Shown: one piece after another, positions 1-64,000 of the stretch
How the letters are laid out: every line of letters starts with the position of its first letter
Numbering within the stretch: position 1 is the stretch's first letter
Origin: Shimia marina
Lineage (GTDB): Bacteria; Pseudomonadota; Alphaproteobacteria; Rhodobacterales; Rhodobacteraceae
Assembly: GCF_001458175.1 (NCBI RefSeq)
Contig: NZ_CYPW01000008.1
Span: forward strand, 62,001 to 126,000
DNA: 64,000 nucleotides
Direction: 5' to 3'
Position numbers and translations under genes: made by a program
Notes under the pieces: generated by a model
Database searches by the model: none
What the model was told of the DNA's origin: nothing
Seen by the model: the letters and a program-made list of their open reading frames with translations, nothing else

Positions 1-60
1 CTCGACAGTGCCGCTCCGGATGCTAATCTCGAACAGAATTCAAGAGGAAACGACAGATGA
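1..60 (+). CDS. 3' end of an upstream gene (partial)
   Basis: Frame 1 is open from the window edge to a TGA at 58-60 whose bases overlap the ATG of the next gene (ATGA), the usual arrangement for translational coupling. Only 19 codons are visible, so the family cannot be read. The paralogous DUF411 gene at 41985 follows an M23 peptidase gene, so an M23-type peptidase is a guess by analogy only. Confidence 0.4.
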   Translation, partial: LDSAAPDANLEQNSRGNDR

Positions 61-506
61 AACGACGTAGCTTTTTGCCGACCGGTGCTGCCGCCACAAT
101 CGCGCTCCCGGCCATGGCCGATGGCGGGCCCATCATCAAGGTTGTCAAAACCCCGACCTGTGGATGCTGCACCGCCTGGGTCGATCATGTGAGGCAGGCC
201 GGGTTTCAAATCGAGGCCCAGGATGTCGACCAAGACACCCTTTACGCGCTGAAAGACAGGCTCCAGATCGCCCCGGAGCTGACCGGGTGCCACACCGCAG
301 TGGTCGGCGATTATTTCATTGAGGGCCATGTGCCGGCAGAAGACATCGCCCGGCTTCTCTCGGAGCAACCCACGGCGCGCGGGCTGAGCGTGCCGGGTAT
401 GCCGATGAGTTCCCCCGGTATGGGCGGTCCAGGTGCCGGAGACACCTTCGATACGCTGCTTGTCGGGCGCGATGGCGCGACATCGGTCTTTGCCAGTCAT
501 AGCTAG
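57..506 (+). CDS. DUF411 periplasmic metal-binding protein
   Basis: The 149-aa product opens with a short Tat/Sec-like leader (residues 1-21) and carries the DUF411 hallmarks: a C-G-C-C cluster at residues 35-38, a Cys-His pair at 78-79, an E-G-H-V-P motif near 89-93 and the G-x-P-G-M-P turn near the end. DUF411 proteins occur in copper and other metal resistance operons and are thought to bind metal in the periplasm. An AGAGGA Shine-Dalgarno lies about 10 nt before the ATG, which also overlaps the preceding stop. A second DUF411 protein is encoded at 41985; the two share the motif set but differ clearly in sequence. Confidence 0.85.
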   Translation: MKRRSFLPTGAAATIALPAMADGGPIIKVVKTPTCGCCTAWVDHVRQAGFQIEAQDVDQDTLYALKDRLQIAPELTGCHTAVVGDYFIEGHVPAEDIARLLSEQPTARGLSVPGMPMSSPGMGGPGAGDTFDTLLVGRDGATSVFASHS

Positions 507-1066
507 GCCAATCGGTAGGTCCCGCGGGACGGGTTTATGACTCGACCCGCTTCGACCAGCGCCCGCAGTGCGCGGTAGGTGGTTTCCTGCGTCAGCTGAA
601 GGCGCACAGCAAAATCAACAACGGTGCCATCCAGAAAACCCGCGACGATCCCCGCCATCACCCGATCCTCAGCGCGGCGGATGCCGACTATTTCCATGAT
701 TTGCCGGTGCGCCTGAACCTGTTGGGCCGCTAGGCACGCATAGGCCCGCGCGAAGTCCGGGTTTCCAAAAGCGGCGAGAACCGCGGATTTATCGATCCGG
801 ACCAACTCGCCTGCATCCATTATGATGGCATCGCAATGATAGCGCTCTGAAAAGACCGAGGCTTCAGCAAAGCTGGTCCCCGGTCCCGCCCTGTGAATGA
901 TGAGGCGCTCGCCATTCGGACCGACCCGCTCGAGATGCACACGCCCGCTCTTCAGCACATAAAGGCCACGGGTCCGTGTACCCTGTCGAAAGAGCACGTC
1001 GCCAGCGGCAACCGATTGCGGCGAAAGCGCAGTTGTCGGGAGGAGATCATAGGGTTCAGGCAACAT
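503..1066 (-). CDS. Crp/Fnr-family transcriptional regulator
   Basis: This 187-aa protein has a cyclic-nucleotide-binding-type beta barrel (about residues 15-100, including the G-x-x-F-A-E-A turn), a dimerisation helix and a winged HTH from about 130 (L-T-Q-E-T-T-Y-R-A-L-R recognition region). It lacks the N-terminal cysteine cluster of oxygen-sensing FNR, and the ligand is not evident. It converges on the DUF411 gene (4-nt overlap of stops) and diverges from the gene at 1143. A perfect dyad overlaps its start codon, suggesting autoregulation and control of the divergent genes. Confidence 0.85.
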   Translation of the reverse strand: MLPEPYDLLPTTALSPQSVAAGDVLFRQGTRTRGLYVLKSGRVHLERVGPNGERLIIHRAGPGTSFAEASVFSERYHCDAIIMDAGELVRIDKSAVLAAFGNPDFARAYACLAAQQVQAHRQIMEIVGIRRAEDRVMAGIVAGFLDGTVVDFAVRLQLTQETTYRALRALVEAGRVINPSRGTYRLA

Positions 1067-1082
1067 ATGATCGAAGTCATAT
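1065..1082. promoter_or_regulatory. Candidate Crp/Fnr-type operator dyad
   Basis: ATATGA and TCATAT form a perfect inverted repeat separated by six bases, overlapping the start codon of the Crp-like gene and lying 60 bp before the divergent gene. Arm length and spacing resemble Crp/Fnr-family operators, although the bases are not the canonical FNR or CRP box. A related dyad (CCATAT-G-ATATGG, 1767-1779) overlaps the start of petA. Confidence 0.5.
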
Positions 1083-1142
1083 TCTAGAGCAGGCCTGCGT
1101 GCTAGGAAAAATCGGTATCGTGCCGTTCAAGAGGATCCCGCC

Positions 1143-1667
1143 ATGCGCCTTGTTGCTCTTCTGTTTGCCCTGTCTTTGTCGGGGCCCGTCGCGGCCCAGC
1201 ACAGCCATTCTGCGACCGGGCATGCGATGCCAAATCCGCAGGAAACCGGACAATCGGCATTTGCCGCCATGGCCGAGATCGTGGCGCTATTGCGCGCCGA
1301 TCCGGAAACCGATTGGGCGAATGTCGATATTGCAGCTCTGAGGCGACATCTCGTGGACATGGAACTTATAACGATGGAGGCCGAGGTTACCCGCAGTGTG
1401 CGGCCCGCCGGTATCCGGTTCGAAATCCGGGGGGCACCGCGCGTCCTCGAAGCCATTCGCGCCATGGTGCCTGCCCATGCGCCTTTTTTGGCGGCCGAGA
1501 CAGGTTGGGCAGTCACGACAGAGGAGCTTGGTGATGGTGTTGCCCTCGTCGTTGATGGCGATACCGACCAGATACAGGGTCTTGGGTTCTTCGGGCTGAT
1601 GACCATCGGCGCGCATCACCAAGAGCATCATCTCATGATGGCAAAAGGTGCACCGCCCCATGACTGA
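1143..1667 (+). CDS. Periplasmic protein of unknown function, His-rich ends
   Basis: The 174-aa product begins with a clear Sec signal peptide (about residues 1-18, cleavage after A-A-Q). The mature N-terminus (H-S-H-S-A-T-G-H) and the C-terminus (A-H-H-Q-E-H-H) are rich in histidine and methionine, as in periplasmic metal-binding proteins. I do not recognise a named family. AGAGGA sits 7 nt upstream of the ATG. The gene is divergent from the Crp-like regulator and co-directional with petA 108 nt downstream, so it may belong to the same regulated unit. Confidence 0.7.
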   Translation: MRLVALLFALSLSGPVAAQHSHSATGHAMPNPQETGQSAFAAMAEIVALLRADPETDWANVDIAALRRHLVDMELITMEAEVTRSVRPAGIRFEIRGAPRVLEAIRAMVPAHAPFLAAETGWAVTTEELGDGVALVVDGDTDQIQGLGFFGLMTIGAHHQEHHLMMAKGAPPHD

Positions 1668-1775
1668 ATCGATGATCGGCCACAGTTTCTTTGCGACAGC
1701 CCCTGGTTGGCAGACAAAACGTTACAAAACCTGCGTTGACCTTCCGGCGCAGGAAGGTTGCACACTCCATATGAT

Positions 1776-2333
1776 ATGGAAGCGTCTGATGACACTCAAC
1801 GCAGGGATTTCCTGTATTTTGCCACTGCTGGCGCGGGCGTGGTCGTCTCCGGTGCGGCGCTCTGGCCGCTGATCAATCAGATGAACCCTTCGGCGGATGT
1901 GCGCGCTCTGGCGACGATTTCGGTGGATATCTCCGGGCTCGCGGAAGGCACGCAACTGACCGTCAATTGGCGCGGAAAGCCCGTCTTCATCCGCCACCGA
2001 ACGCAAGCTGAGATGGCCCAGGCGCGTGAAGAGGCGGTCTCTGCCTTGCCGGACACCGATGCGCGCAATCCCAATCTTCCCGGCGAGGCCACAGCCCTGG
2101 ATGAGAACCGCGCCATTCCGGGCCATGACGCCTTTTTGGTGATGATCGGTGTCTGCACGCATTTGGGATGTGTTCCGCTAGGCGATGGTGCAGGTGATTT
2201 CGGGGGATGGTTCTGTCCGTGCCACGGGTCGCATTATGATACCGCAGGACGTATTCGCAAAGGGCCCGCGCCGGAGAACCTGCACATTCCACCTCTGGCC
2301 TTGTCCGACAACATGGTGCTGACGCTCGGGTGA
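1776..2333 (+). CDS. petA: Rieske iron-sulfur subunit of cytochrome bc1 (orphan copy)
   Basis: The 185-aa protein has the Rhodobacter-type bc1 Rieske layout: a twin-arginine motif (R-R-D-F-L-Y) before one membrane helix, then the 2Fe-2S domain with C127-T-H129-L-G-C132 and C147-P-C149-H150. C127, H129, C147 and H150 are the cluster ligands and C132/C149 the disulfide. It would transfer electrons from quinol to cytochrome c1 at the periplasmic face. No cytochrome b or c1 gene follows, so it is an isolated copy. I chose ATG 1776 because it aligns with known PetA N-termini; TTG 1758 is an alternative and neither has ideally spaced SD. Confidence 0.9.
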
Positions 2334-2403
2334 CGCACTTCAATGGCTGACCATATATTTTCAGCCTGAATTCAGAGCATAATTCAGATGGTTGCCGGTA
2401 AGC

Positions 2404-3471
2404 TTAGTGTGCAATACACCACATACGATATCGCCCGTGCCCAGTCACCTCGCGGATCAAACCGCTTTCTTCCATCCACGCCAGATTTCGCTGAACAGCG
2501 GAGCGACTAGCTTTGGTTATTGCCTCAGCCATTGGGGCGGAGACCAGAGGCCACCCCGTGAGAACCTTTCGCAAGGCGGCTGGCGTCCGACCAAACAGTT
2601 GCTCCATGACGTTTTCTGCCCGCCCGTTCCACGCTTCAATATCATCAAGCGTTCGCATCGCCGCCAGAATTGCGCTGTTCATCCCATCCAACCAGCGTGG
2701 CAAGCGTTCGGCTGGCAAACCCGACACACGTAGCCCCCCTGCCCCGCCCAAGGCGAGCGGCGCGAAGATGGCGCCGCTTCCATCGCTGGCCGCGATCCTG
2801 GATGCGGTGACGGCGGCTTCCATCTGATTGCCGTGCTGTCCGAGGCCGGCCAGGCTCCAGAGATGAAAGCCCATGCAAGCCCGCGTGATTGGGTGGAGTT
2901 GGGCTGCTGCCGCCATTACGTCCAACCATCCGCCCGCGCGATCTTCGAAACGCTCAGCGCTGCCTTCAATGTTCTCGGGATCCCGGCGGTCCAGGAAAGC
3001 CGCCAAGTCAGCCTTCGGTCCGGGACCGCCTGTCAGGCGCCGAACAGCCCATCCAACTCTTGCAAGGGCGTATTGGTCATCCTGTGCACCTGATAGCCGC
3101 ATCGATATCCAGAGCGCCAGACGATCAGAGCTCACCCTATCCCCTGCGAACCAGCTGAGGTTCGCTGCCTCGATCAAAGCGAGGCGATGCCGCCAGCCTT
3201 TGGGGCCGCGCAGCAGCCGGTCATCCAGAGCACCCAGACGTCCAGCCACGCGTGCCAGTCGCGCAGCGTGAACGCTTTCTGCCTTCGCCCAGTCTTCGAT
3301 GACGGCAGTGTCTGGCGGTTCCGCTCGCGGCCCGGGAGGCAAATCATCTGGTTCTTCTTCGGGTGGTCCCGGCAGAAACCAGAGATCCTCTTCGTGAGCC
3401 TCTTCATCCTCCTCGTTAGTGATGATGGGGTCATTGATATTATCCGTAAAAGCGGATGCTTGCGTCTTCAT
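2404..3471 (-). CDS. DUF1612/HTH plasmid protein (RHE_PE00001-like)
   Basis: The 355-aa protein has a very acidic, proline-rich N-terminus (residues 15-55), a central region containing the W-x-x-R-L-A-L-x-E-A and A-x-R-x-G-W-A-V-R-R-L signatures that I associate with DUF1612, and a C-terminal winged HTH (about 295-350, with S-R-S-A-V-Q-R-N-L as recognition helix). Such proteins are common on alphaproteobacterial plasmids; their function is unknown, but the HTH suggests DNA binding. It is divergent from the serine recombinase gene, sharing the 227-bp intergenic region that carries the half-site cluster. Confidence 0.65.
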   Translation of the reverse strand: MKTQASAFTDNINDPIITNEEDEEAHEEDLWFLPGPPEEEPDDLPPGPRAEPPDTAVIEDWAKAESVHAARLARVAGRLGALDDRLLRGPKGWRHRLALIEAANLSWFAGDRVSSDRLALWISMRLSGAQDDQYALARVGWAVRRLTGGPGPKADLAAFLDRRDPENIEGSAERFEDRAGGWLDVMAAAAQLHPITRACMGFHLWSLAGLGQHGNQMEAAVTASRIAASDGSGAIFAPLALGGAGGLRVSGLPAERLPRWLDGMNSAILAAMRTLDDIEAWNGRAENVMEQLFGRTPAALRKVLTGWPLVSAPMAEAITKASRSAVQRNLAWMEESGLIREVTGHGRYRMWCIAH

Positions 3472-3643
3472 GTGTGCAAAATACTGTTCTTTTGCACATT
3501 ACCCAAGTGATTTTTTTGGCGGTTGCCTTCGTTCTTTATATTGTACGCGCGCGCAACTGCCGGTGAAATCTCTCAGATCGCACTCAGCGCAAGGAAATCA
3601 AGGGTTTTTGGACGAGCGCGACGAGAGAGCACCTACTTGCATT

Positions 3644-3688
3644 CGTTTACAAACGGTCGTTTAGTAACGGTATATGAAATTGCAAACG
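3644..3688. repeat. Cluster of CGTTT/AAACG half-sites (possible res site)
   Basis: Within 45 bp just upstream of the recombinase start, CGTTT occurs at 3644 and 3658 and AAACG at 3651 and 3684, with a shortened AACG at 3666, forming overlapping inverted repeats. Small serine recombinases usually bind multi-subsite res sites beside their gene, which also serve as operators. The assignment is by position and symmetry only. Confidence 0.45.
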
Positions 3689-3698
3689 GCCGATTTTC

Positions 3699-4580
3699 AT
3701 GCCCCTGATAGGCTACGCCCGCGTATCGACAGAGGATCAGACCCCCCTGCCCCAGTCTGAGGCCCTGCAAACTGCGGGCTGTGCCGAGATCTTTGAAGAG
3801 CACGCCTCAGGCGGCAATCGCGCGCGTCCTGTACTCGCGCGTTTGCTCGAACGCGTTCAGAGCGGCGATACGCTGGTCGTTGTGCGGATCGACCGGCTTG
3901 CGCGGTCTCTGTCGCACTTGCTGGAGGTGATCGAACGTCTGGAGGCCAAGGGAGCGTTCTTTCGTTCCATTCAGGACCCGATCGACACCGGATCCCCTCA
4001 AGGAAAATTCACATTGCAGGTTCTGGGCGCCGCGGCCGAGTTCGAGCGCGCGCTGATACGTGAGCGCACAAAGGCCGGGCTTGCCTCTGCGCGCGCCAAA
4101 GGGCGCGTTGGTGGCAATCCTGGGCTTCGCACCAAAGACCCCGACGCGCTGCGCAAGGTGCGGCTGGCACGACAGGACGGCTACATGGAGCGCCTGAACG
4201 AAACCGCGCAGGATTGGGTGCCCCACGTGCGACGCCTACGGCCGGATATGGCCTGGGAAGATGTTTTGCGAATCATTAATGGCCCCCTGCCCCACGACCG
4301 GCACTGGACCCAAAGCCGCCTACTTCGTGCTGTGAAAGCCTATGTCCGCGACGGGTTTCTACCAGATGAAGTCCTTGGCCGCGCCGGACGCCGCGAAACC
4401 GATGACCGCCTGCCGGCTATCGTGGCTGCCATCAAAGGCTCGGACCCCGAAATCACACTGCAGGCGATCTGCGACCGGCTAGAATCGATGCGTGAGCGCA
4501 CCCCTCGAGGCCGCACTAGCTGGCAGCCGTCTTCGGTCAAAATGCTGCTTGAGCGTGCGAAAAAGTTGGGGCTCCTGTGA
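3699..4580 (+). CDS. Serine recombinase (resolvase/invertase family)
   Basis: The N-terminal catalytic domain begins I-G-Y-A-R-V-S10 and continues with the V-x-R-I-D-R-L-A-R-S motif and the long E helix; S10 is the nucleophile. The C-terminal portion (about residues 145-293) is longer than the HTH of a typical 185-aa resolvase and has no named domain that I recognise. On a repABC plasmid the likely role is multimer resolution, with the adjacent half-sites as res. No strong SD precedes the ATG. Confidence 0.9.
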   Translation: MPLIGYARVSTEDQTPLPQSEALQTAGCAEIFEEHASGGNRARPVLARLLERVQSGDTLVVVRIDRLARSLSHLLEVIERLEAKGAFFRSIQDPIDTGSPQGKFTLQVLGAAAEFERALIRERTKAGLASARAKGRVGGNPGLRTKDPDALRKVRLARQDGYMERLNETAQDWVPHVRRLRPDMAWEDVLRIINGPLPHDRHWTQSRLLRAVKAYVRDGFLPDEVLGRAGRRETDDRLPAIVAAIKGSDPEITLQAICDRLESMRERTPRGRTSWQPSSVKMLLERAKKLGLL

Positions 4581-4630
4581 ACACGACACTTGTGTTGGCC
4601 TAACGGATTGCCACTAAATCTAGAAAGTGC

Positions 4631-4659
4631 TTGCACGAATCTGGCTGGTCGGGCAATAG
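4631..4659 (+). promoter_or_regulatory. Possible repABC promoter
   Basis: TTGCAC and CAATAG are separated by 17 bp, about 55 nt before the repA start. Downstream a direct repeat AACGCGC occurs twice (near 4672 and 4690), a possible RepA/RepB operator. The hexamers are weak matches. Confidence 0.35.
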
Positions 4660-4714
4660 TCTCGAAAAATAACGCGCGGTCACATAAAAAACGCGCCCAC
4701 GGATCGGGGCAGAC

Positions 4715-5908
4715 ATGAGCGAAGCAGAACAGGATCTAGATATCGCGATCGGGCACTACGCGGAACTTCTCGCGTCGAACCTGCATGCTCAGCGCGCTGC
4801 GCACTTCCCACCGGATGCAAAGAAGGTGATGCGCACTTTGACCAGCGGCGAAGCTGCTGAGCTCCTTGGCGTCGACCATACCTATCTTCGGAAGCTTCAT
4901 CGAGAAGGAAAGATCGTTGACGTCGAGACGACGGCGGGAAGTCATCGCCGCTATACGCTCGACGATATCTGGGAAATCCGGCAGACGCTTGAAGGAAACG
5001 CAAAAAGGTCTGGAACTTACGTGCCTGGGCGTCGCGACGGTGACGAGCTTCAGGTCATTTCAGTGGTGAACTTCAAGGGCGGAAGCGGCAAAACGACGAC
5101 GTCTGCTCACCTCGCTCAGCGCTTGGCGCTCAAGGGGTACAGAGTTCTTGCGATCGATCTCGACCCCCAAGCATCTCTTTCGGCTCTTCACGGAATCCAG
5201 CCAGAACTCGACCTCATGGAGGGCGGAACCCTCTATGATGCCGTTCGCTACGACGATCCGGTTCCGATCTCCGAAGTGATCCGCAAGACTTACATTCGCG
5301 GCCTTGATCTCATCCCAGGCAACCTTGAACTCATGGAGTTCGAGCACGAGACGCCTGCTGCTATCCAGCGAGGCGGAGCGAAAGCGTTCTTCGCGAGAGT
5401 TCATGACGCACTCGATAGTGTTGAAGCGAACTACGACATTGTTGTGATCGACTGCCCGCCGCAGCTTGGTTTCTTGACGATGTCAGCACTTTCCGCGTCC
5501 TCGGGCGTCCTCGTGACGGTTCACCCGCAGATGCTTGACCTTATGTCGATGTCCCAATTCCTGCGAATGACGGCGGATCTCCTGGGAGTAATCAGGGATG
5601 CAGGCGCAAATCTGCGCTTCGATTGGCTGCGCTTCTTGCCAACGCGATACAAAGTCGGCGACGCGCCACAAACCGAAGTCATCGCCTTCATTCGCGGGCT
5701 GTTTGGGAGGTCGGTCCTGACCAATCACATGGTTGAATCGACCGCAATTTCTGATGCCGGCTTGACCAAGCAAACGCTCTACGAAGCTGACAAGAGGGAC
5801 TTCACGCGTCAGACGTTTGATCGTGCGATCGAATCTATGAACGCAGTGAACGATGAGATCGCTGAAATCATCCAGAACACATGGGGGCGGAATGGCAAGA
5901 AAGCCTAA
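4715..5908 (+). CDS. repA: Plasmid partition ATPase RepA (ParA family)
   Basis: The 397-aa protein has an N-terminal MerR-like HTH (about residues 44-92, T-S-G-E-A-A-E-L-L-G) and a deviant Walker A ParA motif K121-G-G-S-G-K-T-T, followed by V-V-I-D-C-P-P-Q-L-G. This is the type Ib ParA arrangement of repABC plasmids: RepA moves plasmid copies on the nucleoid and represses the operon through its HTH. repB starts inside its 3' end (17-nt overlap), so the two are translationally coupled. Confidence 0.95.
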   Translation: MSEAEQDLDIAIGHYAELLASNLHAQRAAHFPPDAKKVMRTLTSGEAAELLGVDHTYLRKLHREGKIVDVETTAGSHRRYTLDDIWEIRQTLEGNAKRSGTYVPGRRDGDELQVISVVNFKGGSGKTTTSAHLAQRLALKGYRVLAIDLDPQASLSALHGIQPELDLMEGGTLYDAVRYDDPVPISEVIRKTYIRGLDLIPGNLELMEFEHETPAAIQRGGAKAFFARVHDALDSVEANYDIVVIDCPPQLGFLTMSALSASSGVLVTVHPQMLDLMSMSQFLRMTADLLGVIRDAGANLRFDWLRFLPTRYKVGDAPQTEVIAFIRGLFGRSVLTNHMVESTAISDAGLTKQTLYEADKRDFTRQTFDRAIESMNAVNDEIAEIIQNTWGRNGKKA

Positions 5909-6821
5909 ACTTGGCCTGCCGCTGCAGACCCTTCGCAACGCTCCTGACGCTCTTGAAGGGCGCCGACTGCGTGGCGGTGTTTTTGAGATCGATCCGGCGC
6001 AGATTGTTACCGAAGGACGGTTGGATGACAGGCTTCAGATTGAAGTTGAGGGCCTGAAGAACTCTATTTCCAAGAACGGTCAGCGTGTGCCTGTCTTGGT
6101 CCGCCCACTGGAAGGCGATCGCTACAACCTGATCTATGGCCGCAGACGCTTAGAGGCATGTAGCGAACTCGGTATCAAAGTTCGAGCCATCGTCACAGAG
6201 GTTGAGGGTGATCAAGCGCTTCGAGATCAGCTTCTCGAGAACCAAGAGCGTCGTGATCTGAGCTTTATTGAGCGTGCGCTCGTTGCGACGGCACTTCTGG
6301 ACGGTGATCATTTGGAAGGGGCTGAGCGCACCAATCGAGGTGTCGCCGAAGTCCTTAACCTCCACGAAGCTGGGGTTTCACAACTCTTGAGTGTCGTTCG
6401 GACGGTCGGCGAAGAACTCATCCAGGCAATTGGTGCGGCTCCCGGGATTGGTCGCCCGAGATGGGAAGAGCTCAAAAAGGCTTTGGGTGCCTACGACGGT
6501 GATCGAGACCAACTGCAAGCCGTAGCTCATGCAGCTAAGTCCGAAAAATCCGGCTCGGTCGATGAGGTTTCTGAGCGTGCGTTTCTCGCAGTTCTGGCAG
6601 CTGCGAAGAGCGCAGAGAAGAAAGCAAGCCCGTCTAGAAAAGGCGTGCCTGCTTTGGCGATCCCCGGTGTCGGAGCTGCGACGGTCAAGACCGGCCGCCA
6701 AGGCAAGCAGCTTAAACTCGATCTGACGACGGATGAACCTGATTTTATCAGCTGGTTGGAGGGCAATGCCCCAAAGCTGATTACCGAGCTTCATGAGCGC
6801 TGGAAGCGTTCAGAAGACTGA
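5892..6821 (+). CDS. repB: Partition protein RepB (ParB family)
   Basis: The protein has the ParB N-terminal domain (from about residue 35), with I-x-x-N-G-Q-R-V-P-V-L-V-R, Y-x-L-I-Y-G-R-R-R and L-L-E-N-Q-E-R-R-D-L-S, then a central HTH and a C-terminal dimerisation region. It binds parS, probably the two palindromes after repC, and loads RepA. I chose the ATG at 5892, giving M-A-R-K-P and overlapping the repA stop, over an upstream in-frame ATG at 5853 that lies deep inside repA. Length (309 aa) is normal for RepB. Confidence 0.93.
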   Translation: MARKPKLGLPLQTLRNAPDALEGRRLRGGVFEIDPAQIVTEGRLDDRLQIEVEGLKNSISKNGQRVPVLVRPLEGDRYNLIYGRRRLEACSELGIKVRAIVTEVEGDQALRDQLLENQERRDLSFIERALVATALLDGDHLEGAERTNRGVAEVLNLHEAGVSQLLSVVRTVGEELIQAIGAAPGIGRPRWEELKKALGAYDGDRDQLQAVAHAAKSEKSGSVDEVSERAFLAVLAAAKSAEKKASPSRKGVPALAIPGVGAATVKTGRQGKQLKLDLTTDEPDFISWLEGNAPKLITELHERWKRSED

Positions 6822-6858
6822 GGAAGAGCAACCAACAAGAAGGAGGCACGATACAGGC

Positions 6859-6930
6859 AAAAAGAAAAAGGCCCCGAGAAGCTAGCTTCACGAGACCTTT
6901 GTAAGGTTTCGCACCGGGATCAGCCCGCTA
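6859..6930 (-). ncRNA. Counter-transcribed antisense RNA of repABC (approximate ends)
   Basis: The 213-nt repB-repC spacer contains, read on the - strand, a long GC-rich stem-loop (about 6898 to 6871) followed at once by TTTTTCTTTTTG, a classic intrinsic terminator. repABC plasmids encode a small antisense RNA exactly here that represses repC translation and causes incompatibility. The 3' end is well supported by the terminator; the 5' end and promoter were not resolved. Confidence 0.7.
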
Positions 6931-7034
6931 CAAAATCTCAGTTTTCGCACCTCTGAATGTAGCGTTCTGGCCCCTACCCCGCAAGCGCAAAGCGATTCGC
7001 GGGCCCTAGAATTTTTGTCTTCGTGAACATTTTT

Positions 7035-8246
7035 ATGGATTACACACCAATTTCGCCGTTTATGCGGCCGATTTCGCACGGCCATTTGCGCGTCATCGAG
7101 CGACCCGAGGCATCTGTTCCGGCCAGACCCGTTAACAAGTGGGAACTCCTGCGCGAGCTCTCCAAGGCGCAAGCGGCCTTTGGCGTGTCAGAACGTGATT
7201 TGACTGTTTTGCAGGGGCTCCTCAGCTTCTTTCCAGACGATGCACTTGGCGGGAACGCCGAGATGGTAGTCTTCCCCTCGAACAAGGCGATCTGTGAGCG
7301 CCTGAATGGTATGCCCTGCTCCACTATGCGTCGTCACCTCGCGCGTCTTGTCGAGGCTGGCTTGCTCCAGCGGCGTGATAGCCCCAATGGAAAGCGCTAC
7401 GTCCGCAAGCACGGCGAAGAGCGCGTCGCCTTTGGCTTCGATCTTTCCCCGCTCTACTGCCAGTCCGAGGAGATAGCACGGGCGGCAGAGGCCGTACGTG
7501 AGGCTGAGGAGCGCGTCAGGCGTCTGAGAGAGGTCGTAAGCCTCATGCGGCGTGATCTCACGGCCCTCGCAGAGTTCGGAGACGAGATGCAGCCAGGCCT
7601 AGGCTTCTGGGATCAGCTTCGCGACAAGGCTGCCCTCACAGCCCGCGCGCTTCGCCGCAAGCTTTCAATTGAGGACCTTGCGGCCTATCGAGCCGACCTT
7701 GAAGCTCTCCTTGACCAGGCACGCAACATCATTGATGGCCCTGAAACAGAAGAAATGAACACCAATGATGCCCAATCTGAGCGTCACCATCATAATTCAA
7801 ATAAAGAATCTATAGATCTTGAACCTGCTTTAGAAAAAAGCGGGGCGGCGGCGGGTGTGCCAGATGTGGATACGAATGAGCCGGTGGCTGACGTTGATGA
7901 ACAGGACACAAGACACCTGCCAAAGATCCCGCTCCACCTAGTGATCGCGGCATGTCCCTCGCTCAAGACCTTCTACCAAGGTGAGATCCGGCATTGGCAT
8001 CAGCTCTTCGATGCGGCGTGCCATGTGCGGCCAGCCATGGGGATCAGTGCGTCTGCATGGGAAGAAGCACAGCGGTTCATGGGTCCGGAGCAAGCGTCGA
8101 TCGTCGTTGCTGCCATGCTGGAACGCTTCGCCGACATAAGATCGCCTGGTGGATACTTGCGAGCTCTGACTACCAAAGCTGCGGCAGGCGAGTTTTCCTG
8201 TGGCCCAATGGTCATGGCATTGATTGGCCGGCGGAACGCGGCTTAA
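7035..8246 (+). CDS. repC: Replication initiator RepC
   Basis: The protein (403 aa from this start) shows RepC hallmarks: L-x-V-L-x-x-L-L-S-F-F-P near residue 60, a winged HTH (S-N-K-A-I-C-E-R-L-N-G-M-P-x-S-T-M-R-R-H-L), a coiled segment (about 150-175) and a C-terminal domain. RepC binds within its own gene, where repABC origins lie. I prefer ATG 7035, giving M-D-Y-T-P-I-S-P-F; GTG 7023 is the alternative. No good SD is visible, which fits control by the antisense RNA. The stop codon lies inside the first parS-like palindrome. Confidence 0.94.
   Translation: MDYTPISPFMRPISHGHLRVIERPEASVPARPVNKWELLRELSKAQAAFGVSERDLTVLQGLLSFFPDDALGGNAEMVVFPSNKAICERLNGMPCSTMRRHLARLVEAGLLQRRDSPNGKRYVRKHGEERVAFGFDLSPLYCQSEEIARAAEAVREAEERVRRLREVVSLMRRDLTALAEFGDEMQPGLGFWDQLRDKAALTARALRRKLSIEDLAAYRADLEALLDQARNIIDGPETEEMNTNDAQSERHHHNSNKESIDLEPALEKSGAAAGVPDVDTNEPVADVDEQDTRHLPKIPLHLVIAACPSLKTFYQGEIRHWHQLFDAACHVRPAMGISASAWEEAQRFMGPEQASIVVAAMLERFADIRSPGGYLRALTTKAAAGEFSCGPMVMALIGRRNAA
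7735..7860. other. AT-rich segment inside repC, probable oriV
   Basis: About 7755-7845 is markedly AT-rich (runs such as AATTCAAATAAAG and GAAAAAAG) against GC-rich flanks and encodes a low-complexity N/S/E/H linker of RepC. In characterised repABC plasmids the origin is within repC at such an AT-rich stretch. Confidence 0.6.
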
Positions 8247-8256
8247 CAGCTGTTAA
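8243..8256. other. parS-like palindrome, copy 1
   Basis: TTAACAGCTGTTAA is a perfect 14-bp palindrome with a central GC step; it contains the repC stop codon. It fits the general form of repABC parS sites (TT-N4-GC-N4-AA core). An identical copy lies 46 bp further on. Confidence 0.7.
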
Positions 8257-8288
8257 ACTCCGATCTCGTGCGGCTGGCATGGCATAAC

Positions 8289-8302
8289 TTAACAGCTGTT
8301 AA
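8289..8302. other. parS-like palindrome, copy 2
   Basis: This is a second exact copy of TTAACAGCTGTTAA. Two identical 14-bp palindromes with equal offset from the end of repC are unlikely by chance, and centromere sites downstream of repC are known in repABC plasmids. Confidence 0.7.
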
Positions 8303-9465
8303 GTAGGCTCTCGGCACACAAACGGTGTTCGAGAGAGAAAAGTTAGGGGGTTGAGGTGTGGCGATATTTGAGATCGTGAAAGTGGCTTTCGCCTTCGTCG
8401 CGGCGAAGATCTGATGACGAGGGCATCCCGATCATCATGATAAAACCTCAGCTGGTGACCATCGCTGCTAGTAGCGCAAAGGCGGCTAGCGAAGAACATA
8501 CAGAGTGTTGCGCTGCAGCCAACCTAGCAGTTGCGCGCCTCCGCGGCCCCTGCCCTTTTCGATGTCTGAGATCTGATGATGAATACCCTCAACAATTGGC
8601 TCTACGCTATCCGGCGCCTGCTGACGGCGATTTGGGTCCTGGCCTCGGATATTCGCTTGGCCTTCATCGGTGCTAATGCTTGAGAGGTAGGTTGTGGATG
8701 TCTGTTGCATGATATCGTGGCTACGGGCCGTAGCGCACAAGGAGCAGACGATTGATGGTTACCAAAACCGTTTGACCAAGGGCTCGATCCTCCAATTCCC
8801 GCGCGCTGGGAAGGGGACCCCGTAACTTCTCAGTCACTTCGATAATGGCGACATGGCCAGCGAGGCAATCGGCTCCTCAAGCGCAGCAGCTAGTTGCCAG
8901 CGGTCCCGCGTTCCGCTGATTTGGTCGTAGTGGACGACGAGGACATCTCAGAACAGCGGTTGCAACTCAATCTCTTGATTTCATGACACCCGAACTATTC
9001 AAAAGAGTGCTTTGATGTTGGCTGCGGAATGATCTGATCCATCAGATGGAGGAAAACGATTTAATAACAATAGGTTATTGCGCTTTTTGGTATTCGCGAT
9101 GAGAAATCATGCCCATAACAGCCTTCATCAACATGGTTTCCCTTTCCAGGGTGCCGATCCGCTACATCGACGGGAAGCCAAAGTATCAGCACGCTCTACC
9201 AAGAAGTTGGCAGTTGCGGGCCGATTGAGCGGTCTGGGCTATCTCGTGAAGAAGGAACCGCCACAGGTCTAGCCGATGGGCCCTGTGGAAGTTCTGATCC
9301 CGTCGTACCAGTACAGTTCGGTGGCGGTTGGGTGTTTCATGGGTTTGGTCCACGAAAAGTAAAAGTGTTCTTCGGGTTTTGTGACTGACGGATGTGGGCC
9401 TTTGGGGTCCCTCAGATGGGTCCGGGCCGGATTCCGGTCTGTCTTTCCTGATGAAGGACATTCCC
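8303..9465. other. Gene-poor stretch after the replication cassette
   Basis: No open frame here has a convincing start, SD or recognisable product. A weak stem (CTCTCG...CGAGAG, about 8309-8335) after the second palindrome could be a terminator. AT-rich patches occur near 8990-9090. The stretch may hold decayed genes or cis-acting replication and partition DNA. Confidence 0.5.
9355..9381 (+). repeat. Leader hairpin motif, divergent copy
   Basis: AAAAGTAAAAGTG ... GGGTTTTGTGACTGA resembles the leaders at 11694, 16509 and 21165: an A-rich arm, an AAAG loop and a T-rich arm followed by TGT. It lies about 85 nt before the ATG at 9466. Confidence 0.4.
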
Positions 9466-9936
9466 ATGCAAACAGGTGTCTTGCGCGTGTTGCGCGCGAC
9501 CGCTGCCTCGTGGTGGCGGCATAGAGAGCTGCGCCGAACTGGCCAGACGGCGCTGGCACAGCGGCTCGAACGCCAGACCGTCCTGCGTGATCTCGGCTAT
9601 CTGAAGCAGGCGGCGGCATTGCCAAACGCGCATGTGATCTGCGGGGAGGGTGGGACCTTCCTCCATCTCGGTTGGACCACCGTGTCGACCTTCGCGCCGA
9701 TCGAGCGCTTTCCCTTGGCCGCCCTCGCGGTCGCACGAGGAACCCCGTTCATCGATATCCGACCCATCAGTGACGTCATCGCCTTCGCGAACCTGCCGCG
9801 GGTGACACGGGACGGATCGGCCGACCTTGAACCTTGGGGGCTTGGCAGTTCTGTTTCGCTGATCACCTACATCGACATGGTCGAAGGGCTCGGCGCGAGG
9901 ATCGTCAACGATCCGCGGCCCCGTCAGTCAATCTGA
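9466..9936 (+). CDS. Conserved plasmid protein of unknown function
   Basis: I chose ATG 9466 (156 aa, M-Q-T-G-V-L-R-V-L) because a GAAGGA SD lies about 8 nt upstream, the same 'purine-rich, then CCC-ATG' context used by the neighbouring genes. The N-terminus is basic (W-W-R-H-R-E-L-R-R-T) and the rest is mixed, without signal peptide or obvious motif. It is the first gene of the + strand backbone series and lies 40 nt before the antirestriction gene. Confidence 0.6.
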   Translation: MQTGVLRVLRATAASWWRHRELRRTGQTALAQRLERQTVLRDLGYLKQAAALPNAHVICGEGGTFLHLGWTTVSTFAPIERFPLAALAVARGTPFIDIRPISDVIAFANLPRVTRDGSADLEPWGLGSSVSLITYIDMVEGLGARIVNDPRPRQSI

Positions 9937-9976
9937 TCCCCATTCCCTCTCACCAAAACTCGAAAGGACGCCAGCC

Positions 9977-10927
9977 ATGGCTCGATCCCGCACGCCCAAA
10001 TTCGATGCCTCCGAGGTCATCACAAACGAAATTATCCGGATCATCGAGCGCGGCGTTCTGCCGTGGCGCAAGCCATGGACGGCAGGTGGCAGCTCTCGCC
10101 CCCTGCGCGTGGGCGGTGAACCCTACCAGGGGGTGAACAACTTCCTGCTGACGATGCGCACCGTGATGGCGGGCCATAGCTCGCCCTTCTGGATGACGTT
10201 GCCGCAGGCCAATGCGTTGGACGCAAAGGTCCGCAAGGGCGAGAAATCCTCTGTCGTCGTCTATTACGGCCAAAGCCGGAAAGACGCGGGCGGCCAGGAC
10301 GACCGCAGCGATGGCGATGATCGCTCCGAGGAGGCCCGCATCTTCCGCTTCCAGAAATCCTACCGCGTGTTCAATGCCTGCCAGATCGAGGGTCTGGCGG
10401 ACAGCTTCTACCCTGACCCGGAGCCCGTGCCCGAGCATCCGCCGTCCGAGCCCATCCCGCACATGCAGGCGTTTTTTGATGCCATCGACATCACAACCGT
10501 CTTCACGGGCACGGAGGCGTACTATTTGCCGCCCGTGGACAAGGTCTACATGCCGTCCATCACGCGGTTCCAGGACCCGCGCAATTTCTACGGGGTCTGG
10601 GCCCATGAGCTGGCCCATGCCACGAAAGCCCCCCATCGACTGAACCGTGATTTCGGTCTCTCGAAGTTCGGCAACACCTCTTACGCGACCTCTTACGCGC
10701 GCGAGGAGATCGTCGCGGAATTGACCTCTGTGTTCCTGGGTCAGACGCTCGGCTTCACGGCGCATACGCTCGAGATGAATGCCGCCTACCTCCACAACTG
10801 GTTGCGCGTTCTTCGGTCGGACAAGGGTGCGATCTTCAAGCACGCCGCGGATGCGCAGCGCGCCTGTGATTATCTGATCGCCAGATCGGAGGTGGGCAGG
10901 GCAGGTCGCAGTGCCGAGGCCGCCTGA
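9977..10927 (+). CDS. ardC: ArdC-like antirestriction protein (ssDNA-binding + zincin)
   Basis: The 316-aa product has the ArdC N-terminal ssDNA-binding domain (I-x-x-G-V-L-P-W-R-K-P-W, then Y-x-G-V-N-N-F-L-L) and a C-terminal metallopeptidase-like domain with H210-E-L-A-H214 and a downstream E-E-I-V-A-E-L. ArdC proteins protect incoming plasmid DNA from host restriction during conjugation. The region 105-120 is a hydrophilic D/G/S/R insertion. AAAGGA precedes the ATG. Its place between the replication and transfer genes fits a role in establishment. Confidence 0.88.
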   Translation: MARSRTPKFDASEVITNEIIRIIERGVLPWRKPWTAGGSSRPLRVGGEPYQGVNNFLLTMRTVMAGHSSPFWMTLPQANALDAKVRKGEKSSVVVYYGQSRKDAGGQDDRSDGDDRSEEARIFRFQKSYRVFNACQIEGLADSFYPDPEPVPEHPPSEPIPHMQAFFDAIDITTVFTGTEAYYLPPVDKVYMPSITRFQDPRNFYGVWAHELAHATKAPHRLNRDFGLSKFGNTSYATSYAREEIVAELTSVFLGQTLGFTAHTLEMNAAYLHNWLRVLRSDKGAIFKHAADAQRACDYLIARSEVGRAGRSAEAA

Positions 10928-10950
10928 CCGCACGGAGAACGGAGACACCC

Positions 10951-11160
10951 ATGTCACGTAAGGAACCCAAAACGCTGCGGGTGGCCTGCTTCAACGACGG
11001 CCGCCGCAAGATCATCACCTTCAAGCGCGGTGCCTATTGGTGGAGCGCTGCCGAGGGCGCTTACCCGCTCTCGGCAGCGCTCGAGAGCATCAAAGAGCAA
11101 GGCGGCTGGATCGAAACCATCCCCAACCCGAATTACAGACCCAAGGGGCTGTTCGGGTAG
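10951..11160 (+). CDS. Small conserved plasmid protein (69 aa)
   Basis: This is a compact basic protein with aromatic residues (Y-W-W-S-A-A-E near 29-35), starting 23 nt after ardC with a good GGAGA SD. No family name is recognised. The tight spacing suggests co-transcription with ardC. Confidence 0.6.
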   Translation: MSRKEPKTLRVACFNDGRRKIITFKRGAYWWSAAEGAYPLSAALESIKEQGGWIETIPNPNYRPKGLFG

Positions 11161-11193
11161 GGCACCTTCTGCTTCGGTACTTCCGCCAAGCAG

Positions 11194-11213
11194 AAAAGAC
11201 AAAGCTGGCTTTG
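11194..11213 (+). repeat. Leader hairpin motif, weak copy
   Basis: AAAAGACAAAGCTGGCTTT resembles the other leader copies and lies 35 nt before the DUF3768 start, ahead of its AAAGGA SD. Confidence 0.4.
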
Positions 11214-11247
11214 GGAAGGGTGTTTCAACTTCTCAAAGGAGATCCCC

Positions 11248-11637
11248 ATGTCCATGACCGTTCAACCCCAGCCAGACCGTCCGGATCCGACCGTGATCGC
11301 GGCGCAGAACGACGCGTTTCGCAAGCTCGCGTGCCTTGGAGTGCCGCCCGCCCAGCCCATCCAGGGCCGGATGCATGTCACCCGCTCGCTTATGGAGGCC
11401 AGCGATGGCTTCATGGCCGAGGCGGTCAAGGCAACCGGTGAGTTTGCCACGTTCGAGCCTGAGAATGATCCCGAGGGCTGGCACGATTTCGGGGCGGTCG
11501 AGATCCGGGGCGAGACCGTGTTCTGGAAACTGGATTTGTACGAAGCGGATTCCGACTTCCGCTATGGCGCCGAGACCCCGGACAATCCCGCCACCACCAT
11601 GCGCGTACTGACCATCATGCTTTCGCGCGACTGGTAG
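11248..11637 (+). CDS. DUF3768 protein
   Basis: The 129-aa protein matches the DUF3768 pattern: an N-terminal I-x-x-x-N-D-A-F-R, a central F-T/F-E-P-E-N-D-P-x-x-x-H-D-F-G-x-V and a C-terminal W-K-L-D-L-Y-E-A-D ... R-V-L-T-I-M. Members are small plasmid and phage proteins of unknown function. AAAGGA lies 8 nt before the ATG. An intrinsic terminator follows 40 nt after the stop. Confidence 0.75.
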   Translation: MSMTVQPQPDRPDPTVIAAQNDAFRKLACLGVPPAQPIQGRMHVTRSLMEASDGFMAEAVKATGEFATFEPENDPEGWHDFGAVEIRGETVFWKLDLYEADSDFRYGAETPDNPATTMRVLTIMLSRDW

Positions 11638-11676
11638 CAGGGCAGGGGACACCCCCTCCTGACATTCCAGCCGATG

Positions 11677-11715
11677 AAGGCCCGCTGCCCCACAAAAAGG
11701 CAAAGCGGGCCTTTT
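11677..11715 (+). terminator. Intrinsic terminator that also carries the leader hairpin motif
   Basis: AAGGCCCGCT (11677-11686) pairs perfectly with AGCGGGCCTT (11704-11713), followed by TTGTC. The 3' arm can instead pair with AAAAGGC at 11695-11701 to give the short leader hairpin seen elsewhere, so two mutually exclusive folds are possible between the DUF3768 gene and the ParB-like gene. Confidence 0.65.
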
Positions 11716-11794
11716 GTCGTGGTGATCCCTGAAGCCGGGGATTGGTCACGCGCGAGCGCGCGGGCCGCATCTCACCCACCTGGAAGGATATCCC

Positions 11795-13777
11795 ATGACC
11801 ACAAGCTTTGCCCCTCTCACCGTCGCCATCCGCGATCTCACTGCGCATCCCGCCAATGTGCGCAGCAACTCTTCGGAAACCTATGACCCCGAGAACATCG
11901 CGCATCTGAAGGCCAGCATCGCTGTGCTGGGCCTGCTCCAGCCGCTCCTCGTCCAGAAGATCGACGGCAAATATGCCGTCCTCGCCGGTGGCCGCCGTCA
12001 CGCCGCCCTGAAGGAGCTGGTTGCCGACAAGGCCGCCAAGGGGTTCACCGCGAAAACCAAGGTGGACTGCCGCCTTGTCCCTGAGGAGTGCGACGTCACC
12101 ACGGCGCTGTCGCTCGCCGAGAACATCACCCAGGCACCGATGAACGCCATCGACGAGTTCGAGGCCTTCGCCCGGATGATGGAGGTCGACGGCCAGACGC
12201 CCGAGACGATCGCAAAGACCTTCGACGCCACGGTGGCTGCCGTGAAAGGCCGGTTGCGCTATGGCCTTATCCACCCCGACATCCGCGCCGCAGCCCGGGG
12301 CAAGGTGATCACGCTCGACACGATGAAAGCCTTCGCCGAGCACCCGAGCCAGGAGGCGCAGCGCGAGGTCTATGAGGCGCTCACGAAAGACGGCGGCTAT
12401 CTGCAGGCCTATACGGTCCGTCAGGCGCTCAAATCCCGCGGTGTGCAGGTCAGCGATGATATCGGGGCTTTCGTGCGCGCGGACTACGAGGCCCGCGGCG
12501 GCACCGTCGCAGCCGATCTGCTGGAAGAGCATTCCGTGCTTGAGGATGCGGCGCTGGTCGAGACCATCCTGCTCGAGAAGCTCGGTGCCGCTGCCGAAGA
12601 GGCCCGTACGAGGCTGGGCTTTGCCTGGGCCGATGCGATGGTGCGCTACGATTACGCGACCATGGCGGACTATGGCCGGGTCTATCCCAGCCCGATCGAG
12701 CCGGATGAGGCTGCCCAGAAGCGCATCGATGAGATCACCGCCGAGCTTGAGAAATTGCAGCTCGAGATGGAGGATGAGGGGCTCGAGGACGGTGCCTACA
12801 ATGCCCTTTACGAGCGCGTGGACGCTCTGGAAGACGAAGCCCGCGATCTGCAGGAGGCCTACAGCGCCGAGGATCTCGCCCGTGCAGGCGTGATTGCGTC
12901 TTGGTCGAACGGGCAGATCACGCTCCATGTGGGCCTCGTCCGCCCGGAGGACACCGTGAAAGAGAAGGGCGCGCCCAGTTCCTCGACCAACACCACGGGA
13001 GAGGAGGCCCCCGACGCTGGCGAAATCACCTATCCAGCCTCGCTGGCAGAGGACCTCAAGACCGAGCGAGCCATGGCGCTTGGGGCCGCGATGGCGCTGC
13101 ATCCGGAAGCCACGCTCGATCTGACGCTCTTCAAGCTGGTGAGCGACGTCCTGGCCAGCGGAATGAGTGTCACGCAGGCGATCAAGGTCGAGGCCCGCAA
13201 GGAATACCGCAGCCATGCCAAGATGGACGAGATCGACGAGACCTCGCTTGAGCAGGTGGCGGCGGCGCATGATGCGCTTGACCTCTCGTGGCTCGATGAC
13301 GCCCGCGCGCCCGCCGATCAGTTCGCGGCGTTTCGCGCGCTGGAGGCAGGCGAAAAGGCCAAGCTCGTCGCCTTTGCAACCGCCAGCACCACGCAGTCCT
13401 GCTTCGCGCGGGACCCGCGGCGCGACAGCCTTATGCATGACTTCGAGATCGAGATCATGCCTGACGTTCGCGCGCATTGGACGCCGAACGCGGCGCTGTT
13501 CAATCGTTTCAAGAAGGCCTGGCTGCTGAAGATTCTGGGCGAGGATCTGGGTCTGGCCCAGGAGGCGGTGACGCTGGCCTCGTCGAGCAAGAAGGAAATC
13601 GTCGCCTTCTGCGACAAGCTCTTTGCAGAGCCCTTCGCCACGCTCACGGACGCGCAGCGCGCTGCCGTGGCCGCCTGGTGCCCGCCGATGATGCAGACCG
13701 CCGGTGTCGCCTTTGATGAGGCGGAGCCCGCTGCGGAAACCCCGGAGCCTGACGGCGACATCGCGCAAGCGGCCTGA
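11795..13777 (+). CDS. ParB/Spo0J-domain protein, large plasmid type
   Basis: The 660-aa protein begins with a ParB-like domain (about residues 8-110: H-P-A-N-V-R, G-L-L-Q-P-L-L-V, Y-A-V-L-A-G-G-R-R, S-L-A-E-N-I-T) and an HTH-containing middle (Q-T-P-E-T-I-A-K-T-F). It continues into a long helical, acidic C-terminal half with an E/L-rich coiled region near 305-365. It is twice the size of RepB and is not linked to a ParA, so it is probably an accessory factor rather than the partition protein. GGAAGGA precedes the ATG. Confidence 0.85.
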   Translation: MTTSFAPLTVAIRDLTAHPANVRSNSSETYDPENIAHLKASIAVLGLLQPLLVQKIDGKYAVLAGGRRHAALKELVADKAAKGFTAKTKVDCRLVPEECDVTTALSLAENITQAPMNAIDEFEAFARMMEVDGQTPETIAKTFDATVAAVKGRLRYGLIHPDIRAAARGKVITLDTMKAFAEHPSQEAQREVYEALTKDGGYLQAYTVRQALKSRGVQVSDDIGAFVRADYEARGGTVAADLLEEHSVLEDAALVETILLEKLGAAAEEARTRLGFAWADAMVRYDYATMADYGRVYPSPIEPDEAAQKRIDEITAELEKLQLEMEDEGLEDGAYNALYERVDALEDEARDLQEAYSAEDLARAGVIASWSNGQITLHVGLVRPEDTVKEKGAPSSSTNTTGEEAPDAGEITYPASLAEDLKTERAMALGAAMALHPEATLDLTLFKLVSDVLASGMSVTQAIKVEARKEYRSHAKMDEIDETSLEQVAAAHDALDLSWLDDARAPADQFAAFRALEAGEKAKLVAFATASTTQSCFARDPRRDSLMHDFEIEIMPDVRAHWTPNAALFNRFKKAWLLKILGEDLGLAQEAVTLASSSKKEIVAFCDKLFAEPFATLTDAQRAAVAAWCPPMMQTAGVAFDEAEPAAETPEPDGDIAQAA

Positions 13778-13787
13778 GTCCTCACGC

Positions 13788-13821
13788 GACCCGCGCGTGG
13801 ACCATGCCGCCCGCGCGGGTC
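13788..13821 (+). terminator. Strong GC hairpin after the ParB-like gene
   Basis: GACCCGCGCG (13788-13797) pairs with CGCGCGGGTC (13812-13821) across a 14-nt loop. There is no T run, so it may attenuate or protect RNA rather than terminate. Confidence 0.5.
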
Positions 13822-13853
13822 GACCCTCCCACACCCAACGGAAAGACATCCCT

Positions 13854-14447
13854 ATGGCTATTCTCAAGTTCTCTGCCTCCGCTGTTGCGGCGCAAATCGC
13901 GCATGCGCGCGCCTGCAAAACCTTCCTGCCCAACTGGAACGGACCGGTGGACAGGCCCGCCCTGATCCTCATCGTCGGCAATGGTGTGCATCTGCGCTCA
14001 AACGGCATCGACGGTACGACCACTCGGATCGTCACGACCGAGCAGGCCGATCCCTCCTTCGCCTTTGCCGATGGCATGAACCCGTTTCGGGACAGCGACT
14101 GGATGGCGCAGCGCCGCATGGCGTTTCGCGATCTGACCGGCCAGTTCTACACCGACATCCTGGATGACGTGCAGGTGCTCATCGACCGGGGGCGCGGCGC
14201 GATCCGGCTTGCCACCGATGGCCACAGCATCCGCGTTTTCGTGCGCCGGGCCTCGGATTATCTCATCGGCGGGACCTACGAGGTGCCGTCAGGCCTCGGC
14301 GGCACCTTCCGGGTCATCCTCAAGGATGCCTGCGACACCTTCGCGATCGTGCAGAACTGCGGCAATTGCGAGGATTTCGACGCCATGCAGCCCTACCGCG
14401 TGCCGCTCGATGCGCTGATGGAGATTGATGATCGGAGGGCGGCGTGA
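13854..14447 (+). CDS. Conserved plasmid protein of unknown function
   Basis: I chose ATG 13854 (197 aa, M-A-I-L-K-F-S-A-S-A-V), which follows GGAAAGA with suitable spacing; the open frame reaches further upstream but only into the 3' end of the previous gene. The product is mixed alpha/beta with a C-N-C-G-type segment (N-C-G-N-C-E) near residue 170. No family is recognised. Its stop overlaps the ATG of the next gene. Confidence 0.6.
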   Translation: MAILKFSASAVAAQIAHARACKTFLPNWNGPVDRPALILIVGNGVHLRSNGIDGTTTRIVTTEQADPSFAFADGMNPFRDSDWMAQRRMAFRDLTGQFYTDILDDVQVLIDRGRGAIRLATDGHSIRVFVRRASDYLIGGTYEVPSGLGGTFRVILKDACDTFAIVQNCGNCEDFDAMQPYRVPLDALMEIDDRRAA

Positions 14448-15100
14448 TGGGTTGGCTCTTCTACACCGACGGCCGCGTCCAGACCTACGCGGATGAGAAA
14501 GCGGAGATTGCTCGGCTGTGCACCTTCGAGGGCGAAAGGCGCAAGACGGAACTGGTCAAAGCCTGCAAGGTGGGTTCGACTTGGTACGCGGCGGCAAAGG
14601 TCACAAATATCGACGGCACCCCTGTCGAAGACACGACCTATGTCACCGATGCGGATGGCTCCATCACTTTCGCCGCCGTATTCCTTACCCGATATGATGA
14701 CGGCTGCTGGGGCTACAAGGACATGGAGGAAAGCGCGGGACCGGTCGAATCCCGCGCGCCACTGAGCCTATTGGCCCTGCTGTCCGAGCTGAAAGACCCA
14801 GACAGCTATGCTCATGCCTGGCGCCAGCGCTGCCAGGACTGGGCTGCGATCCCGGACTACGAGGAAGGCGACAAGATCAAGCTCGCCACCCCTGTGACGC
14901 TCACCGATGGCAGTACCTGCCAGATTGTCACCGCGACCCACTACAGGCGTGGGCGGCAAAAGCGCCGCTGCTACCGCATCGAGGAAACTGGTGGGCTCGT
15001 ACGCCTGTCGAAGGCCTCGCTTGCGGGCTCGGAGCTGCTCAGCTCCACGAAAGGTGCGGCTAGCCCGGTGCTGGCGGAGTTCCTGGCGGGGCGAAATTAG
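14447..15100 (+). CDS. Conserved plasmid protein of unknown function
   Basis: The start shares bases with the previous stop (TGATG), indicating translational coupling; GTG 14444 is an alternative. The product (217 aa) is soluble, with Y-D-D-G-x-W-G-Y-K-D-M near residue 85 and a basic segment (R-R-G-R-Q-K-R-R) near 168. No named domain is recognised. Confidence 0.6.
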   Translation: MGWLFYTDGRVQTYADEKAEIARLCTFEGERRKTELVKACKVGSTWYAAAKVTNIDGTPVEDTTYVTDADGSITFAAVFLTRYDDGCWGYKDMEESAGPVESRAPLSLLALLSELKDPDSYAHAWRQRCQDWAAIPDYEEGDKIKLATPVTLTDGSTCQIVTATHYRRGRQKRRCYRIEETGGLVRLSKASLAGSELLSSTKGAASPVLAEFLAGRN

Positions 15101-15157
15101 GTCCTGCGCCGGACGGTTCATCGACCTGCCCGGCGACAGCAGATGCTGCGGCTTGTC

Positions 15158-15185
15158 TTGACAAGGCAATGCAAATGCATTACCT
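15158..15185 (+). promoter_or_regulatory. Promoter/operator of the PrlF-YhaV operon
   Basis: TTGACA (15158-15163) is followed after 16 bp by TTACCT. The inverted repeat AATGC-AAAT-GCATT (15168-15181) fills the spacer, where a repressor would block RNA polymerase, as expected for toxin-antitoxin autoregulation. Confidence 0.6.
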
Positions 15186-15224
15186 ATCGCGGGCAGCAAA
15201 GCCCCTTTTCTTCAGGAGACTGCC

Positions 15225-15551
15225 ATGACAGCCCTCGCACAAGATGTCTCGAAACTCACGGATCGGTATCAGACGACCGTGCCGGCGGGTGTGCGCAAAC
15301 AGCTCAAGCTGGGCAAGGGCGACCAGATTCGTTACTGCACCGAGCCGAGTGGCAGGGTCTATATCGAGCCCGTGCGCAGCGACGAGGAAGATCCCGTGCT
15401 CGGAGCCTTTCTCGATTTTGTCGAGGCCGATATCAAGGCGCATCCGGACCGCATTCGGGCTTTCGATGGGGCTTTGCATGACCGTCTTGCAGCACTGGTC
15501 GGAGACGTTGATGTCGATCTCGATGCGCCGCTATCGCTCGAGGATGAATGA
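15225..15551 (+). CDS. prlF: Antitoxin PrlF (SohA), type II TA
   Basis: The 108-aa protein starts with an AbrB/SpoVT-type swapped-hairpin DNA-binding domain (S-K-L-T-D-R-Y-Q-T-T-V-P-x-x-V-R-K-Q-L-x-L-x-x-G-D) and ends in an acidic tail. It neutralises the YhaV RNase encoded directly downstream (4-nt overlap) and probably represses the operon through the dyad near 15175. A CAGGAG SD lies 8 nt upstream. Order and overlap match known prlF-yhaV pairs. Confidence 0.88.
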   Translation: MTALAQDVSKLTDRYQTTVPAGVRKQLKLGKGDQIRYCTEPSGRVYIEPVRSDEEDPVLGAFLDFVEADIKAHPDRIRAFDGALHDRLAALVGDVDVDLDAPLSLEDE

Positions 15552-16066
15552 GCGGCGATAGCGTGCCCGCCCAAGCGCCCCTTGTCGTGAATGGATGGTC
15601 GATTTATGCGCACCCACTCTTTCTGGACCAGCTCGAAGGGCTGGTCGAGGAGGTAGAGGCGCGTAAGGCTCGCGATCCCAAGACCTGGCACAAGAAAAAC
15701 CCGACGAAACGGCTGGCCGCCATCTTCAAGCTGGTCACCGAGGCCATACCTGCAGATCCGGGTGCCGCCGCCTTCCGGCAAGGCGGCACACTCGGCGATC
15801 ACCGCAAGCACTGGTTCCGGGCGAAATTCTTCCAGCAGTATCGGCTGTTCTACCGGTTCAACAGCGATGCGAAGGTCATCGTGGTGGCATGGGTGAACGA
15901 CGACAAGACCCTGCGCGCCTATGGCAGCAAGACGGATGCCTATGCGACGTTCAAAGGGATGCTGGAAGATGGCAACCCACCTGACAATTTCGACGCGCTC
16001 TTGAAAGAAGCTGCAGCGGCAGGCAAGCGGTTCGAGAAATCCCTTGAAGCGGTGCCCGATCGGTAA
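15548..16066 (+). CDS. yhaV: Toxin YhaV, mRNA endoribonuclease
   Basis: The 172-aa protein carries the YhaV signatures: N-G-W-x-I-Y-A-H-P-L-F near the start, K-R-L-A-A-I-F-K-L, and the RelE-like core Y-R-L-F-Y-R-F ... V-V-A-W-V-N-D-D-K-T-L-R-A-Y-G-S-K-x-D-A-Y. YhaV cleaves translated mRNA when PrlF is lost, stabilising the plasmid in the population. Length is normal and all core motifs are present. Confidence 0.9.
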   Translation: MSGDSVPAQAPLVVNGWSIYAHPLFLDQLEGLVEEVEARKARDPKTWHKKNPTKRLAAIFKLVTEAIPADPGAAAFRQGGTLGDHRKHWFRAKFFQQYRLFYRFNSDAKVIVVAWVNDDKTLRAYGSKTDAYATFKGMLEDGNPPDNFDALLKEAAAAGKRFEKSLEAVPDR

Positions 16067-16160
16067 GTGGGCCAGCTTGCTATGACCCTTTGGCATTATC
16101 ATTTACGACGCCACGCTCGAAGATGTAGCATCGGCTGATAATGCGGTCGGAGAAAGCACA

Positions 16161-16325
16161 ATGAATGAGACGGAAAAGGATAGGCAGCACCTCGGTCTAG
16201 AGGAGCAATGCGCGCCTGACCTGACGGGGCACCGTTTCCCAATTGCTGTGCGCGTTGCAGACATGCCCGATGACCTCGGCAAGCTGCTGGATATCGGGCT
16301 CGAGGAGCATTTCCGTGGCCGCTGA
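16161..16325 (+). CDS. Tiny ORF (54 aa), unknown
   Basis: This ORF has a good GGAG SD 8 nt before the ATG and overlaps the next tiny ORF by 11 nt. The product is acidic (R-V-A-D-M-P-D-D-L-G-K-L-L-D-I-G-L-E-E-H) and without known domain. The SD and the coupling argue that it is real. Confidence 0.5.
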   Translation: MNETEKDRQHLGLEEQCAPDLTGHRFPIAVRVADMPDDLGKLLDIGLEEHFRGR

Positions 16326-16467
16326 AGCGAATTCTTATGACACGTGGTTTTGCGCGCAGGTGCAGGCCGCGCTGGAGGATGCACGCTCGGGAACATCTCA
16401 GGTTCAGGTGATGCAGGCCGCACAGGCATTGATTGATGCGAAGCGGCAGGTCGAACCCAAGTCCTGA
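16315..16467 (+). CDS. Tiny antitoxin-like protein (50 aa, PaaA2/StbD-like)
   Basis: A GTG start is favoured by an AGGAG SD exactly 7 nt upstream. The product has Y-D-T-W-F-x-x-Q-V-Q-A-A-L-E-D-A-R-S, resembling the short helical PaaA2/'stability determinant' antitoxins. No ParE/RelE toxin follows, since the next item is the helicase leader, so it would be an orphan or a regulator of a partner elsewhere. The family call is tentative. Confidence 0.45.
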   Translation: MAAEANSYDTWFCAQVQAALEDARSGTSQVQVMQAAQALIDAKRQVEPKS

Positions 16468-16508
16468 CCAAGCCTTTGAGGTCGGCGCGGTCTGACTACG
16501 TCACCCTG

Positions 16509-16529
16509 AAAAGCGAAAGCGGGCTTTTT
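16509..16529 (+). repeat. Leader hairpin motif, best copy
   Basis: AAAAGC (16509-16514) pairs with GCTTTT (16523-16528) around the loop GAAAGCGG, followed by TTGT. It lies 40 nt before the helicase ATG and its AAAGGA SD, and matches copies at 11695 and 21165. Confidence 0.55.
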
Positions 16530-16569
16530 GTCCTTTGTAACTCAGACCCTGATCCAAAGGAAAATCCCC

Positions 16570-19500
16570 ATGTCCAAACCCAGAACGGCCAACCCGGCTC
16601 TCGCAATCTCCGAAGCCGATCTCGCCTCTGCCCTCGCGCAAATCGGCACGGAGGTCGATGACCAGCCCCTGCGCAGTTCAGCGCTCGCGCGTATCATGCG
16701 CGAGGCGTTTCATGGCAGCGATGCCGGTGGCGCCTGGGACTGGCGCATGGCCTATGACATGATGCAGGCAGCGGCTGTCCAGGTGCTGCTGCGTGGGAAC
16801 GGCGCGGCAGGTGACACCGCCGCTGCAAGGCTACTTGCCTCACGGCTCCTGACGGAAACCCGCCGGTCAGAGCAGCAGATCCGGCTACAGCAGTTTTCCA
16901 CGCCGCTGCCATTCGCGGCGCTGGTTTTGCGGGCCGCGGCGATCCGCAAGGGCGAGACCGTTCTGGAGCCCTCGGCTGGCACCGGTGCCCTGGCTGCTTT
17001 CGCCGCCCGGGCCGGTGCCACGCTTCTGCTCAACGAGATCGACCCCTTTCGCCAGCGCCTCCTGCGCGCGGTTTTCGGCGGCGAGGTCACAGGCCATGAC
17101 GGCGAGCATATCGATGATCTGCTGCAGACGCCGGTTCTACCCGAGGTCGTGGTGATGAACCCGCCCTTCGCCTCCTCGGTCGATCGCTCCCGAGACAAGC
17201 ACATCGCCGCCAAGCATCTCATCGCGGCTGCAAAGCGCCTGGCACCCGGCGGGCGGCTGGTGGCGATCATGCCGCCGGGATTCACGCCCGAACGCGATGC
17301 CGCGCATTGGTCCCGCGCCTGCGGTCTCCTGACGCCGCGATTGGCGCTGACGATGCCGGGACAGGTCTATCGCAAGCTCGGCACCTCTGTCGAAACCCAG
17401 CTGATGGTCTTCGACAAGGTGCAGGAGGACGGCGAAATGATCCGCGCCAGTGTCCGGGACTTGGATGAAGCCCTTCCTTTTGTCGACGCAGTTGCCGCGA
17501 CCCGGCCCGAGATGCGCCCCGTCCAACGGGCTGAAGCGATCCCTCATGCGCGACCGATCGTTCCATCATCTGCCCCGCGCAAGACCGCTGCTGCGCCTGT
17601 CGCCGCCTCCAAATCTCGGGCCAATGCCGTTGTCCCGCTCACTTTCAAGAGCCTCGATATCCCGCGCGACAACACGCCCATCTCGGACATCTATGCGCGC
17701 TACCGTCCGCAGCGGATCGAGATCGCGGGTGCGCAAGAACATCCCACGCCGCTCGTCGAGAGCATCGCCATGGCCTCGGTTGCCCCGCCCATGCCCTCAA
17801 ACACGGGCAGTGATGACTTGCGCCTGCCCGCACGGTTGATCGAGGAGGGACATCTCTCCGAGGCGCAGCTGGAAACCATCATCATGGCGCATGACGCCCA
17901 TGGGCGCGACCTGCCGGGTCGGTTCGCGATCGATGACGACCAGACCAAGCTGACGCGCGCCGATGATGATCCAGACGCACGTGCCTATCGCCTTGGCTAT
18001 TTCCTCGGCGACGGCACCGGTTGCGGCAAGGGGCGCGAATGCGCGGGGCTCATTCTCGTGAACTGGCTGGCCGGGCGCAGAAAGGCGATCTGGGTTTCCA
18101 AATCCGCCACGCTCATCGAGGACGCCATCCGCGACTGGACCGATCTCGGCGGCTCGCCAGCCGACATCCAGCCGCTCTCAAAATGGAAACCGGACCAGTC
18201 CATCCCGATGGGCGACGGCATCCTATTTGTCACCTACGCCACGCTGCGGTCCGCGGGCAAATGCGGCACCACGCGACTGAGCCAGATCCTCGCCTGGATG
18301 GGCGAAGACTTTGAAGGCGTGCTGGCCTTTGATGAGGCCCATGCCATGCAGAACGCGGCCGGGTCCGAGCAGGGCAGGGGGGTCAAACCCTCCCAGCAGG
18401 GCCTTGCTGGCCTCCGGCTGCAACTGGCAGCACCCCGCGCTCGCGTCTTCTACATTTCGGCCACGGGTGCGACGAGCGTCCACAACCTCGCCTATGCCGC
18501 GCGCCTGGGGCTCTGGGGGCAGGGCCCCGAATACCCCTTCCCAAGCCGCGAGAGCTTCGTTTCTGCGATGGAAGCCGGCGGCGTGGCTGCCATGGAGGTG
18601 GTCGCGCGCGATCTCAAGACGCTCGGGCTCTACACGGCGCGTGCCCTCAGTTTTGATGGGGTGGAGTATGACGTGCTCGAACACGCGCTGACCCCGGCCC
18701 AGATCGAGATCTACGACGCATACGCGGGTGCTTTTCGGATGATCCACCACAATCTCGAAGCGGCGCTGACTGCGACCGGCGTCAACGACGCCTCGGGGGA
18801 AACTAATGCGTCGGCCGCACGCGCCTCGGCCAAGTCCCGCTTCGAGAGCACGAAGCAGCGCTTCTTCAACCATCTCCTGATGGGCATGAAAGCCCCGACC
18901 ATCATCCGCGCCATCGAGGATGACCTCGCGGCGGGCAACGCTTGCGTCATCCAGGTGGTCTCGACAGGCGAAAGCCTGTTGAAGCGTCGGCTTGAGACGA
19001 TGGACCCGGGGGACGAGCTGGTCGAGGGTGCCTTGACGCCGCGCGACTACGTCCTGGGCTACCTCGAACAAGCCTTCCCGATCCACGCGCAAAAGCTCGT
19101 GGAGATTGACGGCAATATGGTCGCGGAACCGCTGCGGGACGAGACGGGCGCGCTCGTTGTCTCGCGCGAGGCGCTCGCCCTACGAGATGCGGCCATGATG
19201 GAGTTGATGACGCTGGCCCCGATCGCGTCGGCGCTGGATCAGATCCTCTGGGCCTTTGGTGACGAGGCCGTGGCGGAGGTCACGGGGCGGTCCATCCGGC
19301 CCCTCAAGGCCGCGGATGGCCATCTCTTCATCGAAAAGCGCGCCGCCAGCAGCAATTCCTCCGAGACCCAGGCCTTCATGGATGGCGAAAAGGATATCCT
19401 GATCTTCTCCGACGCGGGCGGTACGGGCCGGTCCTACCATGCGGCGCAAACCGCGAAGAACCAGAAACGGCGGCGGCACTATCTTCTGGAGCCCGGCTGG

Positions 19501-20832
19501 CGCGCGGATGCAGCCATCCAGGGGCTCGGCCGCACGCATCGCTCGGCCCAGGTCAGCGCACCGTTCTTTCGGGTCTGCACCTCCGATGTGCATGGCGAGA
19601 AACGTTTCACCTCGACGATCGCCAAACGCCTCGACCAGCTGGGGGCCCTGACCAAGGGCCAGCGCGAGACCGGCTCGCAAGGCATGTTCCGCGAGGAGGA
19701 CAATCTCGAAAGCCCGATCGCGCGAGCGGCGCTGCGTGGGTATTTCGCCGATCTTGCCGCCGGGCGCGCCGAGGCGATGAGCTACGAGAGCTTCACCGAC
19801 TGGACGGCCCTGCGGCTGATCGACAAGGACGGGGTGCTGCTCGAGGAGCTTCCCCCGATCCAGCGGTTTCTCAACCGGGTGCTTGCCCTTCCCATCCACA
19901 TGCAGAACGCGCTCTTTGCCGAGTTCATGCGCCGGATTGCCGATCAGTCTGAGCGGGCGCGCGCGGCGGGCACGCTCGATCTCGGCGTGGAAACCCTACG
20001 TGGCGAAAAGATCGAGCAGGTCTCCACCGAGGATCTCTGGACCTGCCCGAAATCCGGCGCCGTGACGCGGATTATCGGACTTGAGGTGACGGACCCAGTG
20101 TATGTCCTGGTCGCCGAAGAGGCCATATCGCGCAATCCCGACAAGCTGCCGATGGTGAATCGCGCCTCCGGTCGCGCGGCGCTCATCTCGGCGCGGCCCA
20201 TGCAGATGTATGACGAGGACATTGTCACGCTGATGCGCAAGGCGGTGCGGCCAAACGGGTCGAGCTATCTCGAAGAGGCACGGTTTGAGTCCTCGGCTTG
20301 GGAAGAGATCGACAGGCCCGAATTTGCGCAGATTTGGGAGGCCGAGGCTGCGTCCCTGCCAAAAACCACCACGACCAAGCTCTACCTGCTGACCGGGCTG
20401 CTGCTGCCGATCTGGAAGGACATTCCGACCACCAATGAGCGGATCTACCGTGTCACGCCAGACGGGGCGACGGCCATGATCGGGCGGACGCTGAGTGAGG
20501 AAGGGGCGGCGGCGCTGCGCGCCCGCTTCCTCGTCTCCAATCCGCAAACGCCACAGGAGATGTTGACCGCCGCCCTCGGCACCACCGCACCTGTCGATCT
20601 GGGCCGGGGTCTGACCCTGACCCGTCGCCGGGTCGCAGGCGAGATGCGCCTTGAGTTGGGTGGTGCGGATCGGGGCATGATCGAAAGCCTCAAGGCAATG
20701 GGGTGTTTCACCGAGATCATCGCCTTCCAGCTGCGGGTGTTCCTGCCGCATGGGGACGGGATCGACACAGCGGGCATTCTGGCCCGGATCGTGGGGCACC
20801 TGCCACACGCCGCGTCTGTGGCAGCGGAATAG
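16570..20832 (+). CDS. Methyltransferase-helicase fusion of the strawberry-notch family
   Basis: The 1420-aa protein joins an N-terminal Rossmann methyltransferase-like domain (E-P-S-A-G-T-G-A-L near 132-140, N197-P-P-F as in N6-adenine DNA methyltransferases) to a superfamily 2 helicase of the strawberry-notch type. The helicase shows G-D-G-T-G-C-G-K487-G-R (motif I), D588-E-A-H (motif II) and Q984-G-L-G-R-T-H-R-S-A-Q (motif VI). Bacterial members are common on mobile elements and are suspected to act in antirestriction or DNA establishment; the reaction is unproven. I chose ATG 16570 for its AAAGGA SD. The long single frame is intact. Confidence 0.85.
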   Translation: MSKPRTANPALAISEADLASALAQIGTEVDDQPLRSSALARIMREAFHGSDAGGAWDWRMAYDMMQAAAVQVLLRGNGAAGDTAAARLLASRLLTETRRSEQQIRLQQFSTPLPFAALVLRAAAIRKGETVLEPSAGTGALAAFAARAGATLLLNEIDPFRQRLLRAVFGGEVTGHDGEHIDDLLQTPVLPEVVVMNPPFASSVDRSRDKHIAAKHLIAAAKRLAPGGRLVAIMPPGFTPERDAAHWSRACGLLTPRLALTMPGQVYRKLGTSVETQLMVFDKVQEDGEMIRASVRDLDEALPFVDAVAATRPEMRPVQRAEAIPHARPIVPSSAPRKTAAAPVAASKSRANAVVPLTFKSLDIPRDNTPISDIYARYRPQRIEIAGAQEHPTPLVESIAMASVAPPMPSNTGSDDLRLPARLIEEGHLSEAQLETIIMAHDAHGRDLPGRFAIDDDQTKLTRADDDPDARAYRLGYFLGDGTGCGKGRECAGLILVNWLAGRRKAIWVSKSATLIEDAIRDWTDLGGSPADIQPLSKWKPDQSIPMGDGILFVTYATLRSAGKCGTTRLSQILAWMGEDFEGVLAFDEAHAMQNAAGSEQGRGVKPSQQGLAGLRLQLAAPRARVFYISATGATSVHNLAYAARLGLWGQGPEYPFPSRESFVSAMEAGGVAAMEVVARDLKTLGLYTARALSFDGVEYDVLEHALTPAQIEIYDAYAGAFRMIHHNLEAALTATGVNDASGETNASAARASAKSRFESTKQRFFNHLLMGMKAPTIIRAIEDDLAAGNACVIQVVSTGESLLKRRLETMDPGDELVEGALTPRDYVLGYLEQAFPIHAQKLVEIDGNMVAEPLRDETGALVVSREALALRDAAMMELMTLAPIASALDQILWAFGDEAVAEVTGRSIRPLKAADGHLFIEKRAASSNSSETQAFMDGEKDILIFSDAGGTGRSYHAAQTAKNQKRRRHYLLEPGWRADAAIQGLGRTHRSAQVSAPFFRVCTSDVHGEKRFTSTIAKRLDQLGALTKGQRETGSQGMFREEDNLESPIARAALRGYFADLAAGRAEAMSYESFTDWTALRLIDKDGVLLEELPPIQRFLNRVLALPIHMQNALFAEFMRRIADQSERARAAGTLDLGVETLRGEKIEQVSTEDLWTCPKSGAVTRIIGLEVTDPVYVLVAEEAISRNPDKLPMVNRASGRAALISARPMQMYDEDIVTLMRKAVRPNGSSYLEEARFESSAWEEIDRPEFAQIWEAEAASLPKTTTTKLYLLTGLLLPIWKDIPTTNERIYRVTPDGATAMIGRTLSEEGAAALRARFLVSNPQTPQEMLTAALGTTAPVDLGRGLTLTRRRVAGEMRLELGGADRGMIESLKAMGCFTEIIAFQLRVFLPHGDGIDTAGILARIVGHLPHAASVAAE

Positions 20833-20846
20833 AGAAGGGTGAGATC

Positions 20847-21149
20847 ATGACTCTCGAAGACATCAGGGCGGCCGTCGATGCCGGCCAGACCGTGCACTGG
20901 GCCAATACCGGCTACGTTGTCCACAGGGACAGGCTCGGCCAATACCTGATCACCTATCTGCTGAACGGGAGCTGCATCGGTCTGACCGACCGCGAAGGGG
21001 ACCGGTTGAACGGAAAAGCGGCGGAGTTCTTCATTGCCCGATCGGAGGACGGTGCGGAAAATCCGGGCAGCCAAGCAAGACCAGACGGGCAGGGGAGGGG
21101 CGTAGCACCCGGCGGCGCGGGGGCATTCCCACTCGGACGGCAGCTCTGA
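20847..21149 (+). CDS. Small conserved protein after the helicase (100 aa)
   Basis: The gene begins 14 nt after the helicase stop with AGAAGG/GGTGAG upstream, so it is probably co-transcribed. Residues 1-70 look folded (V-H-W-A-N-T-G-Y-V-V ... C-I-G-L-T-D-R-E-G-D-R); the last 30 are G/A/P/R-rich and look disordered. No family is recognised. Confidence 0.6.
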   Translation: MTLEDIRAAVDAGQTVHWANTGYVVHRDRLGQYLITYLLNGSCIGLTDREGDRLNGKAAEFFIARSEDGAENPGSQARPDGQGRGVAPGGAGAFPLGRQL

Positions 21150-21164
21150 CCCGTGGGCGAGGCT

Positions 21165-21183
21165 GAAAGGAAAGCGAGCTTTC
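21165..21183 (+). repeat. Leader hairpin motif before the DUF736 gene
   Basis: GAAAG pairs with CTTTC around GAAAGCGAG. As after the 11694 copy, a TGATCCCT segment follows about 13 nt later. The ATG is 90 nt downstream. Confidence 0.5.
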
Positions 21184-21273
21184 TGATTTGTGATCCCTCA
21201 AGGGGTCGAGAAAGCAATCCCGGATGCGTTGGCAAGAACGTCAGGCACCGGCCAATTCAAAAGGAACCATCCC

Positions 21274-22002
21274 ATGTTCGCAGGAACCCTCACCCGCAAT
21301 GTCGAAACCGCCGCCGCCAAGTACACCGGCATGATCCATTCGACACGTTTCGATATCGCCATCCAGCTTGAAAACCGCCCGAAGATGTCCGAACGCAGCC
21401 CGGATTTTGACGTAACGGCAGTCAACAAATCAGGCCGCAAGGTGCGCATCGGCACGGCCTGGAACGAGACCGGCAATACCAGCGGAAACCCTTACATCTC
21501 GATGCAGATCGATGTCGGCTTGGGCCCGTTCCGGGTCAATGCGGTGCAGACGAAAGAGGCGCGCGCGGCCCAGAGCGGCGAATTCGAGATCATCCCGCTG
21601 GTCTCGAACGGCCTGATGAAATCCGGCTCGATCTCGGGCGAGCTCACCGCTATGGACGCCGACAACGCCTTCACCGGCTACATCGCCAACATGATGTTCG
21701 ATCTGGAATTCATGCTGATCGAGAACAGCTATAAATCCGAGGAGACTCACCCCGATTACCGGATCGAGGTCAGCTCGCCCCGGGGCACACCGATCCGCGT
21801 CGGCTCGGCCTGGATGGCGAAAAGCAGCCGCACGGGCAATGACTACCTGTCGCTGCTGATCAACACGCCCGATGGCGACCTGCGCGTGAACGCCGTGCAG
21901 AACGAAGAACAGCGCGGTGGGCAGACCTTCTCGATCATCCCGTTCATCGACAGCGGTGAGCAGCCGCAGGATGCAGGCACGGGGCTGTCGTTGGTCGCCT
22001 AA
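21274..22002 (+). CDS. Tandem DUF736 protein
   Basis: The 242-aa product contains two DUF736-like units (about residues 1-115 and 120-235). Each has a T-x-x-F/Y-x-I-x-x-x-x-x-x-x-x-x-x-K segment, D-x/Y-R-x-x-x-x-x-x-G-x-x-x-R-I/V-G-x-A-W and an N-x-Y-x-S-x-x-I/L-x-x-x-x-G-x-x-R-V-N-A-V-Q block. DUF736 proteins are abundant on alphaproteobacterial conjugative elements; their function is unknown. Most are about 100 aa with one unit, so this is an internal duplication. AAAGGA precedes the chosen ATG and a strong terminator follows. Confidence 0.75.
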   Translation: MFAGTLTRNVETAAAKYTGMIHSTRFDIAIQLENRPKMSERSPDFDVTAVNKSGRKVRIGTAWNETGNTSGNPYISMQIDVGLGPFRVNAVQTKEARAAQSGEFEIIPLVSNGLMKSGSISGELTAMDADNAFTGYIANMMFDLEFMLIENSYKSEETHPDYRIEVSSPRGTPIRVGSAWMAKSSRTGNDYLSLLINTPDGDLRVNAVQNEEQRGGQTFSIIPFIDSGEQPQDAGTGLSLVA

Positions 22003-22032
22003 TCGGCGCGCGAGATAAAACGATACGAACCG

Positions 22033-22066
22033 AAAGGGGAGCCGTGGGACCACGGTTCCCCTTTTT
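22033..22066 (+). terminator. Intrinsic terminator
   Basis: GGGGAGCCGTGG (from 22036) pairs with CCACGGTTCCCC (from 22050), with one internal mismatch, followed by TTTTT. It ends the co-oriented accessory block. Confidence 0.85.
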
Positions 22067-22156
22067 CCATGTCTGGCGGTACGACGCACACATCTGCTTG
22101 CGATCTGCTGAATATGATATACGATAATATATTATTGAGAGGACGAGGGTAGGCAC

Positions 22157-22693
22157 ATGGTGGCGAGACTGGGAAAAGCTCCGTGGTTCGAGAGCTTTGA
22201 TGTAGACGCCGAGGTTGAAGAGCTTCTTGCTCATATCGTGCGTTGCACCGGATTTGCGCTGCCTGAACGACAGCGTGATGTCATCATGACCCATGCAAGG
22301 TCGAAGCTCGACAGGACAAGGCAGGCATATCTGGACGCCAAGGCGGCGGGAAAGCCGGTGTCCACATCGCGGCGTGCGTATCTGACCGAAGTTCAGGACA
22401 CGATCTTCATGGCGATCCCGGAGGAGAACCTCGCGCGGATGCCGCTGCGCGAGCAGGTTCTCAACGACCCGTCATTTTACGCGGATGCCATGCACCGCGC
22501 CGCTGCGATTAGCGAGGATGAGCTTTTCATGGCGCTGTCCTCTTCGCTGAAAGACATGACAGTCCAAGACGCCCGGGCCTTCGTCTCGAAGCTTTGGCAC
22601 AACACGATCGATGACAATGCGAGCAAATACGCCGAAGCCCTGAAGCGTCCCGAGCGTGAACCGCAGCCCTTTCGTCCGGGAAACACCGTGTAA
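22157..22693 (+). CDS. Hypothetical soluble protein (178 aa)
   Basis: The product is helical and charged, with two cysteine-poor halves and no signal peptide or named domain. Upstream (22109-22136) lies an AT-rich partly symmetric block (AATATGATATACGATAATATATT) that could be promoter plus operator; a similar AT block precedes the mobC-like gene. It stands alone between two transcription boundaries. Confidence 0.6.
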   Translation: MVARLGKAPWFESFDVDAEVEELLAHIVRCTGFALPERQRDVIMTHARSKLDRTRQAYLDAKAAGKPVSTSRRAYLTEVQDTIFMAIPEENLARMPLREQVLNDPSFYADAMHRAAAISEDELFMALSSSLKDMTVQDARAFVSKLWHNTIDDNASKYAEALKRPEREPQPFRPGNTV

Positions 22694-22769
22694 GATCCGA
22701 GCCATTCTCTTGGCTTGAGCCGTACCGAGGTTGGCCGCCTCAAACCCCCTTTCCTGGAGGTGGCACCCT

Positions 22770-23423
22770 GTGCAGCGTGCGAAAGCCGTTGAAGGTGCTG
22801 TGGGGACGTCTACTGTCGCCAACATGATGAACCGGGATCACATGCGCGCCTTCTTCCGGCGCGCCGCGGCGCTTGTCGCTTTTGTCGCACTGCTCTGGGC
22901 GATTCACCTCCTCAATTGGATCATCGGTTACGGCTTGAACCCGGCCTTCGGCCTGATCCCCCGGCACGTCAGCGGATTGGATGGCGTCATCGCCATGCCC
23001 CTCCTGCATGGAAGTTTCGCACACCTGATGGCCAATACGCCGCCGCTCCTGGTGATGGGTGGGCTGCTGGTGGCCACGACCACGAGGGCCTTGCTGCCGG
23101 TGAACGCAGTGGTGATCGGCCTCGGCGGCGGACTCGTCTGGCTGTTCGGAAGCTCCGCCATCCATATCGGTGCGTCAGGGTTGGTCTTCGGCTGGTTTGG
23201 CTTCCTCGTCGCGCGCGGCTTCGTGGATCGCTCATTGATCACGCTGGGCGCGGCACTGGTGGTCGGTGTCCTCTATGGCTCAATTCTCTGGGGCGTTCTT
23301 CCGGGCCAACCCGGCGTCTCGTGGGAGGCGCATCTCTTCAGCGCCATCGCGGGCGCGGCCGCTGCAGCCCTTGTCCGGACGCATGTCCATGTGCCGCGCC
23401 TCGGCGGTGTCGATCTGGACTGA
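22770..23423 (+). CDS. Rhomboid-family intramembrane serine protease
   Basis: The product has six or so membrane helices with rhomboid motifs: [10 protein letters not shown] in the second core helix, the catalytic G-A-S136-G-L-V-F-G-W-F-G-F, and the catalytic histidine H188 in [11 protein letters not shown]. Rhomboids cut transmembrane substrates. GTG 22770 is preferred because GGAGG lies 9 nt upstream; ATG 22824 is the alternative and lacks an SD. It forms a single-gene unit. Confidence 0.85.
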
Positions 23424-23648
23424 AGCCGTACGCCCGACGTGGTCGACCCGGTGCTGTCATTCGTAAACGCCGAGATGCTGCAGTGCAGTTTCCTCAAAGC
23501 GGCCATTGCATATGTCCCAGCTCCTAACCCCCAAAAATCGGCGCTGGTTGAACCTTCGGCAGTAATCCCTCACCTTCCTGCAAGAGACCTCTTTCCGCAG
23601 GGCGGTGCTCAGCCTAAAGTGGAACCAGTTATTTAGATATGGTGCAAA

Positions 23649-23825
23649 ATGGCGTCGCTTCAGGATTCAGTCGCAAACAAATTCCTCGAGACACTTTCGA
23701 ATGATGAAAATTTTGATGCATCCAAAACACAAAAGCTTGAAGCGCTCTTGAAAGAAGGTCGGAAAATTAAGGCCGACGATCTAGCCGAGATTTTCACTCT
23801 TCCAGACGGAGGGGAAGTTCTGTGA
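23649..23825 (+). CDS. Tiny partner (58 aa) of the downstream ATPase
   Basis: This short ORF (M-A-S-L-Q-D-S-V-A-N-K-F-L) encodes a helical protein ending K-A-D-D-L-A-E-I-F-T ... G-G-E-V-L. Its TGA overlaps the GTG of the ATPase (GTGA), so translation is coupled. The SD is weak. No family name is recognised; the arrangement resembles two-gene defence modules in which a small protein precedes an SMC-like ATPase. The region is visibly richer in A+T than its flanks, consistent with transfer. Confidence 0.65.
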   Translation: MASLQDSVANKFLETLSNDENFDASKTQKLEALLKEGRKIKADDLAEIFTLPDGGEVL

Positions 23826-26275
23826 TCAAGATCATTTCAGCGCACATCGAGGAATTTCGTGGAATTCGTAAGTTGGACATCAACTTGGCTGAGAAGACCT
23901 TCGCGATATCCGGTCCGAACGGCTCGGGAAAAAGTGGGGTCATTGACGCCATCGAATTTGCACTAACTGGTCAAATTGGCAGATTGACCGGAACCGGAAC
24001 CAAAGGGCTCTCACTAGCAGATCATGGTCCACATGTAGATCACATCAAATTCCCAGATGCCGCATTTGTAGAGCTGGAAGTATCCTTCCCGACGCTTGGC
24101 AAAAAAGCCAAGCTCACTCGCAAAGTCTCTGCCCCCAAGAAGCCAAGTATCGAACCGAACGATCCGGACATCGTGGAGATTCTGGACGAAGTTTCTCAGC
24201 ATCCCGAAATCACTTTGGCGAGAAGAGAAATTCTGAAATTCATCTTGGTCGAACCAACGAAGCGATCTGCACAGATTCAAGAGATTCTAAAGATCGATGA
24301 GTTGGGTCAGACCCGTTCGGCACTGAACACAGCATACGGCAAGCTCAACCGGGCAGCGATTGCGGCGGAAAAGGATACGCAGGACAAAAGAAATACACTG
24401 TTGCAGCACCTAGGCATCACGTCGTTGTCTGCAGCTGAGATGCTCAAAGCCGTCAATGCAAAGCGCCAGCTGCTAGGACTAGAAATCCACGACACCATAA
24501 CAGCTGATACAATCATCGACAAAGGCTTGGCAGAGCCTGCTGGTGAACAATCGCTCAATAAATCCGCAGCACTGATCGAACTGGACAAGCTTAACAAAAA
24601 GCTCGTCGAGCTTGGACAATCTCCGTCGCCGGATGCAGAAGCTCTTGTCGATCAGATAGAGCAACTTGAAAACGACGCACAGCTCCTTGTTTCGTTGCAA
24701 CAACGCGATTTGGTGGAAAGTGGATTAAAGCTGGTGGACGGCCCGTCATGTCCGATGTGCGATCATGAATGGCCGGATGAAGCACATCTTCTTTCGCATT
24801 TACACGCCAAGCAGCGGAAATCGCAAGCGGCAGGAGAGCTCAAGCAAAAGCTCGTTGAACATGCATCATCGCTTTCGAATGAAGTGGGGAACTTGAAGGC
24901 GCTGCTGCTCGAAACTCACCGTATTGCCAAGATTGAGAACGCAGTTGAAATGCTGTCCAGCGTCGTCGCATGGGGCAAAGACTTGGCGTTTTTTCAGGAA
25001 CAACTAAAGTCTTTCGCAACAATCTTGGAGTTGAAGGATCGCTTGGCCAATGGATGGCCAGCCATACCGGAAGGCTTTCGGGCCAAACTGGCGGACTTTG
25101 TGAGCGCTATTCGCGCGAAGCCTGATCAATCAGCTTCGTTGGCCGCACAGAGCTATCTGATCAATGCTGAACAGCGGTTCAAGGACTACAAAGCAGCACG
25201 TCTTACCGAGACAGCTTCCCAAAAGGCACGAGACGCCAGCAAAGTCGCATATGACGCTTGGTGCGCAGCGATGGAGTCGGAACTTGACGAGCTTTACGAG
25301 GCCGTCGAAGATGATTTCAGCAAGTTTTATCGGCTTTTAAATGACGGCGATGAGCAAAAATTTGTCGCGCGCTTTAAAGCAACTGAAGGGCGTCTCGATT
25401 TTGATGTGAATTTCTACGAGCGGGGACTTTTCCCACCAGGTGCTTTTCATAGCGAAGGTCATCAAGATGGCATGGGTGTATGCCTATACCTAGCATTGAT
25501 GAAGCGGCTATTGGGTGACCGTTTTACCGTTGCGCTGCTCGATGATGTTGTGATGTCTGTCGATGCAGACCATCGCTACCAATTTTGCAAACTTTTGATG
25601 GCAGAATTCCCAAACACGCAGTTCGTAATTGCCACCCATGACAAAGTTTGGGCAGAGCAGATGCGTTCGGCAAATCTAGTGACCCGAAAAACATCTATGG
25701 CTTTTGATAGTTGGTCTGTGGACACTGGTCCGTTGGTGGAATCAAATCCAGAGATTTGGGCAGAAATTGATGCAGCTTTGACTAAGGGTAAGGTCGAAGT
25801 TGCGGCTCCGATTTTGCGGCGTCACATGGAGTTTGTAGCGCGACTACTTGCGGATCAACTGGGGGCGCAAACGGTCTTCAGGGCGGATAACAGCTACGAT
25901 CTAGGGGGGCTATTACCGAGCGCCTTTTCTAGATTGTCAGATCTCCTAGGAAAAGCCGTCGACTCGGCGCAATCCTGGGGCAACGAGGACCAAAAGTCCA
26001 AAGCGCAGGCTCGCAGGCAACGTCTCAAGGAAGCCAATACTCACAAGGGCGAAGAAGACTGGACCGTCAATAAGGCCGTACATTTCAACGAGTGGGCCAA
26101 TTTTAGTCCCAACGACTTTATGCCTATTGTAAATGCGTTTAAGGATTTGCTGGCATGCGCACAATGCGATGACTGTGGATCATGGCTGTACATTACTCCC
26201 AAAGGCACTTCTCCCGAAGGACTTCGGTGTTCATGCAATTCTGTGAACCTAAACCTCAAGAAAAAGCCTAAGTAG
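23822..26275 (+). CDS. Rad50/SbcC-like zinc-hook ATPase, probable defence protein
   Basis: The 817-aa protein has an N-terminal ABC half-site (F-R-G-I-x-x-L and G31-P-N-G-S-G-K-S), a coiled middle interrupted by a zinc-hook-like C310-P-M-C313 motif, and a C-terminal half with S-E-G-H-Q-D-G-M-G in place of the ABC signature and L-L-D-D-V-V-M-S-V-D (about 570-581) as Walker B/D-loop. About 200 further residues end in a Cys-rich zinc ribbon (C-A-Q-C-D-D-C near 779-785, C-S-C near 804). It resembles SMC-like ATPases of defence systems. The GTG start has GGAGGGG 8 nt upstream. The mechanism and any nuclease are unassigned. Confidence 0.8.
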   Translation: MIKIISAHIEEFRGIRKLDINLAEKTFAISGPNGSGKSGVIDAIEFALTGQIGRLTGTGTKGLSLADHGPHVDHIKFPDAAFVELEVSFPTLGKKAKLTRKVSAPKKPSIEPNDPDIVEILDEVSQHPEITLARREILKFILVEPTKRSAQIQEILKIDELGQTRSALNTAYGKLNRAAIAAEKDTQDKRNTLLQHLGITSLSAAEMLKAVNAKRQLLGLEIHDTITADTIIDKGLAEPAGEQSLNKSAALIELDKLNKKLVELGQSPSPDAEALVDQIEQLENDAQLLVSLQQRDLVESGLKLVDGPSCPMCDHEWPDEAHLLSHLHAKQRKSQAAGELKQKLVEHASSLSNEVGNLKALLLETHRIAKIENAVEMLSSVVAWGKDLAFFQEQLKSFATILELKDRLANGWPAIPEGFRAKLADFVSAIRAKPDQSASLAAQSYLINAEQRFKDYKAARLTETASQKARDASKVAYDAWCAAMESELDELYEAVEDDFSKFYRLLNDGDEQKFVARFKATEGRLDFDVNFYERGLFPPGAFHSEGHQDGMGVCLYLALMKRLLGDRFTVALLDDVVMSVDADHRYQFCKLLMAEFPNTQFVIATHDKVWAEQMRSANLVTRKTSMAFDSWSVDTGPLVESNPEIWAEIDAALTKGKVEVAAPILRRHMEFVARLLADQLGAQTVFRADNSYDLGGLLPSAFSRLSDLLGKAVDSAQSWGNEDQKSKAQARRQRLKEANTHKGEEDWTVNKAVHFNEWANFSPNDFMPIVNAFKDLLACAQCDDCGSWLYITPKGTSPEGLRCSCNSVNLNLKKKPK

Positions 26276-26994
26276 CCGCATTTGGGACTTTTATCTCGTT
26301 AGCGCGGTGAAGCGAGGTCTGCTTAAGAGGAAACTACCAAGTCATCTGGCACTTGGAGCAAAAGCCCGCGTTCCGCCCATCACGTCGAATGCTGGAGTAG
26401 ATACTTTGTATAGCTGGCGGCGTGGTCGCCTGCACGTCAACCTTGGGCTAGGCCTTGCGGCCTCCCCTGCTCGGCTTCGCGTGTCGCAGGGGAGAACGGC
26501 CCTTCGGTCCGTCGCGCATTCGGCCATGCGGCCTCACCGCGGCGTCGCGCCTGGCATCCCGGTTTGCCCGCCTCGCGAGCACGTCCCTCTCCGGCCGCTC
26601 CGCCGGATTGCGCTCTGGTCTGTTTTGGCCCGAGGCCAAAACGATCCCGCCGCTCCATCCGTCTTTCGCGTCCGGTCGGGCCGTTTGCCTGCTCGGGTCG
26701 GGCAAACCTACCGTCAAAACACACACACATGAGTGCGGAAGCATATCCTCCGGATGGCCCCCAAATCAGCCCGCGTCAAGGATCGCAAAACTTTTCGGCG
26801 AGGGCGGGGCCGGTGGCTTGGGGTGAACCCGTGCGTCAGCGCGCGCATGTGTCGGGTGCCGCGCGCAGAAAACTTTTGCGCCCGGCAAGCCGGCGGCTGC
26901 GCCGTCCCTGACCCGGGCAGATTCGGAAACCAGGCATTCGGCCATGCCCCCACACTCACGTGGTGGCCTTGCAACCGAACACTGGAGACCAGAC
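26276..26994. repeat. Non-coding block packed with GC-rich hairpins
   Basis: No convincing gene lies here; most frames are open because the DNA is GC-rich and symmetric. Perfect stems include TCCCCTGC/GCAGGGGA (26463-26493), GTTTTGGCC/GGCCAAAAC with a CGA loop (26622-26642) and GTTTGCC/GGCAAAC (26683-26707), with more imperfect ones between. AAAACTTTT occurs near 26787 and 26870. It separates the ATPase from the DUF2493 gene. Confidence 0.6.
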
Positions 26995-27924
26995 ATGGCT
27001 TACGACACCGCAAACACCTACGAGACGATCGAGCTTTTCGGGCTGACCGAGAAGGACGCACAGCTTCCGATCCCGGAAGATCACATCCTGACCGACCGCG
27101 TCATCCGTGAGAGCTTCGAGGCTCTGCTTGGTCAGTTGCGCGGGACCGGGCTCGAAGCGGAAATCGAACCGCTGGCCCATGGGCTCGCGACGATCCTCCA
27201 GCGCCGCAAGGTGGCGCTCGGCAAGGAGGTCGACCGCACCGCCGACAAGATCGGCGCGCTGGCAAAATCCCATGACGGATCGGAGATCGCCGAGACCGCG
27301 CTCGAAGAGGCGCAGGCGCGCTTTCTGCAGCTGCGCGAGATCGTCAGCGCAATCGAGGTGATGAGCGAGGCGGCGGCGGAATGCTACGAGATCGAAACTG
27401 GCCACGCCTTCATCCCGGCAGCCGGGTCGCGCGCAAGCGTCAGGGCGCAAGAGACCGGGGCGGTCTTCGAGGCACGGCAGCTCCTGGAGCAGCACGACCG
27501 TGAAACCGCCGAGAAGTCGAAAGTCGAGGGGGTGCCCCTGATCGTCTCAGGAGCCACCGACTGGACAGATGTCGATGTGATCTTCAACACGCTCGACAAG
27601 GTTCGCGAACGGATCAAGCAGAACCGCAACCAGGAGATCTTCCTCTGCCACAAGGGTGGCAAGCACGGGGCGGAGATGATTGCGGCTCGGTGGGCCCGGG
27701 CACGCGGGATAGCGCAGGCGCGCTTCGATCCGCGCTGGTCCGCGCACGGGCGGGCGGCACCGTTCAAGTGCAACGACGAAATGCTGGACGACAAGTTCGC
27801 GGCGACGGGGGTTGTACTCTTCGGCGGCAACGGGGTCGCGCTGAACCTCGGGCAGAAGGCGGAAGCGAAAGGCCTGACGGTCATGCGGGTTGCGGACCCG
27901 GCGAAGAAGGCGTCGCAGGATTGA
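26995..27924 (+). CDS. DUF2493 (SLOG-fold) plasmid protein
   Basis: I chose ATG 26995 (309 aa, M-A-Y-D-T-A-N-T-Y), preceded by GGAG. Residues 1-170 are helical and charged. From about 178 the DUF2493 domain appears: V-S-G-A-T-D-W-T-D ... V-I-F-N-T-L-D-K-V, L-C-H-K-G-G-K-H-G-A-E-M-I-A-A-R-W-A and a terminal L-F-G-G-N-G-V-A-L-N-L. SLOG-type domains bind nucleotide ligands or nucleic acid; the role on plasmids is unknown. It ends at a UUCG-loop terminator duplicated after the next gene. Confidence 0.78.
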   Translation: MAYDTANTYETIELFGLTEKDAQLPIPEDHILTDRVIRESFEALLGQLRGTGLEAEIEPLAHGLATILQRRKVALGKEVDRTADKIGALAKSHDGSEIAETALEEAQARFLQLREIVSAIEVMSEAAAECYEIETGHAFIPAAGSRASVRAQETGAVFEARQLLEQHDRETAEKSKVEGVPLIVSGATDWTDVDVIFNTLDKVRERIKQNRNQEIFLCHKGGKHGAEMIAARWARARGIAQARFDPRWSAHGRAAPFKCNDEMLDDKFAATGVVLFGGNGVALNLGQKAEAKGLTVMRVADPAKKASQD

Positions 27925-27931
27925 AGAGAGA

Positions 27932-27969
27932 GGGTCGCCTTCGGGCGGCCCTTTCGTCGTTTCTTATGG
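27932..27969 (+). terminator. UUCG-loop terminator; left copy of a 38-bp direct repeat
   Basis: GGGTCGCC and GGCGGCCC close on a TTCG tetraloop, followed by TTTCGTC. The 38-bp segment matches 29085-29122 at 34 positions, so two near-identical terminator units bracket the nucleotidyltransferase gene. Confidence 0.75.
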
Positions 27970-28056
27970 GTGTGGACGTTCTCCAAATCACTTTGCCTAG
28001 CAATTTCCTGTTTTGATAGGTATAAGTATGCCAAGCAAAACTTGGAAATGATTGGC

Positions 28057-29073
28057 ATGACTCCCCTCAGCAGCATCGCGATGAGCGCCTATACCGACCT
28101 GGTGCGACTTTTGAAGGACGACGCCTTGTCCGGTGTCGAAGGCAAGCCCACGCTGAAGGAGCGTGGGGTTAAGGCCTATTGGTATGCCGCGCGCCGTGTC
28201 GGGACGGAGATGCGGTTCATTTATATCGGCGAAGACAGCGACGAGACGCGCGCGCGCATCGACCGGATCGAAGAGCTGCGCCGGGCGGCCAAGGATCGGA
28301 AGGTGGAACGGTCGCGGCTTGTCCGGCTCTTGCGTGCGGAAGGCATGACGCCCATCGACCGTGCGACCGGTTCCATCCTGTCGGCAATGGCCGCAGCCGG
28401 AACCTTCCGGTTGGGTGGCACCATCGTCGGAACCAATGCATTTCGCCTCTATGAAGGCGAGCTTGGTATCCGTCTGCCAATTGGCGGTATGGCCAATACT
28501 GGCGACATCGACATCGCGCAGTTCGAAAAGCTCAGCGTTGCCTTGCAGGATCAGGTCGACCCGGGTCTTGCCGAGACGTTCTCGGCGCTCAAATTCGATC
28601 CTCTGCCATCTCTTGACCAAGGTCGGACATGGCGATGGGCCCAGGGTGGCAGCGGCCAGTTGGTCGAGTTTCTCACACCGGCGTTCGGAGATGAGACCCT
28701 CCGTGATCTGCCAGCATTGGGCGTGAACGCCCAAGGATTGAACTATCTCAACTTCCTGATCGCTGAGCCGATCCACGCGGCGGCGATCTATAGATCCGGC
28801 GTTCTGGTGCAGGTGCCCCGCCCGGAGCGCTATGCGATCCACAAACTGATCATTGCCGACCGGCGCCGCGATGGGGCAGGGAGCCTGAAATCCGCGAAGG
28901 ACCGCGAGCAGGCGGCTTTCCTTATCGAAGCGATGGCCGAGGACCGGCCCGATGATCTGGCTCGGGCCTATGCCACCGCAATGGAGGTTGGGCCGCGCTG
29001 GCGGGAGCACATCGGCAACTCGCTGAAGCGAATGCCTGATACCAGGGGGATGCTCGACAGCTTGGGCGCGTGA
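28057..29073 (+). CDS. GSU2403-family nucleotidyltransferase-fold protein
   Basis: The product (338 aa from ATG 28057, M-T-P-L-S-S) has the GSU2403 pattern: an N-terminal G-x-x-Y-W-Y-x-x-x-R-V-G-x-x-x-R-F-I-Y-I-G-E-D-S block, a nucleotidyltransferase core (G-G-T-x-V-G-T-N-A-F ... T-G-D-I-D-I) and Y-R-S-G-V-L-V-Q-V-P-R-P-E-R-Y-A-I-H-K-L-I. G-D-I-D-I supplies the paired metal-binding acidic residues. Relatives include AbiEii-type toxins and other mobile-element transferases. ATG 28048 is an alternative. The upstream CCAAG-CAAAA-CTTGG dyad (28031-28045) may be an operator. Confidence 0.72.
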   Translation: MTPLSSIAMSAYTDLVRLLKDDALSGVEGKPTLKERGVKAYWYAARRVGTEMRFIYIGEDSDETRARIDRIEELRRAAKDRKVERSRLVRLLRAEGMTPIDRATGSILSAMAAAGTFRLGGTIVGTNAFRLYEGELGIRLPIGGMANTGDIDIAQFEKLSVALQDQVDPGLAETFSALKFDPLPSLDQGRTWRWAQGGSGQLVEFLTPAFGDETLRDLPALGVNAQGLNYLNFLIAEPIHAAAIYRSGVLVQVPRPERYAIHKLIIADRRRDGAGSLKSAKDREQAAFLIEAMAEDRPDDLARAYATAMEVGPRWREHIGNSLKRMPDTRGMLDSLGA

Positions 29074-29084
29074 TGGCCATAACC

Positions 29085-29122
29085 GGGTCGCCTTCGGGCG
29101 GTCCTTTCGTCATATCTCATGG
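29085..29122 (+). terminator. UUCG-loop terminator; right copy of the 38-bp direct repeat
   Basis: This carries the same GGGTCGCC-TTCG-GGCGGTCC stem and TTTCGTC tail as the copy at 27932, starting 12 nt after the nucleotidyltransferase stop. Confidence 0.75.
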
Positions 29123-29612
29123 CGCGTGCGATCGGTCACACTTGATCTGCATCTCACGGCGTCCAGCACCGTCATCCCTCTACCCAGCCCGTCAGAGTTC
29201 GGCCCATCCGCATCGGTACGGGCTGGGGATGGTGCGCACCTAGCACATCGTCAGCAGCGCAAGACGCGAGGGGTCGAGACGTCGCACTTGAGGCTGAAGC
29301 CCTGCTCGACCCTCGGGTGGTGTCGCGGAACATCGCATCCACGCGGGCGGGCGTCATCAGCACCCCGGCCAGGTTCGGCAGGACGTGGACGCGGATGGTG
29401 GCGACTGCGTGATGGCACAGGTCAATCGGGTCCCTCCTTTTTGCTATGCATGTGGATCGCACGGGGTCGGCCCGTTCGTGCCCTCTGCTCACGCTTCGGC
29501 AAGCACAAATACGGCTTCCACGGCGGAGCCGCGGACCCTCCGCATTTGCGCTTGCGACCGGGCCTCTTGCCCCCGTGCTGGGTGATCCCCATCGCAACAA
29601 GGAGTAACCCAA
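29123..29612. other. Intergenic stretch without convincing genes
   Basis: The open frames here lack SD sites and recognisable products on either strand. I see no strong hairpin or promoter except the CAAGGAG SD of the next small gene at its right end. It may be decayed coding sequence. Confidence 0.4.
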
Positions 29613-29819
29613 ATGACCAACCACTACGTCGCCACCGTCCCCGTTAAGTTCACCGATACCGATGGCCAGGAGCGCACCCGCTTTCAACGCGTGGGCGCCA
29701 TGTTCCGCAACACCCGCAACGGGGATGGCTCGGAGTTCTTCAGCCTCAAGCTCGATTTTCCGGTCGCGGTCTCGGAGCTGGTGATGTTCCCGCCGAGCGC
29801 GAAAGATCCCCAGGACTAA
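29613..29819 (+). CDS. Small conserved plasmid protein (68 aa)
   Basis: CAAGGAG lies 8 nt before the ATG. The product (Y-V-A-T-V-P-V-K-F-T-D-T-D-G-Q-E-R-T-R-F ... S-L-K-L-D-F-P-V-A-V) is a compact beta-rich protein reminiscent in size and pattern of DUF736-like plasmid proteins, but I cannot assign a family. A strong hairpin follows 17 nt after the stop, and the putative oriT follows that. Confidence 0.65.
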   Translation: MTNHYVATVPVKFTDTDGQERTRFQRVGAMFRNTRNGDGSEFFSLKLDFPVAVSELVMFPPSAKDPQD

Positions 29820-29835
29820 ATCCTCTGACGAGGAT

Positions 29836-29866
29836 GGGCCGCCCCAGGACGATCTTGGGGCGGCCC
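29836..29866 (+). terminator. Very strong hairpin after the 68-aa gene
   Basis: GGGCCGCCCCA (29836-29846) pairs perfectly with TGGGGCGGCCC (29856-29866) over a 9-nt loop. There is no T run; its position suits termination or insulation of the following transfer region. Confidence 0.65.
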
Positions 29867-30334
29867 GATCCCTGTTCGAGGGATGCTGGTCCTTGCGCGT
29901 TCAACGGACGCACTCCGCCCGGAATGACCAGGCCGCGACAGACCGGCCAGTCAGCCTCAAGGGGGCCATCCACAAAAACCTATCGGCCAGGGCCTCCCGG
30001 TTTTTGCGGCAGAGATTTGGGAACCCAAATCTGGCCCTCCTTGACCCTGCCTGTCCGCCCTGTCGGTGGGGTTTGCGCCCGCCCGCGGTTCCGTCCGAAC
30101 ACATGCGTGTTCGGCCAGAGCCTCGGGCGGGGCTGGCGGACCGGACCCCTAGGACAGGTGTCGCCTGGTGGTGAGGTCGGCAGAGCCGCGTCCCTGCGGG
30201 CCGCGGGGGAAGCGGACACCAAGGCTGCCTGAGCCTGAATGCGACGGCAGTATATAATTGACATCTTGGTATATTATCGTAAGGTGGGGCAGCCTTGGTG
30301 GAAGGTGGCAGGAAATAGGGGGTCTTTCTTCCGC
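29867..30334. other. Candidate origin of transfer (oriT) region
   Basis: This 468-bp non-coding region precedes the mobC-like and relaxase genes and contains perfect inverted repeats AGATTTGGG-AA-CCCAAATCT (30013-30032) and CCGAACAC-ATGC-GTGTTCGG (30095-30114). Near the gene there is an AT-rich block with TATATAATTGACATC and GGTATATTAT (30251-30277). Inverted repeats next to an AT-rich segment, divergent in composition and adjacent to MobC/relaxase, are typical of oriT. The nic site is not identified. Confidence 0.55.
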
Positions 30335-30916
30335 ATGTCCCGAACAAAACGCCTGACAGAGATCGAGAAAATGCAGATCGTTCGCGAGGCCGCGGAGGGT
30401 GTGTCGACGTCTGAACTTGCGGAGCGTTTTGGGGTTACGTCGCGGGCCGTGCGCTACGTCCTGAAAGCCGATGCCGAGCGCCAGACGGATGCCGCGATCC
30501 CGGTCTCGGCGGTCAGTGTGAAGGTCACCGCTGCGGAGCTTGCGGCGCTCGACGAGGTGCTGGCCGCCGCCGGGATCGAGAGCCGGGCCGAGGGGCTGCG
30601 GCGGCTCATTCAGGCGGCAGGCGGGGTGTTCGTTCCGGATGCGCAGATGGCAGCAGAGATGGCGCGCTACAGGGCCTCTCTGCACGAGGTCGGCAATGGG
30701 GTCGCGCAGATCGCCAAGCAGATGACTCAGGCCAATCGGCAGGGGCAGGGGGGCGGCTCGGAGTTCACCGAATTGCGGCTTGCGCAGATGCGCGGGCTGG
30801 CGCGGTTCATCCTGGATTCTGCTGACGAGATCGATCTGCTCCTGCGCCGTCGTCGCGACGCGATGCAGCTGGAGGCTACGGCCGCGCTGAGGGAGTTTGC
30901 CCATGCGGCTGAATGA
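30335..30916 (+). CDS. MobC-like relaxosome accessory protein with HTH
   Basis: I chose ATG 30335 (193 aa, M-S-R-T-K-R-L-T). Residues 5-48 form an HTH (E-K-M-Q-I-V-R-E-A ... T-S-E-L-A-E-R-F-G-V-T-S-R-A-V-R-Y-V). The middle has a V-K-V-T-A-A-E-L-A-A-L-D segment as in ribbon-helix-helix MobC proteins, and the end has G-N-G-V-A-Q-I-A-K-Q-M-T-Q-A-N-R followed by a coiled tail, matching MobC relaxosome factors. It overlaps the relaxase gene by 14 nt and lies next to the candidate oriT, which it probably binds. Confidence 0.75.
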   Translation: MSRTKRLTEIEKMQIVREAAEGVSTSELAERFGVTSRAVRYVLKADAERQTDAAIPVSAVSVKVTAAELAALDEVLAAAGIESRAEGLRRLIQAAGGVFVPDAQMAAEMARYRASLHEVGNGVAQIAKQMTQANRQGQGGGSEFTELRLAQMRGLARFILDSADEIDLLLRRRRDAMQLEATAALREFAHAAE

Positions 30917-33254
30917 TGCCGTCCATACCGTCACTGGCGAGGTCTTCCGGGACGGCTGGAGCCGAATCCGAGGCTCGATGCAGGGGCTGCATGTCGCCAA
31001 GCAGAGCCAGCTTTCGCGCGCGGCAGCAGGGCATCGGCCAGCGGTCTTCAAGGCGATCCGGGGTGGGGGCACGCATACCAAATCGCAGCTCGCAAACCAG
31101 CTCGATTACCTCACCACCAAGTCCACCCATATCGTGGACAGTAGCGGGTTCCTGGATGGCAAGACGAAGCTCGAGGCGGGTGACATCAAGGACCTGACGG
31201 AGCGCTTTGCCAAGCGGTGGGATGCGGGCTTCAAGCCCAGGCTCGGACAGACCACCCACATGCTCATGTCCTTCCCCGTGGGCACGCGTGGGGAGGATGT
31301 GCGCGACATTGCGACGGACGTGGCCGAGCGGTTCTTCCAGACCGACGCGGGGCATTTCGACTACATCATCGCGGTGCATGAGGACCGCGATCACCCGCAT
31401 GCGCATCTGGTGCTGAACCGTCGCTCGCAGGAAGGCGAGTTCTTCTTTCTGGGGCGCAATCATCGCTTCAACTATGATGATTTCCGCCTCGCCATGGTCG
31501 AGGAGGCGGAGAAGTACGGCGTGCGGCTGGAAGCCACGCGCCGGGTGGATCGCGGGGTTGTGCATTACCCAGCCCCTACCCGCGAGGTTTATGCGGCGAA
31601 AGAAGAGGGTCGCGCACCCCGCGAGCGCGAACGCGTGGGGGCCGACTTGACCCGGACGCTGGCGGAGATCGCCAACACCAGAACCGTCTACCATTCGCTT
31701 GCCGTGGAGGCCTCCCGGGAGACCTCCGAGGTCCGCGGGGCCCGCGAAGACATTGCCGCGGCACTCTTCCGCGCGGGCGAGGTGCTGGCGCATGGCGGGC
31801 AGGTGGACCGAACAGGAGATGTGTATATGGCCGAGGATCAAAGCTTCGAGGATCTGAGAAGCCTCTATGCGGAAAAGCTCGCGCGGGTGCAGGGCATGAT
31901 CGCCGAGAAGTCTGACGCGGAACGTCCCGTGCTGGAAAAACGCCTCATCGAGATCCAGACGCAGGTCCAGCACATGCAGCCCTTGGGGCTGCGCTCGGGT
32001 TCGCTCTCAGACGCGCCCTCGGAGGGCGGGATCTATTCCGAGGCCAATATTGACGCCAGCCAGCGCGAGCGACTGGCCGAGCCCGATCTGAGATCGCGCA
32101 TTGACGCGGCACTACACGGCACGGGGATCAGCACATCGGAAGTGGTGGCCCGGATCGAGACGGGCGCCTCAAATGCAGCGCTCGAGCATCAATGGATCGC
32201 CAATGATCTCTCCAAAGTGGCTGAGGCGCGCGATCTGAACCTTGAACGCCGCGCCAATCTGGAACAGGCGCGCGATATTCTCAACGATGTGCACGTCGAA
32301 CTTGGCACGCTTTTGGAGCGGGAAAACGTGCTGCGCCGGGACGGCGTTGTGGAAGCCGAACCGGTCAGCGAGCGGTTCCACTATCAGGAGGACGCGGTCC
32401 GGGAGATGGAAGGGACAATCCGTCAGGAGATGCGCACGGAGGGTCTGACAGCGCAGCAGATCGACGACCGGGAGCGGGAGGTTGTCTCAAGGGCGGAGCG
32501 CCGGATCGAGACGGAGCAGCGCACGTATCTCGAAGCACATCCGGAACTGCTCGCACGGCCTGGCGATGTGATCGACCGGTCTGAGCCCTACAAGGAGACC
32601 ATCACCGATGTGGCCCGCGCCAGCGAGATCACCCGCGAGGTCGACCGGATCATGGAGGTACGCGACCTCCGCACGTCCGTTGCGGATGCTGTCGCAGATG
32701 ACTTGCGCGCGCGCTATCCGGACATGCCGTCCCACCTCACCCGTGGGCTCGGCGCGACCTATGCGGCCGTCGCCGAGATACGCGACACGGAGGCCATCAA
32801 TCAGGTCCGCCGCGAAACCGTGATGCGCGAGGGGCTTGGGGTTGGCACCCGCGACGAAGTTCTCGCGGCTCGCGATGAAACTGCGCCGCTGTCTGAACGT
32901 TCCGACCGCATCGCAGACGAGATTGTGCGTGTCCTGGATCATGAGCGGGCGGGAGAGTTGTCCGCGCCCTTCGAGACCGAGGCGGAGCGGGACGCTTTCC
33001 GCGAGGAGATCGCGCGGGTGCTAGACGACCGCCAATTGGGCCGGCTCACTTCCGGCGATGCCGATGCGCTGGACAAGGTTCTCGAGGACCGTCTCGACCG
33101 GCTCTATGTGGCCAAGGTCTACCTGCAATCGGATGCCGCGACGGCCAACACCGAGGCCCTGCGCCAAGTGGTCGATGATCTCGCCGACGCCGAATACGAA
33201 AAACACCGCGCGACAGACGTGGATGGCGAAACCGAGAGGGGTCAGGTCCATTGA
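30903..33254 (+). CDS. Relaxase/mobilisation nuclease
   Basis: The product is 783 aa from ATG 30903. The relaxase domain fills roughly residues 40-230, with the three-histidine metal motif H164-P-H166-A-H168-L-V-L-N172 and an upstream F-P-x-G-T block. The catalytic tyrosine was not assigned; Y at L-D-Y near residue 67 is one candidate. Residues 300-780 are charged, coiled and repetitive in E/R/D, lacking a recognised helicase or primase. It would nick oriT, bind the 5' end and lead DNA through the VirB channel. Stop and start overlap with the coupling-protein gene (4 nt). Confidence 0.88.
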   Translation: MRLNDAVHTVTGEVFRDGWSRIRGSMQGLHVAKQSQLSRAAAGHRPAVFKAIRGGGTHTKSQLANQLDYLTTKSTHIVDSSGFLDGKTKLEAGDIKDLTERFAKRWDAGFKPRLGQTTHMLMSFPVGTRGEDVRDIATDVAERFFQTDAGHFDYIIAVHEDRDHPHAHLVLNRRSQEGEFFFLGRNHRFNYDDFRLAMVEEAEKYGVRLEATRRVDRGVVHYPAPTREVYAAKEEGRAPRERERVGADLTRTLAEIANTRTVYHSLAVEASRETSEVRGAREDIAAALFRAGEVLAHGGQVDRTGDVYMAEDQSFEDLRSLYAEKLARVQGMIAEKSDAERPVLEKRLIEIQTQVQHMQPLGLRSGSLSDAPSEGGIYSEANIDASQRERLAEPDLRSRIDAALHGTGISTSEVVARIETGASNAALEHQWIANDLSKVAEARDLNLERRANLEQARDILNDVHVELGTLLERENVLRRDGVVEAEPVSERFHYQEDAVREMEGTIRQEMRTEGLTAQQIDDREREVVSRAERRIETEQRTYLEAHPELLARPGDVIDRSEPYKETITDVARASEITREVDRIMEVRDLRTSVADAVADDLRARYPDMPSHLTRGLGATYAAVAEIRDTEAINQVRRETVMREGLGVGTRDEVLAARDETAPLSERSDRIADEIVRVLDHERAGELSAPFETEAERDAFREEIARVLDDRQLGRLTSGDADALDKVLEDRLDRLYVAKVYLQSDAATANTEALRQVVDDLADAEYEKHRATDVDGETERGQVH

Positions 33255-35263
33255 GCGCCTCCATGGGAAAGGTGCGGATCGCCACGGGTGTCTTGCTCGT
33301 GACGCTGGTGACCGCCGCGATAGGCTACACCATCGCCTCGGCGGTGCTGACCTACCAGGATCTCGGCTTCGGGGCCGAGTTCGACTTTGCTTATATCGCG
33401 CAGAACTATCTGGCGATTCTCGATCGCCGCCCCGAGGATGCCCAGCTCATCCATCTGATCATCGGCAGCTTTGCCGCCGCCGGCATGATGCTGAGCCTCG
33501 CCCTGTCAGGGTCCGCCCTGACACGCTTTGGCCAGACCCATTGGCAGACCGCGCGCGAGATGAAGGCCAATGGCTTCTTCGGGGCCCCCGGGACCGGGTT
33601 CATCCTCGGCAAACTCGGCTCTCCTAAATCCCGCGCGAAGTACATCTGCTCGAAGGTCTTCCCACACGCGCTGATCGTGGCCCCCACGGGTCGCGGCAAG
33701 ACCACGGGCTTTGTCATTCCGAACCTGCTGACCTGGCAAGGCTCCGCCGTGACGCTCGATGTGAAGGGCGAGTGTTTCGAGGCCACGGCCCGGCACCGCG
33801 CCGCCCAAGGTGACAAGGTCTATCGCTTTGCCCCTACCGATTGGGAGGGCAAGCGCACGCATCGCTACAATCCGCTCCTGCGCATCTTCGAACTGAAAGA
33901 CCCCGCGCGCCAGCAAATGGAATTGCAGCTCCTCGCGACGCTGTTCCTGCAGAGCGACAATGACCGGGTGCAGGGCCTTCTCAAAGGCGGGATCGATCTC
34001 TTCGTGGCGGCAGGGCTCTTGGCCTTCCAGCGCAAGCGTCCGACCTTGGGCGAGATCTACCGCATCGCCGCCTCGGGCGGGAACAAGCAAAAGGAGTATT
34101 TCGCACGGGGTCATGAGGTGGAGAACAGGGCCGCCAAGCTGATCTTCACGCGGCTTGCCTCAACCAACAACGACACGCTGACCTCCTACGTTTCGCTTTT
34201 GATGACCTCGGGGCTCGATCAATGGCAGAACCCAGCCATTGATGAAGCGACGGCGGTGTCGGACTTTGATTTCCGCACGATCCGCAAGAAGCCCTTCTCG
34301 GTCTATCTCGTTGTCCAGCCGTTGATGGTGAAGCCACTGGCGCCCCTGATCCGCCTCTTCTTCTCCGATCTTCTCTCCGCCATGCAGGAAAAGGACCCCG
34401 GGCCGGATGAGCCGTGGCCCGTGATGATCATGCTCGACGAGTTCAACCGTTTGGGGAAGATGCCCATCGTGGTCGAGAGCATCGAAACCCTGCGGACCTA
34501 TCGCGGCCACCTGGCAGTGGTCACCCAGACCATCCCCGCCCTCGATGAAATCTATGGTGAGAACACCCGCCGTGCCCTGCAAGGCAACGCTGGTGTAAAG
34601 CTCTACTTGACGCCCTCCGACGAAAAAACCGTCGAGGAGCTGAGCAAGGCTGTCGGCAAGACCACGAAAACCGTGGTCACCCGCTCGCAGTCTATCGGCA
34701 AGAACCCCTTCGAGGGCCGCAGCCAGTCGACCCGAACGGAAGAAAGCTCGCTGCTCCCCGAAGATGAGGCGCGCCGCCTGCCGCTCGACGAGATCGTCAT
34801 GGTGATCGATGCGCAAATGCCGGTCCGCGCAAAACGGATCCAGTATTTTGATGATCGGCTGTTCAAGGCGATCCACGCGGCTCAGACGGGCGAGTTGCCG
34901 TTTCCGCAGCCTGGGGGAGGGGGGCCGCAGGGCAATCTGCCGCCGAGTATGCGCGCCATGCCGATGACACCGCCACCGAACGGGTCAAGCGGACCCGGGG
35001 CCGACGCGGAGGGTGTACGCCAGGCTGCTGATGGCAAACCGTCAGGGAAAACTGATGTCGCTCCAAAGAAGACCGCGCCTGTCGTTCAAGCTGTGATCGC
35101 CGAGGAACAGCGACAGATGGAGATGGATTTTGAGGGCCTGGTCGCGGATGCCGAGACAGTGGGGGTGGATGATGACGCGCAGATGCGCTCTGCCGTTGAT
35201 GGCTTGGACGATATGGAAGCGATGCTGCAGGAGGAGGGTGGCAAAAAGCCAATTCACCGGTAG
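33251..35263 (+). CDS. Type IV coupling protein (VirD4/TraG family)
   Basis: The 670-aa protein has two N-terminal membrane helices (about residues 7-30 and 70-95), Walker A A-P-T-G147-R-G-K-T-T, a V-T-L-D-V-K-G-E-C-F-E motif and Walker B M-L-D396-E-F-N-R-L-G-K-M. The C-terminus after about 560 is P/G-rich then acidic. It is the ATPase that recruits the relaxosome to the secretion channel; the VirB channel genes lie about 21 kb away on the other strand. Confidence 0.93.
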   Translation: MSASMGKVRIATGVLLVTLVTAAIGYTIASAVLTYQDLGFGAEFDFAYIAQNYLAILDRRPEDAQLIHLIIGSFAAAGMMLSLALSGSALTRFGQTHWQTAREMKANGFFGAPGTGFILGKLGSPKSRAKYICSKVFPHALIVAPTGRGKTTGFVIPNLLTWQGSAVTLDVKGECFEATARHRAAQGDKVYRFAPTDWEGKRTHRYNPLLRIFELKDPARQQMELQLLATLFLQSDNDRVQGLLKGGIDLFVAAGLLAFQRKRPTLGEIYRIAASGGNKQKEYFARGHEVENRAAKLIFTRLASTNNDTLTSYVSLLMTSGLDQWQNPAIDEATAVSDFDFRTIRKKPFSVYLVVQPLMVKPLAPLIRLFFSDLLSAMQEKDPGPDEPWPVMIMLDEFNRLGKMPIVVESIETLRTYRGHLAVVTQTIPALDEIYGENTRRALQGNAGVKLYLTPSDEKTVEELSKAVGKTTKTVVTRSQSIGKNPFEGRSQSTRTEESSLLPEDEARRLPLDEIVMVIDAQMPVRAKRIQYFDDRLFKAIHAAQTGELPFPQPGGGGPQGNLPPSMRAMPMTPPPNGSSGPGADAEGVRQAADGKPSGKTDVAPKKTAPVVQAVIAEEQRQMEMDFEGLVADAETVGVDDDAQMRSAVDGLDDMEAMLQEEGGKKPIHR

Positions 35264-35435
35264 GGCGGTGGGCATGGTCTGACGGTCATAGAGGGCGGGA
35301 AGCGGTCATTCACTGCACTTGGCGCCAAGGTCTGCTACGCGGACAAAGTGCCCTTTCGCTGCAGCAGCAACAAGGTCTGCTTCCACGTCGTCCTAGGTGC
35401 CGCCCCAAAGATATCAATCATGCATATCACCTAAG

Positions 35436-36374
35436 CTATTCGATCTGGTGCTTGTCATGTCCAAACAGCGGCGCCTCGACGTCACAAGCTTCATTACGCT
35501 CAAATTCCAGCGTGGAATGATCAATCCCAAACTCAGCGCCAATTTGCGTCTTTAGCTCTGCCTTGATCTGCTCCAACTGGCCCCATGCAACATCTTCGAC
35601 GACGACATGCGCATCGAGCGCTGGAGCATTCTCTTCCATCTGCCACAAGTGCACATGGTGGACGTCGCTAACGCCCTCTGTTTGGCGCAAAACGGCCACC
35701 ACGTCACCTCCATCAATGTCCGGCGGGCTGCCAAGCATCAGCGTCCGGATCGGGCCACCAATCTCAGCGAAGGCCAGGTACAGAATATAGAGCGCGATAC
35801 CAATCGTGATCGCAGGATCAACCCAACGCATGTCATAGAGGATGATCAGCGTGCCACCGACAATCACAGCGACTGAAGCCAAAGCGTCGGAGAGGTTGTG
35901 GAGGAACAAGGCGCGGGTGTTCTGGCTGCCCTTCTGCATGGAATAGGTCAACCCCGCCGTCAGGGCATCAACCACCAGTGCCAGTCCCGCGATGATGACG
36001 ACTGTCCACCCTTTCACCTCAGGCGGCTCGATAAGGCGCATGCCGCCTTCATAGATCAGATAGAGCCCGATCACGATCAGCGTCGTGTAGTTGATCAAGG
36101 CCGCCACGGTCTCGATCCGGCCATAGCCGAAGGTCATTCGCTCATCAGCGGGCCGCCGCGCGATCTTGCGGGCCGCAAAGGCAATGACAAGCGCGGCCAT
36201 GTCCGAGAAGTTATGCAGCGCATCCGCGATCAGGGCGAGAGACCCTGCGAAGATGCCGCCGACGATCTGCGCAACCGTCAGAAGACCGTTCGCCCAAATC
36301 GCAATTGCTACCCGGCGATCCCCGCTGGACGGGTCCAGATGGGCATGGCTGTGACCATGGTGATCATGCGGCAC
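35436..36374 (-). CDS. Cation diffusion facilitator (Zn/Cd/Co exporter, CzcD-like)
   Basis: The 312-aa protein starts with a His-rich tail (H-D-H-H-G-H-S-H-A-H), has six membrane helices carrying the paired motifs H-N-F-S-D (helix II) and H-N-L-S-D (helix V), and ends in a cytoplasmic domain with H-V-H-L-W. CDF proteins export divalent metals by proton antiport. GTG 36374 is favoured because AGGGAG lies 6 nt upstream; ATGs at 36389 and 36401 are alternatives. It overlaps the transglutaminase gene by 11 nt, so both are expressed from the MerR-type promoter near 37170. Confidence 0.88.
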   Translation of the reverse strand: MPHDHHGHSHAHLDPSSGDRRVAIAIWANGLLTVAQIVGGIFAGSLALIADALHNFSDMAALVIAFAARKIARRPADERMTFGYGRIETVAALINYTTLIVIGLYLIYEGGMRLIEPPEVKGWTVVIIAGLALVVDALTAGLTYSMQKGSQNTRALFLHNLSDALASVAVIVGGTLIILYDMRWVDPAITIGIALYILYLAFAEIGGPIRTLMLGSPPDIDGGDVVAVLRQTEGVSDVHHVHLWQMEENAPALDAHVVVEDVAWGQLEQIKAELKTQIGAEFGIDHSTLEFERNEACDVEAPLFGHDKHQIE

Positions 36375-37125
36375 GGGTCTCTCCCTCATGCTGGTGCGCA
36401 ATTGAGGCGTCGGGTTTCAGACGGCCTGCGCGGAAGGCCCGCACACGCGCATTCATCCAGTGCCGGATGATGTTCCGATAGAGCCATCCGCGCAAACGCC
36501 CGAATTTCTGCTCATGCTCTGCATAGAAAGCGTCGGGCGTGTCGAACGTTCCGAAATCCTGCACGATCCCGGTATCCTGGATATATGTGTCCTGCCCTGT
36601 CCACTCGACAGGCGGCGCGTTGAGGCAATCCGTCCCAGCACCGTAACCGCACAGACTCTCGCGGTCGGTAAACGACGATTGCAGAACCTTCAGGAACGCG
36701 CTGTCGAGAATGAAGCCTTCGAGATTGATCCACTTGCCGTCCAGTGCGACCTCGATCCACGAATGCAGGATCTCTTCCGGCGCAATCGGGTAGACCAGCT
36801 CCGGCACAACACCGCGCTGAAGGCCCTTGTGGATCGTGAACCCGTGGATTCTGCACTTTATGCCCACACCCCGAAGGAGCGCCATAAGGAGCGTGCCCTT
36901 CGTATTGCACTGACCATAGCCATCAGACAGCACCTCGGACGCTGGAATGTCGTCGGCGCGGTTGTAGCCGAAGGCGATCTCGTTGCGGATATAGTCATAG
37001 ATCGCGCCAATCTTGTCGGTGTCGGACAGATCACGCCAACCCCTTGCAGCGATGAGCTCCGCTATGGGCGCCGCCCCAAAATCCAGGATCGGGGTTGCGG
37101 TCAATAAAGGGTCATTATGTGCCAC
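36364..37125 (-). CDS. Transglutaminase-like cysteine protease
   Basis: The 253-aa protein shows the transglutaminase-core triad pattern: G-Y-G-Q-C-N-T-K-G-T-L (catalytic Cys), L-H-S-W-I-E-V (His) and an acidic residue in the N-L-E-G-F-I-L-D segment. No signal peptide is visible, so it may be cytoplasmic. It starts with GTG after AGGAG. It is the first gene after a MerR-type promoter and is coupled to the CDF exporter, an association not explained by known metal-efflux mechanisms. Confidence 0.8.
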   Translation of the reverse strand: MAHNDPLLTATPILDFGAAPIAELIAARGWRDLSDTDKIGAIYDYIRNEIAFGYNRADDIPASEVLSDGYGQCNTKGTLLMALLRGVGIKCRIHGFTIHKGLQRGVVPELVYPIAPEEILHSWIEVALDGKWINLEGFILDSAFLKVLQSSFTDRESLCGYGAGTDCLNAPPVEWTGQDTYIQDTGIVQDFGTFDTPDAFYAEHEQKFGRLRGWLYRNIIRHWMNARVRAFRAGRLKPDASIAHQHEGETRAA

Positions 37126-37154
37126 GATGGGGCTCCTCGAATCTTTCGAGTACA

Positions 37155-37185
37155 GAGATAATTGCTACAGTCGCTGTAGGTTCAA
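37155..37185 (-). promoter_or_regulatory. MerR-type promoter for transglutaminase-CDF operon
   Basis: On the - strand TTGAAC (-35) is followed after exactly 19 bp by TATCTC (-10). The spacer contains the perfect dyad CTACAG-CGA-CTGTAG. Overlong 19-20 bp spacers with a central dyad are diagnostic of MerR-family activation. Confidence 0.82.
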
Positions 37186-37216
37186 GCAAAAACTTCGAAT
37201 AGTTTTCTGTGCTCAC

Positions 37217-37645
37217 TCACACCCCAATTTGATCGTGCTCGGTCAGACACTCCGAATGGTCTCTTAGCACTTCAAGGACGCGGCATTGCGATGCGTTGCC
37301 GCCACTACATTCCTTGACCATGCGTTTCAATTCCGCGCGCAACGCTTTCAAGCGCTCCATTCTCTGCTCAACGAGCTTCAATTGTCGGCGTGCGATCTCA
37401 TCGGCTTCGTGACAGGGCCGGTCCGGCGCGTCGGACAAATCAAGCAACTCCCGGATCGCGTCGAGCGGAAATCCCAACTGTCTGCTGTGCCGGATGAATG
37501 CGAGGCGATCAAGTTCAGCGTCACCATAGCGACGTTGCCCGCCTTCAGTCCGACCAGGTTCCGGCATCAATCCAATCTGCTCATAGTAGCGGATCGTCTG
37601 AACCTTGGTGCCGGTCCTCTTCGCAAGAGTCCCAATTGTGAGCAT
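37217..37645 (-). CDS. MerR-family metal-responsive regulator (PbrR/ZntR-like)
   Basis: The 142-aa protein has the MerR winged HTH (I-G-T-L-A-K-R-T-G-T-K-V-Q-T-I-R-Y-Y-E-Q-I-G-L), a long dimerisation helix and cysteines at 78, 113, 121 and 133. C78 and C113 with a nearby third Cys match the metal sites of PbrR, CadR and ZntR, so Pb(II), Cd(II) or Zn(II) is the likely inducer. It is transcribed toward the transglutaminase-CDF operon and divergently from the SCO-Dsb operon; four matching promoters occur in the window. Confidence 0.9.
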   Translation of the reverse strand: MLTIGTLAKRTGTKVQTIRYYEQIGLMPEPGRTEGGQRRYGDAELDRLAFIRHSRQLGFPLDAIRELLDLSDAPDRPCHEADEIARRQLKLVEQRMERLKALRAELKRMVKECSGGNASQCRVLEVLRDHSECLTEHDQIGV

Positions 37646-37750
37646 GTCGAAACCCCGTTAATCCTCTAGTGAATGTAGATTTATCTCACTCATGGCGCAA
37701 CCGCGGAAATCACGTTTTGGCGATCTCTGGCGCGCTCTTTAGAAAACCAC

Positions 37751-37781
37751 TTGAACCTACAGTAGCTAGAGGATGTAAACC
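37751..37781 (+). promoter_or_regulatory. MerR-type promoter for the SCO-Dsb-PCuAC operon
   Basis: TTGAAC is followed after 19 bp by TAAACC; the spacer holds CCTACAG-TAG-CTAGAGG, an imperfect dyad. Transcription would start near 37788, which excludes the upstream in-frame ATG of the first gene and supports the GTG at 37816. Confidence 0.8.
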
Positions 37782-37815
37782 GGCTCAAAACCGAGAATCA
37801 AACGGGCGAAATAAC

Positions 37816-38415
37816 GTGCGTCTTTCAGTTATTCAGAGACTATTGTGGGGTCTGGCAGGCACAGCGCTTCTTGCCTTTGCGGCATTCCAGTATTTCGAAC
37901 CTTCGACCGATACCGACGCTAATGCCTCTAACCCTGCGTTTTACGCCGATTTCGAACTGACCGATCATCGTGGATTGGTGCAGACGGATGAGTACTTTGC
38001 CGGGCGGTGGATGCTTGTCTTTTTTGGCTTTGCCAACTGCCCAGATGTATGCCCAACGACGCTCGCCGAAGTTGCCGCCGTCATGGAAGACCTAGGAACA
38101 GATGCAGAGAAAATACAGCCTATCTTCATCTCGATTGATCCTGAACGCGACACACCCGCTGCGCTGGCCGAGTATGTGCCCTTGTTCAATGCAGGCATCA
38201 TTGGGCTGACCGGCACGCCGGAGCAGATTGCTGAGACGTCCGAGACCTTTCCGATCTTCTATGAGCGGATCGAGGAGGCCTCAGCACCAAATGGCTACAC
38301 AATGGGCCACACATCGCATCTATTCCTCTTCGATCCAAAGGCGCGCTTCACCGACTCTTGGGCTTATGGCACCTCTGCCGAAGAGATACTTACCGATCTA
38401 AGAGAGAGGCTCTGA
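37816..38415 (+). CDS. SCO1/SenC-type copper/thiol protein, copy 1
   Basis: The 199-aa protein has one N-terminal membrane anchor (about residues 5-25) and a thioredoxin fold with C75-P-D-V-C79-P and a distal H168 (G-H-T-S-H), the copper ligands of SCO proteins. SCO proteins deliver copper to cytochrome oxidase CuA or act as thiol reductases. The GTG start is chosen from the promoter position; the SD is weak. It is the first of seven closely packed + strand genes ending with DUF411. Confidence 0.88.
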   Translation: MRLSVIQRLLWGLAGTALLAFAAFQYFEPSTDTDANASNPAFYADFELTDHRGLVQTDEYFAGRWMLVFFGFANCPDVCPTTLAEVAAVMEDLGTDAEKIQPIFISIDPERDTPAALAEYVPLFNAGIIGLTGTPEQIAETSETFPIFYERIEEASAPNGYTMGHTSHLFLFDPKARFTDSWAYGTSAEEILTDLRERL

Positions 38416-38420
38416 CCCAA

Positions 38421-38843
38421 ATGAACCGATTATACGGAGAAACTGCCCTCGGGCTGGCTTGGGTGATCGCCCTCATCGCCTCGCTTGCTGTTCTGTTCAT
38501 TGGCGAAGTGCTGGGGCAGACACCTTGTGTTCTTTGCTGGTTCCAGCGCGCCTTCATGTTTCCACTGGCGATAATTCTTGGGCTGGGACTATGGTGGCAA
38601 GATCCGCGTGTTGGTCGGTACGGTGTCGTACTCGCACTTGGTGGCGCAGCAGTGGCTGCTTGGCATATGGGGTTATATGTCGGGATCATACCTGAACGCG
38701 TCCAACCTTGTACTGCGACGGGGCCCTCTTGCACTGACGACAACCAGTTGGTGTTAGGCATCCCCATTCCGCTGATGGCCGTTGTTACATTTGCGCTTAT
38801 TGGTGCGCTTTCAGTCCTATCTCTCAAGGAGAAAAAATCATGA
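38421..38843 (+). CDS. dsbB: Disulfide bond formation protein DsbB
   Basis: The 140-aa inner-membrane protein has four predicted helices and the two periplasmic cysteine pairs of DsbB, C36-V-L-C39 and C97 ... C104. It re-oxidises DsbA and passes electrons to quinone. It begins 5 nt after the SCO stop and overlaps the DsbA-like gene by 4 nt, a functional pairing. Confidence 0.88.
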   Translation: MNRLYGETALGLAWVIALIASLAVLFIGEVLGQTPCVLCWFQRAFMFPLAIILGLGLWWQDPRVGRYGVVLALGGAAVAAWHMGLYVGIIPERVQPCTATGPSCTDDNQLVLGIPIPLMAVVTFALIGALSVLSLKEKKS

Positions 38844-39499
38844 ACCGACGCGGGTTGATTATTTCCGTTCTCGCAATGGGTGCTGCCGGTTTTGGTGGGG
38901 CCGCGTGGTATGTAAACCAACCAAAACCGTCATCTGAACGTGCGGTTGTCGCGCCAGAGTTGGCGGACGCTTTGATGCGACCATATTCGCCTGTTTTGGG
39001 GCCCGCTGAAGCCCCCGTGACCATCGTTGAGTTCCTCGATCCAGCCTGCGAGGCCTGTCGCGCATTTCACCCCGTCGTAAAAGATATTTTGGACAAAAAT
39101 CCCGAAGCCGTGCGTGTTGTCATACGATACACCCCGTTTCACGGACCGATTTCGGATATAGCCGTCAAGTTGCTAGAAGCGGCCCGGATGCAGGGCAAGT
39201 TCGAACAGGTGCTAAATGCTCTAATGGCTTATCAAGACGCGTGGGCGGCGCATGGGGCGTTTGATCAACAAAAGCTGGGAAAGATCGCGGCCGGAGCCGG
39301 GCTCGATCTCGAACTTGCGATAGAGCAGATGAAATCACCCGATATCGTGGCAATCGTCAATCAGGACAAAGCGGACGTAGAAACAATGGGCGTTCGCCAG
39401 ACCCCAACGTTCTACATCAATGGCAAGCCGCTAGATCCGTTTGGAATGGACGAATTGAGACAACAGGTTGACGCCGAAGTAGCTGCAGTTGGCAGCTAG
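38840..39499 (+). CDS. DsbA-family thiol:disulfide oxidoreductase
   Basis: The 219-aa periplasmic protein has an N-terminal signal/anchor (residues 5-25), the active site C70-E-A-C73 in a thioredoxin fold with helical insertion, and the cis-proline loop Q-T-P-T-F. The C-E-A-C site is seen in the ScsC/DsbA-like group rather than classical DsbA (CPHC). With DsbB upstream it likely introduces or repairs disulfides in periplasmic proteins under metal stress. Confidence 0.87.
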   Translation: MNRRGLIISVLAMGAAGFGGAAWYVNQPKPSSERAVVAPELADALMRPYSPVLGPAEAPVTIVEFLDPACEACRAFHPVVKDILDKNPEAVRVVIRYTPFHGPISDIAVKLLEAARMQGKFEQVLNALMAYQDAWAAHGAFDQQKLGKIAAGAGLDLELAIEQMKSPDIVAIVNQDKADVETMGVRQTPTFYINGKPLDPFGMDELRQQVDAEVAAVGS

Positions 39500-39521
39500 T
39501 GGTCAAAAAGGGAACCGCAAA

Positions 39522-39986
39522 GTGAAGACAGTACTCTATGGCCTGATGGCCGCAAGCATGTTCGCATCAAGCACAGCGACCCCGGTAGAAGCTGGTTCGG
39601 AAGACGTTGTCGTCGAAGATGCCTGGGCGCGCGCGTCAATCGGCGTAAACCGTCCGGGTGTCGCGTATATGACAATCCGCAATACAGGCGACGAGGCTGT
39701 GATACTTACTGGCCTCCGCACGGATTTGGCGATGATGCCTGATATTCACCAGACATCCACAAATGCCGATGGTGTTAGCTCAATGGCACCTGCAGGCGAG
39801 ATCGAGATTGCGCCGGGTGAATCTGTGTCTCTGGAACCGGGTGGCCTTCACGCCATGCTGATGCGCTTGCAGCGACCGATGGCCAAGGGCGAAAGCTTTT
39901 CCTTGACGCTCGACTTCTCGGACGGTGGTGAGATCGTGGTCGAGGTTCCAATTCTAGGTATTGCAGCGCGCGGTCCCGAGAGCTAA
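39522..39986 (+). CDS. PCu(A)C-type periplasmic copper chaperone
   Basis: The 154-aa product has a signal peptide (cleavage near A-G-S) and the PCu(A)C pattern: A-W-A-R-A-S, M-M-P-D-I-H, a Met near residue 93 and G-G-L-H-A-M-L-M-R-L. These Met/His ligands bind Cu(I) for delivery to CuA with SCO. The GTG start follows AAAGGGAA. Its stop overlaps the next SCO gene, so the SCO-PCuAC-SCO cluster is a copper-delivery unit. Confidence 0.88.
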   Translation: MKTVLYGLMAASMFASSTATPVEAGSEDVVVEDAWARASIGVNRPGVAYMTIRNTGDEAVILTGLRTDLAMMPDIHQTSTNADGVSSMAPAGEIEIAPGESVSLEPGGLHAMLMRLQRPMAKGESFSLTLDFSDGGEIVVEVPILGIAARGPES

Positions 39987-40618
39987 TGACCCGACGGTCG
40001 ATCCTCAAGTATGCCTTCGCTGGCATCGCGGCGATCGTCCTGACACTTGTTGTTGGGTGGTGGCAGGTCGATGGCCCCGGCGCGCCCGAACAAGCGGGGT
40101 TGCGCCCGGTTGCCCTATCTGAAATGGAATTCCGCCTGACAGATCACGAAGGTAACGAGGTTGGACCCGAAAACCTTATCGGCAGCCCGTCAATGGTCTT
40201 CTTCGGCTTCACCTATTGCCCGGACGTTTGTCCGACGACTCTGTCGGATATTTCCGGCTGGCTTGATGACCTGGGCGAAGAGGCGGAGGGAATGAACGTG
40301 GTGTTCATCACCGTCGATCCAGAGCGGGATACTGTCGAGGCAATGGCCGAGTATGTCGGCTATTTCCATCCGTCGATCCGCGGGTGGACTGGCCCGGAAG
40401 AGGAAATTGCGCGCGCAGCACAGGGCTTCCGCGCACGCTATGGGCGGGTGCCGACCGAAGGTGGCGACTACACCATGAACCACACTGCCAGCGTTTTCCT
40501 TTTCGACGCGAAAGGCCGGTTCAGCACCATGATCGACTATCACGAGCCGAGGGAATTCGCAGTGCCGAAAATCCGGCGTGCGCTCAATAGAGAAACTGGG
40601 GGGCAACATGAGAATTAG
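39986..40618 (+). CDS. SCO1/SenC-type copper/thiol protein, copy 2
   Basis: The 210-aa protein has an N-terminal anchor (about residues 8-28), C78-P-D-V-C82-P and H166 in M-N-H-T-A-S. It is clearly paralogous to the protein at 37816 but diverged outside the motifs, suggesting different roles such as one copper donor and one thiol reductase. It overlaps PCuAC at its start and the M23 peptidase at its end. Confidence 0.88.
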   Translation: MTRRSILKYAFAGIAAIVLTLVVGWWQVDGPGAPEQAGLRPVALSEMEFRLTDHEGNEVGPENLIGSPSMVFFGFTYCPDVCPTTLSDISGWLDDLGEEAEGMNVVFITVDPERDTVEAMAEYVGYFHPSIRGWTGPEEEIARAAQGFRARYGRVPTEGGDYTMNHTASVFLFDAKGRFSTMIDYHEPREFAVPKIRRALNRETGGQHEN

Positions 40619-41981
40619 AACAATCGCGGCAGGTTTCGCATTCGTATCGGTGCTGTCGGTGGGCGGGTTGGCAATATCGGGCATCTGGTCGAAGGATCCG
40701 ATCCCTCCCGGTCTGGCAGCTGCAACCACTTGGTCGCCACCTCAACTCCCGCTTCCCACTTCTATTGAAACGGAAACACCGCAGGTCGCACAAACACGTG
40801 TGGAGCCCGCAATACCACTCCAGTCCATGCCACGTCTGGAGGTTGCGAGCGCCGATACTCTCTTACCGACGATAGAACCTCCGCTCTCCAACTGGTCACG
40901 CGATATCGCAACCGGCGAGACGCTCGACACCGTTCTTGAAGAAGCAGGTCTCTCAGCGACTGACCGTGCCGAGGTCGCTCTGGCCCTCGGCGCGGAATAT
41001 GATCTGAGGCGACTTAGGCCTGGGCATTCGGTCACCGTTGTCTCGACGATGGACGGCAGCCCGCGCAGCGTCGCGCTCTCCGTCGAGGACGGTGTGCGGA
41101 TCGAGGCGATCTTTGGCGAAGAGTTGGCCACGCAGGTCGTGACCCCGGCTCCCGACTTCATAACATCGGCGGGCGAAGCGGTGATCGACAGCTCGCTTTT
41201 TGCCGCGCTGGAAGAAGCCGAGATGCCTGCCCGCTTCGCTGTCGATTTGGCACAGATGCTGGGTGGAATCGTCGACTTCCGTCGTGAGGTGACCGGCGGA
41301 GAAACGCTTCGGCTACTGTGGCGCGAGGCCCGTGTTGGCGAAGACAGAATTGGTCAGCCGGAACTTACCTTTGCATCGCTGGAGATCGGCGGCGCACTTT
41401 ATGAAGTTGTCTGGCCGGTAAGCGGTAGCGATCGGGCAACGATTTACGTCAATGGCACGGTTCTCCGCGTTTTTGCACAGCCTGTCGAAGGGGCGCGATT
41501 AAGCTCGGTATTTGGCCGCCGTACGCACCCGGTCTACGGCAATGTCCGGATGCACACAGGTGTCGATTTCGCGACGGCAAGCGGAACGCCGGTTCAAGCG
41601 ACAGCACCGGGACGGATCAGCTTCATCGGCTGGCGGGGCGGCTATGGTCGCGTGGTCGAAATCGCCCACGGCTCAGACACAATGACACGCTATGCGCATC
41701 TCAGCGCTGTGCCCGAGGGCCTGGCACAAGGCCAACGCGTTGCGGCGGGAGATGTGATCGGTCGCGTCGGCGCGACTGGCACGGCGACGGGCCCGAACCT
41801 GCACTACGAAGTCCTCGTGGATGGACGCCCTACTGACCCCCTCTCTGACGACAGACTTGCCGAAGCGGCTGAGAGCGAAGCGGATGATACAGCCGCGCTT
41901 TTGCGTCTGGTCGAGGCGCGGGCGCTTCTGAATGAAAACCTCGGCAGCGACATTGCCGAAACGACAACCGAAAGGCTCTGA
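40608..41981 (+). CDS. M23-family murein endopeptidase
   Basis: The 457-aa protein has an N-terminal anchor, a P-rich linker, a LysM/OapA-like region (about residues 90-180: G-E-T-L-D-T-V-L-E-E-A-G ... L-R-P-G-H-S-V-T-V-V) and a C-terminal LytM domain. The domain carries H-T-G-V-D-F (Zn ligands His and Asp) and the L-H-Y motif, with R-Y-A-H-L between. M23 enzymes cut peptidoglycan cross-links. I chose ATG 40608, which overlaps the SCO stop. Its presence inside a metal operon suggests coupled cell-wall remodelling. Confidence 0.87.
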   Translation: MRIRTIAAGFAFVSVLSVGGLAISGIWSKDPIPPGLAAATTWSPPQLPLPTSIETETPQVAQTRVEPAIPLQSMPRLEVASADTLLPTIEPPLSNWSRDIATGETLDTVLEEAGLSATDRAEVALALGAEYDLRRLRPGHSVTVVSTMDGSPRSVALSVEDGVRIEAIFGEELATQVVTPAPDFITSAGEAVIDSSLFAALEEAEMPARFAVDLAQMLGGIVDFRREVTGGETLRLLWREARVGEDRIGQPELTFASLEIGGALYEVVWPVSGSDRATIYVNGTVLRVFAQPVEGARLSSVFGRRTHPVYGNVRMHTGVDFATASGTPVQATAPGRISFIGWRGGYGRVVEIAHGSDTMTRYAHLSAVPEGLAQGQRVAAGDVIGRVGATGTATGPNLHYEVLVDGRPTDPLSDDRLAEAAESEADDTAALLRLVEARALLNENLGSDIAETTTERL

Positions 41982-41984
41982 CCC

Positions 41985-42440
41985 ATGAGACGCATGATCC
42001 AAGCTCTTGCCATCACACTCGCCCTGTTACCGGCGGCGCAGGCCCTCGCGGAGGCAACCCCAATAGACGTCCGCAAGACCAATGGATGCGGTTGCTGTCT
42101 GTCCTGGATGAATCATCTTGAGGAGAACGGCTTCGCACCAATAGGCCAGGACATGTTCGGCGGCCTTCTCGTGCGCTTCAAACTCGACAACGGAGTGCCG
42201 CAGCGCATGGTCTCCTGTCACACTGGGCTCGTGGACGGTTACGTGATCGAGGGACATGTGCCTGCAGCCGACATCCGCCGCCTTCTGAACGAACGCCCCG
42301 ATGCGGTCGGTCTCGCAGTCCCCGGAATGCCCTATGGTTCGCCAGGGATGGGGCCGGAAGACGAACGCGATGCCTACGACGTCTTCTTGATCCAGAAAGA
42401 CGGCTCGACCGAAATATTTTCGAGCTACCCAGCAGGGTAA
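41985..42440 (+). CDS. DUF411 periplasmic metal-binding protein, copy 2
   Basis: The 151-aa protein has a signal peptide (about residues 1-22), N-G-C-G-C-C near 34-38, S-C-H-T-G-L, E-G-H-V-P and G-M-P-Y-G-S-P-G-M. It starts 3 nt after the M23 stop, so it ends the metal-regulated operon. It is a paralogue of the protein at 57 with the same gene order in the vicinity (regulator and redox genes), which may reflect duplication or separate acquisition. Confidence 0.87.
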   Translation: MRRMIQALAITLALLPAAQALAEATPIDVRKTNGCGCCLSWMNHLEENGFAPIGQDMFGGLLVRFKLDNGVPQRMVSCHTGLVDGYVIEGHVPAADIRRLLNERPDAVGLAVPGMPYGSPGMGPEDERDAYDVFLIQKDGSTEIFSSYPAG

Positions 42441-42539
42441 CCGAGCCGAATTATGGAAGTCCTTTCCCCAATCTAGCTAACCTATTCAGCCGCTTCAGCG
42501 CAGACCGGCCAATGGTATCCAAAGTAGTTACGTTGCAAC

Positions 42540-43022
42540 ATGTTGACAGTCAACAAAACACAAGTACTCGGCATACTAGCTGTCGTCGGCGCCGTCGCCA
42601 CTGATCAGGTAACAAAAGCCTGGGTTGTCGCGAGCGCCGATACCCTAAAAGACGGGATCGCTGTCTTTCCCGGGCTTAATCTCACGTTCCATCGCAATGA
42701 TGGCGTAACCTTCGGGCTTTTGGGTGGCGCCCCCTGGTGGGGCCTCTTGCTTCTTGCGCTTATCATTTGTGCCTGGCTCCTGATCATGATGCTTCGCACA
42801 GAGAGCAGTATAGAAGCGATTGCGTATGGGGCGATCATAGGTGGCGCGCTCGGCAATGTCGTTGATCGCATCCATTATGGAGCCGTAACAGACTTCCTTG
42901 ATTTTTTCATTGGATCTGCACACTGGCCGACTTTCAACATGGCAGACGTATTCATTGTCGGAGGTGCCGGATTACTGCTGGTGGTACCAGTGATCCAGAG
43001 GCACTTCGAGGGCGATCATTGA
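42540..43022 (+). CDS. lspA: Lipoprotein signal peptidase LspA
   Basis: The 160-aa protein has four membrane helices and the LspA motifs N-D-G-V-T-F-G-L, G-N-V-V-D-R-I and F-N-M-A-D-V, which include the two catalytic aspartates. It removes lipoprotein signal peptides. Plasmid lspA copies are known beside Pb/Zn/Cd resistance genes; here it follows the DUF411 gene by 100 nt without an obvious promoter or good SD. The two lipoprotein-like products encoded near 51 and 53.8 kb are possible clients. Confidence 0.88.
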   Translation: MLTVNKTQVLGILAVVGAVATDQVTKAWVVASADTLKDGIAVFPGLNLTFHRNDGVTFGLLGGAPWWGLLLLALIICAWLLIMMLRTESSIEAIAYGAIIGGALGNVVDRIHYGAVTDFLDFFIGSAHWPTFNMADVFIVGGAGLLLVVPVIQRHFEGDH

Positions 43023-43287
43023 AGACATTGCCCCAAGTTTCATTCGGCGGATTTTTTGCCTGAGCAACTGTTTCCTCGATTTGCCGGACAAGAAAAATTT
43101 CTCGTGCCACAAGTCTGAATAATCTATGTTGGCATTGTAGGTGCCTACTCCGGCGAGCTTGCCGATCGCTCAAGTATTGACTTTTCTAAAGGCACCGCGA
43201 CAAAACCAAGTTTCGAAATCGAACCAGTAACCACCCGCAGATATTGAATCATAAAGAAGGTTGCTCAAAAAAGGACTTGCTCGGCGC

Positions 43288-43623
43288 ATGCACCTACCAA
43301 CGCTTACTTTATGCCGAACCTGCCGTGACGCGGATCCAACCCTGTATGATCAAGTGGTATCAACGCTAAAGGCAGCGAATGTGAAGGCAAAATTGCAGCA
43401 CGTCGATTGCATGTCCGGCTGCATGCGACCACAAACGCTTGCAGTCCGACAGAACGACAAGACTGCTTATCTTTTCGGTGAGATAACTGCTCAAGACCTG
43501 CCGGACATCCTGACATTCATCCGGATGTATCAGGAAAGCCCAGACGGTAACTTCGCGGATGCAAGGCCACTTGGAAAGCTGCGTTTCAAGGCTATTGCTC
43601 GCATTCCCGCAGATGTGCAGTAA
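43288..43623 (+). CDS. DUF1636 metal-binding protein
   Basis: The product (111 aa from ATG 43288, M-H-L-P-T-L) has C-R-T-C-R-D near the start and C-M-S-G-C-M-R-P, followed by Y-L-F-G-E-I and A-R-I-P. This is the DUF1636 pattern, a small Cys-rich, ferredoxin-like protein often found in cobalamin gene clusters. That fits the B12 riboswitch and cobalt-transport genes immediately downstream, though this gene lies upstream of the riboswitch. Confidence 0.75.
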   Translation: MHLPTLTLCRTCRDADPTLYDQVVSTLKAANVKAKLQHVDCMSGCMRPQTLAVRQNDKTAYLFGEITAQDLPDILTFIRMYQESPDGNFADARPLGKLRFKAIARIPADVQ

Positions 43624-43777
43624 ACCACCCGCACCACGATATTAGTAGCTCCTGCGGTGAATTATTGCATTCAGTACAGTGTTGACAGCAGCAGATTTCA
43701 AATCAATTTGGCGCTGCGGAACTTAGGCATGCCGGTTTCGTACTTGACCTGCTACCGCCTAATCGGACAGAAACAGT

Positions 43778-43966
43778 CATTACGGTGCTCAAAGGTGCAA
43801 ATGCATTAGAGCTGAAACGGGAATGAGGACGGTGGACCAAATCGCGGCACCGAAACCTCAACCGCCCCCGCGACTGTGAGCGGCGAGCTACCTTCCATTT
43901 CCACTGGTGCGAGAGTGCTGGGAAGGGGGAAGACGGCATCGACCCGCGAGTCAGGAGACCGGCCGT
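43778..43966 (+). promoter_or_regulatory. Cobalamin (B12) riboswitch
   Basis: The conserved elements occur in order: GAAACGGGAA (43814), the B12-box region CCGCGACTGT (about 43868-43877) inside CCGC...GCGG, GGGAAG, and GAGTCAGGAGACC (43948-43960). It lies about 50 nt before cbtB and would repress cobalt uptake when cobalamin is sufficient. Ends are approximate. Confidence 0.92.
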
Positions 43967-44015
43967 ATATTGAACGTAACTTGCGCCGTCGGGTGTGACG
44001 GCAAGGAGGACTAAA

Positions 44016-44186
44016 ATGACGACAAACGCTATCAAAGCATCCGCTGTAGGATCAACCATTCTGCCCGCAGTGTTCGCCCTTATTCTGGGTTTGGGTGTTG
44101 TTACTGTGACCGGCCATGCTCAAGCTTCTGGCCTGCATGACGCTGCTCACGATGTGCGCCACGCAACTGGCTTTCCCTGCCACTAA
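44016..44186 (+). CDS. cbtB: Cobalt transporter subunit CbtB
   Basis: This 56-aa protein has one membrane helix (about residues 13-33) and the CbtB tail G-L-H-D-A-A-H-D-x-R-H-A-x-G-F-P-C-H, whose histidines probably bind cobalt. AAGGAGG is well placed before the ATG. It is co-transcribed with cbtA 4 nt downstream under the B12 riboswitch, as in known cbtBA operons. Confidence 0.92.
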   Translation: MTTNAIKASAVGSTILPAVFALILGLGVVTVTGHAQASGLHDAAHDVRHATGFPCH

Positions 44187-44190
44187 GACC

Positions 44191-44889
44191 ATGTTCAGTC
44201 GTATTCTGACCAGCGCGTTGTTCGCTGGTGCTGCAGCGGGGCTGATTGCCGCCTTGCTGCAGCTTTATTTCGTGCAGCCTGTACTTCTCCACGCCGAACT
44301 TTATGAGGGTGGCGATTTGGTGCATTTTGGCGCTGATCCTGTGACTGCGCATCCCGAGTTGCCCGGCATGTTCGCCGAGCCGGTGCGCGACGGCCTAAGC
44401 ATCATCTTCACGATGCTGACGTATACTGGCTATGCATTGGCCCTTGTGGCGCTTATGTCGATTGCCGAACAACAGGGTCGTGAGATTAACGGTCGCACCG
44501 GTTTGCTTTGGGGCTTGGCTGGCTTTGTTGCCTTCCACTTTGCGCCTGGCTTGTCGCTGGCGCCTGAAGTGCCAGGCGTAGCCGCAGCAGATGTCGGTGT
44601 GCGCCAAGTATGGTGGACTGCTACTGTTGCCACAGCTGGCGTCGCCATGTGGTTGATCGCCTTTGGAGGCAACTTGGTGAGCTATCTGATCGCCGCTGGA
44701 CTGCTGATAGCGCCTCACGTCGTCGGTGCGCCTGAACCCGACACCTTCGCTGGCCCGGTTCCGACCGAGATCGGCGCGCTATTTGCCGCCCGAGCCTTTG
44801 GCATCGGCATGGCCGCTTGGGTGTTGCTGGGAAGCTTTGCCGGATACTTCTGGCAGGCTGAAGGCAAACGCGCGAACGCCGCCGCCTGA
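44191..44889 (+). CDS. cbtA: Cobalt transporter subunit CbtA
   Basis: This 232-aa membrane protein starts M-F-S-R-I-L-T-S-A-L-F-A-G-A-A-A-G, has about five to six helices, and contains the CbtA features Q-L-Y-F-V-Q-P, G-L-A-G-F-V-A-F-H-F-A-P-G-L-S-L-A-P-E and R-Q-x-W-W. I chose ATG 44191 (the frame is open upstream but overlaps cbtB). It mediates cobalt import for cobalamin synthesis. A hairpin at 44910 probably ends the unit. Confidence 0.92.
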   Translation: MFSRILTSALFAGAAAGLIAALLQLYFVQPVLLHAELYEGGDLVHFGADPVTAHPELPGMFAEPVRDGLSIIFTMLTYTGYALALVALMSIAEQQGREINGRTGLLWGLAGFVAFHFAPGLSLAPEVPGVAAADVGVRQVWWTATVATAGVAMWLIAFGGNLVSYLIAAGLLIAPHVVGAPEPDTFAGPVPTEIGALFAARAFGIGMAAWVLLGSFAGYFWQAEGKRANAAA

Positions 44890-44909
44890 TTCCTTTCCTC
44901 TATTGCTTT

Positions 44910-44931
44910 CCCGCCGGTCACCGCCGGCGGG
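44910..44931 (+). terminator. Hairpin after cbtA
   Basis: CCCGCCGG and CCGGCGGG form a perfect 8-bp stem with a 6-nt loop, followed by a T-containing tail (AGCTTTCATTTATT). Confidence 0.6.
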
Positions 44932-44957
44932 AGCTTTCATTTATTGAGGAGGACAAA

Positions 44958-45461
44958 ATGTCCCGTTCACTCGCTCTCTTCGCCATCGGGCTGATTTTTG
45001 GCGGCGGCGTCGGCTTTGTGATCGCGGCCGGCAGCGGCAGCACCTTTGACAGCCACGACCATGCTGACCCGTCTCAACATGGTAGCAATGCGGAGATGGC
45101 AGCCCATGACCACTCTGCTGTCACTAACTTACCGGCCGACAGCAATGCCCCCAGCGTGGCGATCAAGATGATTAAAGATCCGATGGCAGGTTGGAACTTG
45201 CACGTGACACCGCAAAACTTCCGATTTTCTCCTGAGAATGCCTCTACTGAGGAAATACTTGGTGAAGGTCACGCGCATGTCTATATCAACGGCGAAAAGC
45301 TGGGGCGCCTTTATGCCAACTGGATACACCTCCCATCACTGCCGGATGGCGACGTTGAGATAAAAGTTTCCCTCAATGGCAACAGCCACAGCCCGCTAAT
45401 GGTTGGGGGCTTGCCCGTCGAGGCCAAACTAATCGTTCAAGCAGACGATGACGGCTCCTGA
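44958..45461 (+). CDS. Membrane-anchored His-rich periplasmic protein
   Basis: The 167-aa protein has an N-terminal anchor or signal (residues 4-24), a His/Asp-rich linker (H-D-H-A-D ... A-H-D-H-S) and a beta domain containing G-E-G-H-A-H-V-Y-I-N-G-E-K-L-G-R-L-Y-A-N-W-I-H-L. The motif suggests a periplasmic copper- or other metal-binding protein, but I cannot name the family. A GAGGAGG SD is present. It lies between the cobalt genes and the MntR operon. Confidence 0.7.
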   Translation: MSRSLALFAIGLIFGGGVGFVIAAGSGSTFDSHDHADPSQHGSNAEMAAHDHSAVTNLPADSNAPSVAIKMIKDPMAGWNLHVTPQNFRFSPENASTEEILGEGHAHVYINGEKLGRLYANWIHLPSLPDGDVEIKVSLNGNSHSPLMVGGLPVEAKLIVQADDDGS

Positions 45462-45492
45462 GCAAAACTCAGATCTTGACTGAACTTCGGTC

Positions 45493-45513
45493 GCAGGGGC
45501 CTTGCGCCCCTGC
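45493..45513. terminator. Hairpin between convergent genes
   Basis: GCAGGGG and CCCCTGC form a 7-bp stem over 7 nt, lying between the + strand gene ending at 45461 and the - strand mntR ending at 45600; it may serve both directions. Confidence 0.5.
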
Positions 45514-45599
45514 ATTGCCATGGTTTGCATGTCAGGATCGAATGCAATCCTCCCCTGAGCGCATCATTATGGCAAATGGCAATAGCATGAACCAACTCG

Positions 45600-46049
45600 C
45601 TATCGGCTCATTTTACTCTGTGAAAAATCCTTGAATACGCGAAGCGTCTCTTCGCTTACATGATGCTCGATACCTTCAGCATCGTGCTCGGCCACGTCTT
45701 TGGAAATACCCAGGGCGATAAGGAACTCCACAACAATTCGGTGCCGCTTTCGACAAGCCTCGGCCAATCGCCGCCCAGCATCCGTTAGGCGTATTGATCG
45801 GTAAGGTTCCTGCACAATGAAGCCCTCGCGTTTAAGCCGGGTCAGGTTCTTGGACACAGTGGGCTGGGTCACGCCGAGCCGCTCGGCAATCTCCACGGGC
45901 CTCGCTGAACCGTTCTGGTGAATCAGCTCCGCGATCAGCTCGACATAATCCTCCACAACTTCGCTTTGTCGGGCGGCGCGGGCTGCCTCGAAACCGCTCA
46001 CCTGGTCGTCAGGTTTACGTCCGAATAGTTGTGGTTTCTGATCGGTCAT
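45600..46049 (-). CDS. mntR: MntR-type manganese-responsive repressor (DtxR family)
   Basis: I chose the ATG at 46049 (149 aa, M-T-D-Q-K-P), preceded by GAGAGCAGA. The protein closely follows E. coli-type MntR: V-E-D-Y-V-E-L-I-A-E-L-I, an HTH (R-P-V-E-I-A-E-R-L-G-V-T-Q-P-T-V-S-K), R-K-R-H-R-I-V-V-E-F-L and A-E-H-D-A-E-G-I-E-H-H-V-S-E-E-T-L, which holds metal ligands. It is divergent from the di-heme cytochrome/ABC operon, and a perfect palindrome sits at that promoter. Confidence 0.92.
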   Translation of the reverse strand: MTDQKPQLFGRKPDDQVSGFEAARAARQSEVVEDYVELIAELIHQNGSARPVEIAERLGVTQPTVSKNLTRLKREGFIVQEPYRSIRLTDAGRRLAEACRKRHRIVVEFLIALGISKDVAEHDAEGIEHHVSEETLRVFKDFSQSKMSR

Positions 46050-46125
46050 TCTGCTCTCGGTGTCTATTGCTGGTGCGGAACCCTGCTTGCCGCGCCTTAT
46101 TGTGTATGCACCAGCGACGCGGGCC

Positions 46126-46169
46126 TTGACAATGACATAGACTTTTCTACAAAACTTAGCCAAGGCTAA
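46126..46169 (+). promoter_or_regulatory. Promoter plus MntR-type operator of the cytochrome/ABC operon
   Basis: TTGACA (46126) and TACAAA (46148) with a 16-bp spacer form a good sigma-70 promoter. Immediately downstream TTAGCC-AA-GGCTAA (46156-46169) is a perfect inverted repeat of the DtxR/MntR type, placed to block transcription, 18 bp before the first ATG. Confidence 0.75.
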
Positions 46170-46186
46170 TAATTATAGACTGAACC

Positions 46187-48040
46187 ATGAAACACCTGAT
46201 TGCATCTGCCTTGATTGGCCTGCTTCCGCTTAGTGTGGGGGCCACTGCCATTGAAGAAGCCCCTTGGGCACCTCGGGCCGCAGCCTACCGGCTGAGCCTA
46301 TTCATGGCGAACTTGACACCCGTTCCCTGGGAGAAGATTGAAAACAATTGGACTGCTCCGGCACCCGGCAGCGCAGTTGCGGTGGAGGCACTGTCACGGG
46401 TATCGGATAGCGACGCCCAGAACATTCGTGCAGCGCTGGCTGCGGAAGACCGACAGGCCCTGTTTGCTGCCATTACAACGGCATTGGCCAAAGGTATTCT
46501 GCAGCACCTAGAGGCAGCCGAGGCGACACTTGGCCAGCCTGAAGCCGCATTTGAGGTTGCGCAGTCTGCGGCCTTGTACCGCGCGTTCGAGGACGGCATC
46601 CTGGCGGCGGACAAGCAGGCCGCACACGACCTAGGTCGCGCCTGGCTGGTTCTGAATTCTTCTCTGGGTAGCACCGGTATTTTGAACAATGGCGCTCAAG
46701 ACCCGAATGTGGCGCGATTTGCTGAGGCGCAAAAAGTTATCGTGGAGTACATTGAGACAAACTATCTGCCCTCCGTTTTTGTCGAACGTGGCAAGCTGAC
46801 CCCGGCACCGGAGAGCGCAGTGCGCTCCGGTACGCCGGTAGTGTTGCCCGCCACACTCCCACCGGGCTCCAATATTGCTGATCAGCGCGAGCTACCCCGG
46901 CTGGTGCTCCAGTTTGAAGAGGCTGGCGAGGATGAGGCCAACCTGCCGCTTGTGGCCTATGGCGACATGCTGTTCGACAGCCCTGAAATCTTTGGTTCCC
47001 CAGCACGTGACCTGGGCATTGCCTGTTCAACTTGCCACAACCGGTCCGATGTGAACCGGGATTTCTTTATCCCCGGCCTCTCTAGCCATGCTGGCGGGAT
47101 GGATGTGGACAGCTCCTTCTTCAATCCGATGTTCAATGACCGGGAAGACGATCACCTGGATACGCCGTCAATGCGAGGCATCCGCTTTACAGCGCCTTAC
47201 GGGCGTGATGGGCGCGAGCCGAGCCTGCGCAGTTTTGTACGCAATGTGATCGTGACCGAGTTTGCCGGAGCGGAGCCAACGCCGTTCCAACTCGATGCGA
47301 TGGTCGCCTACTTGCGCGCCTTTGACTTTCTGCCCAACCCACAGATAGACGAGGCCGGGCGGCTGACTGACAAGGCCTCTGAGGCTGCGAAACGCGGTGA
47401 GGTACTGTTCAATACCGAATTTGCCGGGCTTGGCGACAGGTCCTGCGCCTCCTGCCACACCCCGGACCGGTTTTTCCGAGATGGGCAGACCTATGACATT
47501 GGCTCGGCCGAGCCGCCGTTCCCGGGCGGCACCGCAACCCCATTCGAAACGCCCACATTGCGCAATGTCAACTTCACCGCGCCCTACATGCATGACGGAT
47601 CGCTGGCGACCCTAGCGGGGGTTGTAGACTGGTTCAACGATACCAAGGATCTGGGCTTGGATGCGGAACAGCGCGCCGATTTAACTGCCTATCTGCGCGC
47701 GGTAGGAGATGGTGAGGAGCCCTACCAGCGCTTTGAAGGCCGAGACAGCGTGTTCCGCCTGTCGTGGGAAGAGCTTACCACTTTTGCTTCGACGCTGGAC
47801 ACACTGATCCCGATGCGGGATGCGGAGAACATCGCCGTATTGATTGATACTGTTGCACCGGATCTGGCGGCAGATGCGAGCGTTATGATCAATCAAAACG
47901 CTAAGCCAGAAATCTACCGATTTGCCGCAATTCTTCAGGCAGTTGGCGATGCCAGCGCCGCTGGCGACTGGGCTGAGGCGAGCCTCCAGTGGGACGCTTT
48001 CAAAACCATGCAAGCCGAGATTGATGAGAGGATGTTCTGA
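46187..48040 (+). CDS. Di-heme cytochrome c peroxidase-like protein with N-terminal extension
   Basis: The 617-aa periplasmic protein has a signal peptide (1-19), a helical N-terminal region of about 200 residues with no recognised domain, and a CcpA/MauG-type di-heme part with C280-S-T-C-H284 and C420-A-S-C-H424, plus T-P-S-M-R-G-I and T-P-T-L-R-N-V-N motifs. The family oxidises substrates with peroxide or modifies peptides (MauG, MbnH). It is the first gene of a four-gene coupled operon with a PhnDCE-like importer under a putative MntR operator, suggesting metal or metallophore processing. Confidence 0.85.
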   Translation: MKHLIASALIGLLPLSVGATAIEEAPWAPRAAAYRLSLFMANLTPVPWEKIENNWTAPAPGSAVAVEALSRVSDSDAQNIRAALAAEDRQALFAAITTALAKGILQHLEAAEATLGQPEAAFEVAQSAALYRAFEDGILAADKQAAHDLGRAWLVLNSSLGSTGILNNGAQDPNVARFAEAQKVIVEYIETNYLPSVFVERGKLTPAPESAVRSGTPVVLPATLPPGSNIADQRELPRLVLQFEEAGEDEANLPLVAYGDMLFDSPEIFGSPARDLGIACSTCHNRSDVNRDFFIPGLSSHAGGMDVDSSFFNPMFNDREDDHLDTPSMRGIRFTAPYGRDGREPSLRSFVRNVIVTEFAGAEPTPFQLDAMVAYLRAFDFLPNPQIDEAGRLTDKASEAAKRGEVLFNTEFAGLGDRSCASCHTPDRFFRDGQTYDIGSAEPPFPGGTATPFETPTLRNVNFTAPYMHDGSLATLAGVVDWFNDTKDLGLDAEQRADLTAYLRAVGDGEEPYQRFEGRDSVFRLSWEELTTFASTLDTLIPMRDAENIAVLIDTVAPDLAADASVMINQNAKPEIYRFAAILQAVGDASAAGDWAEASLQWDAFKTMQAEIDERMF

Positions 48041-48900
48041 TGCTGTCGCGCCGTACCTTTTTGACCACTGTCGCTGCCGCCCTAACAGTGCCAGCAACTG
48101 CCTCTGCGGAAGAGGCACTGAAACTCGCCTTCATTCCGCAAGAAAACCCAGAGAAGCTGTTGGGGGATATCGAGGCGATCACTGCCTGGCTGTCCCAGCA
48201 GTTGGAGGTTCCAGTCACCGGCTTTGTTACCTTTGATCATGCTGCGGCAGTTGAGGCATTGCGCAATGGTGATGCCGATATCTCCTTCATGGGTGCCTTG
48301 CCCTTTGTGCTGGCAGAAGACCAGATCGGGGCGGTGCCACTTCTGTCCGAGGTTTACCGCGGCCAGCCGAGCTATTCGGGCCGGGTGTTTGTGCGCAAGG
48401 ACAGCGGCATCGAGACGCTGGCCGACCTGCAGGGCCGTGACATTGCCTTTGCCGATCCGGTGTCGGAGTCCGGCTATCTCTATCCGCTCGACCTGTTTGT
48501 GCGCGAAGGACTCGTTGCGGATGCAGGCGATGCGGACCGGTTCTTTGGCCAGAAGTTCTTTGCCGGTGGTTATCAGCAGGCAATGCAGGCTATGGCCAAC
48601 GGGTTAGTGGATGCTGCGGGTGCCAGCCAGTATGCCGATCTTTATCTGACGCCTGAGCAGCAGGCCGAGGTCAGGGTGCTGGGCGAAAGCGCGCAGATCC
48701 CCAGCCATGCCATCATTGCCCGGCCTGGTCTAGATGCGGCCTTGCAGGCCCGCTTCGTGGATGCCATGCTGCGCCTGAACCAGGCTGAGAACCAGTATTT
48801 GCTGGCCTATCTCTACGGCCCAGACGGCTATGTGGCAGCAGATCCCAAGGTCTATGACGGGGTCAGGCAGATGGCACGCCGTTACGGCTATCTAAAATGA
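48040..48900 (+). CDS. PhnD-like periplasmic substrate-binding protein
   Basis: The 286-aa protein has a Tat-like signal (R-R-T-F-L-T-T, cleavage after S-A-E) and the phosphonate-type binding-protein fold: F-I-P-Q-E-N-P-E-K-L, F-D-H-A-A-A-V-E-A-L-R-N-G-D-A-D-I-S-F-M-G, L-Q-G-R-D-I-A-F-A-D-P-V-S-E-S-G-Y-L-Y-P. The start shares a base with the cytochrome stop. The family binds phosphate, phosphite or phosphonate, but the MntR context suggests a different ligand such as a metal complex. Specificity cannot be read from sequence. Confidence 0.85.
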   Translation: MLSRRTFLTTVAAALTVPATASAEEALKLAFIPQENPEKLLGDIEAITAWLSQQLEVPVTGFVTFDHAAAVEALRNGDADISFMGALPFVLAEDQIGAVPLLSEVYRGQPSYSGRVFVRKDSGIETLADLQGRDIAFADPVSESGYLYPLDLFVREGLVADAGDADRFFGQKFFAGGYQQAMQAMANGLVDAAGASQYADLYLTPEQQAEVRVLGESAQIPSHAIIARPGLDAALQARFVDAMLRLNQAENQYLLAYLYGPDGYVAADPKVYDGVRQMARRYGYLK

Positions 48901-49667
48901 CCCAAGCGCTTGCCCTCCATGCTGTGTCGCATTGCTTTGACGACGCTGAGGCCCTGCAGGATGTGTCGCTGCAGGTGGCACCGGGGGAATGTGTGGCCTT
49001 GCTGGGGCCTTCGGGCGCCGGCAAGTCGACCCTGCTGGCCTTGCTGGATGGGCGGGTCCGGGGATGGCGCGGTCGGGCTGAGGTACTGGGCAACCGGCTT
49101 CCAAATGATCGGGCACCAGAACGAAAAACCCGGCTAGAGACTGGCTTCATCTTTCAGGAGTTCGCCCTGGTTGACCGGCAGAGCGTTTACCAGAATGCGA
49201 TGAACGGGCGGCTGGGGCGAATGCGCCTCTGGCCGTCGCTTTGGGGGCGATACGGTGCGCAGGATCACCTCAAGACGACCATCGCGCTGGAGGACACCGG
49301 CCTAACGGAGTTGGCACAGCGCCGTGCAGATCAGCTTTCAGGTGGTCAGCGCCAGCGAGTGGCCATCGCCCGCTGCCTGGCGCAGGAGCCTGAGTTGATA
49401 CTGGCGGATGAACCGGTCAGCAACCTCGATCCAGCCCACGCCGAACGCATTCTGGAACTGATCACCAACACAGCGCGAAATCGCGGCATCGCTGTAGTCT
49501 TCAGTTCGCATCAGCCAGAGCTTTCGCGGCGCTTTGCCGACCGTATCGTTGGATTGCGCGCGGGCGCGGTGCTGTTTGACAAGCCCTCCGCGATGGTCGG
49601 CAACGATGACATCAGCGATTTGTACCATGGAACAGTACCTGGTGACGGATTGCGGGTGGTGAGCTGA
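48897..49667 (+). CDS. PhnC-like ABC transporter ATPase
   Basis: The 256-aa protein shows Walker A G-P-S-G-A-G-K-S-T, the signature L-S-G-G-Q-R-Q-R, Walker B L-I-L-A-D-E-P-V-S-N-L-D and the H-loop S-S-H-Q-P. The spacing is that of PhnC importer ATPases. It overlaps its neighbours on both sides (4 nt and 1 nt) in the same operon. Confidence 0.92.
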   Translation: MTQALALHAVSHCFDDAEALQDVSLQVAPGECVALLGPSGAGKSTLLALLDGRVRGWRGRAEVLGNRLPNDRAPERKTRLETGFIFQEFALVDRQSVYQNAMNGRLGRMRLWPSLWGRYGAQDHLKTTIALEDTGLTELAQRRADQLSGGQRQRVAIARCLAQEPELILADEPVSNLDPAHAERILELITNTARNRGIAVVFSSHQPELSRRFADRIVGLRAGAVLFDKPSAMVGNDDISDLYHGTVPGDGLRVVS

Positions 49668-50410
49668 TGAGCCGGATCTTGGTTTGGATGGTACTCGGGC
49701 TTGCTGTGCTGTGGGCTGCAGGAAACGCTGACATCGGCTTGGAAAAACTGCCCGGAGCGGGTCCGAGGCTAGCAGAATTTCTAGGCCGGATGATACCACC
49801 GGACCTTTCTGTCTGGCCGGAAGTCCTTACAGGCCTAACCGAGACACTGAGAATCGCCATTCTTGGGACGCTGTTTGCGGTCGTCCTGTCGGCGGGGCTG
49901 GCTGTACTTGCGTCTGAGACCCTTGTACCCGCAGCCATCTGGCGCCCGGTACGTGCGCTGCTGGCAGTGATCCGGTCGATTCCGCTGATCTTGGTGGCGA
50001 TGCTGATGGTGGGGGCAGTCGGGCTGGGCCCACTGCCCGGTATTCTTGCAATCACTTTTCATGCCACCGGCATGCTGGCCAAATTCTATGCTGAAGCAAT
50101 CGACAATGTCGGTGCCGCACCACTTGCTGCATTGGAAAGCGCAGGTGCCAGCCGAGCGCAATTATTGCGGTGGGCGATCTGGCCACAGATGGCACCAGTT
50201 GTGCTCCGCGACACTGTCTTCCGCTTTGAACTGAACCTCCGCGAAAGCTTGATCTTAGGTATCGTTGGCGCCGGGGGCATCGGTCTGTACGTTCAGACTT
50301 ACGTGCGTTCGTTCCAATACGACAAAGCTGCAACTGTCACGCTTGCCATCATCGCTCTTGTGCTGCTGTTCGAAGGTCTAAATTCGGTTTTACAAAAGCG
50401 GTTTTCGTGA
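49667..50410 (+). CDS. PhnE-like ABC transporter permease
   Basis: The 247-aa membrane protein has six predicted helices and the permease coupling motif E-S-A-G-A-S-R-A-Q-L-L-R-W-A-I-W-P-Q (EAA loop), with R-S-I-P-L-I-L-V-A-M-L typical of PhnE permeases. It completes the importer. A single permease gene implies a homodimer. Confidence 0.92.
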   Translation: MSRILVWMVLGLAVLWAAGNADIGLEKLPGAGPRLAEFLGRMIPPDLSVWPEVLTGLTETLRIAILGTLFAVVLSAGLAVLASETLVPAAIWRPVRALLAVIRSIPLILVAMLMVGAVGLGPLPGILAITFHATGMLAKFYAEAIDNVGAAPLAALESAGASRAQLLRWAIWPQMAPVVLRDTVFRFELNLRESLILGIVGAGGIGLYVQTYVRSFQYDKAATVTLAIIALVLLFEGLNSVLQKRFS

Positions 50411-50650
50411 CGATTTTGATCAAGGAAGGTCGGAAAATTCAGATTTCGCAGCGTTTTCAGTTTCGTAGTGCCATTCGAAGAGCTTTCCCTACCATTCATC
50501 GTTCGCCAGACCCACTGAACTGGGGTTCGCCTATCTTGCTCATTACCTGTGTTCTTCGGTTTGATCAGTCTACCTTGAAACTGTCAGTCTGCCGCACCGA
50601 CAACAGTTTTTTTGAGAAGCACAGCCGCCACCGTTTCCAGACAAATTCGG

Positions 50651-51160
50651 TTATGAGTAGATATCAATAGGTGTCCCGTTCTTCACCATTGCATAGATAT
50701 CTTCTATCTCCCGATCCGAAACGGCAATGCATCCGGCCGTCCAGTCGCGCTTGTTTGTCGGGTCAATGCCAGGGCGCGGCCCCCCATGGATGAAAATATC
50801 TCCACCAGGGGAACGGCCCTGAGCCTTTGCGTATGCGATATCCGCCTCGTTCGGGTACGAGATCCCGATGGAAAGATGAAACAGGCTTTCGGGATTTCGC
50901 CTGTCAATCACGTATGATCCTTCTGGCGTGCGCCCGTCCCCTTCGAATTGCTTGTGACCCTCAGGCGCAAAGCCAAGGCCCATTGGGATAGTGCGCAAAA
51001 CACCCTCTGGTCCATCAAGGACAATCATGCGCTGCCCCTTGTAGACCCGCACCCGGGTCACCTCCGGCCCCCTGTAAGTGCGGAATTTGTTTGCACATCC
51101 AGAAAGAATTGTCGCCAGAGCTCCCAGGAGGATTGTGCGACGTGTAACTCGAAAATTCAC
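50651..51160 (-). CDS. L,D-transpeptidase (YkuD), lipoprotein-like
   Basis: The 169-aa protein has a lipobox (L-S-G-C22) and a YkuD domain with I-H-G-G ... and the catalytic T-A-G-C-I-A-V-S. YkuD enzymes form 3-3 cross-links in peptidoglycan or attach lipoproteins to it. It lies 61 nt downstream of the P-type ATPase on the same strand, so it is probably part of that metal-induced transcript. The small size and short N-terminal region are at the low end for the family. Confidence 0.87.
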   Translation of the reverse strand: MNFRVTRRTILLGALATILSGCANKFRTYRGPEVTRVRVYKGQRMIVLDGPEGVLRTIPMGLGFAPEGHKQFEGDGRTPEGSYVIDRRNPESLFHLSIGISYPNEADIAYAKAQGRSPGGDIFIHGGPRPGIDPTNKRDWTAGCIAVSDREIEDIYAMVKNGTPIDIYS

Positions 51161-51221
51161 TGCTCAATGCCTCTTTCATGAGGTTTTTCAAACTTGACAC
51201 TAGCGTGCTGTGCCAGCCCGT

Positions 51222-53591
51222 TCAATGGCCGTGCGCCAAAGCACCTTCGGCCAGTCTGTCGCCGACGCGGTCACCGCCTTTGGGCGGAGTCTCCGCGTGG
51301 TGTCCGTTTAACAGCCTGAGCGCATTTGCGACAACCAGCAGTGACACGCCAACATCTGCGGCAATGGCCCCCCACATCGATGCCATCCCAAACGCTGTCG
51401 CCACCACGAAAACGGCCTTGGTTGCCAGCGAGGTTGCGATGTTTTGACGGATGATCGACATCGCACGGCGGGAATGGCCTATGAGCCAGGGCACCCTGCC
51501 AATGTCATCAGTCATCAAGGCAATGTCCGCCGTCTCGATGGCCGCGTCGGAACCAACCGCGCCCATGGCGATAGCATAGTGGGCCCGCGCCATGGCGGGG
51601 GCATCGTTTACGCCATCGCCAATCATGGCCACCATATCGTGCGCTTCGACCAGGTCTTCGATGGCCGTCACCTTGTCCTCGGGCAGAAGCTCCGCGCGCA
51701 CCTCGTCGATGCCGACCTCTGTCGCGACCGCGCGCGCGGTGCGTTCATTGTCGCCCGTCAGCATGACGATGGTTTTCACGCCCTGCGCATGCAGACGAGC
51801 CACGATTCCCTTGGCGTCGGGGCGGATGCGGTCGCGCAGTTCCAGAATACCCATCACCCCATTTGCATCACCAACAGCCACCAACGTACTACCGGCAACT
51901 TCGATACGGTGCCGAAGGTCTGTCGGAATGGCACTTCCAAGCCCTTTTTCCTCGGCGAACCGGTCAGAGCCGAGCCAGACCGCCCGATCCTGTACCCTGC
52001 CTTCAAGCCCACGCCCCGGTACGGTCCGCGTATCGTCCGCCGCGGATACATCAAGGCCGTCGACTTCTGCACGTACAAGGATAGCGCGCGCTAACGGGTG
52101 GGAGGATCGCGCTTCAAGCGCCGCCGCTACGCCCATCAGATCCTGCGTCGACGCATTCCCTAGCGGATACATTGCAGCAACTTCAGGCTCGCCGATGGTG
52201 ATCGTACCGGTCTTGTCCATGGCCAAGGCTGAAGTGCGTCCCGGAGCTTCGACATAAGCACCGCCCTTGATCAGCACCCCGGCGCGGGCCGAGGCTGTGA
52301 GCGCGGCGACGATGGACACGGGCGTCGAAATGACCAGCGCACAAGGGCAGGCGATCACCAGAAGGACGAGGGCGTTGTAGAACCAGTCATCCCAGGCTCC
52401 ACCAAATACGAGCGGTGGCAGCATCGCGACGGCAATGGCGAGCGCCATCACGATGGGCGTATAGACGCGCGCAAATTTCGCCACCCATTGCTCCACGGGC
52501 GCGCGGCGGGTGTGGGCGTCGCCTACCATGCGGATGATCTTGGCGAGCACCGTGTCGGAGGCCGCCCTGGTCGCGCGTACCGTCAGCGTGCCCTCGCCAT
52601 TGATCGTGCCCGCATAGACCTCGTCACCCGGCTCCTTCGGCACCAATGCGCTTTCGCCAGTGATCGGGGCTTGATCAACGGCCCCGGCGCCTTCGATCAC
52701 TTGCCCGTCCAATGGAATGCGGTCCCCGCCACGCACCACGAAATGTGCATCGATGGCGACGGCTGACGCCGGAACATCTGCTTCAGAACCATCTTCGTAG
52801 ACAACCCTTGCAGTAGGTGGCGCTAGGTCGAGCAAAGCCGAGACAGCGTTCCGCGCCCGCCCGACACTCCAGCTTTCAAGGTACAGCGAGAGAGAGAAGA
52901 AGAACGCGACCGTTGCCGCCTCGAAAAACTCGCCAAGGCCGATAGCCCCGGCCACAGCGACCACCATCAAGAGGTTCATGTCGGGCGATACGCGCCGCGC
53001 GGATGACCACGCCTTCGGGGCGACAAGCCAAACGCCAGCCAGGATCGCGATAGCAAAAAGCCCCGCTTCGACCAAAGGCATCACTGCTTCTCCATGGCCG
53101 GAAAAGAGACCGATCGCACCGCCCATCCCGGTTTCTGCGATGTGATACAGAAATCCTGCCGCCCAAAAGCCTCCGCTCAGCATTGTGAACAGGCGCTGAC
53201 GGGCAAGATGCGCAGCTTGATCCTCCGAAGCGTTCTCGGCATCCCAGGGTTTTGCGCTCATACCCGTGGTCGCAACCAGTTGAGTGATCTCTCCATCCGA
53301 CACTGCGGCAGCGCTGTGGAGTATGATCATGCGTCCGTTGATGACATCGAATGCCAGGTGCTCCGCCCCGCCGACTTTCGGTCCAACGACCTTGTTGAGG
53401 ATCGCCACTTCTTCTGCGCAATCAAGACCGCTGACCTGAAAACTCCGGCCCGCTCCATCTTGTGGCACGGGACCAAACTCTTCGTGTGAATGGCTTCCTC
53501 CACAGCAGGCATGTTCACTTGCACATGTTTCTGACTTGGCTCTATCAGTTGGGTGTACTTCAGATACCACAGTTTCAGTTTTGGCGGCCAT
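51222..53591 (-). CDS. P1B-type heavy-metal ATPase (ZntA/CadA-like Zn/Cd/Pb exporter)
   Basis: The 789-aa protein has a Cys/His-rich N-terminus (C-A-S-E-H-A-C-C-G-G-S-H-S-H), a degenerate ferredoxin-like domain (S-G-L-D-C-A-E-E), eight predicted helices with C-P-C-A-L-V-I-S, the phosphorylation motif D-K-T-G-T-I-T, T-G-D-N and G-D-G-V-N-D-A-P-A. C-P-C with an N-terminal Cys-rich tail fits the Zn/Cd/Pb group. GGAG precedes the ATG. It is driven by a MerR-type promoter at 53622. Confidence 0.93.
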   Translation of the reverse strand: MAAKTETVVSEVHPTDRAKSETCASEHACCGGSHSHEEFGPVPQDGAGRSFQVSGLDCAEEVAILNKVVGPKVGGAEHLAFDVINGRMIILHSAAAVSDGEITQLVATTGMSAKPWDAENASEDQAAHLARQRLFTMLSGGFWAAGFLYHIAETGMGGAIGLFSGHGEAVMPLVEAGLFAIAILAGVWLVAPKAWSSARRVSPDMNLLMVVAVAGAIGLGEFFEAATVAFFFSLSLYLESWSVGRARNAVSALLDLAPPTARVVYEDGSEADVPASAVAIDAHFVVRGGDRIPLDGQVIEGAGAVDQAPITGESALVPKEPGDEVYAGTINGEGTLTVRATRAASDTVLAKIIRMVGDAHTRRAPVEQWVAKFARVYTPIVMALAIAVAMLPPLVFGGAWDDWFYNALVLLVIACPCALVISTPVSIVAALTASARAGVLIKGGAYVEAPGRTSALAMDKTGTITIGEPEVAAMYPLGNASTQDLMGVAAALEARSSHPLARAILVRAEVDGLDVSAADDTRTVPGRGLEGRVQDRAVWLGSDRFAEEKGLGSAIPTDLRHRIEVAGSTLVAVGDANGVMGILELRDRIRPDAKGIVARLHAQGVKTIVMLTGDNERTARAVATEVGIDEVRAELLPEDKVTAIEDLVEAHDMVAMIGDGVNDAPAMARAHYAIAMGAVGSDAAIETADIALMTDDIGRVPWLIGHSRRAMSIIRQNIATSLATKAVFVVATAFGMASMWGAIAADVGVSLLVVANALRLLNGHHAETPPKGGDRVGDRLAEGALAHGH

Positions 53592-53621
53592 TCGGCATCT
53601 CCAGAATCATTGCTTGGCTGG

Positions 53622-53652
53622 ACCATAACTCCTACAGTCGCTAGAGGTTCAA
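53622..53652 (-). promoter_or_regulatory. MerR-type promoter of the P-type ATPase
   Basis: On the - strand TTGAAC is followed after 19 bp by TATGGT; the spacer CTCTAGCGACTGTAGGAGT holds the CCTCTAG-CGA-CTGTAGG dyad. It closely resembles the site at 37155. Confidence 0.82.
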
Positions 53653-53754
53653 GAGGTATTTTGTTTCGTATATAGTTTTCGGCTGCCAAGGGGCGCGCGA
53701 GTATAAAACCAATCGGCGGACACGCAATCAACGAAGAAAGGCGACAAGGAATTT

Positions 53755-54027
53755 ATGAAGACTCAGCAATTTGCCGGACCGATCGGACTACCGCTACTTG
53801 GGGTACTGCTGCTTGGCGCATGCGCGACGACAGATCAGAACGGATCCCAAAAAATCGGAAACGTGCCAGAGGCTATCGTGGAACTGGCTGATCCAAGTCA
53901 AAACCTTGCAACAGCCCGGCTCCGCGAAGAAGACGGATGCTACTGGTATGAACACAACGGACCCGTAGAAAAGACCTTGCTTCCCCTCAGAACCGCTGGT
54001 GGCAACCCGATTTGTGTTGCTCGGTAA
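53755..54027 (+). CDS. Small putative lipoprotein (90 aa)
   Basis: The product has a lipobox (L-L-G-A-C23-A-T-T) after a hydrophobic segment, then a 65-aa mature part with an E-E-D-G-C-Y-W-Y-E-H-N-G motif and a second Cys near the end (N-P-I-C-V-A-R), which might form a disulfide. The SD AGGCGACAAGGAA is reasonable. It lies between two MerR-type-controlled - strand units. No family is recognised. Confidence 0.7.
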   Translation: MKTQQFAGPIGLPLLGVLLLGACATTDQNGSQKIGNVPEAIVELADPSQNLATARLREEDGCYWYEHNGPVEKTLLPLRTAGGNPICVAR

Positions 54028-54100
54028 ACGTAACGATCTTCCTGACATCTCCGGCCCACGTTGAGGGCCGGAGCGAAGATCAACGCGTCACAATCCTGCA

Positions 54101-54763
54101 CTAGCTGTCCGAAACAACACTCTGTTCGGCAGAATACAGGTATACGGTCGACCCTATGGCGACGTTTGAATAGAGATCATTGATATGTGCCATGACCATC
54201 CGGACGCAGCCAGAACTCGCTCGACCGCCAATCGACCAAGGTTTAGGTGTCCCGTGGATGCGAAGGTAAGTGTCTCGGTTGCCAACGTAGAGATAAAGAG
54301 CACGTGACCCGAGTGCATTCTTCGGCCCCGGCTCCATCCCATCCGCAAATTCTGCGTTTTCCGGATTTCGTTCGATCATTGACGCTGTTGGGGTCCAGTG
54401 TGGCCATTCGACCTTTCGCCGAATGGTGTAGGTTCCTGGTTCGTAGAGATTTCCACGCGCGATCGCCACTCCATACCGCATCGCTGTACCACCTTCTTCA
54501 ATGTGATAGAGATAGCGGGCGACTGCATCGACATGGATGTCACCTGGCACAAGGCCATCTTTCGCAGCAACACGTTGCGGCAAGAAACGGGGATGCAGCC
54601 CCCACGGATTGGATGTCGCCGGGTCATAGTTGCTGGGCGTTACCTGAGAATCCCACGACGCTTTTTGGCCGGTCGTTGGCCAGCTACTGGCCAAAGCCGG
54701 TCCCGCGATCGGTAACGAAAACATCGCAGTGGACGTGGAAATGAAATGGCGCCGGGTCAGCAT
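54101..54763 (-). CDS. L,D-transpeptidase (YkuD), periplasmic
   Basis: The 220-aa protein has a Tat-type signal (R-R-H-F-I-S-T, cleavage after A-L-A) and the YkuD active site H-G-T-P-K-P-W-S-I-G-G-R-A-S-S-G-C-V-R-M, with the catalytic His and Cys intact. It makes 3-3 or lipoprotein cross-links in peptidoglycan. It is longer than and only distantly related to the enzyme at 50651. Its own MerR-type promoter at 54825 places it in the metal regulon. Confidence 0.9.
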   Translation of the reverse strand: MLTRRHFISTSTAMFSLPIAGPALASSWPTTGQKASWDSQVTPSNYDPATSNPWGLHPRFLPQRVAAKDGLVPGDIHVDAVARYLYHIEEGGTAMRYGVAIARGNLYEPGTYTIRRKVEWPHWTPTASMIERNPENAEFADGMEPGPKNALGSRALYLYVGNRDTYLRIHGTPKPWSIGGRASSGCVRMVMAHINDLYSNVAIGSTVYLYSAEQSVVSDS

Positions 54764-54824
54764 AGGTCCTACTCCAAAGAAATTGTTTGTGCACCTCCAG
54801 CCGCGGCTTGGATGCCTCGAGTGC

Positions 54825-54855
54825 CTTGTAGAACCTCAAGCCACTATAGGTTCAA
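54825..54855 (-). promoter_or_regulatory. MerR-type promoter of the second L,D-transpeptidase
   Basis: On the - strand TTGAAC is followed after 19 bp by TACAAG; the spacer CTATAGTGGCTTGAGGTTC holds an imperfect dyad around TGG. It is the weakest of the four dyads, but the spacing and -35 are identical. Confidence 0.72.
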
Positions 54856-55075
54856 GGCCTCATTTATGAGCGATGATCAAGTCCTCGTGAAGGGATGGCT
54901 CTCCTTCTGCCGCTGGCATCTGACAGATCACAGGCCAATTTTACAAGCATTTTGGATCTTACCGGTGTCGATACTCTGCCACAAACCCTTGGCGAAACTC
55001 GGTTTGATTTTGTCACTTTTTCATCCTCGGCTATGAGAGCCTACATTGGAACGCGATGCAGCATTGTTCACTTTG

Positions 55076-56618
55076 GGCTGATTCTGTGGAAAAACAACGT
55101 GTTGCTGACGCAGAAAGCGCGGTGCTGAACATAGCGCGAGCGCCTTTTCTATCAGGCTTTGCGCGTTTGCTGCGGTGCGGGAAAGATCTTTGCCAGTTTG
55201 CGGAGGTTTTGGGCGGTTGCGGCGAGGAGGAATTCGTCATTTGCACCGCATGGTCCGCGTAATCGGAGCCGCCCGAGGCCGAGAATGCGTTTGAGGTGAG
55301 CGAAGAGCATCTCGACCTTCTTTCGGAGCTTCATTGAGATCTCGTATTGGCGGGTCTTGGCGATGTCGCGAGCGACTTGACGTGCGTCTTCGTGTTCTTC
55401 ACGTGTGATCTTGCGAGCGTCGGCATTCGGGCAGCATTTGGCCTTTGATGGGCAGGCCTGGCAGGTCAGTTTCAATGCGCGATAGCGGGCTGTGCCTTTG
55501 CCGGTGGGTCCTCGGTTCGGGTCGGAATAGTTGCGACGGAACTGCTTCAGCGCGTGCCCCTCCGGACAGATGTATTGATCGTTCTCTGCATCCCATTCGA
55601 AGTCAGCACGCGTCCATGTGCCATCGCTGCGGCTGGACTTGTCAAAGACAGGAATGTGTGGGGCGATCTTGCGTTCGACAAGCCAGCCCAACATCGGCCC
55701 GGTGCCATAGGCGGTATCTGCGATCAGGCGCTCCGGGTGCAGATCAAACCTGTCTTTCACGCGCCTGAGCATTGTTTTGGTGGACCCAACCTCGGCCTGC
55801 CGAATGGATCGTGTGGCCTCGACGTCGACGATGACCCCATAATCCGTATCGATCAGATAATTGTCGGAATAGCTGAAGAATGCAGGACCTTTGCGGGCTG
55901 CCGTCCATTGACTGGCGGGGTCGGAATGTGATGTGAACTTCGGCTGCACATTGCTGGCAGCGCCAAAGGCCGCCTCATCCAATGTGTCGAGATACTCTCG
56001 AACGGCGCGTGGTGCATCCATGGGATCAATGGTTGTCGCGTCCCATTCTTCCTTCGGTGTCGAGTTCTGCTTGTTGGCGTCAGCCTCGATCAGACTGGCG
56101 TCGATGGCCATACGTTGGCCGCTCACGAGACCCTCTGCGATGCAACGGGTAACAGTCGTCTCAAACAAATGGCGCAGCAGTTCGCTCTCCCGAAACCGCC
56201 CATGTCGGTTTTTCGAGAAGGTCGAATGGTCGGGCACGCGGTCATTGAGGTCGAGCCGACAGAACCATCGATAGGCCAGGTTCAGATGCACTTCCTCGCA
56301 CAGGCGGCGTTCGGAGCGGATGCCAAAGCAATACCCCACCAGAAGCATGCGGATCAGGAGTTCAGGGTCGACAGAAGGGCGGCCCGTGTGGCTGTAGAAC
56401 TCCGCAAGATGGGTGCGAATGCCACTCAGATCGACAAACCGATCAATCGAGCGCAACAGGTGGGCTTGAGGCACATGATCTTCCAGCGAAAACTCGTAAA
56501 ACAAAGCCGCCTGCGCTTCTTGTCTCGGTCCCATCATCACTCAATCCCCCGTTCAATATGGAAATTGAATCAGTGACTTCGGCCTCGATCAAGGGTGAGT
56601 TTTTCAACAGAATAGGCT
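55076..56618 (-). mobile_element. IS1182-family insertion sequence
   Basis: Imperfect terminal inverted repeats flank one transposase gene: left GGCTGATTCTGTGGAAAAAC (about 55077-55096) and right, read inward, GCCTATTCTGTTGAAAAAC (56617 to about 56599). The element is about 1.54 kb. A target duplication was not resolved. It lies between the metal island and the virB operon, just after virB6. Confidence 0.75.
55152..56540 (-). CDS. IS1182-family DDE transposase
   Basis: The 462-aa protein has the IS1182/IS5-like N-terminal domain (F-Y-E-F-S-L-E-D-H-V-P, G-Y-C-F-G-I-R-S-E-R-R-L-C-E-E-V, P-D-H-S-T-F-S-K-N-R) and DDE residues in A-I-D-A-S-L, A-D-T-A-Y-G-T and the C-terminal E of V-E-M-L-F-A-H-L-K. 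A zinc-finger-like C-P-E-G-H ... C-Q-A-C-P-S-K-A-K-C-C segment is present, as usual. The frame is intact, so the copy may be active. Confidence 0.9.
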   Translation of the reverse strand: MMMGPRQEAQAALFYEFSLEDHVPQAHLLRSIDRFVDLSGIRTHLAEFYSHTGRPSVDPELLIRMLLVGYCFGIRSERRLCEEVHLNLAYRWFCRLDLNDRVPDHSTFSKNRHGRFRESELLRHLFETTVTRCIAEGLVSGQRMAIDASLIEADANKQNSTPKEEWDATTIDPMDAPRAVREYLDTLDEAAFGAASNVQPKFTSHSDPASQWTAARKGPAFFSYSDNYLIDTDYGVIVDVEATRSIRQAEVGSTKTMLRRVKDRFDLHPERLIADTAYGTGPMLGWLVERKIAPHIPVFDKSSRSDGTWTRADFEWDAENDQYICPEGHALKQFRRNYSDPNRGPTGKGTARYRALKLTCQACPSKAKCCPNADARKITREEHEDARQVARDIAKTRQYEISMKLRKKVEMLFAHLKRILGLGRLRLRGPCGANDEFLLAATAQNLRKLAKIFPAPQQTRKA

Positions 56619-56665
56619 CCCACCCGACGTTCGCTACGGGATGCCTGAAGGTCGGCTAAGGGCCG

Positions 56666-57742
56666 TCACCGTCGGCCAAGTCGACCCAGTCTCGCCAGCT
56701 GCGCCAGCATTTTTGACCCCGAGTCTGCGGATCCTGTGCCTCCTGCGGAACCCGTCTGCCCCATGCCTTGCCTCACGGGCATCTGCTGCACGCCGAAGAA
56801 CTGCCGCGCCCTGAGGGCTGCGTATTCTGCGCCACTTGCCCCACCGATCAGGTAGCGATTGTAGGCCTGCTTGCTGCCCATTGCGGCGCGGGCAAAGCTG
56901 TAGCCGCCGCCGAGACCACCGGAGAGGGCGGGCATCATGATGTTGCCGGAGATCGCGCGAACGATGAAGGGCGTTGCGATGATGAAGCCCTTGGCCATGA
57001 GCACCATCATGAAGAAGGGAATGAGCGCGCCGATGTTTGAGGCTCCCTCCGGGTCGCCAAGCTCGCCGATGAGTGCGGAGGAGACGCCTGTGATCGTCGC
57101 GAACACGCCGGCGACGACGATGGGGTAGAGCGCAAAGGAAACCAGCGCCGACAGCCAGCGCGCGAAGTAGTCTTTGGTCACCTCGAAGAGTGTCAGGAAT
57201 ATCATGACCGGCGCGATCCCGATCAGAAGCGCGATCATCAGTCGGGAGGCCACGAGGATGAAGGCGGCGAGCCCGCCGAGGATGGAAAGCAGCAGGACAC
57301 CGACGATGTCGAGCATGGCGCCGGCCATCCAGTTCAGCTCGGACCCGGCAGCGTTCAGATAGTCCCCCAACTCGGCGATCAACCGGTCGAATTCTTCGGC
57401 GAAAGTTCCAGAAGGACCGGGAGTTCCACCACCGACCGAAGCCACGAGCGCCCCCGCAATGCTGTCGATCCCTGCAAGGATAGCGGCGGAAAGCGCGTTG
57501 AACTGCACCCAATTGGTCGCAAATATTCCGATCAACCCGATCTTGACTGCGAGCCAAAAGGCCGTGCGCCCGTCCATCGCCTTATACTGGTAGATCATGT
57601 TCAGGAAGACGAGGATCACCACCAGAGTTGTTCCCAGCACCAGAAGCGTGCCGACTGTCGCCGCGACCGACCCGAACTGGGTTTCCGCCGCGGTGTCGAG
57701 GTAGCCCTGGGAGGTTTCAACGAAGTAGGTGACGACGCTCAT
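56666..57742 (-). CDS. virB6: VirB6/TrbL-type channel protein of the T4SS
   Basis: The 358-aa protein has a short periplasmic N-terminus, then about six membrane helices, a conserved W-x-x-x-K-I-G-L-I-G-I near residue 65 and a hydrophilic glycine-rich end (G-S-A-G-G-T-G-S-A). VirB6 forms part of the inner-membrane DNA channel. It is the last gene of the operon, after VirB11, rather than between virB5 and virB8 as in the Ti plasmid order. The IS1182 element begins about 50 bp after its stop. Confidence 0.85.
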   Translation of the reverse strand: MSVVTYFVETSQGYLDTAAETQFGSVAATVGTLLVLGTTLVVILVFLNMIYQYKAMDGRTAFWLAVKIGLIGIFATNWVQFNALSAAILAGIDSIAGALVASVGGGTPGPSGTFAEEFDRLIAELGDYLNAAGSELNWMAGAMLDIVGVLLLSILGGLAAFILVASRLMIALLIGIAPVMIFLTLFEVTKDYFARWLSALVSFALYPIVVAGVFATITGVSSALIGELGDPEGASNIGALIPFFMMVLMAKGFIIATPFIVRAISGNIMMPALSGGLGGGYSFARAAMGSKQAYNRYLIGGASGAEYAALRARQFFGVQQMPVRQGMGQTGSAGGTGSADSGSKMLAQLARLGRLGRR

Positions 57743-57754
57743 CTGGGATCAGCC

Positions 57755-58168
57755 TCACCAGTTACCTGCGGCTTCGCAGATCGCTTTGGCCGCGAGGCGA
57801 ACGTCGTTGGCACGACTGTTGTAGGCGTCCGAGGCTTCCAGCATTTCCCATCGTTCGTCGCTGGCGTATCTCTCCCGAAATACCGCTTCTGCAGCGTCCC
57901 AGGACGGGAACCGGGTCGCGCAGTCGCAGTTGCCGATCTCAACGACCCGCTCGAGATTCTGGGCGCGATAGATGTCCTGAACCAGAACCCGCTGATAGGC
58001 TTGGCGCAGGGGGATCTCATGCATCCAGGCAGGCTCGGTGGGCCGGTCTGCACAGACGTCGAAGCTGCGATCGAGGGTCGGCACCATATTGCGCTCTGCC
58101 AAGGCGGGGACAGCCAGTAGGCTCACGGCCAGCGCGATTAGCGCAAGAGTTAGCCGCGCCGAATTCAT
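57755..58168 (-). CDS. Small exported T4SS-operon protein, unknown
   Basis: The 137-aa product has a signal peptide (cleavage after A-L-A, about residue 24) and conserved-looking cysteines (C-A-D-R, G-N-C-D-C-A-T-R-F, A-I-C-E-A). It lies between VirB6 and a DUF4177-like gene, overlapping the latter by 4 nt, so it is co-expressed with the secretion apparatus. It could be a periplasmic or surface component; no family is recognised. Confidence 0.7.
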   Translation of the reverse strand: MNSARLTLALIALAVSLLAVPALAERNMVPTLDRSFDVCADRPTEPAWMHEIPLRQAYQRVLVQDIYRAQNLERVVEIGNCDCATRFPSWDAAEAVFRERYASDERWEMLEASDAYNSRANDVRLAAKAICEAAGNW

Positions 58169-58359
58169 GCCTTTGCCTCGGCCGCAGTCGTTTCCCGCTT
58201 CAAAAATACCGTGTAGCCAACGTTAGCGTATTCCGATGAAGTGAACGACACGACTTCCCATCCCTCTGCGCCTCGGGCATTCAGAACGTTTTTCATCTCA
58301 AATTCACCTGTCTTGCGGCTCATCGGGAAGGTCAGGATGTCATATTCAAAGGTCTTCAT
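58165..58359 (-). CDS. DUF4177-like small protein
   Basis: The 64-aa product contains the DUF4177 pattern: an N-terminal Y-D-I-L ... hydrophobic strand, L-N-A-R-G-A-E-G-W-E-V-V-S-F and a final Y-T-V-F-L-K-R strand. It is coupled by 4-nt overlaps to VirB11 upstream and the exported protein downstream. The function is unknown and its inclusion in a VirB operon is unusual. Confidence 0.7.
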   Translation of the reverse strand: MKTFEYDILTFPMSRKTGEFEMKNVLNARGAEGWEVVSFTSSEYANVGYTVFLKRETTAAEAKA

Positions 58360-59342
58360 TGGGAAGCTCCGATCTCGGTTGCGCCGGGGAGGTAGAATTC
58401 AGTGATGCCGCGTTTGCCGTCGTGGCGACCGGCCTGGATGATTACGTCGATGGAGTTCTCGATGTACTGGATCATGTCGGCATAGGTCATGGGGATCTCG
58501 GTCTTGAGCGCGGCGATGGCCAGACGCTGCACGGCAAGTTGCGGGGTTTCTGCGTGCAGCGTGGTCATTGAGCCGCCATGGCCAGTGTTGATCGCCTCGA
58601 GGAAGGTCATGGCCTCCTTGCCGCGCACCTCGCCCAGGATGATCCGGTCGGGGCGCATGCGCAACGTTGCGGTGAGCAGCACATCGGCGGTCTGGAACTC
58701 CGCATCGCGATTGGCGATGAGGGTCACGGCATTGGGCTGGGTCGGCAGAAGCTCGGCGGCTTCCTCGATGGTGACGATGCGTTCCTCGGATGGCACGTGC
58801 GAGAGGATCTTGCGCGCAGCCACGGTCTTGCCGGTGGAGGTGCCGCCAGAGACGATCATGTTAAGCTTGTTGTCGACGCAAAAGGCCAGCGCATCGTCGA
58901 TCACGCCCGCGGCCACAACGTCGCGCAGTTCCCGCGTCTTCTCGAGACGCAGTTCTTCGAGCTTGCGTTCTTTGCCATACAGAAAGTCGAGCGCGATGCC
59001 ATCGAGCGGCAGGCTTGAAAAAAACCGAAGGCTGATCGACATCGCCGAGAGCACGGCAGGCGGGGTGATGACCTGTGCCCGGATCGGGCGGCCCTTGTAG
59101 GTGATCGAGACCGAGACGATCGGGCGGTCTTTGCTCATTGTGGTGTTGGCGGAGGAGGCGATCTGGTTGCCGAGGTCCTTCACTTCCGTTGCGGTTAGCT
59201 GCCGTTCCAGTTCTCGCATGGAGTGATCGCCCTGGAACTCGCCCCAGCAGCTGCCATCGGGGTTGATGCAGATCTCGATGACATCGTCGCGAGCGGCGGC
59301 GTCGATCCTGTCGAGGGAGGTTTCGAGATAGCTCAGCGACAT
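58356..59342 (-). CDS. virB11: VirB11 secretion ATPase
   Basis: The 328-aa hexameric traffic ATPase has Walker A S-G-G-T-S-T-G-K-T-V-A, an Asp box (R-M-R-P-D-R-I-I-L-G-E-V-R-G), Walker B in V-T-I-E-E-A-A-E-L and the His box G-H-G-G-S-M-T-T-L-H-A. It powers pilus assembly and DNA translocation with VirB4. It is encoded 4 nt after virB10. Confidence 0.95.
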   Translation of the reverse strand: MSLSYLETSLDRIDAAARDDVIEICINPDGSCWGEFQGDHSMRELERQLTATEVKDLGNQIASSANTTMSKDRPIVSVSITYKGRPIRAQVITPPAVLSAMSISLRFFSSLPLDGIALDFLYGKERKLEELRLEKTRELRDVVAAGVIDDALAFCVDNKLNMIVSGGTSTGKTVAARKILSHVPSEERIVTIEEAAELLPTQPNAVTLIANRDAEFQTADVLLTATLRMRPDRIILGEVRGKEAMTFLEAINTGHGGSMTTLHAETPQLAVQRLAIAALKTEIPMTYADMIQYIENSIDVIIQAGRHDGKRGITEFYLPGATEIGASQ

Positions 59343-59346
59343 GGAC

Positions 59347-60726
59347 TCAGAATATCTCCAGATCGCGGTCGACCATCACCGTGACGCGGGCCCCTTGGTC
59401 GACATAGATGACGGGGCCGATGGAGAGGTAGTCGCCTATGACGCTGTCCGTGGCATCGGCCAGATCATCGCCCACGTCTTCGAGCACGTCCGCGGCGGTC
59501 TCATCCTGGACGTTTGCAGCAGCAGCGCTTGGCGCGGCGGAGATCAGCGATATCAACGCCGCTGAGCCGAAACGCTCATCGAAGCGCGTGTCGACAAAGC
59601 CGGTCACGCCGGAGCGGCCCAATTCGTCACCCCCGAAAGAGCTGATCTGGATCGTCTGGTTGTCGGGTAGCATGATCCGGTCCCAGGCGATGGTGACCCG
59701 GCGCTGCGCGATATCGACCCCCGAACGATAGCGCCCGATGAGACGGGCCCCGCGCGGGATAAGGAGGCGCGCGCCATCGACGCTGTAGACATCCTCGGAC
59801 ACCACGGCACGGGTCTGGCCGGGCAGGGAGCTGTCAAGGGCAGTTTCCATGACGGCCTGAATCATTGTGCCCTGGATGATGGTGTTGGACGGGTTGGCGA
59901 TGACTTCTGCCTGCGTCACGGACGTGGGCAGTGCGCCGTTCAGCACGAAATCCGTCACGTCCCCGAAGGTGCGTTTGGTCAGTGCCGTCTCATTCGCACC
60001 GGATGCACCTCCAAAAGCGATCGTCGGCGAGGTGATGCGGCGCTCCTGGAATGCGCGTTCCTCAGCCGCGCGGCGTTCGAGTTCCGCCAGCCGCCGTGCT
60101 TCCTCCTCGCGGCGGAGCCGTTCTTCTTCCCGCGCGCGCAGTTCGTCTTCGGTTGGGCCGATGGGTGCGGGCAGGGGGCGGTTGGCCTCAAGCTGCGCGA
60201 GTTCGAGATCCATCCGGAGTTGCTCCAGTTCGCGGTCGCGCGCCGTAAGCTCATCGCGAAACTGCTGTTGCGCGGCTTCCGACGCAGCTTGCAGGGCGGC
60301 TATCTGCGCTGTCAGCGCATCAATGGCTTCAGCGGCTGCGGTATCTTCCTCTACTACCGGTTCGGGCGCGCTGCGCAATTCTTCGATCTGGGCCTGAAGG
60401 GCGGCGAGTTGCGCTAAAAGCTCGGCGTTCGGTTCCACCGGTTCAGGTGCGACCAGAACGACTTCGGGCTCCGGTGGAGGGAGGGTTTCGATGGCACCGA
60501 ACCCGTCGCCTTCGTTCTGGAACACGTCTGGCGTGGCCGTAGGCAGAGCTTCTTCTTCCTCGGGTTGGGACAGGAGATAGAGCAATGCACCGCCGGCACC
60601 GATCACGAGGACGACGACCAGTGCGAGCAGCGGTGGGCGCCGTGGGGCAGGGGGCGAACCTGCGCCTTTGCCTTGCTCGAGAGCAGCGAGGCGTTTCTCG
60701 AGGTCCGCGTTTCCGGTGTCGCTCAT
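59347..60726 (-). CDS. virB10: VirB10 T4SS scaffold protein
   Basis: I chose the ATG at 60726 (459 aa). It has one membrane helix near residues 30-52, a P/E-rich region, a long E/R/A-rich coiled segment (about 100-235) and the C-terminal VirB10 barrel with L-I-P-R-G-A-R-L-I-G-R-Y, F-G-G-D-E-L-G-R-S-G-V and a final Q-G-A-R-V-T-V-M-V-D-R-D-L-E-I-F. VirB10 spans both membranes and gates the outer-membrane core. It overlaps virB9 by 4 nt. Confidence 0.94.
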   Translation of the reverse strand: MSDTGNADLEKRLAALEQGKGAGSPPAPRRPPLLALVVVLVIGAGGALLYLLSQPEEEEALPTATPDVFQNEGDGFGAIETLPPPEPEVVLVAPEPVEPNAELLAQLAALQAQIEELRSAPEPVVEEDTAAAEAIDALTAQIAALQAASEAAQQQFRDELTARDRELEQLRMDLELAQLEANRPLPAPIGPTEDELRAREEERLRREEEARRLAELERRAAEERAFQERRITSPTIAFGGASGANETALTKRTFGDVTDFVLNGALPTSVTQAEVIANPSNTIIQGTMIQAVMETALDSSLPGQTRAVVSEDVYSVDGARLLIPRGARLIGRYRSGVDIAQRRVTIAWDRIMLPDNQTIQISSFGGDELGRSGVTGFVDTRFDERFGSAALISLISAAPSAAAANVQDETAADVLEDVGDDLADATDSVIGDYLSIGPVIYVDQGARVTVMVDRDLEIF

Positions 60727-61418
60727 GATCCGACCCCCGCCGTTGGTGTGGCCTCGATACAGACCACCTCCTCCCCAATCCGCAGCACCCATTGCCTGTT
60801 CACCCCGGAGACCCGGATCACGCCGTCCTCGGTCGCTTGCGTGTTGGCCGTCCGTTCTCGGCCATTGGCGTAGCGAAAGATTGCGGGCACCGGCGCGTTC
60901 CGCGGGAACTCGAAATACGTGAAGGTCCCATCATCCCAGACGCGCGTCGGGGTGAACTCGGTGCGCGCACTGGCACCGTAATTGTGGTTAGGGGCTTGGG
61001 CCGCGATGGCACGTGTGGGCCGTGCATTGTCTTCGGGGTAGCGGAACTGGACCACGTAGAAGGTCGGGCTGCGGGTCTCCTGGACGTTGAAGTAGTAGCT
61101 GCGGCGGTTGGTATAGACGGTCACGTTGGTATGGACACCGCGCGCGACGGGCTTGATCGCGAAGGCTTGCCCGCCCGGAACGCCGTCGATCTCGAAGCCC
61201 TCCGTGTCCCCTGCGATGATTGAGCGGATGCTTTCTCCCTCGCCAAACTCGATCGTGGTCACATGGGTGAGCGAGACGTTGAGGCGATAGACCTGACCTT
61301 CCTGATAGGTAGCCAAGCGCACGCGGCTGTCATTGGGGCCACCGCGCGGGATGGCTTCCGCGAAGGCAAGGACTGGCAGCAGGGAAAATAGGCCAGCAAC
61401 TAAGAACTTACTGATCAA
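60723..61418 (-). CDS. virB9: VirB9 outer-membrane core protein
   Basis: The product (231 aa) starts at a TTG with GGAG 7 nt upstream and begins with a signal peptide (cleavage after A-F-A). It has the VirB9 pattern: D-S-R-V-R-L-A-T-Y, a T-V-Y-T-N-R-R-S-Y-Y-F-N-V motif, then V-W-D-D-G-T-F-T-Y-F-E-F and a C-terminal V-N-R-Q-W-V-L-R-I-G. It forms the outer-membrane complex with VirB10 and VirB7. The upstream in-frame ATG falls inside virB8, so it is not used. Confidence 0.92.
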   Translation of the reverse strand: MISKFLVAGLFSLLPVLAFAEAIPRGGPNDSRVRLATYQEGQVYRLNVSLTHVTTIEFGEGESIRSIIAGDTEGFEIDGVPGGQAFAIKPVARGVHTNVTVYTNRRSYYFNVQETRSPTFYVVQFRYPEDNARPTRAIAAQAPNHNYGASARTEFTPTRVWDDGTFTYFEFPRNAPVPAIFRYANGRERTANTQATEDGVIRVSGVNRQWVLRIGEEVVCIEATPTAGVGS

Positions 61419-61419
61419 A

Positions 61420-62073
61420 CTAGTTCTCCAATCTGTCGGAGCGGATGGAATATTCGAGCACGGTGAAGCCGAAGGGGTTGGTCCAGACCTCATCGATGGA
61501 GCGGCTGGTCTCGGGGCGGAACTCGAAGAGCAGCGTGGCGGTGAAGAGGCCGGTCTGGACGCCGTTGATGGATGTCAGGCGCTTGCGCAGGCGGACCGTG
61601 GCGCGATTGGTGCCGATCCGGTTGATGCTGAGGATCTCGACGTCGAGCCGGGCATTCGGGCCATAGACCGTCGGCGGGTAACTCTCGTTGGCGCTGTTCC
61701 AGATCTGGCGCAACCCACTTTCGGCCGCACCGTCCGAGCGACGCAGCACACTGCGGATGCGCAGATCATTGTCGAGTTGGTTGTAGACCTCGCGGTCAGT
61801 TACGTAGCGGAAGACTTCCGCCTCGATGATGGCCTGGTTGGCTGTGACCGAAGTTGCACCTACAGAGGCTTCGGGCAGGGCAAAGCCTGTCTCGGGATCG
61901 TAAGGAACAACCACGGGCGGCGGATCGACATCGAGGATTGCGACAGCCGCCGCGCTCAGGCATCCGAGGATGCCGAAGATGAGCCCGATGAGCCCAAGGC
62001 GCTGCCAGAGCCGTTCGCGGCGCAGCGCACCATAGACCAGCTCCTCTTCGATGATTTCCTGTTCACTCGCCAC
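61420..62073 (-). CDS. virB8: VirB8 T4SS assembly protein
   Basis: The 217-aa protein has a short cytoplasmic N-terminus, one membrane helix (about residues 27-47) and a periplasmic NTF2-like domain containing Y-D-P-E-T-G, Y-V-T-D-R-E-V-Y-N and N-P-F-G-F-x-V at the end, all typical of VirB8. It nucleates the secretion complex. The spacing to virB9 is 1 nt. Confidence 0.92.
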   Translation of the reverse strand: MASEQEIIEEELVYGALRRERLWQRLGLIGLIFGILGCLSAAAVAILDVDPPPVVVPYDPETGFALPEASVGATSVTANQAIIEAEVFRYVTDREVYNQLDNDLRIRSVLRRSDGAAESGLRQIWNSANESYPPTVYGPNARLDVEILSINRIGTNRATVRLRKRLTSINGVQTGLFTATLLFEFRPETSRSIDEVWTNPFGFTVLEYSIRSDRLEN

Positions 62074-62089
62074 GCGTCAAACCCCTGAA

Positions 62090-62899
62090 TCAGTCTGCGC
62101 GCAGGTCTGGCAGCGTAAAGTCCATGAAGCGCTGCTCCTCTGCGATGGTGGCGGCATCGATCACGCCGCCGGTGCCGTCACCCACGGTTTGCACCGCTTC
62201 AAGCTGCCACATGGCGACGAGCGCGATCGCCAGTTCCGCGGTCACTCGCGTGTTGAGATCGATGCTTTCCTTGAGTTCATCCATGTCATCGATCAGCCCG
62301 ACGAGCCGGTCGACACGCTCCAGCGCTTGCCCTGCGTCTTCATAGCTGTTCTGGGCCGCCGCCGAGACGAGCGCGCCGGTCGTGGCTTGCGTCGCCACGC
62401 GATTGGCCCCGGGATTGCCGCTTGTGGCCATTTCCGAAAGCGTATCGTCGTCAAAGCCGAGATCGGCCAGGACCCGGTCCATCTGGGTTTCGATCTCGCC
62501 CGCGCCGGAGCCGGACAGGCCGGAGAAGTCACCCGTCTTGATGGCTTCGATGGTGGCGAGGATGTCCCCGAACTCCTGGTCGAGCAGGCCGTTCAGCTCG
62601 TCTTCCATTTCGGTGCGGATGATTTCCGGCAGCTCGGCAAGGCGCGTTAGGGCTTCGTAGGTGCGTTGCAATTCGCCAAGTTGTTCCGTGAGTGTCGCAA
62701 GCTGTTCGCGGAGCTGCGTCAGCTGCTCGTTTTGCAGGATCTCGTCTTCGATCATCTGCCGCAGCTGCTGGATGTTTTGTGCGATGTTCTGGGTATCGAC
62801 GACGGGCACGCCTTGCGCCAGGGCAGGGGACAGGGTGCCGAGATGCAGGCCAATTCCAAGCGTCGTGGCCAAGGCCGTCCTCACGAGTAAATCTCTCAT
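62090..62899 (-). CDS. VirB5/TrbJ-like pilus-tip protein
   Basis: The 269-aa exported protein (signal cleaved after A-L-A-Q, about residue 29) is a long helical bundle with heptad-like Q/E/L-rich stretches (residues 40-95). The C-terminal part resembles TrbJ/VirB5 (A-N-R-V-A-T-Q-A-T-T-G, then I-D-L-N-T-R-V-T-A-E-L-A-I). It probably sits at the pilus tip or inner core. Its ATG overlaps the stop of the VirB1-like gene (4 nt). Confidence 0.75.
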   Translation of the reverse strand: MRDLLVRTALATTLGIGLHLGTLSPALAQGVPVVDTQNIAQNIQQLRQMIEDEILQNEQLTQLREQLATLTEQLGELQRTYEALTRLAELPEIIRTEMEDELNGLLDQEFGDILATIEAIKTGDFSGLSGSGAGEIETQMDRVLADLGFDDDTLSEMATSGNPGANRVATQATTGALVSAAAQNSYEDAGQALERVDRLVGLIDDMDELKESIDLNTRVTAELAIALVAMWQLEAVQTVGDGTGGVIDAATIAEEQRFMDFTLPDLRAD

Positions 62900-64000
62900 C
62901 GGTCTATCTCCCTGATCGTGAATTCCATGAACGCGCCCTCGGCCAAGCGGGCGCTGGCCTGGGCCAGCTCTTCGGCAGAAAGCACGCGGGTGCGCGCGGC
63001 CTGTAGCCGGATGCGGGCCGCGACGAGACGCACGAGTTCGGCGCGGGCATAGGTGTTGAGCGCGATGCTTTCCTGCACGTCTTCGGTTTCAGAGATCTGC
63101 TCGACGATGTCCGTAATACGCAGCGTGGCCTGCCGGATCGCGGCTGGCGCGTTGTTGCCATAATAGGCCGCGCCATGCCCGGTGATCGAGAGGTTGGCAT
63201 TGGCCAGTAACGCGGGATCAATCGTGCCGAGCGCTTCGATCCCGCCGATGCGGCTTAGGTAGAGATTGTAGCGTTCGGGGATGACCTGGACATAGTGCTG
63301 GGTCTCGGCAAAGGGCGGCACGCCCCCATATTCAAACACGCGGCCGGGTCCGGCGTTGTAGGCCGCGAGCGCGTTGATGATATTGCCGTCGAAGGTGTTG
63401 AGCTGGGCCGCGAGATAGCGCGCGCCGCCATGCACCTGCAGGTAGGGGCTGTCATAGTATTCTGGGTTGATGCCGAGGTCACTGGCGGTGCCTGGCATGA
63501 TCTGGGTAAGGCCAAAGGCGCCGACCGGCGACCGCGCGCCGATGGTGAACCGGCTTTCCTGCCATATAAGCGCTTGCAACAGTGCCCGCCATTGAACCGG
63601 CGAGAGGCCCGCGCGGCCAACTCCCGCAAAGCCGCTGGTCTCCTGGGCGACGCGAATGATGAGCTGCTCGATGTTTTCCGAGGCATCCCCGAACATCTGC
63701 GCGCCGCCGGGATTGGGATCGATCTCACCCGTGCCATAGACCGCCTCGACGGACCGCGCCGGATCGCCGCTGCCACTTTCCAGCCCGGAGACCATGGCCG
63801 GCAGGCCTTGACCGCCAAAACTTGTCTGGGCATCGAGGATGCGTTGCAGGGTTTCCAGCTGCTCCCGTTCGATCTCGGCAATGAGTTCGCGTACAGCAAG
63901 CTTGTCCGCTTGAATGGCGAGGTCGGCCTCGCGATCGCCTGTTTCGACGATATCGCGCGCGGTCAGCCCGCTGTCATTGGTCGGCACACCTTGGGACAAG
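62896..64000 (-). CDS. VirB1-like lytic transglycosylase (5' end beyond window)
   Basis: The 367 visible residues contain a soluble lytic transglycosylase (SLT) domain with the catalytic Glu in L-I-W-Q-E-S-R-F, followed by G-L-T-Q-I-M-P-G-T-A, the G-G-A-R-Y-L segment and L-A-A-Y-N-A-G-P-G-R-V. The C-terminal third is helical and resembles the VirB5-like protein downstream (E-S-I-A-L-N-T-Y-A-R-A-E). It would open peptidoglycan for the T4SS. The first visible codon is a TTG, but no signal peptide is seen, so the gene almost certainly starts outside the window. Confidence 0.85.
   Translation of the reverse strand, partial: LSQGVPTNDSGLTARDIVETGDREADLAIQADKLAVRELIAEIEREQLETLQRILDAQTSFGGQGLPAMVSGLESGSGDPARSVEAVYGTGEIDPNPGGAQMFGDASENIEQLIIRVAQETSGFAGVGRAGLSPVQWRALLQALIWQESRFTIGARSPVGAFGLTQIMPGTASDLGINPEYYDSPYLQVHGGARYLAAQLNTFDGNIINALAAYNAGPGRVFEYGGVPPFAETQHYVQVIPERYNLYLSRIGGIEALGTIDPALLANANLSITGHGAAYYGNNAPAAIRQATLRITDIVEQISETEDVQESIALNTYARAELVRLVAARIRLQAARTRVLSAEELAQASARLAEGAFMEFTIREIDR

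Follow-up and report, generated by a model that had tools for sequence, protein, structure and literature searches.

Why should the genes of a phosphonate-type ABC importer stand back to back with an MntR-family regulator, and what would such an importer carry? The question is raised by a locus in the 64,000-nucleotide stretch of Shimia marina DNA analysed here (the window), where a regulator gene diverges from an operon of four coupled genes encoding a cytochrome, a PhnD-like binding protein, an ATPase and a permease.

The regulator and the four-gene operon

The mntR reading frame lies on the minus strand and spans 45600-46163 if opened at TTG 46163. The likely start is ATG 46049 (45600-46049, ~149 aa), which is preferred because the longer frame would cross the operator described below; the resulting size is close to that of mntR in the annotation of Leisingera caerulea (447 bp). 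The product scores 205.2 bits against the MntR equivalog profile PRK11050 (cut-off 153), is matched by Escherichia coli MntR (2h09, E = 3e-38) and has its best matches among MntR rather than DtxR/IdeR proteins. The Mn(II) ligands of Bacillus subtilis MntR, which we take to be D8, E11, H77, E99, E102 and H103, are all kept, as D72, E75, H141, E163, E166 and H167 (numbering of the MntR open reading frame P0001). Asp at the Asp8 position marks the manganese type, DtxR having Met there. Family and ligand residues together suggest that this MntR senses manganese.

On the plus strand follow an exported cytochrome of 617 residues with two CxxCH motifs (46187-48040), a periplasmic binding protein of the PhnD/PtxB fold (48040-48900), a PhnC-like ATPase (48897-49667) and a PhnE-like permease (49667-50410), with successive overlaps of 1, 4 and 1 nt. 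The three transport genes are described by Pfam domains over their cut-offs (PF12974, PF00005 and PF00528), and no match to an Nramp or ZnuA domain is found in the operon by the Pfam scan. At the level of equivalogs the permease reaches the PhnE cut-off (TIGR01097, 239.7 bits; cut-off 216.7), while neither the ATPase (TIGR02315, 238.6 bits; cut-off 266.1) nor the binding protein (PhnD, 163 bits; cut-off 261.1) reaches its own. Apart from the start of mntR, genes and coordinates are as an earlier, sequence-only reading of the window had given them, and its family assignments of a di-haem peroxidase-like cytochrome (CCP_MauG), a PhnD-like binding protein (Phosphonate-bd) and a Phn-type permease hold at the domain or profile cut-offs.

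A conserved box behind the promoter

Promoter-like elements, TTGACA (46126-46131) and TACAAA (46148-46153), can be read from the plus strand at 46126-46153. Directly 3' of the second is the perfect palindrome TTAGCC-AA-GGCTAA (TTAGCCAAGGCTAA, 46156-46169) that the earlier reading had reported there. Across the 4.0-Mb genome, TTAGCCNNGGCTAA is matched exactly at the operon box alone; of the two places with one mismatch, one adjoins a second mntR and the other is within an open reading frame that reads like a pentapeptide-repeat protein. The sequence-only reading had named lack of conservation of the palindrome upstream of orthologues as one ground for refutation, and it survives this check: the box is present with at most two mismatches at 79 of 80 relative loci. 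Once redundancy is removed, 38 of 39 upstream regions contain it, compared with 0/39 in-gene stretches and 0/39 shuffles, and a chance palindrome is thereby ruled out. The position is also fixed, the distance from the start of TTGAC to the box being 30 bp in 73 and 29 bp in 6 of the 80 relatives. Divergent MntR is present in 78 of these; at locus L042 the box is kept upstream of the cytochrome though no MntR adjoins. We predict that the 14-bp box is the MntR operator. Among non-redundant loci the offset of -19 from the box has a mean mismatch of 4.2, against 7.2-11.3 at other non-zero offsets, which marks a weaker second operator position 19 bp upstream (46137-46150), degenerate in this window.

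A similar box accompanies mntH. The sample comprised 20 mntH loci of the same bacterial family, one per genome, hand-picked from the 33 genomes over the Nramp cut-off. Ten have a divergent MntR, and all ten carry a TAGCC-nn-GGCTA-like box between the two genes with 0-2 mismatches (7/10 with at most one), 178-261 bp ahead of the Nramp domain; three of these boxes (L173, L183 and L187) are individually no better than shuffles. Among the ten loci that lack MntR, one reaches at most one mismatch and three reach at most two, these three boxes all lying exactly 46 bp ahead of the domain start.

An altered pocket in the binding protein

The best Foldseek matches of the binding protein are PtxB, whose phosphite contacts are Tyr55, Thr131, His160 and Tyr208 (PMC5700983). 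These align with His67, Glu143, Tyr178 and His223 of the operon protein, an assignment that rests on sequence alignment and the published structure of a relative at ~22-25% identity. The PtxB-type pocket (Tyr, Ser-Thr-Ser, His, capping Tyr) is absent; instead all 35 aligned orthologues have His, Ser-Glu-Ser, Tyr, His, a set found in 0/30 other PhnD-type proteins. The alignment is loose near residue 223, where only 3 of these 30 have Tyr and most have Gly or Ser. H67 and H223 are the sole invariant histidines of the protein; Trp50, Tyr112 and Tyr178 are invariant as well, and the oxyanion site retains S142, S144 and Y112. The pocket (H67, Y112, E143, Y178, H223) therefore appears, as far as alignment can tell, remodelled from oxyanion-type to metal-type residues and would suit a metal better than a phosphonate. 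This apparent replacement of the PtxB phosphite contacts is new here.

The cytochrome

The cytochrome matches CCP_MauG (PF03150) with 46.2 bits (cut-off 25.6). Both haem motifs, C280/C283/H284 and C420/C423/H424, are invariant in 37 of 37 aligned cytochromes, and an APYxHDG stretch is present. The axial ligand of the C-terminal haem is Met in CCP and Tyr294 in MauG; at this position all 37 have Phe (Phe483). The His that follows the first haem motif is poorly kept (His301 in 8/37). The equivalog cut-offs of MauG (46.3 of 443.85 bits) and MbnH (TIGR04039, 72.6 of 362.85 bits) are far from reached, and the analogy with these peptide-modifying enzymes drawn by the earlier reading is, given also the Phe, weak. 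The N-terminal region, which it had called novel, is indeed so: the helical domain at ~26-222 is confident in the AlphaFold2 model, has no Pfam match at E up to 5 and, in a survey of 398 genomes across the phylum, was found in just 2, within this operon and within a remnant of it. Known folds were considered for this domain, the best Foldseek matches being helical (NDH subunit, PsbQ) and insignificant at E = 0.6 or worse. The haem part is poorly modelled (pLDDT < 50 over 227-383 and 423-475), and for that reason no haem geometry is claimed.

Genomic context

The binding-protein gene is paired with the cytochrome at 79 of 80 loci; L044 is a solo cytochrome that lacks MntR, binding protein and box. 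The gene set is carried on plasmids, many of them conjugative or mobilizable and mostly of marine Alphaproteobacteria, and is located in islands with other metal-handling genes. These islands resemble copper- or metal-resistance islands. Thirty-seven neighbour families are common to at least 6 of 81 neighbourhoods, and among the 28 scanned against Pfam there is no phosphorus gene apart from the operon's own transport genes, nor any linked gene of phosphonate or phosphite catabolism. The other nine look like antisense or fragment ORFs. A PHROGs search found nothing. In the plasmid records examined the genes are labelled phosphate/phosphite/phosphonate transporter and cytochrome c peroxidase, so that marine phosphorus-cycle surveys could miscount them.

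Nramp is absent from 11 of 11 operon genomes; this was not used as evidence that the operon replaces Nramp, since only 33 of 198 background genomes hold Nramp over the cut-off. Each of the 11 operon genomes tested has 1-3 ZnuA-family proteins, and we read two loci of the S. marina genome as Sit-like and Znu-like. The operon is therefore an extra importer at most.

Proposed function and alternatives

The adjacency of MntR, the box at a fixed promoter position, the boxes at mntH loci and the changed pocket strongly suggest control of the manganese type and support a metal-related import role. This much of the sequence-only proposal stands; the import role and direction, and manganese as the cargo, we infer from sequence. 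We consider it probable that the operon is a metal-capture ABC importer induced by manganese starvation and furnished with a redox partner. When Mn(II) is sufficient, Mn-MntR would occupy the box behind the -10 element and block the promoter, assisted by the weaker upstream box; in manganese shortage repression would be lifted and the four coupled genes expressed. The PhnD-fold protein, with two His, one Glu and two Tyr, would then capture manganese as the free ion, as a chelate or paired with an oxyanion, for the PhnC/PhnE-like ATPase and permease to bring in. The two-haem cytochrome would carry out its step in the periplasm ahead of capture, and the likeliest effect is a change in the oxidation state of metal or ligand; the reaction itself is speculative. 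A more specific form, to our minds rather unlikely, is a redox-coupled Mn(III) importer, in which the binding protein holds Mn(III) in an FbpA-like His/Glu/Tyr/Tyr site with an oxyanion at the S142-E143-S144 helix start. The cytochrome would either supply this Mn(III) by oxidising Mn(II) or act on complexes that Mn(III) forms with ligands in seawater.

The cargo might alternatively be iron, with an FbpA-type ferric-ion importer under an iron-reading sensor of the DtxR/MntR family. FbpA ligands include His and Glu, and the His, Glu, two Tyr and anion-binding helix start of the operon protein resemble ferric-binding proteins; transferrins also appear in the fold search, ranking after the PhnD group. 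Ferric-binding proteins employ a pair of tyrosines, with phosphate serving as the synergistic anion (PMC2860717). The presence of D72 at the Asp8 position, the regulator's closeness to MntR rather than DtxR/IdeR and the use of a similar box for mntH in relatives make iron unlikely. We give still less credence to an ordinary importer of phosphonate, phosphite or another phosphorus compound that came under MntR by chance: the regulator is MntR, phosphorus genes are missing from the scanned neighbour families, and Glu143 stands in for the phosphite-contacting Thr and His67, Tyr178 and His223 for Tyr, His and Tyr in 35/35, even though PhnE reaches its cut-off, PhnD and PhnC match below theirs, the fold is nearest PtxB and the oxyanion-site S142, S144 and Y112 persist.

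Two further alternatives concern the cytochrome. Manganese limitation weakens manganese-based oxidative defence, and a member of the di-haem peroxidase family encoded by the first gene of the operon could remove H2O2 when that defence fails, the ABC genes importing an unrelated nutrient. This is very unlikely in view of the Phe in place of axial Met/Tyr (37/37), the rarity of His301 (8/37) and the coupling to a remodelled binding protein at 79 of 80 loci. The cytochrome might, in the manner of MauG or MbnH, covalently modify the binding protein and so make the metal site, which would be compatible with the manganese-capture importer preferred above. The matches to MauG/MbnH-type profiles, the steady association with a single small periplasmic protein and the invariant Trp50, Tyr112 and Tyr178 of that protein agree with this; the low equivalog scores and the Phe at the axial-ligand position speak against it, and we hold such a modification to be highly doubtful.

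Comparison with known systems

The paper listings searched yielded no description of this gene set, and term searches within PMC9426580, PMC4511512, PMC13386836, PMC9025767 and PMC5613091 found none either; an earlier mention would be likeliest in Rodionov 2006 and Green 2013. If the proposal is true, the ABC importers of manganese gain another type, a fold that binds phosphorus compounds has been turned to metal, and a di-haem cytochrome is given a definite partner.

With the reduced-phosphorus importers PtxB/PhnD/HtxB (and with AioX and ArrX) the operon shares the fold, the set of binding protein, ATPase and permease, and the position of the ligand pocket; it differs in its His/Glu/Tyr/His pocket, MntR control and cytochrome partner. 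The MntR-mntH unit of the same bacterial family likewise sets a divergent MntR against its importer, with a TAGCC-nn-GGCTA-type box in between; the importer is Nramp there and a PhnDCE-type ABC set with a cytochrome here. Metal import by an ABC system is expected under metal limitation, as for the cluster A-I Mn/Zn importers SitABCD/ZnuABC, whose binding proteins, unlike that of the operon (PF12974), belong to PF01297 and which have two separate loci in the S. marina genome. The CCP_MauG domain, two CxxCH motifs and APYxHDG stretch are as in di-haem CCP/MauG/MbnH, from which the cytochrome is set apart by its Phe, extra helical N- and C-terminal regions and fixed pairing with an importer. The EfeUOB iron importer likewise unites a haem enzyme, a periplasmic binding partner and an importer in one operon, although its families differ (DyP-type EfeB, Ftr1-type EfeU). 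A MntR-controlled accessory candidate for manganese acquisition, the Stenotrophomonas TBDR-pTFP module, consists, as described, of a TonB receptor and a thioredoxin-fold protein with no PhnD or cytochrome, whereas the operon has both (PMC13217887).

Gene arrangement and regulator

The four plus-strand genes encode a di-haem cytochrome (46187–48040), a PhnD-like binding protein (48040–48900), an ATPase (48897–49667) and a permease (49667–50410), with overlaps between consecutive genes of 1, 4 and 1 nt. A sequence-only reading had placed these genes and a divergent mntR here and proposed an MntR-controlled metal importer; the positions of all five genes are confirmed in the sequence, and the observation holds up, with more behind it than the sequence alone could tell its reader. 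The start of mntR (minus strand, open reading frame 45600–46163) is probably ATG 46049 rather than TTG 46163, because a reading frame from the latter would cross the operator and because mntR of Leisingera caerulea is annotated at 447 bp. The predicted operator, the palindrome TTAGCC-AA-GGCTAA (46156–46169), lies directly 3′ of TTGACA and TACAAA. The regulator passes the cut-off of the MntR equivalog profile and its nearest relative among solved structures is E. coli MntR. It retains the residues that align with the six Mn-binding positions of B. subtilis MntR.

Conservation of the gene set and predicted operator

At E ≤ 1e-30 the cytochrome is present in 11 of 198 genomes of the family, Shimia marina included, and the other ten all have a divergent MntR and the order cytochrome, binding protein, ATPase, permease. 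Scanning named genome records, among them many MAGs, yielded 124 relatives. Among the best 80 of these, MntR is divergent in 78 loci, the binding protein gene is present in 79 (one partial) and the box, with two mismatches or fewer, in 79. Locus L042 keeps the box though no MntR adjoins; at locus L044 the cytochrome stands alone, with no MntR, no binding protein and no box. The ATPase and/or permease are absent in L042, L061, L074 and L094, which coincides with contig ends. The L044 cytochrome (8001–9854, 65% identity, from an Anderseniella MAG) stands behind a protein that reads as a TAXI-type binding protein.

The palindrome picked out in the sequence-only reading is conserved upstream of orthologues: once similar regions are removed it occurs in 38 of 39, versus 0/39 for both in-gene stretches and shuffles. 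The distance from the start of TTGAC to the start of the box is 30 bp in 73 and 29 bp in 6 of the best 80 loci. Between the −35 and −10 elements, 19 bp ahead of the main box, there is a weaker copy (mean mismatch 4.2 versus 7.2–11.3 at other non-zero offsets). This placement suggests an operator that blocks RNA polymerase.

The binding protein pocket

Domain match, PtxB alignment and Foldseek all give the binding protein a PhnD/PtxB-type fold; Foldseek ranks PtxB top, then ArrX, HtxB, AioX and PhnD, with transferrins from rank 44. Phosphite is contacted in Trichodesmium PtxB by Y55, Y100, S130, T131, S132 and H160, and the cap residue Y208 is held by D22, according to Bisson et al. (PMC5700983); at these positions the aligned residues are, with the partner of D22 last, H67, Y112, S142, E143, S144, Y178, H223 and Q34. 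All eight are invariant in 35 aligned sequences, one from the window and the others from 34 of the 79 gene-bearing loci; H67 and H223 are the only invariant histidines. For comparison, 39 loci encoding proteins of PhnD type or similar were taken, of which 34 matched the model; three were set aside (the window's own protein twice and one known orthologue), leaving 31. One of these, L134, adjoins a cytochrome of its own and is an orthologue with identical pocket residues. None of the other 30 has H67, E143, Y178 or H223 (gaps at 67 in six and at 223 in one), the alignment being loose near 223, since just three of the 30 show a PtxB-like Tyr there. Two histidines and a carboxylate placed centrally in the oxyanion loop would fit a metal cation, and the pocket residues would speak against phosphite or phosphonate as ligand; an oxyanion may perhaps be retained alongside the metal. 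Import of metal by the operon is likely, with Mn as the probable cargo.

The cytochrome

All 37 aligned cytochromes, that of the window and those of 36 of the best 80 loci, keep both CxxCH motifs and Phe at 483. F483 aligns opposite Y312 of the di-haem enzyme 6e1c, opposite Met of two bacterial peroxidases (3o5c, 1iqc) and, with matched ranges taken without gaps, opposite MauG position 294, presumably the axial Tyr294. With F483 invariant, the C-terminal haem should therefore miss its usual sixth ligand. The N-terminal domain (about residues 26–222) is predicted with good confidence to be all-helical, the haem part being poorly predicted; a Pfam search with this domain gave no match and a fold search no significant match. 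It is found in two of 398 genomes of the phylum: Shimia marina, in the operon and its remnant, and G445, where it adjoins an orthologous binding protein. Our guess is that the cytochrome oxidises or reduces Mn or its ligand.

Metal islands and plasmid spread

Across 81 neighbourhoods (the window and the best 80 of 124 relatives; ORFs of at least 90 aa, 8-kb flanks where available) the operon sits in islands with many metal-related and periplasmic genes: L,D-transpeptidase (48/81), M23 peptidase (48), P-type ATPase (45), LspA (33), SCO (32), Lnt (32), ZIP (30), DUF411 (29), CtaG (25) and PCuAC (20). In the window, L,D-transpeptidase (YkuD) genes at 50651–51160 and 54101–54763 stand one each side of a P-type ATPase, and their families occur in 48 and 42 of the 81; these cell-wall enzymes co-travel with metal genes. 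At 44116–45461 a putative cobalt transporter of CbtA type precedes a 167-aa protein that has no Pfam or NCBIfam match (each family in 9/81).

The window looks like a plasmid of the repABC type that carries relaxase, coupling-protein and VirB-like genes. The cytochrome occurs in 44 of 72,556 plasmid-collection records (19 conjugative, 18 mobilizable, 7 neither). Within 38187–56037 of the window, a 13.7–17.9 kb stretch of metal island is 99.98–99.99% identical to records from six genera, one each, namely Pelagimonas, Litorivita, Tritonibacter, Halocynthiibacter, Phaeobacter (Phaeobacter italicus) and Actibacterium; spread of the island is thus very recent. Including the backbone, 54.7 kb of the window is 97.8% identical to one contig, G086:C14. 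Shimia marina also carries an eroded second copy of the operon (L002 983–1820, G000:C8:149112 region), with mntR, promoter, box and the truncated start of another cytochrome, matched over some 52 residues within the N-terminal domain, then a P-type ATPase gene.

The probable link to manganese, and other importers

Independently, one mntH locus per genome was inspected in 20 genomes hand-picked from the 33 of 198 family genomes with an Nramp protein over the cut-off. MntR is divergent beside mntH in ten, and all ten have a TAGCC-nn-GGCTA-like box 178–261 bp ahead of the Nramp domain, with 0–2 mismatches (at most one in seven). Taken singly, the boxes of L173, L183 and L187, with two mismatches, do not beat shuffles (p about 0.2); for the remaining seven p ≤ 0.024. 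Among the ten loci without MntR, one box has at most one mismatch (L172, p 0.018) and three have at most two, all three exactly 46 bp ahead of the domain start. MntR with such a box therefore often marks an Mn importer in this group. Within the Shimia marina genome, the box at one mismatch or fewer is confined to the operon, its eroded copy and a site inside one pentapeptide-repeat-like ORF, so regulation by the box looks local. Mn-responsive control of the operon is very likely.

ZnuA-family proteins are present in all 11 operon genomes tested and two Shimia marina loci read as Sit-like and Znu-like; the operon is thus an extra system. We speculate that it is useful where SitABCD fails because of toxic metals or Mn speciation. 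No description of the cytochrome–PhnDCE set was found in the literature searched, which did not reach two likely sources. In its arrangement, MntR together with the box, the set resembles the MntR–mntH units of the same family.
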